A stretch of DNA of 27,171 bases from a virus. Positions 1 to 27,171 of the stretch are shown piece by piece. The stretch is from IMG/VR virus record IMGVR_UViG_3300030451_005197, positions 1 to 27,171 of that record; one strand, given 5' to 3'. The translations under genes and the position numbers were made by a program. How positions within the stretch are numbered: the first letter of the stretch is position 1; each line of letters opens with the position of its first letter. Under the pieces are notes generated by a model. It did not search any database and had not been told where the DNA came from. It worked only from the letters and a program-made list of their open reading frames with translations.

Positions 1-360
1 TTATCATTTAAACCACATCCTGTGACGAAAGACCTTACAGTTATCAAAAATGCGGATGCGATTAAGAGATCTGTAAGGAATTTAGTCGAAACTATCCCCA
101 GAGAGAGGTTTTTTAACCCTGTTCTTGGTACTGACATTCGATCAAGTCTATTTGACTTCTGTGATTTTGGTACAGCATCAACTATACAGAATCAAATTGA
201 AATTACAATTGATAATTTTGAACCGAGGATTGAAAATTTAGATGTTGAGGTGCTTCCAAGACCTGATAGGAACGAATTTGAAGTAAATATCTTCTTTGAC
301 ATCGTAGGACAACAGTTTCCCACTCAAGCATTCCAGTTCATATTAGAAGCCACTAGATAA
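1..360 (+). CDS. 25: Baseplate wedge protein gp25 (5'-partial)
   Basis: This is the 3' part of the gene for gp25, the small lysozyme-fold-related baseplate wedge subunit found in contractile tails (GPW/gp25 family). It binds gp6 and helps join the baseplate to the sheath. The reading frame is open from base 1 (residues LSFKPHPVT...), and the segment FKPHP followed by DLTVIKNADAIKRSVRNL is the usual gp25 beginning, so the GTG at 22 is an internal Val codon, not the start. Later family hallmarks are IPRERFFNPVLGTDIRSSLF, the acidic/aromatic stretch after it, and the C-terminal FPTQAFQFILEATR. Only about 10 N-terminal residues seem to be missing when compared with cyanophage homologues as I remember them. 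The stop is followed after one base by gene 6, which implies translational coupling. Confidence 0.93.
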   Translation, partial: LSFKPHPVTKDLTVIKNADAIKRSVRNLVETIPRERFFNPVLGTDIRSSLFDFCDFGTASTIQNQIEITIDNFEPRIENLDVEVLPRPDRNEFEVNIFFDIVGQQFPTQAFQFILEATR

Positions 361-361
361 T

Positions 362-2293
362 ATGCCATTTACTAAATTTTCAAACTTAGACTTTGACCAG
401 ATTAAGACTTCGATCAAAGATTATCTTCGAACAAACTCAAATTTTACTGATTTTGACTTTGAAGGGTCTAATTTTTCAGTTTTAATTGATACTCTGGCAT
501 ATAATACGTATATTACAGCATTTAATTCAAACATGGTTGTAAATGAGTCATTTCTAGACTCTGCAACTGTAAGAGAAAACGTAGTTTCACTTGCAAGAAA
601 CATTGGATATGTTCCAAGATCAAAAACTGCAGCAAAAGCAACCATATCTTTTGATATACAAGTAGATGATACGACACCAGACATATCTACAGTGACTTTA
701 AACGCAGGATTAGTGTGTATTGGTAGTAGTAATGATATTACATATACGTTTTCAATAGGAGAGGATATAACGACAACTGTAACAGAAGAGTTATTTAACT
801 CTAACAATGAAAAGACTGGATATAAAGCAAGTTTTAACTCAATTGAGGTTCTTCAAGGTACTTTTGTTAGAAAAACATTTACGGTTGATGGATCATTAGA
901 TCAAAGATTCATTTTAGACAACCCTTCAATTGATACTTCTACGATTATTGTCTATGTAAGAGATAGTGATAGTCAACAGGATAAAGGAACCTTGTTTACG
1001 AAGGTTGATAATATTTTAAATGTCAAACCATCATCAACCACCTTCTTAATACAAGAAATTCAAGATGAAAAATACGAACTTTTGTTCGGTGATGGTATTT
1101 TTGGCAGAAAAATTGAAAATGGCAAAACAATTGATGTAAGTTATATTATTACTGATGGAAAAGATGGAAATGGACCAGAAATTTTTTCATTCGCAGGATC
1201 TATCACAAATAGCAACAATGCAGGGGTTAGTTTGAATTCAACACCTACTGTTAATAAGATTCGTGCTGCCTCTAACGGGTCAGATATCGAACCAATTGAC
1301 TCTATTAAGTATTTTGCACCTAGACTCTACTCATCGCAGTACAGGGCGGTTACAGCAAGGGATTATGAGGCAATTATTCCACAAATTTATCCAAATACAG
1401 AGAGTGTTTCTGTGGTTGGAGGTGAGGAAATTGATCCACCTCAATTTGGAACAGTTTTCATAACAATAAAACCAAAAAATGGTGATTTTGTCTCAGATTT
1501 TGATAAAACACAAATACTATCAGATCTAAAAAATTATACATTGACTGGAATTAATCAAAAGATAGTAGACCTTAAGGTTCTTCATATAGAATTGGATTCA
1601 TCCATTTATTATGACTCATCAAAGGTCAAAAATATTTCTGAATTGAAAACTAGAATCACACAAGGACTTACCAATTATTCACAATCGGTAGAAATCAATA
1701 AATTTGGTGGTAGATTTAAATATAGTAAAGTTTTAGGTGTAATTGATAATATTGAAGATTCGATAACATCAAATATTACCAAAATTCGAATTAGAAGGAA
1801 TTTAAACGCATTTCTTAATCAATTTGCACAATATGAAATTTGTTTTGGTAATCGATTTAATGTTAAGAGTGAAGGATTAAATATTAAGAGCACTGGTTTT
1901 ACTATATCTGGTGTATCTGATACTGTATTCTTAACAGACACACCAAATGCAGATAAAGCAACTGGAGTCATGTCAATTGTGAAAAGAGATACAGTTGATG
2001 GTAAAAAAGTCATAATTGTTGAAAATGCAGGGACTGTTGATTACTTAAAAGGTGAAATAAATTTAACCACTATTAATATAACATCAACAGATAAACCAAA
2101 TGATATAATTGAAATACAGGCTTTCCCAGAATCCAATGATATCATTGGACTTCAAGATTTATACCTTAAATTTAACATAGCAAGTAGTTCAATAAATATG
2201 GTTAAAGACACTATTTCATCTGGAGATCAGATATCTGGTGTTGGATACAAAGTTACTTCAAGTTATACAAACGGAGATTTAGTACGAGGATAA
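362..2293 (+). CDS. 6: Baseplate wedge protein gp6 (baseplate J-like)
   Basis: A 643-residue protein close in length to T4 gp6 (660 residues). gp6 dimers form the inner ring of the baseplate and hold neighbouring wedges together; the family is related to the baseplate J proteins of other contractile systems. The N-terminus (MPFTKFSNLDFDQIKTSIKD) and the following DFEGSNFSVLIDTLAYNTY are the typical entry of T4-like marine gp6. The central part carries the J-like core, with YELLFGDGIFGRKIENG (about residues 237-253) and YRAVTARDYEAIIPQIYPNT (about 327-346). The start ATG lies one base after the gene 25 stop, and the gene ends two bases before the giant gene, so all three are probably co-translated late in infection. 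No frameshift or missing segment is visible. Confidence 0.93.
   Translation: MPFTKFSNLDFDQIKTSIKDYLRTNSNFTDFDFEGSNFSVLIDTLAYNTYITAFNSNMVVNESFLDSATVRENVVSLARNIGYVPRSKTAAKATISFDIQVDDTTPDISTVTLNAGLVCIGSSNDITYTFSIGEDITTTVTEELFNSNNEKTGYKASFNSIEVLQGTFVRKTFTVDGSLDQRFILDNPSIDTSTIIVYVRDSDSQQDKGTLFTKVDNILNVKPSSTTFLIQEIQDEKYELLFGDGIFGRKIENGKTIDVSYIITDGKDGNGPEIFSFAGSITNSNNAGVSLNSTPTVNKIRAASNGSDIEPIDSIKYFAPRLYSSQYRAVTARDYEAIIPQIYPNTESVSVVGGEEIDPPQFGTVFITIKPKNGDFVSDFDKTQILSDLKNYTLTGINQKIVDLKVLHIELDSSIYYDSSKVKNISELKTRITQGLTNYSQSVEINKFGGRFKYSKVLGVIDNIEDSITSNITKIRIRRNLNAFLNQFAQYEICFGNRFNVKSEGLNIKSTGFTISGVSDTVFLTDTPNADKATGVMSIVKRDTVDGKKVIIVENAGTVDYLKGEINLTTINITSTDKPNDIIEIQAFPESNDIIGLQDLYLKFNIASSSINMVKDTISSGDQISGVGYKVTSSYTNGDLVRG
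2286..2290 (+). promoter_or_regulatory. Shine-Dalgarno site for the giant gene
   Basis: GAGGA lies inside the last codons of gene 6, five bases before the ATG at 2295. It supports this start for the 12-kb gene and coupling to gene 6 termination at 2291-2293. Confidence 0.6.
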
Positions 2294-2294
2294 T

Positions 2295-5200
2295 ATGATA
2301 AGTACTGGTATTGATACAAGAATTAAGACTCAACAGATAATTGACAATCAACTCCCAGAGTTTATATTGTCAGAGAGTCCAGAAGCAGTTGATTTTTTAA
2401 AACAATATTATATCTCTCAAGAGTATACTGGTGCACCAGTAGATTTAATTGATAATTTAGATCAATATTTAAAATTAGACAATTTAACACCAGAAGTAGT
2501 AACTGGTAAAACAAATCTTTCAGTTGGTATTGGAACTGCAGATGAAACTATAACAGTTACATCCACAAAAGGATTTCCAGCATCTTATGGATTATTTAAA
2601 ATTGATGATGAAATAATTACGTATAAAGAAAAAACTGCAACTCAATTCTTAGAGTGTGAGCGTGGTTTCAGTGGAATTACAACCTATAGAGATTTAGATA
2701 ATCCATCAGAATTACTATTTTCTACAACTACAGCATCAACCCATGAAAGTAATGCAAATGTACAAAATTTAAGTGTTTTATTTTTACAAGAATTTTATAA
2801 AAAGTTAAAGAAAACGTTTACACCTGGTTTAGAAAACGCAAATTTTATTGAAACTTTAGATGTAAATAATTTCATAAAAGAATCAAGATCTTTTTATGAA
2901 TCAAAAGGAACTGAGGAATCATTTAGAATCTTATTTAATGTTTTATATGGTGTTGATCCAAAAGTAATAGATTTAGAAGAATATTTAATAAAACCATCAT
3001 CTGCAACATATGTAAGACGTAAAAGAATTATAGCGGAACAATTATCAGGTGATCCACTAAATTTAAAAGGTCAAACTATATTCAGAACGACTGATACTGC
3101 ATCAAGTGCATCAATATCAGAAGTTGAAATTTTAACAGGTATATCTGGGATATCAACTACAACAAACTATTTTATACTTGATGTTTTTGTTGGATTTGAT
3201 GATGCGGAGTTTATAACTGGTACATTTGAAGTTACTGGAAAAACGAAGGTAATTGATGATATTGAAAAAGACTCTAAAGTTATAACAGTTGATTCAACCA
3301 TTGGATTTTCAACTTCAGGAAAGATTATTTCAGGTATTAATACAGATATTCATTATACAGATAAAACGATTAATCAATTTTTAAATTGTAGTGGTATTGA
3401 TAATCCAATTAATTTAGGTGATGATATACTAGCTGATGATAAAATTTTTGGATATGAGAACGGAGATCTAACAAAAAAAGTAGAGTTAAGAATAACAGGC
3501 GTAGTAGATAAATTCATCCCAAATGAAAATAATAAACTTTCAATAGAAGGAGAAACAATTACTGTTAAAAGTATTGGTGAATTGATAAAAAATCCAATTA
3601 AAGATAAAACTCAAAAACAAATATTTGCAAATTCTTGGAATTATAATACATCATCTAATTACAATATAGTTTTTACAAAAGAACAAGAATCTAAACTTAA
3701 GGTATCTTCAACCATTGATAAATCAAGTTTAAAAGTAGGTGATGAAGTACAAATATTAGAAAGAAAAACTAGCAAATTTTCTTTAGGTAATGTTGTTACC
3801 TTTACATTAAATAATTCTCCCAAATCAATTTTTAAAGTATTAGAAATTTCTGATGATAACACTGAAGTAACTATAGATGAGACTTTAACTTTTAGTAGAA
3901 CACTGAAGTATTCACTTCGCAGAGTATTAAGAAAAGCTGCCAATGATATAGATCCAATTACGTTCGAACCAATTGGTGCTCCGATAGAGTTTGGTGATAA
4001 TAAATTAACATCTGATGTTCAAAATGTATACAATGAATCTGATACTCATTTATATGTTGCAAGTAATTCTTTACCATCACATCCTATTGCAAAAGATATT
4101 TCTCAAGCAGGTATTACCACTGTTGACACCAGCATTACAGGCACTATTCAAGGTCAAGATCCATCAACAAAAAAATATTCTATAATTTCTTTCTCAAACG
4201 AGGTTCCATTTGTTACAGGTGATAAAGTTTATTATGAACCAGAGTCAGTATCTTTAGTTGGATTGGATTCAGGTTTTTATTTTGTAAAAACTGTTAGTAA
4301 TAATCACAATCAAATAAAATTATTTAAAGCACCTGCATTTATCGAATCTGATAGATTTATTGAATTTGATGTTCCTACAATCAAAAATACTAAGCATAAT
4401 TTTATTTTAGCAAGTCAATATGATAAAAAAATATCATCACAAAAATTATTAAAAAAATATCCAATCATAGTCAATCAAAATTTAGGAAAAAATGTAGAGG
4501 TAGATTCTGGTTCAGTAGGAATGTTAATAGATGGTGTTGAAATACAGAGTTTAAAGTCATCAGATAGTATCTTTTATGGTTCAATAGAAGAGTTTACAGT
4601 GGCTAGTTCTGGTTCTGGTTATGATATTATTAACCCTCCAGTCATTGAAATAGGATCAGTTTCAACTGCTTCGACTCAAGCACTTGCGAGTCCTATTATA
4701 AGTGGAGATATAACAGAAATTCAAGTAGATCCTCAAAATTTTGATATTGAAGATATTGTATCAATTCAATTAACTGGGGGAAACAGTAGTGAAGCTGTTC
4801 TTCAACCTATTCTTAGAAAAAGGAATAGAATCTTAGAATTTAGTGGTGTTACAACTGCTTTTGGTGGTGGGATAGATACTAATTCAGAAACTGTAACATT
4901 TTTTAATCCTCATAACATAGTAAGTGGACAAGTTTTAGTATATGACAGAAATGATAATTTACCCTTAGGAATAGGAACATATCAGGGTAGTAATCAAGGA
5001 ACTGAAACATTAGTTGATGGTCAACAGTATTGGCCAGAAGTTGTTGGTTTATCTACTATCTTATTGTATAGAAGTGAAGGGGATTATGTAAGTGGTATTA
5101 ATACCATAGGATTTACTAATGTTGCAAAAAACGGAGTTCATAAGTTTAGATTAAAAGAGGCAAAAAATACTTTATCTGGTATTAGAGTTTTAAAATCAGG

Positions 5201-8200
5201 AAGACCTTACTTAAACAGAAAAGTATTTGTAAGTCCTAGTGTCGGAATATCAACATTTAAATCAACTATTACATTTAAAAATCATGGATTTTCAGATGGA
5301 GAAAATATTTCATATGAACCATCTGTTGGTTTAGGTGTTACTAATCCTCAAAGTATTGTTGGATTATCCACAAATATTCAATATAAAGTATTAAAGATAG
5401 ATGATGATAATTTTAGAGTCGCTAATGCTGGTGTAGGTGGAACTGACAATACCAATTTTATAAGTAGAAATCATATAGAATTAAAGACTAAAGGAACTGG
5501 ATATCAACTATTTAAGTATCCAAATATAGAAATTACTGTTAATGCAATTTATTCAGTACCAACCTCAGATAAAATAAATTTAACACCAATAATACAGGGT
5601 AAAATTATTGATGTTTCTCTTTATGAAAATGGAAGTGGTTATGGTAGCACTGATATTATAAACTATGAAAACAAACCAAATGTTGTAATTAAAAACGGAA
5701 CATCTAGAACAGGTAAAAATATAACACCATCAATAAGTCCTATAATATCTGATGGAAAATTAATTAATGTTAATATTCAAGATGGTGGTGCAGAATATCA
5801 TTCAACACCAGATCTAGTCGTTATTGGAAACGGAACGGGAGCTTCGTTAAGGGCAATAATAGACAAAGATGAAAATTCAAACACTTATCTGAAAATTATA
5901 GGTGTAGTTATATTAAATTCTGGTACTGGATATACTTTTGATCAAACTAGAATTAATGTTATTGTAAGAGGATCTAATTGTTTATTTAATACTAATATAG
6001 AAAAATTATCAGTTAATAATATTCAACTTTCAAGTTCAGTGTATTCGAAAAAATATGGTAGGGAATCTTTAGTTGAGTCTATTACTAGTGGATTACAATA
6101 TTCTGTTGTTGGTTATTCTACACAAATAGGTGTAGATGAATATGGTCAAAAAATTGATGATTTTGGAAAAGAATTACATTCTCCTATAATTGGATGGGCA
6201 TATGATGGTAATCCAATATATGGTCCTTTTGGATATGATGATCCTTTTGATAATTCATCTACAGTTAGGGCATTAAAAAGCGGATATTCTCTGAATTCTA
6301 GCATTAAAGATCGAGGTGATTTACCTTTTGACTTAGGATTTTTTGTAGATGATTATTCATATACACCAGTAAATGATTTAGATGAGCATAATGGTAGATA
6401 TTGTAAAACACCAGATTATCCAAATGGAGTTTATGCATATTTTGCTACATTCGATCCAATAAACAAAGAACCACAATTTCCATATTTTATTGGTAAAACA
6501 TACAGATCAATGCCAGAGGTTTTAGATCCTCTTAGAGTATTATCACAATCTTTTGATTTTAACAATTCTGAATTAGTTAGAAATACATTCCCATACAAAT
6601 TATCTGATCCAAATGCTGGTAATGATTTTATTATTGAATCCAATGAAATAATACCTCAAATTACTAAAGTTACCTCTGTAACTCAAGGTTTTATAAACTC
6701 ATTAGAAATTTTAAAATCAGGACAAGATTATAAAATTAATGATAATGTAGTTCTTGATGATTCTGGAACTGGTGGTAGTGGAGCAACTGCTTTTGTCAGT
6801 AAAATTGAAGGAAAACCGATAACAGAAATTAATACAACATTTGAATCTTTAGAAAATGTTACTTTTATTAGAAAAGATTCTGATACTATATCGGTATTTG
6901 TGTCAGATACACATGATCTTGATGTTGGAGATAACTTAGAAATATCAGGTTTAAGCACAGATATTAAATCATTAACTGATGAACCTTTAATAGGAAATCA
7001 TAATGTTTCATTTGTACCCAGTGAATCAACAATTTTATATAAAGAACTGCAATCAAATTCAAACACTGGAATTATAACTGACATATTTGTATACAAAACA
7101 GATGTCATTTCAGTTGGAAGTAGTATTGGAATTGGAACTGAAAAATTAATTGTTTTGAATAAATTTGATGATAGGAATATTTTGAGAGTTGAGAGAGGAA
7201 TAACTGGAACAGCACATTCATTCTCTTCTAAAGTAAACTTAATTCCTAGCTTCTTTGATATTCCTTTTAAATCAACTGCATTTGACTCTAAAGTAGATGA
7301 TGTTGTATATTTTAATCCTAGACAATCTGTTGGAATCGCTACAACTGTTGGAATATCATCATCTGTATCAGTAACTGTTGGGGACATTACAAGTCAAGTA
7401 TCTGTACCTGCACAAAGTATTTACTTGCCAAATCATCCATTTAAAACAGGTCAACAAGTAACATTAAAAACTGATGGTAATAGTTCTATTGAAGTGTCTA
7501 GGGATGGGTCGGGTTTATCAAATCAAGTATTTACGATTCCATTCTCAGGATCAACTCAAAATTTATTTGTAATAAACAAATCACCAAATTATATTGGAAT
7601 AGTAACTCAGGTAGGTTTAATAACATCAACAAATGGATTATTCTTTAGAACTAATGGAGATGATTACTATAAGTATAGATTCGAATCTAATTTTGACAAA
7701 GTAATTGGAAATATAGAAAGAATTAATTCATCAGTATCTTTAAGTACATCTCATAATTTATCAGTTGGTGACATTATTACTTTAGAAATTAATTCGGATA
7801 GATCAGTTGGAATTGGAACATCTAGTTCAATTAAAGTTAAGTATAATGATCTGACAGATAGTTTATTAGTAAATGAAATTGGATTTACATCAGCAGGTGT
7901 AAACACTGAAACAAATCAAATAACTTTAAATTCTCATGGATTAATAACTGGAGATAAAGTTTATTATGATGCAGATGATGAAGTTATTAGTGGTCTTGAT
8001 ACTGGTGGATATTTTGTCTACAGGTTAGATAGTAATACTATAAAATTAGCAAAAACATTTTACAACTCTAAAATTGTTCCACCAGATACTATGGGTTTAG
8101 TATCAATTGGTGGATCAGAACAAAAAATATCATTAATCAATCCACCTATTTCTGTTATTAGAGACAATGATTTAGTATTTGATGTTTCAGATTCTTCTCT

Positions 8201-11200
8201 AAATGGATTTGACTTTAAAATTTATCAAGATGAAAATTTTGATAATAATTTCGTATCAACGGGAACAACAGAAACAAATACTGTTTCAACATCTGGAACT
8301 CCTGGTGTAACACCAACAGCTACAGTAACAGTAAATTATTCAGTAGATAATCCTTCAAACTTATTTTATAATGTTGAAAAATCTGGTTTTATAAGCACCT
8401 CTGATATAGATGTTAAAAATAGTTCTAGAATATCTTATGCTGATAGTAAATATAATCAAGATTATTCCATTGTTAGTTTACCATCAGATACTCAATTTAA
8501 TATTAGATTAAAATCAAAACCTGAGATACTTGTATATAATAAATCAAACACAGATGTTTTAAAGTATAGCACAACATCAAAAACAGATAAGGGATCAATT
8601 AATAAAATAAACTTGTCATCTGGTGGAGGAGGATATAAAAATTCTCCTAGATTTGTAAGTGTAGCATCAACACAGGGGATTAATGCTAAATTATTACCAG
8701 ATTCAGCAACTACCAATAAAATTGAAAATGTAGATATATTAAATGTTGGATTTGAATATCCTTCCGATAAAACTTTAACTCCAATAGCAAATTTATCACC
8801 AGTAATTACCACTGTAAATTCAAATAAAATTACTTCTGTTGTTGTTACTGATGGTGGAAGAAATTTTATATCTGAACCAATATTAGTATTGCAAGATAAT
8901 GAAACTAAAAAAATTGTAGAAAGTGGATCCTTTAAAGCAAATGTAAATGAATCTCAATCAATATCTAGTGTTGATGTATTGACTGTAGCACAAGGTATAG
9001 GTGATTGCACTTTATTTACTAAAGAAAATACAAACGGAATACCAATTACAAATATAACAATAGGATCTACTATTGTTACTAATAGTGTTAGTGGTATAGT
9101 CACTGTCACATTAGCTACTCCTGTTTTAGGATTTTCAACAGCACCTTTTGAGGTTGGAGATACTCTTTTTGTAGAGGGAGTAGATAATGAGTATGGAGAT
9201 ACTTTTAATTCTCCAGTTAATCAATTTAGTTTTTACCCAGTTACAAATATACTTGGTGGAACTAATCCTAATCCATTTAGAATGGAATTTAACATCAGTG
9301 AATCTGTTTCAAATCCTGGTCTTGCAAAAACCTTACAAAATTTTGCATCTGTAGTTAACTTTAAAAGTTATCCTAAATTTAATTTGATAACAGAATTACC
9401 TGAATTTTTAACTGGAGAACAAATTTTAGTATCAAGAGATGATGGAACTTTACCTGAGGGTTTCAATTCTGTTGGTCTTACATTAGATAAAGTAACTAAT
9501 AATTATATAAAAGTTTTAGGTGATTTTGAATTGCAAAAAAATGATAGGTTAAAAGGGTCATTCTCTGGTGTGATAGCGACCATTAATACTATATTTTTCA
9601 ATAAAGGTAAATTTAATGTTAATTTTGGAGCAAATAGAAATATTGGTTGGTCTAATGATATTGGAAAATTAAATCAAGATTATCAAGTCATCCCAGATAA
9701 TGATTATTATCAAACATTATCATACACTATTCAAAGTCCAATTGAATATCAAACATTAGTAAGTCCAGTTAATAGTTTATTACATACAACGGGTTTGAAA
9801 AACTTTGCAGATGTTGGAATTTCAACTGCTGTTGGAGTCGGATCAACAGTTTCTGTAGATACCTCTACTATAATTAGAGATTTGACAACAGAAAACCGAG
9901 TTGATGCAATCAATGATTTTGATTTAGTTAAAGATGTAGATACCTTAACTAATCCAATTAGGTCTAAATTTGTAAGTTTTAATCAAGTCACACTATCAAA
10001 CTTTTTTGAATGTAGAACAAATAAAGTTTTATTGATGGATAATATTAATTCTCTCTTTAAAAGTGCTACTAATAATGCTCAAGTCGATGGATCACTTAGC
10101 ATCTTAAGTGCTTTTAATAGATTTTTAGTGCAGACAAGAGTTCCTTCAGTTAGTGCTGGCATTGGTTCAACCACAAATACTGTACAAGTAACTGAATTAA
10201 TAGTATTTGCAGATTTCATCAATGAAAATATCTATACAATTCAAAAAGGAATCCTAGATGATGAAAGTCCAATAGTTGATTTTATAGGTGATAAGACTAA
10301 TGATGATGTTTATAGATTAAGATTTGTACCAACAGATCCTAATGATGTTGATTTACAACTTAAAATTTTACAACAAACATTTTTACCAGGTTCATCGAGT
10401 GGAACTACAACAGTGGGATTTGTTACTTTAAGTAATTCTAATCAAAATGTTCTACCTTCTGTAACATCTACAATAGCATCTTCAAATATATCAAATACAG
10501 AATCATTCTTTACTACGATTGAAGTTACAGATGCAATTACAAATGATAATAATATCATTGAAATTTATACCACTCATGATGGAACAAACTCATTCATATC
10601 AAACTACTCATTAGAAACTAATACAGGAGTATCAATAGGAACATTTACATCAGAAATTGATTCAAGTGTTTTAAAACTAAACTATAATAATGACACTTCA
10701 AATGAAGTTTTAATCAAATCAAAAACAGTTGGTTTTGGTACAACAGCATCTGGAATAGGAACATACAGATTTAAGACAAGTTCACAACCAGATGGTTCTG
10801 AAAATTCAGCTAGATTTGAATCAAACTTTGTTAGCATTGCATCCACAGATGTAATATCTGGTTTTACAACTACAAAAGATGCAACGATTAAAAGTATAAT
10901 TAGAGTTTCTGTTGGAGAAACAAGTTCATTACATCAGACTCTCATGACTCATGATGGTGAAAATACTTTCTTAACACATTATCCTTTCATATCAATTGGA
11001 AATGACGTTGGTATGGGAACGTTCTCCTCAGAATACAGTGGAAGTAATTTAAATTTAAAATTCCATCCTGACAATGATTTTATTGGAGTTGATTTACAAG
11101 TTCAATCATTCCATGAGATTATTAACTCAGATATAGATTTACTCAATATACCCCCATCTCTTCAATATGGAAATTCTTTAGAAACATTATCATTGTTAGA

Positions 11201-14200
11201 ATTTGATTCTTTAAATGGTACTTCTAAGGATAGATTAAGTTTCCCATTAACACATAATGGATCTTTAATATTTGCAAAATATTTTGATCCATCAACGTCT
11301 GTCAATTTGGCAACAGGAGAATTTAGTATTGAAAATAATTTCTTTAATAGGAATGAACGATTAATTTATGAACCAGGTTCTTCCATTGATGGTGTTGGTA
11401 TATCATCATTAGTAATGTCAAATGGAAATCCATTACCTAGAGAAGTTTATGTTGTTAACCCAGAGGAAACAGTAAATTCACAATTATTTAAATTATCTTT
11501 AACTAAAGGTGGAACTGCAATTACGTTTAATTCTGTAGGATCTGGAAATAGACATAAATTAGAAATGTTTAAAAAGAATGAAAAATCTTTCATAACTTTA
11601 GATGACGTATTACAATCTCCAGTATCTTACACACCTATAACAACTAATTTAGTCAACAATGTTAGTGGTCAAGTATCTATATCTACTTCAATAATATCTT
11701 TATCTGGAATTGGCACTATCGTAAGTTCTGATATTTTAAAGATTGATGAAGAATTTGTTAGAGTAAATAATGTTGGTTTTGGAACAACAAATGTAGGTCC
11801 AATATCTAATACAGGTTCTTTTAAACTAATAGATGTTACTAGATCAATATTAGGAACTGCAGTAACAACTCATAACGATGCAACAACTGTTAGGTTATAC
11901 AAAGGTAGTTATAATATTGTGGAAGAAAATATATTTTTCACAGATCCTCCTAGAGGAACTAGTATTATTTCTAAAAATGATTCAAATAGGGATTTTGGTA
12001 GATCTAATTTTGGTGGAAGAGCATACTTAAGACAAGATTATTCTACTAATGTGGTTTTTGATGATATATCAACAGAATTTACAGGTTTGGGTAGAACATT
12101 TACAACATTAGTATCAGGTGTAAACACAACTGGAATTACAACTGGTAGTTCTTTCTTAACATTAAATGGAATATTCCAAGCACCAACAACTGTTAAGAAT
12201 CCTAATAATAACTATGAATTTGAAGAATCAGTTGGTGTAACTAGTTTTGTCTTTAGTGGTATCTCATCGACTGATGGTACACCAATAACAAGTGAGTTTG
12301 ATGTAAATCTAAATCAATTGCCTAGATCTGGTCAAATTATATCAATAGGATTCAGTGGAGGTTTAGGTATTGCTCCTCTTGCTGGTGCATCAGTTACAGC
12401 TGTTGTAGGTGGATCTGGTTCTATCACAGCAGTGGGTGTAGGGTCTACTGATCAAAATGGATCTGGTTATAGACCTGAGTTAAGTAGTACAGGAAACGGA
12501 ATTATTGCCATTGGTATTACTGATAGTACAGGAAACGGTGCTGAAGTTACAGCAACTGTCGGTGCTGGTGGTACTTTAATATATTCTGTTCAAGATGGTG
12601 GTAGTGGATATACTAATCCCAGAGTTATATCACCTATGCCAAATTATGAAAATTTACCCGTAATAGGTATATCAAGATTAGGAACTGGATCCACTACAGA
12701 AACAGGGACAGGATTATTACTAAACATTGAAGTGGGTGGTAGTAATACAACTGGTATTGGATCTACGTTATTTGAAGTTAAATCATTTGATATAACAAGG
12801 ACTGGATATGGATTTAGAAAAGGTGATAAATTTAAACCAGTTGGTTTGATTACAGATAAAAGTCTGTCATCACCGCTAGAGGACATTGAATTTACTGTAG
12901 AAAGTGTATTTACTGATACTTTCTGCTCTTGGAATGTTGGAGAATTTGACTATATTGATTCTATAAAACAACTTCAAGATGGAACTAGAAAAAGATTCCC
13001 TCTAAACTTTAATGGTGAATTAGTTTCCTTCCAACCACAAAAGGGTGCTAATATTGATATGGATTCACTGTTATTGATAATAATAAATGGTGTTGTACAA
13101 AATCCAGGAGAATCTTACAATTTTAATGGAGGAACATCTTTCGAATTTACTGAAGCACCTGATCCTGAGGATAATGTATTAGTATTTTTCTATATTGGAA
13201 CAGATAATGTCGATGTCATATTCAATGATGCGAGAGAAACTATAAAGGTTGGTGATGAAATTAGAATTACGAGATCTAATAGTTTAGTAGGACCTGATCA
13301 AGATAGAAGAACAGTAACGGGTATAAAAACATCAGAAGTATTGGAAACAAACATATACATTGATCAAAATGGTATACAACCAAATGTACTTAAACCTGTG
13401 AGATGGATAAAGCAAAAGAGAGATAAGATTGTGAATGGAGATTTAGTATTAAAGACAAGACCCTCTATTGAACCTCTTGTATTTCCAGAAGCTAGAATAA
13501 TTAAAGATATTGGGTCTGCAGATACCACAATTCACATTGATAATGTTGGACTAGGAACAAATTCACTAACAAATTTATTTTTCTATGAAAATCCAAATAA
13601 TATTGGAACAATTGTGTTTGATGAATCTGTAGAACCTAGAGCAGCAGATTTAACTGCAGTTGTTTCTGCTGGTGGAACAATTCAATCTATTACTGTTAAT
13701 GATGGTGGAAGTGGATATGTGGGTTCTAGCACTGCATTATCAATTGCTTCACCAATATCTAATACTGGAGTTGCTTTAACATCATCTGATTTAATTTTAT
13801 TAGGGATAGGATCTTTTGGTGCCACAGCAAATGCTAATATTACAAGTGGTATTATAACTTCAGTATCAATTGTAAATCCTGGATTTGGATATACAACAAC
13901 TGCAGTTCCAAATGTGATCGCACCAACACCAACTATTCCTTCTGAATTGATTACTGGATTTACTGGTTCAAGTGGATTCTCAGGTATTGTTACAGCAATA
14001 GACGTTTTGAGTAGTTCAACTATAAAATTCTTCTTAGAGAAAGAGTCTGGAACATTCAGTGGACTAGGAAATGGAGATCCAATTTACATATTTGACACTG
14101 CAGTTGGTGCAGGTGTTACTTCAGTAGTTACCTCCTCAGGTGCTCCTGTAGGAATTGGTACATCATTCTTTGACAACATATATTTAATTAGTTCTTACAG

Positions 14201-14459
14201 TACAACATCTAATACTGCTGAATTTGTTGCTGGTGTAAAAACTGATACATCACTCACTGGTATTTCAACTAGTGGTATATCTGGTAAGTTCTCTTGGGGC
14301 AAACTTACTGGTGGTGTTAGATCAACTACAAACCCAATTTCAGTTACTATTTCAGGTAAAACTGTTAATTCAGGTTTAACAACTTTCCCAAGATTACAGA
14401 GAAGAAATTCTGGTATTAGGGGCACTGGTGCTGTATCTGATAAAGATACTCTCATATAA
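2295..14459 (+). CDS. Giant modular baseplate protein in the gp7 position, with YHYH-like domain
   Basis: A 4,054-residue virion protein between genes 6 and 8, the place of the wedge initiator gp7 in T4 (about 1,030 residues there). By position it is a gp7 counterpart; I cannot show direct homology to T4 gp7. The head (about residues 1-240) holds YYISQEYTGAPVDLIDNLDQ and ESKGTEESFRILFNVLYG, as in cyanophage structural proteins I recognise. The rest is a chain of beta-rich modules: five H..tGd.VYY-type copies between about 635 and 1920, GSGY-type units from about 770 to 3870, a YHYH-like domain at about 1260-1405, and three tandem THDG-type units at about 2616-2944. A conserved block at about 3546-3758 contains DQDRRTVTGIKTSEVLETNI and KPVRWIKQKRDKIVNGD. 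No signal peptide or membrane segment is seen. The frame is uninterrupted over 12 kb. It probably extends the outer wedge as a fibrous or adhesive structure (inference). Confidence 0.85.
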   Translation: MISTGIDTRIKTQQIIDNQLPEFILSESPEAVDFLKQYYISQEYTGAPVDLIDNLDQYLKLDNLTPEVVTGKTNLSVGIGTADETITVTSTKGFPASYGLFKIDDEIITYKEKTATQFLECERGFSGITTYRDLDNPSELLFSTTTASTHESNANVQNLSVLFLQEFYKKLKKTFTPGLENANFIETLDVNNFIKESRSFYESKGTEESFRILFNVLYGVDPKVIDLEEYLIKPSSATYVRRKRIIAEQLSGDPLNLKGQTIFRTTDTASSASISEVEILTGISGISTTTNYFILDVFVGFDDAEFITGTFEVTGKTKVIDDIEKDSKVITVDSTIGFSTSGKIISGINTDIHYTDKTINQFLNCSGIDNPINLGDDILADDKIFGYENGDLTKKVELRITGVVDKFIPNENNKLSIEGETITVKSIGELIKNPIKDKTQKQIFANSWNYNTSSNYNIVFTKEQESKLKVSSTIDKSSLKVGDEVQILERKTSKFSLGNVVTFTLNNSPKSIFKVLEISDDNTEVTIDETLTFSRTLKYSLRRVLRKAANDIDPITFEPIGAPIEFGDNKLTSDVQNVYNESDTHLYVASNSLPSHPIAKDISQAGITTVDTSITGTIQGQDPSTKKYSIISFSNEVPFVTGDKVYYEPESVSLVGLDSGFYFVKTVSNNHNQIKLFKAPAFIESDRFIEFDVPTIKNTKHNFILASQYDKKISSQKLLKKYPIIVNQNLGKNVEVDSGSVGMLIDGVEIQSLKSSDSIFYGSIEEFTVASSGSGYDIINPPVIEIGSVSTASTQALASPIISGDITEIQVDPQNFDIEDIVSIQLTGGNSSEAVLQPILRKRNRILEFSGVTTAFGGGIDTNSETVTFFNPHNIVSGQVLVYDRNDNLPLGIGTYQGSNQGTETLVDGQQYWPEVVGLSTILLYRSEGDYVSGINTIGFTNVAKNGVHKFRLKEAKNTLSGIRVLKSGRPYLNRKVFVSPSVGISTFKSTITFKNHGFSDGENISYEPSVGLGVTNPQSIVGLSTNIQYKVLKIDDDNFRVANAGVGGTDNTNFISRNHIELKTKGTGYQLFKYPNIEITVNAIYSVPTSDKINLTPIIQGKIIDVSLYENGSGYGSTDIINYENKPNVVIKNGTSRTGKNITPSISPIISDGKLINVNIQDGGAEYHSTPDLVVIGNGTGASLRAIIDKDENSNTYLKIIGVVILNSGTGYTFDQTRINVIVRGSNCLFNTNIEKLSVNNIQLSSSVYSKKYGRESLVESITSGLQYSVVGYSTQIGVDEYGQKIDDFGKELHSPIIGWAYDGNPIYGPFGYDDPFDNSSTVRALKSGYSLNSSIKDRGDLPFDLGFFVDDYSYTPVNDLDEHNGRYCKTPDYPNGVYAYFATFDPINKEPQFPYFIGKTYRSMPEVLDPLRVLSQSFDFNNSELVRNTFPYKLSDPNAGNDFIIESNEIIPQITKVTSVTQGFINSLEILKSGQDYKINDNVVLDDSGTGGSGATAFVSKIEGKPITEINTTFESLENVTFIRKDSDTISVFVSDTHDLDVGDNLEISGLSTDIKSLTDEPLIGNHNVSFVPSESTILYKELQSNSNTGIITDIFVYKTDVISVGSSIGIGTEKLIVLNKFDDRNILRVERGITGTAHSFSSKVNLIPSFFDIPFKSTAFDSKVDDVVYFNPRQSVGIATTVGISSSVSVTVGDITSQVSVPAQSIYLPNHPFKTGQQVTLKTDGNSSIEVSRDGSGLSNQVFTIPFSGSTQNLFVINKSPNYIGIVTQVGLITSTNGLFFRTNGDDYYKYRFESNFDKVIGNIERINSSVSLSTSHNLSVGDIITLEINSDRSVGIGTSSSIKVKYNDLTDSLLVNEIGFTSAGVNTETNQITLNSHGLITGDKVYYDADDEVISGLDTGGYFVYRLDSNTIKLAKTFYNSKIVPPDTMGLVSIGGSEQKISLINPPISVIRDNDLVFDVSDSSLNGFDFKIYQDENFDNNFVSTGTTETNTVSTSGTPGVTPTATVTVNYSVDNPSNLFYNVEKSGFISTSDIDVKNSSRISYADSKYNQDYSIVSLPSDTQFNIRLKSKPEILVYNKSNTDVLKYSTTSKTDKGSINKINLSSGGGGYKNSPRFVSVASTQGINAKLLPDSATTNKIENVDILNVGFEYPSDKTLTPIANLSPVITTVNSNKITSVVVTDGGRNFISEPILVLQDNETKKIVESGSFKANVNESQSISSVDVLTVAQGIGDCTLFTKENTNGIPITNITIGSTIVTNSVSGIVTVTLATPVLGFSTAPFEVGDTLFVEGVDNEYGDTFNSPVNQFSFYPVTNILGGTNPNPFRMEFNISESVSNPGLAKTLQNFASVVNFKSYPKFNLITELPEFLTGEQILVSRDDGTLPEGFNSVGLTLDKVTNNYIKVLGDFELQKNDRLKGSFSGVIATINTIFFNKGKFNVNFGANRNIGWSNDIGKLNQDYQVIPDNDYYQTLSYTIQSPIEYQTLVSPVNSLLHTTGLKNFADVGISTAVGVGSTVSVDTSTIIRDLTTENRVDAINDFDLVKDVDTLTNPIRSKFVSFNQVTLSNFFECRTNKVLLMDNINSLFKSATNNAQVDGSLSILSAFNRFLVQTRVPSVSAGIGSTTNTVQVTELIVFADFINENIYTIQKGILDDESPIVDFIGDKTNDDVYRLRFVPTDPNDVDLQLKILQQTFLPGSSSGTTTVGFVTLSNSNQNVLPSVTSTIASSNISNTESFFTTIEVTDAITNDNNIIEIYTTHDGTNSFISNYSLETNTGVSIGTFTSEIDSSVLKLNYNNDTSNEVLIKSKTVGFGTTASGIGTYRFKTSSQPDGSENSARFESNFVSIASTDVISGFTTTKDATIKSIIRVSVGETSSLHQTLMTHDGENTFLTHYPFISIGNDVGMGTFSSEYSGSNLNLKFHPDNDFIGVDLQVQSFHEIINSDIDLLNIPPSLQYGNSLETLSLLEFDSLNGTSKDRLSFPLTHNGSLIFAKYFDPSTSVNLATGEFSIENNFFNRNERLIYEPGSSIDGVGISSLVMSNGNPLPREVYVVNPEETVNSQLFKLSLTKGGTAITFNSVGSGNRHKLEMFKKNEKSFITLDDVLQSPVSYTPITTNLVNNVSGQVSISTSIISLSGIGTIVSSDILKIDEEFVRVNNVGFGTTNVGPISNTGSFKLIDVTRSILGTAVTTHNDATTVRLYKGSYNIVEENIFFTDPPRGTSIISKNDSNRDFGRSNFGGRAYLRQDYSTNVVFDDISTEFTGLGRTFTTLVSGVNTTGITTGSSFLTLNGIFQAPTTVKNPNNNYEFEESVGVTSFVFSGISSTDGTPITSEFDVNLNQLPRSGQIISIGFSGGLGIAPLAGASVTAVVGGSGSITAVGVGSTDQNGSGYRPELSSTGNGIIAIGITDSTGNGAEVTATVGAGGTLIYSVQDGGSGYTNPRVISPMPNYENLPVIGISRLGTGSTTETGTGLLLNIEVGGSNTTGIGSTLFEVKSFDITRTGYGFRKGDKFKPVGLITDKSLSSPLEDIEFTVESVFTDTFCSWNVGEFDYIDSIKQLQDGTRKRFPLNFNGELVSFQPQKGANIDMDSLLLIIINGVVQNPGESYNFNGGTSFEFTEAPDPEDNVLVFFYIGTDNVDVIFNDARETIKVGDEIRITRSNSLVGPDQDRRTVTGIKTSEVLETNIYIDQNGIQPNVLKPVRWIKQKRDKIVNGDLVLKTRPSIEPLVFPEARIIKDIGSADTTIHIDNVGLGTNSLTNLFFYENPNNIGTIVFDESVEPRAADLTAVVSAGGTIQSITVNDGGSGYVGSSTALSIASPISNTGVALTSSDLILLGIGSFGATANANITSGIITSVSIVNPGFGYTTTAVPNVIAPTPTIPSELITGFTGSSGFSGIVTAIDVLSSSTIKFFLEKESGTFSGLGNGDPIYIFDTAVGAGVTSVVTSSGAPVGIGTSFFDNIYLISSYSTTSNTAEFVAGVKTDTSLTGISTSGISGKFSWGKLTGGVRSTTNPISVTISGKTVNSGLTTFPRLQRRNSGIRGTGAVSDKDTLI
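6090..6509 (+). other. YHYH-like domain inside the giant protein
   Basis: Residues about 1266-1405 match the YHYH domain family: HSPIIGWAYDGNPIYGPFGY (starting at His1295), then DLDEHNGRYCKTPDYPNGVY and a closing FPYFIGKTYRS. The family's name-giving YHYH tetrad would be expected a little upstream. At that place the protein reads GLQYSVVGYS, so those His residues are not visible. Such domains occur in phage structural proteins and in secreted bacterial proteins; the function is poorly defined. I infer a structural or receptor-facing role here. Confidence 0.8.
10141..11125 (+). repeat. Three tandem THDG-type modules in the giant protein
   Basis: Three diverged protein-level repeats of about 85-120 residues lie in a row. 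The second (about 10480-10740) and third (about 10863-11120) share THDG.N.F...Y, then IG....GTFSSE-like and a closing L.L.....(D/N) block. The first (about 10141-10430) keeps mainly the end, YRLRFVPTDPNDVDLQLKI, comparable to LNLKFHPDNDFIGVDLQVQS in the third. Both spacers after copies one and two contain TVGF. The copies were spotted by eye, and the first is the weakest. Confidence 0.55.
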
Positions 14460-14463
14460 TGTT

Positions 14464-14471
14464 TATAAATA
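14464..14471 (+). promoter_or_regulatory. T4-type late promoter upstream of gene 8
   Basis: The word TATAAATA, the -10 consensus recognised by the gp55 late sigma factor in T4-like phages, sits in the 38-bp gap between the giant gene and gene 8, 26 bases before the gp8 ATG. There is no -35 element, as expected for a late promoter. It would start a late transcript for gene 8 and the genes downstream. Confidence 0.75.
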
Positions 14472-14497
14472 TAAGAAAAAAACCATAGATTATAAAA

Positions 14498-16147
14498 ATG
14501 TCGGCAATTGTAACGGATCAATTTAGAATTAATAATGCAGGTAATTTTTTAGGAGATGTAAATAATTCCTCAAATTCTTATTATGTTTTTGTTGGATTAG
14601 CAAATCCAGCGTCGCAATATTCAACCGCAGCATTCGGTAGAAATGAAACTGTTGAGGAATGGAACGCTGAATTTACTAGAAAAAAACCAGTTGACAACAT
14701 CAATTATTTGAATCACGCTCGTGATACAATGATTTTTGGTAAAAAAATTACTAGTGATAATATTAGAAGAGTAATAAGAAAAGTAACATGGACTAAAGAT
14801 AGATTCTATGACATGTATAGACATGATTATAATCCCGATAACTTATCACCAAATGGAAATACTCCAAGATTATATGATACTGATTACTATGTAATTAACA
14901 AAGATTTCAATGTTTATATTTGTATTGATAATGGATCTTCTGGTATTAACACCACTGGAAACGCTTCTTTAAATGAACCAACATTGACTGGGTTAGAACC
15001 ATTTAGAGCAAGTGGTGCCAAAGATGACGGGTATCTTTGGAAATACTTATTTACAGTAGCTCCAACTGATATCATCAAATTTGATGCCACTGAATTCATA
15101 CCATTACCTAATGATTGGTCTAGTTCTACAGATTCTAACATAGCCAATGTTAGAGATAATGGAAATGCTGATGTCAATAATAATCAAATTAAAAAAGTTT
15201 ATATTGAAGATGGTGGAACAGGTTACTCTGGTAGTGGTGGAGATGGAAAAGAAGTTGATATTATTGGAGATGGCACTGGTGCAAAAGCAATTGTTGAGGT
15301 AGACTCAACCTCAAAAATTTCAGATGTAAAAGTATCTGTCGGTGGAAAAGGTTACACATATGGTATGGTTAACCTAAAAGATTTTGGAAGTGCTGGTTCT
15401 GCAAAATTGATACCAATCATACCACCATCAAATGGGCATGGTTTTGATATTTATCAAGAGTTGGGTGCAGACAGAGTTCTAGTATATGCTAGATTTGATG
15501 ATTCTACAAAAGATTTTCCAATTGATACGAAATTTGCTCAAATTGGTATTGTAAAAAATCCAACATCAATAGGATCAACTCAAATATTTGATCAAGCACA
15601 ATATTCCTCTGTTTCCTCACTATACTTGAATGATTTTCCACAAGCGAGTGATATAAACGTCGGGAACGTTATTAGACAAGATGTAAAAAGTGGATCTAAT
15701 ATAATAGGTGAAGTTAGAGGTTATGTAGTTTCTTTTGATATCATTTCAAATGATTCTTCTAACCCAATAGCAGTATTAAAATATTATAGAGATAGATCAC
15801 TCTATTTCAATCAAACAACTGGAGATCAAAAAGATTACGTTGGAATTAATACTTTAGCTAATACCGACGGCAAAATATATGATTTTGCTTCAAGTTCAGC
15901 TGATGCTATCAGGGGAGTAAATGATCAAGGAAATTCATTTACAGTTAAAATAAATACTAATTTTACTGGTATTACAACAAATCCAACAGGAACTAAGATT
16001 ATTGATCTTGGTTGTGAGTTCAAAAATGGGTTATCTCAATCTGAGATAAATAATCAGTCGGGTGATATTATCTATTTGGATAATAGACAATTAATTACTA
16101 GAGATAGTAGACAAAAAGAAGACATAAAAGTTATCCTGGAATTCTAA
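14498..16147 (+). CDS. 8: Baseplate wedge protein gp8
   Basis: A 549-residue protein recognisable as the marine T4-like form of gp8, the dimeric wedge subunit that binds gp7 and gp6. The N-terminal hallmark is MSAIVTDQFRINNAGNFLGD followed by NSYYVFVGLANPAS. Other conserved spots are FYDMYRHDYNPDNLSPNG (about residues 108-125) and GYLWKYLFTVAPTDIIKFDA (about 178-197). It is much longer than T4 gp8 (334 residues). Part of the extra length is a GSGY-type repeat region at about residues 230-310 (EDGGTGYSGSGGDG, IGDGTGAKA, VGGKGYTYGM) that resembles units in the giant protein upstream. The gene has its own late promoter, no clear Shine-Dalgarno site, and is followed after three bases by the DUF4815 gene. 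Confidence 0.9.
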   Translation: MSAIVTDQFRINNAGNFLGDVNNSSNSYYVFVGLANPASQYSTAAFGRNETVEEWNAEFTRKKPVDNINYLNHARDTMIFGKKITSDNIRRVIRKVTWTKDRFYDMYRHDYNPDNLSPNGNTPRLYDTDYYVINKDFNVYICIDNGSSGINTTGNASLNEPTLTGLEPFRASGAKDDGYLWKYLFTVAPTDIIKFDATEFIPLPNDWSSSTDSNIANVRDNGNADVNNNQIKKVYIEDGGTGYSGSGGDGKEVDIIGDGTGAKAIVEVDSTSKISDVKVSVGGKGYTYGMVNLKDFGSAGSAKLIPIIPPSNGHGFDIYQELGADRVLVYARFDDSTKDFPIDTKFAQIGIVKNPTSIGSTQIFDQAQYSSVSSLYLNDFPQASDINVGNVIRQDVKSGSNIIGEVRGYVVSFDIISNDSSNPIAVLKYYRDRSLYFNQTTGDQKDYVGINTLANTDGKIYDFASSSADAIRGVNDQGNSFTVKINTNFTGITTNPTGTKIIDLGCEFKNGLSQSEINNQSGDIIYLDNRQLITRDSRQKEDIKVILEF

Positions 16148-16150
16148 AAC

Positions 16151-19100
16151 ATGTCACAGAAAACAAATTTAAATATAAGTCCTTATTATGATGATTTTAA
16201 TGACGACAATAATTTTTACAGAGTCTTATTCCGACCAGGTAGACCTGTTCAGGCAAGAGAATTAACAACACTTCAATCAATATTGCAAAACCAATTGCAA
16301 TCTTTTGGTAGTCATGTGTTTAAGGAAGGATCAATGGTTCTTCCTGGTGGTGTAAGTTATGATGATTCTTATTTTTCAATAAGAGTAGAATCAGAACATT
16401 TAGGTCTTCCAATATCACTTTATCTAGATCAATTAAAAGGAAAAAAACTAAAAGGTCAAAATTCTGGGATAGAACTTTTGGTTAATGACTGTAAAACAAT
16501 AAATGAAGCAGAGGGTATTACAGATATTACAATTTTTGTAAAATACTTAACGGGAAATAATGAAAATATAAGTGCAAATTTGGAAGATAGTGAGTCTTTA
16601 ATTACTTTAGAAGATATCACTTACGGAAATACAACTATAGTAAATGGTGAAAGTGTCGCCACATTAGTGCCTACAAACGCTTCAGCAACTGGTAGTGCAG
16701 TTAAAATGAATGAAGGTGTATATTTTGTTAGAGGAACCTTTATAAGCGTTCCTTCAAGCACTATAGTATTAGATGCATATTCAAATGAACCTTCATATAG
16801 AGTTGGATTAAATATTACAGAATCAATCATCACCGCAAAAGACGATTCATCATTGTATGATAATGCAAAAGGATTTTCTAATTTTGCAGCACCTGGTGCA
16901 GATAGGTTGAAGATAACAGCAACACTTGCTAAAAAATCTTTAACAGATACGAGTGATGTTAGTTTTGTAGAAATAATTAAATTAAGAGAAGGTGAACTTA
17001 AAAAATTACAAGATTTTTCTGTATATAACGAATTAGAAAAATATCTAGCTGCTAGAACATTTGAAGAATCTGGAAATTATTCAATAGATAATTTTGAAGT
17101 CAAAGTAGCAGATTCTTTAGATACTGGTCTTTCAAATGGAGGAGTATATAAATCTAACGAAATTACTGAGGATGGTAATACTCCATCAGATGATTTGGGT
17201 TGTATTGAAGTAAGTGCTGGAAAAGCATATGTACAAGGTTTTAGGATTGATAAACCTGGAACAACTATTGTAGATTTTGAGAAACCAAGAGATAAAGGAA
17301 CAACAGGAACTGCACTAGTTCCGTTTGAAATGGGAACTATAGTACGTGTTAATAACATATCAGGAACACCTGCTTTAGGAACTAATGTAGATGCAAATAC
17401 AGTTTCACTTTTAAGTCGAAGAAAAGATACAGTGGTTGCAACTGGAATTCCTACTGGTTCTTACGAAATAGGAAAAGCAAGAGTATATTCATTTGGATTA
17501 AGAAATGCTCCATATGAAGGGAATGATAGTCAGTGGAATCTTTATTTGTTTGATGTTCAAACATATACAATGATTACTCTAAATGCACCTTTATCAGCAC
17601 CACAAAGTACTTTTGTTAGAGGTGCTAGTAGCGGTGCTACAGGATTTCTCAACGCATTAGTTACCAGTGGGACTGAAATCGTATTGTCTCAAACATCTGG
17701 TACCTTTATTCCTAGTGAAAAATTAATTATCAATGAAGATGAAGAATCATTTAGATCTGTAGTATCAGTTAGACAATATACTTTTCAAGATATAAAGTCA
17801 GTTTATCAAAATAGTAGTGCATTAATAGCTGGTTTCATAGATTTTAGTGCAGATACGATATTAGAAACTACTCGTATACAATCATTACCATCTTTTAATA
17901 ATAGTGTAATTTCATCAAGTAATGGTCTTACAGGAACTATAACATCACCTGGAAATGCATTTACAGGTATAAAAACAGATTCTATCATACAATATCAAAC
18001 TGCAGGAACTACTGACATCAATTTTAATAGAGTTACTGCTATTAGTGCAGATTTAAAAACCTTAACTGTTGCTGGAGTTACAACTGTTACTGGGGTAAAT
18101 GATGGTGCAGTTGGTCTTAATACCACATCTTCAATATCTTTAGCATCTCCAGTTGTTGTAGATAAAGAAAACACTGGATTGTATGCAAAATTAGGATTTG
18201 ATAATATATGTGAAGTAAATTTAGCAAACTCTACTTTATCAGTTTCATCACAGTCTAGTATACTCAGTGTTAGTGGTGCTAATTCAGTACAAGTAGAGGT
18301 TCCTGCAGGTATATCAAGTTCATTCTTTAGTAATTTTGATACTCAAAAATATTCTTTAATCTATAATGATGGAGTAGTTGAATCATTAACACGAGATCAA
18401 TTTAAATTAGTTGACGGTGGATCAAAAGTACAATTTAGTGGATTAAGTAAAAGTACTTTTACAGGGATTCTAAACACAACTATAGAAAAACAAGGAATTA
18501 CAAATAAATCAAAACAATTTGTAAGAAGTAGTAAGATTATCATTGATAAAACTAAAGTTGGTGTAACTACATCTACAAATGGATTGACATACAACAGATA
18601 TTATGGATTAAGAATAGAGGACAGAGAGATATCTTTAAATACTCCAGACGTAGTGAATGTAGTATCTATATTAGAGTCTAAAGATAATAACAATCCAACT
18701 TTAGATAGAATAACAACTATATCAGGTCTTTCCTTAAACACCAATACTATTGATGGTGAGAGAATAATTGGATCAGAAAGTGGTGCTACGGCTCAATTAA
18801 TTACTAGAGTAGATGCTGAAAATGTTGAGGTTGCATACTTCACAGATACTAAATTTGTTTTAGGTGAAACAATAACATTTCAAGAATCAAATATTGTAAC
18901 TACTGTTCAAGCAATTAATTTAGGAAACAATATAAATGTAACTGAAAAATATACTTTAGATAAAGGTCAGAGAGAACAGTTTTATGATTACTCAAGAATT
19001 GTAAGAAAAGCAACTCTCTCTGCACCATCTAGAAGACTTTTAGTAATATTTAATTTTTATGAGGTTCCAACTACTGATACTGGTGATGTATTTACAGTTA

Positions 19101-22100
19101 ACTCATACGATCAAGATAGATTTACAGATGATATTCCAGTTTTAGAAAACAATTTAAGGACTTCAGATACACTTGATTTTAGACCTAGAGTTGCACCAAC
19201 AACTAATATTGCAGAATCTCCATTTGCATTTACATCTAGGAGTTTTGCTACATCAGGCACACCACCACTCGTAGTTTCTCCAGAGGGAGATTCCACTTTA
19301 GGTTATAGTTATTTCTTACCTAGAATTGATAAGTTAATTTTAAGTCGTGGAGAAGCCTATGATGGAGATTTTTCAGTTATAAAAGGTGTTTCATCACTTA
19401 ATCCAAAACCACCTGTATTAACTGATGGTGCTATGCATCTTGCAACAATAGATCTTCCAGCATATCTTTACAAACCAAGTGACGCAAAGGTAACTGTTAT
19501 TGAAAACAGAAGATATACCATGAGGGATATTGGTAAATTAGAAGATAGAATAGAAAATTTAGAAACTGTTACTAGTTTAAGTTTACTTGAATTAGATACT
19601 AAAACTTTACAAATTAAAGATACAACTGGTGATAGATTTAAATCTGGATTTTTTGTAGATGATTTTAAAGATCCTAATCGTATTGATGTGACAAATCAAG
19701 ATACTAAAGTTAATATCGATACAGAAAACAATGAATTAGTAGTTCCACAAGAATATTACAGTCTTAAACCACTATTAGGTGTATCAGAAAGTATTGATAT
19801 TAATAGTGCAGACTTTTCTCAAAACCTAGCTTTATTAGATCCAAATGTTAGAAAAACAGGTGATATAATAACACTAGATTACACAGAAGTAAAATCTGAT
19901 ATTGGTAACCCTCAAGCAAGTAGAGTTGAAAATGTCAACCCATACGAAGTTGTTGTTCGTGACGGTAGAATTGCATTAGATCCATCAGAAGATAACTGGA
20001 CAAGAACAATTGAAGTTGATGGTGGAACAAGAACTCTTATTGGAGATAATGCAGGTACATCAACAGCAAGAATTTTAACATCTTCAGTTGAAGAACCATT
20101 TATTAGATCTAGGAACGTTGGATTTAGTGCTCTAAATTTAATGCCATCAGTTAGACATTATCCATTTTTTGATGGAAGAAGTGGTATTGATATTATTCCA
20201 AAATTATTAGAAATTTCTATGGTTTCTGGAACATTTTCAATAACTGAAACTGTTCGTGGTATTTCAACAGATGGTAATCAAATATTTGCATTTAGAGTTG
20301 CACAACCAAACCATAAAACAGGATCTTATAATAACCCAACTTCAGTATTTCCAAGTAATCCTTATAATACTTCACTTTCTTTGGGCACATCCTATACAGA
20401 ATCCTCAACAGTATTAAATGTTGATATTGCTTCTTTATCTCATGATCCTCGATTTTTTGGTAGATTAATTTCGGGTATGAGATTCGTTGGAGAAAGTAGT
20501 GGTGCCATTGCCACGTTGACTAATAATAGATTAATTCCTGATGAATTTGGTGCTGTTTTTGGATCATTCTTCTTTAGAGATCCAAATACAACTCCACCAC
20601 CACCTTTAAGATTTGAGAATGGAATAAAGACATTTAGATTAACATCTGATGCTAATGACGCTGCTGCTACAAGGGGAGATGAAGGTATTGGTATAACTTT
20701 TGGTGAAGGTAGATACAGTACGTTTGGTTTAATTAATACATTTACATCAACAACAACAATAATTCGTCGTCCACCTCCACCACCACCAGCTGCTTTACCT
20801 CCAGCAAGGATTAACAGAAGAGGAAGAAGGAACAATCGTGCAGGAAGAAGAGGTGGAAGAAGAGGTGGAAGAGATCCTCTAGCACAATCATTTACAGTTG
20901 ATGAAAGTGGAATGTTCTTATCATCGATAGAAGTTTATTTCTTCGAAAAAGATGATAGAGTACCTTTGACTGTTCAAGTAAGAACTATGGAGTTAGGAAC
21001 TCCTACAGATGAAATACCTGTCGATTGGGCTGAAGTTGTTTTAGATCCAACAACGTTAGACTCTTCTGGTGAGTCAATTATAAAAACTTCTCCAGATGCA
21101 TCTATACCAACTAAAATTACTTTCCCCTCACCAATATATCTTGAACCTGAAAGAGAATATTGTTTTGTTCTTTTAGCACCAGCAACAATAAAATATAAGG
21201 TTTGGATTGCTCAAATGGGAGAAGAGACAATTGAAACCCAAAGACTTGGAGTTGATGAAGGTTCAAAGAGCATCATAACCAAACAATATTTGGGAGGAAG
21301 TTTATTCAAATCTCAGAATGGAACTATTTGGACAGCTACTCAAACACAGGATATGAAGTTCAATCTTTATAAATGTGCATTTAGTACTACTCCAGGTACA
21401 GTTACAATGTTTAATTCTGACATAATAACTGATGATCAAATTAATTCAAAATTACCAGACAATTCTTTAAAAACTTATCCAAGAAAATTAAAAGTTGGTA
21501 TTGATACAACCACTGCTTTAAGTAGTATCATATCAGTAGGAACAAAAGTTACAGCATCAAACACTTCACCATATACTAATTCTGAAGATGCAAAAGGATT
21601 TGTTGAAAAAATTGGAGGACCAATAGATGGCAGTTCTGTAACTGGCGTTGGAACTGGATATGATGATTCCAATTCACCATACACAGTAAACTTATATTCT
21701 ATTACAGGAGAAGGTACAGGAGCAACAGCGTCCGTAACAGTTAATTCTACAGGTTCAGTCACTGGAGTATCAATTGCTTCAACTGGTAATGGATATGTTG
21801 TGGGTGATGTTTTAGGAATCACTACAGCAGATGTAGGAAATGCTGGAACTGGTGCAGAAGTAACAGTCACTAGCAAATTTGGAATGGATACTTTATATCT
21901 AACAAATGTTCAAGGTGAAAAAATTAGTGATGGTAAAAGATTGACATTTTACACTGATGTTTTTGGAGGAACGATTGCTGACTCTGGAGTAAACGTAAGA
22001 GGTGATTCTGTAGTCAATGGTGATTTATACACTGGAAATGTTCTTGAAGTTAACAGTTCAAATCACTCTATGAATGCTATTCAGAACGTTGTGCAAATTG

Positions 22101-23368
22101 ACGGAGTTAAACCAGATACCATCTCTGTTCTCTTAACAGAAAATATTACTTCAACCGATACTACTATTTCTGTTGCAAATACTGCACCATTTAGTACATT
22201 TGAGGGTATAACCACCAGCACTGGTTATGTTCAAATAGGAAAAGAAATTATTTTCTATGATGGAATTGGTGCAGGAAACTTAAGTGTTGGAACAAGAGGT
22301 TTTGGTGGTTCTCCAAAAGATTCTCATTTTGTTAATGATCAAGCATTTAAATATGAGTTTAATGGAATATCCTTAACTGGTATTAATACAACTCATAATT
22401 TACCAAGTAATAATACATTACAATCATTAAAAACAAGTGATAATTATTTCTTGCAAATTGATAGAGGAGCAGGAAGACCTAACTTACAGGATAGGTCAAG
22501 TGGTATAAATCAAATTAGTTTTAATGATGAAAAAATTGGAGGAGAAAGATCAATTGTAGGATCACAAAACTTCCAATATGATGCATTTATTCCATCAATT
22601 CATACTTTCACACCATCAATTGACACTACAATTTCAGCTCAATTAAGATCTGTATCGGGAACAAGTGAAGGTGGTTCTGAAATATCATTTGTAGATCAAG
22701 GATTTGAAGATGTTGAATTTAATCAAATTAATAGATTAGATTCACCTAGACTTTTATGTTCTAAAGTTAATGAAGATGCACAATTGGGTGGTTTACCACG
22801 CAATAAATCAGTTACAATATTAGCTAAACTTGAAACTCTAGATCCTAATGTATCTCCAGTCTTCGATACGATGAATGCTGCATTTAGATTTATAAGGAAT
22901 AGATTAAATTCACCTATAAGTGACTATACTACTGACTCTAGATCAAATAACTTGACAGGTGATCCACATAATGCATGCTATATTTCACAAAAAGTTAATT
23001 TACAACAAGCATCAACATCCTTGAAAGTATTGGTGAGTGCATATAGACACCCATCTGCTGACTTTAGAGTTTTATATAGATTATTTAAAACCGATTCAAG
23101 CGAAGTTGAACAGGCATACGAACTATTTCCTGGTTTTGATAACTTAAGGGATACTGGCATTGATAAAATTATTATTGATCCAAAGTCGAATAGTGGAAGA
23201 CCTGATGTTCCTGTACCTGCAAGTAAAGATAATGAATTCAGAGAATATGAATTTACTGTAGATGAATTGGATGAATTTGTTGGATTCCAAATCAAAATAG
23301 TAATGAGTGGAACTAACGAAGCATATCCTCCAAGATTTAAAGATTTAAGAGTTATTGCTTTAGCATAA
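16151..23368 (+). CDS. Large DUF4815 virion structural protein (gp9/gp10 position)
   Basis: A 2,405-residue structural protein with the DUF4815-type N-terminus: NISPYYDDFNDDNNFYRVLF, then FRPGRPVQARELTTLQSILQ (residues 27-46) and FKEGSMVLPG. This family is found in T4-like cyanophages where T4 carries genes 9-11, so a role in the outer baseplate or tail-fibre attachment is likely; no enzymatic motif is seen. Visible parts are SGA-type repeats (about residues 487-540, 873-925 and 1444-1478), a Pro-rich then Arg/Gly-rich linker at about 1538-1576 followed by DPLAQSFTVDESGMFLSSIE, a pair of GSGY-type units near 1834-1885, an IDDEII-like module near 1994-2067, and a conserved C-terminal beta-sandwich-like tail ending GFQIKIVMSGTNEAYPPRFK. 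Its stop overlaps the next start by one base (TAATG). Confidence 0.88.
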   Translation: MSQKTNLNISPYYDDFNDDNNFYRVLFRPGRPVQARELTTLQSILQNQLQSFGSHVFKEGSMVLPGGVSYDDSYFSIRVESEHLGLPISLYLDQLKGKKLKGQNSGIELLVNDCKTINEAEGITDITIFVKYLTGNNENISANLEDSESLITLEDITYGNTTIVNGESVATLVPTNASATGSAVKMNEGVYFVRGTFISVPSSTIVLDAYSNEPSYRVGLNITESIITAKDDSSLYDNAKGFSNFAAPGADRLKITATLAKKSLTDTSDVSFVEIIKLREGELKKLQDFSVYNELEKYLAARTFEESGNYSIDNFEVKVADSLDTGLSNGGVYKSNEITEDGNTPSDDLGCIEVSAGKAYVQGFRIDKPGTTIVDFEKPRDKGTTGTALVPFEMGTIVRVNNISGTPALGTNVDANTVSLLSRRKDTVVATGIPTGSYEIGKARVYSFGLRNAPYEGNDSQWNLYLFDVQTYTMITLNAPLSAPQSTFVRGASSGATGFLNALVTSGTEIVLSQTSGTFIPSEKLIINEDEESFRSVVSVRQYTFQDIKSVYQNSSALIAGFIDFSADTILETTRIQSLPSFNNSVISSSNGLTGTITSPGNAFTGIKTDSIIQYQTAGTTDINFNRVTAISADLKTLTVAGVTTVTGVNDGAVGLNTTSSISLASPVVVDKENTGLYAKLGFDNICEVNLANSTLSVSSQSSILSVSGANSVQVEVPAGISSSFFSNFDTQKYSLIYNDGVVESLTRDQFKLVDGGSKVQFSGLSKSTFTGILNTTIEKQGITNKSKQFVRSSKIIIDKTKVGVTTSTNGLTYNRYYGLRIEDREISLNTPDVVNVVSILESKDNNNPTLDRITTISGLSLNTNTIDGERIIGSESGATAQLITRVDAENVEVAYFTDTKFVLGETITFQESNIVTTVQAINLGNNINVTEKYTLDKGQREQFYDYSRIVRKATLSAPSRRLLVIFNFYEVPTTDTGDVFTVNSYDQDRFTDDIPVLENNLRTSDTLDFRPRVAPTTNIAESPFAFTSRSFATSGTPPLVVSPEGDSTLGYSYFLPRIDKLILSRGEAYDGDFSVIKGVSSLNPKPPVLTDGAMHLATIDLPAYLYKPSDAKVTVIENRRYTMRDIGKLEDRIENLETVTSLSLLELDTKTLQIKDTTGDRFKSGFFVDDFKDPNRIDVTNQDTKVNIDTENNELVVPQEYYSLKPLLGVSESIDINSADFSQNLALLDPNVRKTGDIITLDYTEVKSDIGNPQASRVENVNPYEVVVRDGRIALDPSEDNWTRTIEVDGGTRTLIGDNAGTSTARILTSSVEEPFIRSRNVGFSALNLMPSVRHYPFFDGRSGIDIIPKLLEISMVSGTFSITETVRGISTDGNQIFAFRVAQPNHKTGSYNNPTSVFPSNPYNTSLSLGTSYTESSTVLNVDIASLSHDPRFFGRLISGMRFVGESSGAIATLTNNRLIPDEFGAVFGSFFFRDPNTTPPPPLRFENGIKTFRLTSDANDAAATRGDEGIGITFGEGRYSTFGLINTFTSTTTIIRRPPPPPPAALPPARINRRGRRNNRAGRRGGRRGGRDPLAQSFTVDESGMFLSSIEVYFFEKDDRVPLTVQVRTMELGTPTDEIPVDWAEVVLDPTTLDSSGESIIKTSPDASIPTKITFPSPIYLEPEREYCFVLLAPATIKYKVWIAQMGEETIETQRLGVDEGSKSIITKQYLGGSLFKSQNGTIWTATQTQDMKFNLYKCAFSTTPGTVTMFNSDIITDDQINSKLPDNSLKTYPRKLKVGIDTTTALSSIISVGTKVTASNTSPYTNSEDAKGFVEKIGGPIDGSSVTGVGTGYDDSNSPYTVNLYSITGEGTGATASVTVNSTGSVTGVSIASTGNGYVVGDVLGITTADVGNAGTGAEVTVTSKFGMDTLYLTNVQGEKISDGKRLTFYTDVFGGTIADSGVNVRGDSVVNGDLYTGNVLEVNSSNHSMNAIQNVVQIDGVKPDTISVLLTENITSTDTTISVANTAPFSTFEGITTSTGYVQIGKEIIFYDGIGAGNLSVGTRGFGGSPKDSHFVNDQAFKYEFNGISLTGINTTHNLPSNNTLQSLKTSDNYFLQIDRGAGRPNLQDRSSGINQISFNDEKIGGERSIVGSQNFQYDAFIPSIHTFTPSIDTTISAQLRSVSGTSEGGSEISFVDQGFEDVEFNQINRLDSPRLLCSKVNEDAQLGGLPRNKSVTILAKLETLDPNVSPVFDTMNAAFRFIRNRLNSPISDYTTDSRSNNLTGDPHNACYISQKVNLQQASTSLKVLVSAYRHPSADFRVLYRLFKTDSSEVEQAYELFPGFDNLRDTGIDKIIIDPKSNSGRPDVPVPASKDNEFREYEFTVDELDEFVGFQIKIVMSGTNEAYPPRFKDLRVIALA
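20762..20878 (+). other. Pro-rich and Arg/Gly-rich linker in the DUF4815 protein
   Basis: Codons about 1538-1576 encode RRPPPPPPAALPP followed by INRRGRRNNRAGRRGGRRGG and then RDPLAQSF. The DNA is a purine-rich tract with near-repeats of GGAAGAAGAGGT on the plus strand. The segment looks like a flexible, strongly basic hinge between two folded halves of an otherwise acidic protein. Confidence 0.85.
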
Positions 23369-23568
23369 TGATTCCAGTCACAGGTCATAAACATCTATTT
23401 CGAGATGATAAATCAGGGGCAATTGTAAGTACCGATTCTCAAGGGTACTTACAATACAAAAAAATGCAGCAGAGTAAAAAAAACCAAGAAAATGAAATTC
23501 AGAAATTAAGGTCTGATGTAGATGAAATAAAGTCACTTTTAAGAGAACTAATTAATAAATCCTCTTAG
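23368..23568 (+). CDS. Small conserved coiled-coil protein
   Basis: A 66-residue protein that I recognise only as a conserved hypothetical beside structural genes in T4-like marine phages. The first half (MIPVTGHKHLFRDDKSGAIV, then STDSQGYLQYKK) looks globular or peptide-like. The second half, from about residue 34 to 63, is Lys/Glu-rich with a heptad-like pattern (IQKLRSDVDEIKSLLRELI) that suggests a short coiled coil and oligomerisation. Its ATG overlaps the TAA of the DUF4815 gene by one base, with no obvious Shine-Dalgarno site, so translation is probably coupled. The place between large baseplate genes and fibre genes suggests an assembly or attachment factor (inference only). Confidence 0.8.
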   Translation: MIPVTGHKHLFRDDKSGAIVSTDSQGYLQYKKMQQSKKNQENEIQKLRSDVDEIKSLLRELINKSS

Positions 23569-23569
23569 A

Positions 23570-23577
23570 TATAAATA
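23570..23577 (+). promoter_or_regulatory. T4-type late promoter upstream of the fibre/neck genes
   Basis: TATAAATA lies in the 31-bp gap between the 66-codon gene and the gene starting at 23600, 22 bases before that ATG. It is the second exact match placed in an intergenic gap. It would give late transcription of the small virion protein, the fibre-like protein, gp13 and gp14. Confidence 0.75.
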
Positions 23578-23599
23578 TTTAAAAATGTATTGATTAATA

Positions 23600-23938
23600 A
23601 TGGCAGTATATGTATCCAACATTGTAATTGAGCAAGGGTATGACTTTGATACGTCATTTCAATTGGAGGATACTCGCTCTAATGAATTTCTAAATTTAAC
23701 TGGATCGGGAACGACAGCGATGATTAGAAAGCATGCATCTGCTTCAAAGGCAGTATCGTTTGCAACGACTGTTACCGATCCTGATGCAGGGATAATTTCA
23801 ATCTCTTTAACTGCTGCTAATACAGTGTCTCTAAAACCTGGAAGGTACGTATATGATGTAAAAATAATAACTTCTGGTGGTAACCAATATAAAGCCATAG
23901 AAGGTGCAGCACTCGTCAGATCTGGAGTTACAAGGTAA
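23600..23938 (+). CDS. Small virion protein with BppU/Ig-like beta-sandwich pattern
   Basis: A 112-residue protein without cysteines, signal peptide or membrane segment. Its order of motifs is a short N-terminal strand region, GYDFDTSFQLEDTRSN, a LTGSGTTAMIRKHASA stretch, AGIISISLTAANTVSLKPGR, then YVYDVKIITSGGNQYKAIEG and a final LVRSGVTR. This layout resembles the N-terminal beta-sandwich of baseplate upper proteins (BppU type) and similar small virion proteins in T4-like cyanophages. I call the fold by pattern only. It sits directly behind a late promoter and overlaps the next gene by one base (TAATG), so it is probably made together with the fibre-like protein and may anchor it to the virion. 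Confidence 0.8.
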   Translation: MAVYVSNIVIEQGYDFDTSFQLEDTRSNEFLNLTGSGTTAMIRKHASASKAVSFATTVTDPDAGIISISLTAANTVSLKPGRYVYDVKIITSGGNQYKAIEGAALVRSGVTR

Positions 23939-24900
23939 TGGCAACTATAAATGATCGAATTGGATCACAAAATGTAATAAGAGTATTATCTAATGCTTCG
24001 TCACCACCGACAAGATTAGTTAACTTAAGTGATGTCGATTCGAATCGTAAAGCAGAAGATGGTTTACTACTAGTATGGGATATAACATCAGAGAAGTTTA
24101 TCTTAAGTGACACAATTGATGCTTCCTTAATTGCTATAACTGGTATTACATCATTTTCAAATACTACTAACTCTAGCAGCATAGATTCAGGTTCTGTACA
24201 ATTGCAGGGTGGAATTGGTATAAAGAAAAATACTAACATTGGTGAGACTTTAAACGTACTAGGTGACACTACATTACAATCATTAAACGTAGCAGGAATC
24301 ACGACTTTAGCGTCTTCAGGTGGTATTACAACAACTGGTGGTGATCTTTATGTCGGTGGAGATTTATTTGTATTAGATGATATTGTATATGATGAAGTAA
24401 GTGGAAGACAAGTTAATATATCTGGCGTTGGTACATTTGGATCTCTTTACATTGGAAGTAATGAAGTAATAAGCACAACTCGTGAACTGAAAAATATTGC
24501 GTCATTAGATGCAGTAACCACATCAACAATAGAAACAGCAATTTCAAATGCTCCAAATACATTTACAGATTTAAATGTAACTGGAGTTTCAACTTTTATA
24601 GGAATTGCAACCTTTGCCTCTGGTATGAGGGTTTTTGCTGGTGTATCTACATTTGACGCTGGCATTGTAGCGTCTAGTGCTAAAATATCAGATTTAACTG
24701 CAGGACGTATTGTTTACGTAGGATCGCAAGGAGAATTACAAGATAATGCTAATTTAACATTTAATGGTGGTACAGTATTATTATCAGGTAATTTAAATAT
24801 AACTGAACAACTTAATGTAACAGGAATATCTACCTTTGGTTCAGATTTAAATGTTACTGGCACCTTAACTGCTGGATTGATTGATGGAGGCTCGTATTAA
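23938..24900 (+). CDS. Fibre-like repeat virion protein
   Basis: A 320-residue protein with an N-terminal head (MATINDRIGSQNVIRVLSNA, then LVNLSDVD and LLLVWDITSEKFIL, about residues 1-60), which reads like the capsid/tail-attachment domain of cyanophage fibre-like proteins. The rest is a run of short beta repeats built on LNVTGISTF and variants (SLNVAGITTL, INISGVGTFGSL, DLNVTGVSTFIGIATF, RVFAGVSTFDAG, QLNVTGISTFGS). A block ISDLTAGRIVYVGSQGELQD lies at about 251-270. Such repeats normally form trimeric beta-fibres. The place before gene 13 is where T4 has wac (fibritin), but I see no sequence tie to wac. The end (LTAGLIDGGSY) is short, with no separate receptor-binding head or chaperone domain visible. 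Confidence 0.82.
   Translation: MATINDRIGSQNVIRVLSNASSPPTRLVNLSDVDSNRKAEDGLLLVWDITSEKFILSDTIDASLIAITGITSFSNTTNSSSIDSGSVQLQGGIGIKKNTNIGETLNVLGDTTLQSLNVAGITTLASSGGITTTGGDLYVGGDLFVLDDIVYDEVSGRQVNISGVGTFGSLYIGSNEVISTTRELKNIASLDAVTTSTIETAISNAPNTFTDLNVTGVSTFIGIATFASGMRVFAGVSTFDAGIVASSAKISDLTAGRIVYVGSQGELQDNANLTFNGGTVLLSGNLNITEQLNVTGISTFGSDLNVTGTLTAGLIDGGSY
24886..24890 (+). promoter_or_regulatory. Shine-Dalgarno site for gene 13
   Basis: GGAGG lies nine bases before the ATG at 24900, within the last codons of the fibre-like gene. It is the best ribosome binding site in the structural block and fixes the start at the TAATG overlap. Confidence 0.7.
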
Positions 24901-25745
24901 TGGGAAAACCAAATAGTAGACAGGAACTAATAGACTATTGTTTAAGACAATTAGGTGCACCTGTCTTAGAAGTAAACGTGGACGATGACCAAATAGATGA
25001 TCTAGTAGATGATGCAATTCAATACTTCAATGAAAGACATTTTGACGGTGTTGAGAGAATGTACTTGAAGTATAAAATAACACAAGACGACATTGACAGA
25101 GGAAAAGCAGAGGGAACTTCAGGTGTTGGAATAGTTACAACAACTGGAACTTCAACCAATATTTCAGGATATGGTACAACAACATCATCTTTTTACGAAA
25201 CAAGCAATTTTATTCAAGTTCCTGATAGTGTTATTGGTATAGAGAAAATTTTTAAATTTGATACTAGTTCAATATCTGGTGGAATGTTTAGTATTAAGTA
25301 TCAATTATTTTTAAATGATTTATATTATTTTAATTCGGTTGAGTTACTTCAATATACAATGACTAAAAGATATTTGGAAGATATTGATCATTTATTAACA
25401 ACAGACAAACAAATAAGATTTAACAAAAGACAGAATAGGTTATATTTAGATATTGATTGGGAAGCACAAAATACGGATACATTTTTAGTTATTGATTGTC
25501 ATCGAGCATTAGATCCTTCTGAATTTACAAAAGCATTTAATGATAGTTTCTTAAAAAGATACTTAACACTCCTAATAAAAAGACAGTGGGGTTTGAATAT
25601 GATGAAATTTAGTGGAACTAGATTACCAGGTGGAATTGAATTAAATGGTAGACAATATTATGAAGACGCTGAAAGAGAATTGGCAGATATTAAACAAAGA
25701 ATGATGTTGGAATATGAGTTACCACCTCTTGATTTTATAGGATAA
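24900..25745 (+). CDS. 13: Neck protein gp13
   Basis: A 281-residue head-completion/neck protein of the T4-like gp13 family (309 residues in T4). gp13 and gp14 form the ring complex that caps the filled head and lets the tail attach. The N-terminus is diagnostic for the marine form: MGKPNSRQELIDYCLRQLGA, then DDQIDDLVDDAIQYFNERHF and MYLKYKITQDDIDRGKAEG. A Gly/Thr/Ser-rich insert (about residues 73-98) precedes IQVPDSVIGIEKIFKFDT. The C-terminal half has KRYLTLLIKRQWGLNMMKFS and GGIELNGRQYYEDAERELAD, ending with LPPLDFIG. It overlaps the fibre-like gene by one base, and gene 14 follows seven bases after its stop. Confidence 0.92.
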   Translation: MGKPNSRQELIDYCLRQLGAPVLEVNVDDDQIDDLVDDAIQYFNERHFDGVERMYLKYKITQDDIDRGKAEGTSGVGIVTTTGTSTNISGYGTTTSSFYETSNFIQVPDSVIGIEKIFKFDTSSISGGMFSIKYQLFLNDLYYFNSVELLQYTMTKRYLEDIDHLLTTDKQIRFNKRQNRLYLDIDWEAQNTDTFLVIDCHRALDPSEFTKAFNDSFLKRYLTLLIKRQWGLNMMKFSGTRLPGGIELNGRQYYEDAERELADIKQRMMLEYELPPLDFIG

Positions 25746-25752
25746 TGAGAAA

Positions 25753-26406
25753 ATGCCATTAAACCCATTCTTCCTCCAAGGTTCTAAAAATGAACAATTT
25801 TTAGTTCAAGATTTGATTAATGAACAATTAAAAATATATGGTATAGAAGTATTCTATTTACCAAGAAAAATTTTCAAAACTGATAATATTATTAGAGAAG
25901 TTCAATCGTCAAAATTTGATGATTCTTTTGCTATAGAGGCATATTTAAATAATTATGAAGGATACAATCCTAATAGTGATTTAATGACTAAATTTGGATT
26001 GAGGTTAACAAATGAAGTAAGTCTAACAATTTCAAAAGAAAGATTTGAAGAAACTATAACACCATTTTTAGAGGGTATCACATCAGGTATTAAAGATGGT
26101 CTCATAACTGATTATACCTTCGAAGATTTAATTACTAGACCAAAAGAAGGAGATTTAATTTATTTTCCTCTTGGTGAAAGGTTATTTGAAATTAAGAGAG
26201 TTGAATCAGAAAAACCTTTTTATCAATTAGGTAAAAATTACATCTATGAATTAAATAATAATACTTTGCCATATGAAAATCATTTTTATTTTCATACTCA
26301 CGACCTAAAAACTCATAATCTTTTGGTTTTAAAGTTTTTAATATATCTTCATTTATATTTGTATTTCCGTGAAATTTGTAAGGATAATTATCTTCACCAC
26401 GATTAG
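25753..26406 (+). CDS. 14: Neck protein gp14, 3'-truncated at about 26253 (chimeric tail)
   Basis: Residues 1-167 are a clear T4-like marine gp14, the partner of gp13 in the neck: MPLNPFFLQGSKNEQFLVQD, LPRKIF, EVQSSKFDDSFAIEAYLNNY, GLRLTNEVSLTISKERFEE, RPKEGDLIYFPLGERLFEIK and KPFYQLGKNYIYEL. After Leu167 (codon ending 26253) the expected continuation is lost; family members normally go on into an acidic stretch and are longer (T4 gp14 has 256 residues). The remaining codons to the TAG at 26404-26406 read antisense to a minus-strand gene and give a low-complexity His/Leu/Tyr-rich tail without gp14 character. The 217-codon frame is therefore a fusion product of a breakpoint, not a natural gp14. 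AGGA at 25739-25742 is a fitting ribosome binding site. Confidence 0.85.
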   Translation: MPLNPFFLQGSKNEQFLVQDLINEQLKIYGIEVFYLPRKIFKTDNIIREVQSSKFDDSFAIEAYLNNYEGYNPNSDLMTKFGLRLTNEVSLTISKERFEETITPFLEGITSGIKDGLITDYTFEDLITRPKEGDLIYFPLGERLFEIKRVESEKPFYQLGKNYIYELNNNTLPYENHFYFHTHDLKTHNLLVLKFLIYLHLYLYFREICKDNYLHHD

Positions 26407-26515
26407 TAGTGTCCCAAGTAGAAATAAAAAAATCTACATCCCAATCTTTAAAAATATGTTTTGTTATTTCCCAATATCTCATTTCACCTGTTATACAAAC
26501 TGCTATTTTATTCAT
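26192..26515 (-). CDS. Possible glycosyltransferase-like protein, 3'-truncated
   Basis: The first about 93 residues look like a genuine protein start: MNKIAVCITGEMRYWEITKH, DWDVDFFISTWDT, LKPKDYEFLGREYE and MAKYYYLIHRCN. An IAVCITGE..RYW opening followed by DVDFFISTWDT recalls the N-terminal strands of glycosyltransferase-like or surface-polysaccharide proteins of marine bacteria and phages; no catalytic DxD motif or full domain is present, so the function is a guess. After Asn93 (about 26237) the frame runs antisense into gene 14 and ends soon at 26192, so the natural C-terminus is missing. The ATG overlaps the stop of the upstream minus-strand gene by eight bases (ATGAATAA), with AGG about nine bases upstream, which supports the start. 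Confidence 0.6.
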   Translation of the reverse strand: MNKIAVCITGEMRYWEITKHIFKDWDVDFFISTWDTTNRGEDNYPYKFHGNTNINEDILKTLKPKDYEFLGREYENKNDFHMAKYYYLIHRCNFYLIDKKVFLIQLS

Positions 26516-27071
26516 AATTAAAACCTATTCTTTTGATAAAATTAACAAATGGTAAAAACTCTTTTTCTTTTTCACTAATTAAATCTTTACCCTCGTGTAT
26601 ATACCAAGACTCCCAATCCTCTGAAGATAATTTATGATGATTACCTTTGTAGTATTGTGCTATAACATTGAATTCAACTGAATTACAGTACCAATAGTTT
26701 GGTGTAAAAATTGTCATTGGAATAAAACTAATTTTACTCTTGACAATATCATTATTTTTTTGTATATTATATTGTGGAACAATTGTACTGGTTTCTTTAC
26801 TTGACCCACCAGTCTGACTAACTCCAATAACATCACACCATTGTTCAACATCATTTCTAATATTTATTGTTTTTGTTTTAAATACCTTAATTGTTTTTGG
26901 TTTAAGTTTAAAATAAGTGGTTGGTAGTGGTAAGTCATCATCACTAAAACAACAAACATCAAACAACTCATTATTCTTTAATTCAAGTATACTTTTCTGA
27001 TAATTCAAATCCTCTAATGAAACGCCTGATAAGTCAAAGTGTTTATTATTTTTAATTAATCTTAATATCAT
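26508..27071 (-). CDS. Hypothetical protein of unknown function (187 aa, start corrected)
   Basis: I choose the ATG at 27071 (MILRLIKNNKHFDLSGVSLE), giving 187 residues. It has AGGG at 27081-27078, six bases upstream, and the codons further upstream in this frame overlap a different, more protein-like frame. I do not recognise a family. Visible features are a Lys-rich stretch with KTIKVFKTKTINIRNDVEQW, a Gly/Ser/Thr turn near SQTGGSSKETST, and a conserved-looking aromatic C-terminal half (TPNYWYCNSVEFNVIAQYYK, then LSSEDWESWYIHEGKDLI) ending VNFIKRIGFNYE. Cysteines at about residues 39, 40, 77 and 130 form no obvious zinc motif. No membrane segment is visible. It overlaps its neighbours on both sides on the same strand, so the three minus-strand genes form one translationally coupled unit, perhaps for surface carbohydrate work (inference from the next gene only). 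Confidence 0.65.
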   Translation of the reverse strand: MILRLIKNNKHFDLSGVSLEDLNYQKSILELKNNELFDVCCFSDDDLPLPTTYFKLKPKTIKVFKTKTINIRNDVEQWCDVIGVSQTGGSSKETSTIVPQYNIQKNNDIVKSKISFIPMTIFTPNYWYCNSVEFNVIAQYYKGNHHKLSSEDWESWYIHEGKDLISEKEKEFLPFVNFIKRIGFNYE

Positions 27072-27171
27072 ACCCTTCCCTAAAAAATTTTGATTGTATT
27101 TTATGGAACTTTTTTTCTTGCTCTTCTGGTGATTCATAGGTAAAGTTTTTTTTACAATAATCATAGTATTC
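27052..27171 (-). CDS. C-terminal fragment of an unknown protein (5'-partial at window edge)
   Basis: The minus strand from the right edge has an open frame of 39 codons ending with TAA at 27054-27052. It reads EYYDYCKKNFTYESPEEQEK, continues with KFHKIQSKFFREGYDIKIN and stops. Composition (Glu/Lys/Tyr balanced, no low-complexity run) looks more like protein than the competing frame, which would extend the next gene upstream to 27164 through a Lys/Ser/Asn string. Its stop lies 20 bases inside the start of the 187-codon gene, a normal phage overlap. The family is not recognisable from so short a piece. Confidence 0.55.
   Translation of the reverse strand, partial: EYYDYCKKNFTYESPEEQEKKFHKIQSKFFREGYDIKIN

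Follow-up and report, generated by a model that had tools for sequence, protein, structure and literature searches.

The window analyzed here, which is the whole of IMG/VR record IMGVR_UViG_3300030451_005197 (a single marine viral contig of 27,171 bases, the record holding no second contig), is very probably a technical chimera in which two different T4-like phages from one sample are fused, produced as an artefact of library preparation or assembly. Its two flanks have different closest relatives, and each flank is otherwise colinear with its own kin. This agrees with the original prediction that the contig is a chimera formed at a short shared word, with a foreign right side. The predicted head-on breakpoint, cutting both gp14 and a minus-strand gene, was also recovered, since both homologies end at one word; the 915 bases that follow this word make the last 0.9 kb of the contig foreign. 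The features on which the argument rests are the following:

1–26234, plus strand: left parent, a kyanovirus-like T4-type structural module (tblastn synteny with contig G006; blastn against 80 relatives)
25753–26256, plus strand: gp14 (neck protein, head closure Hc2), probable native part, codons 1–168 of about 480 (PF11649, phrog_460/679 and relatives)
26257–26406, plus strand: putative spurious tail of the gp14 ORF, 49 codons running antisense through the foreign gene (gp14 relatives have no similarity past 26256; antisense to a conserved right-lineage gene)
26235–26256, no strand assigned: 22-base shared word at the join, AAATTACATCTATGAATTAAAT, where the left and right homologies overlap
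26192–26236, minus strand: putative spurious tail of the minus-strand ORF, antisense through gp14 (the family alignment ends at Asn93)
26237–26515, minus strand: foreign gene, codons 1–93 of about 227–235 (72–78% identity to G1 and L115; 62–63% to G8/G9/G10)
26508–27164, minus strand: foreign gene with no assigned function, adjoining the 26237–26515 gene in right-lineage contigs (59–70% identity to G1, G8, G9/G10 and L115, in the same order)

The left part and its interrupted gp14

By tblastn synteny, positions 1–26234 of the window correspond to contig G006 from its base 10602 to about 36651, and the colinearity holds for all of 1–26256. The closest annotated record for this part is AG-345-L05 (Marine virus, MH319754, Kyanoviridae), which shares the gene order through gp14; it lacks the right gene pair, and its resemblance to the window breaks off within gp14. 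The structural module also contains two giant ORFs, 2295–14459 (4054 aa) and 16151–23368 (2405 aa), which are conserved in G006 (71% and 79% identity, respectively) and probably encode baseplate or fibre proteins. In exact scans for contigs of the same strain, L003 alone matched the left side, and no contig matched the right side. The exact left parent is known solely through L002 and L003, and the true right parent solely through relatives at 56–78% protein identity.

The gp14 ORF (25753–26406, 217 aa) scored 103.5 bits against the PF11649 profile (cut-off 25), and its position is the one expected for the neck protein, with Ad2 upstream and, in L003, gp15 downstream. A search of IMG/VR yielded 179 gp14 relatives, of which 80 were retained at 82–98% protein identity. 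The DNA similarity to nearly all of these stopped at 26252–26256, with a spurious tail to 26280 in some of them. A base-by-base comparison revealed that the relatives go on with TGT (Cys169), and that the window is fully divergent from 26257. The gene had been described as recognisable to Leu167 (about 26253); the break indeed lies nearby, but the native part extends through codon 168, at 26256.

A comparison of gp14 with its relatives had been proposed as a check, and it showed that they are full-length. In the 77 relatives with a stop inside the contig (the other three were excluded from the length count, as their frame runs off the contig), gp14 measures 466–482 aa, except for one of 834 aa, and a short gp14 was found in none of these 77. 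The window, with 168 native codons, lacks the length seen in its close relatives. L003, which is 98% identical in the gp14 region, encodes a gp14 of 479 aa followed by gp15, and L002, also 98% identical there, likewise keeps a long gp14; the gp14 of AG-345-L05 is 87.5% identical to that of the window. The single exception in length is L080, in which the frame starting at 6001 encodes 834 aa and the surplus looks like inserted or added sequence in the C-terminal half. The original prediction had considered that a phage without an intact gp14, if genuine, should be inviable, and had named relatives with the same truncated gene order as the observation that would count in favour of a genuine join; no such order appeared among the relatives examined. 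Because relatives up to 98% identical keep an intact gp14, the lethal truncation is very probably not real.

The right-hand gene pair belongs to a second lineage

The minus-strand ORF 26515–26192 encodes 107 aa and is preceded on the same strand by a 218-aa ORF. It aligns with a family of 227–235 aa through Asn93 (26237–26239) and then stops, in agreement with the prediction that this gene is real only to about that residue; G8, G9 and G10 all carry its LIHRCN motif unchanged. At the DNA level, similarity to L082/L083 (74%) begins at 26235 and runs nearly to the end of the contig. A full-length relative of the 93-codon gene showed a weak similarity to DUF7796, below the cut-off, which suggests that the 227–235 aa family may be glycosyltransferase-like. 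A distant relative of this family (23%) occurs in Synechococcus phage S-SKS1 at 42.1–42.8 kb. For the 218-aa protein, neither a match in the phage collection nor a Pfam or PHROGs family was found; members of its own family (about 190–218 aa) always adjoin the 227–235 aa family. Bacterial genomes, considered as the source of the right genes, gave no hits.

The use of the 94-aa right protein as a single-sequence peptide pattern returned no matches, the pattern being too strict, and the right lineage was recovered with two-row and four-row alignment scans. Six contigs bearing the right-hand genes emerged from these scans, among them two near-identical pairs: 3300025128_006599 and 3300025099_003085, with equal matches; 3300030376_003004; 3300030095_002976 and the near-identical 3300029448_004691; and 3300030109_002859. 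In all the right-lineage contigs examined, the two genes are adjacent and in the same order. Contigs 3300025128_006599, 3300030095_002976 and 3300030109_002859 carry both adjacent genes of the window, but in them the second gene is complete (227–235 aa), and what follows it is not gp14 but a kinase-like gene, then an endolysin and, where the contig reaches it, TerL. The TerL proteins of the right and left lineages are about 33% identical, and the nearest named relatives of the right-lineage structural region are Flavobacterium phage immuto and Microcystis phage Mel-JY01. Both types occur together in sample 3300030095, where G009 represents the right lineage, and L036 and L048 represent the left one.

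Contigs L083 (41–5243), L104 and L115, which represent a T4-like marine lineage without a close named relative, carry just upstream of endolysin and TerL a long gene run resembling sugar or surface modification, with transketolase-like halves, an FkbM methyltransferase and an epimerase-like gene.

The original prediction had left open whether the right side came from another part of the same genome or from another phage; as far as the relatives show, the second option holds. The first would correspond to an inversion or an MDA chimera within one genome, in which the gene pair would have its native place elsewhere in this phage and would have been attached here in head-on orientation. The orientation of the join agrees with this explanation, given that MDA chimeras are mostly inverted and intramolecular, with priming words of up to 21 bases (PMC1855051). 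However, the gene pair is missing from the 149 kb of the left-lineage record AG-345-L05 and from G006, and in the collection scans no lineage but the second carried it. Codon usage also leans towards the second lineage: the right segment has a log ratio of −6.4, as compared with a mean of −7.4 (sd 4.9) for the right lineage and of +4.3 (sd 4.5) for the left, the left model here being derived from the left-side genes of the window itself. This measure is moderately informative; when AG-345-L05 was used as the left codon model the result was uninformative, since the left genes of the window then scored like the right lineage. Taken with the distribution of the gene pair, these results make an origin within one genome highly unlikely.

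The shared word and the position of the crossover

The two good reading frames had been reported to overlap in a word of about 17 bases (26237–26253). The word exists, although it is wider, spanning 22 bases (26235–26256). The left-type contig L003 agrees with it at 21 of 22 positions, the sole difference being at 26241, and the right-type G9 also agrees at 21 of 22, with a difference in the His codon. Base 26241 is T (codon TAT) in all 80 left relatives, and C in the window and in all right relatives. Since the window carries the base of the right lineage, the crossover most likely lies within 26235–26240. If about 6 of the 22 positions allow such a crossover and a left strain carries C in about 1 of 80 cases, the odds for this placement would be roughly 30 to 1. 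The simplest reading of the alignment is that the bases from 26241 on are right-derived. The parents agree at about 21 of the 22 bases of the word, so that the join would consist, head-on, of six exact bases, one mismatch and 15 more bases.

To evaluate this match, AG-345-L05 (149 kb) and G001 (76 kb) were used as parents in 400,000 random inverted joins. The best 22-base match obtained was 18/22, and 19/22 was never reached, which shows that the shared word guided the join. A chimera produced by random ligation was ruled out by the same simulation. These two genomes have 49 inverted 15-mers in common, so words of this kind are available by chance; however, their inverted matches stay below 18 bases, and neither orientation yields a shared 21-mer. 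An exact 41-mer spanning the junction was present in no other viral contig of IMG/VR, a scan that may leave out records very near the window.

How the join may have arisen

In the favoured explanation, the bases to about 26240 derive from a kyanovirus-like phage and those from 26241 on from the second lineage, joined head-on. During amplification or library preparation, a minus strand of the second phage with its 3′ end near 26235 would have annealed to gp14 of the first through 21 standard pairs and one G–T pair at 26241, and would then have been extended along the gp14 template. A polymerase template switch that tolerates the mismatch and extends the right end would retain the C at 26241. 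The same artefact could have been reached by another route, with an assembler bridging the same word. By either route, neither gene would be truncated in a living phage.

The assembly route supposes that a de Bruijn assembler, working with its shortest k (about 21), passed between the two genomes via an exact 21–22-mer. At 22 bases, the word at 26235–26256 is as long as the smallest k-mers that are commonly used, and beyond it the contig runs for just 915 bases. Nonetheless, this route requires a C at 26241 in the left phage, a position at which all 80 relatives have T; with the T, the longest exact word shared with L003 is 15 bases (26242–26256), as opposed to 22 with the C. The lack of a common 21-mer between AG-345-L05 and G001 in either orientation also speaks against it. 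Within the artefact verdict, an assembly misjoin is thus a possible but lesser share, fitting the junction less well than a template switch does, and we lean towards the library route. Against the latter, a chimera formed in the library is usually a minority molecule, over which the true path should prevail during assembly except where coverage is low or amplification is uneven.

The prediction had named MDA as one possible origin of such a join, beside misassembly and microhomology-mediated recombination. In MDA with phi29, more than 85% of the chimeric junctions are inverted, and they form mainly within one molecule, between sites less than 10 kb apart, at priming words of about 2–21 bases (Lasken and Stockwell 2007, PMC1855051). 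The window junction resembles these in its head-on orientation, in the complementary word at the join, within the 2–21 bases described, and in its otherwise intact flanks. It differs in that two phages are joined instead of one molecule, and in that the word would include one mismatch. Because the right side comes from another lineage, the usual MDA explanation, an intramolecular inversion within 10 kb, is weakened; the inverted join at a short word stands. As two phages are joined, the event meant here would be an intermolecular MDA event or one at a PCR step. Fusions at short homologous sequences, in which unrelated templates are joined by mispriming at a short word during reverse transcription or PCR, offer a parallel: two unrelated templates meet at a short shared word there as well, although these fusions are described for cDNA and PCR products (PMC4858267).

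A genuine recombination between co-infecting T4-like phages, through strand invasion directed by microhomology, would leave a genome that is defective or that has a second gp14 elsewhere. Replication in T4-like phages proceeds through recombination, a process to which a shared word of this kind would lend itself. In addition, the gene pair lies within the sugar and surface gene region of the right lineage, and regions of this type are often exchanged. On the other hand, gp14 would lose about 310 of its 480 residues, both genes are cut, contrary to what selection would keep, and neither the junction nor a short gp14 was found in any relative. The two lineages are also far apart, and their hosts may differ. 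We therefore regard genuine recombination as quite improbable, and slightly more so the specific case of a recombinant from one cell, joined at the near-identical 22-base word, whose genome was packaged and is defective or helper-dependent. If true, such a recombinant would show that a cyanophage-type lineage exchanged DNA directly with one nearer to the Flavobacterium phages.

Implications

The preferred reading, a technical chimera, does away with the false claim of a phage whose neck protein is incomplete. One diagnostic base, at 26241, can help to separate a template switch from an exact-k-mer misassembly. Bases 26241–27171 should not be assigned to this phage, as a kyanovirus would then be given two genes that belong to an uncultured T4-like lineage.
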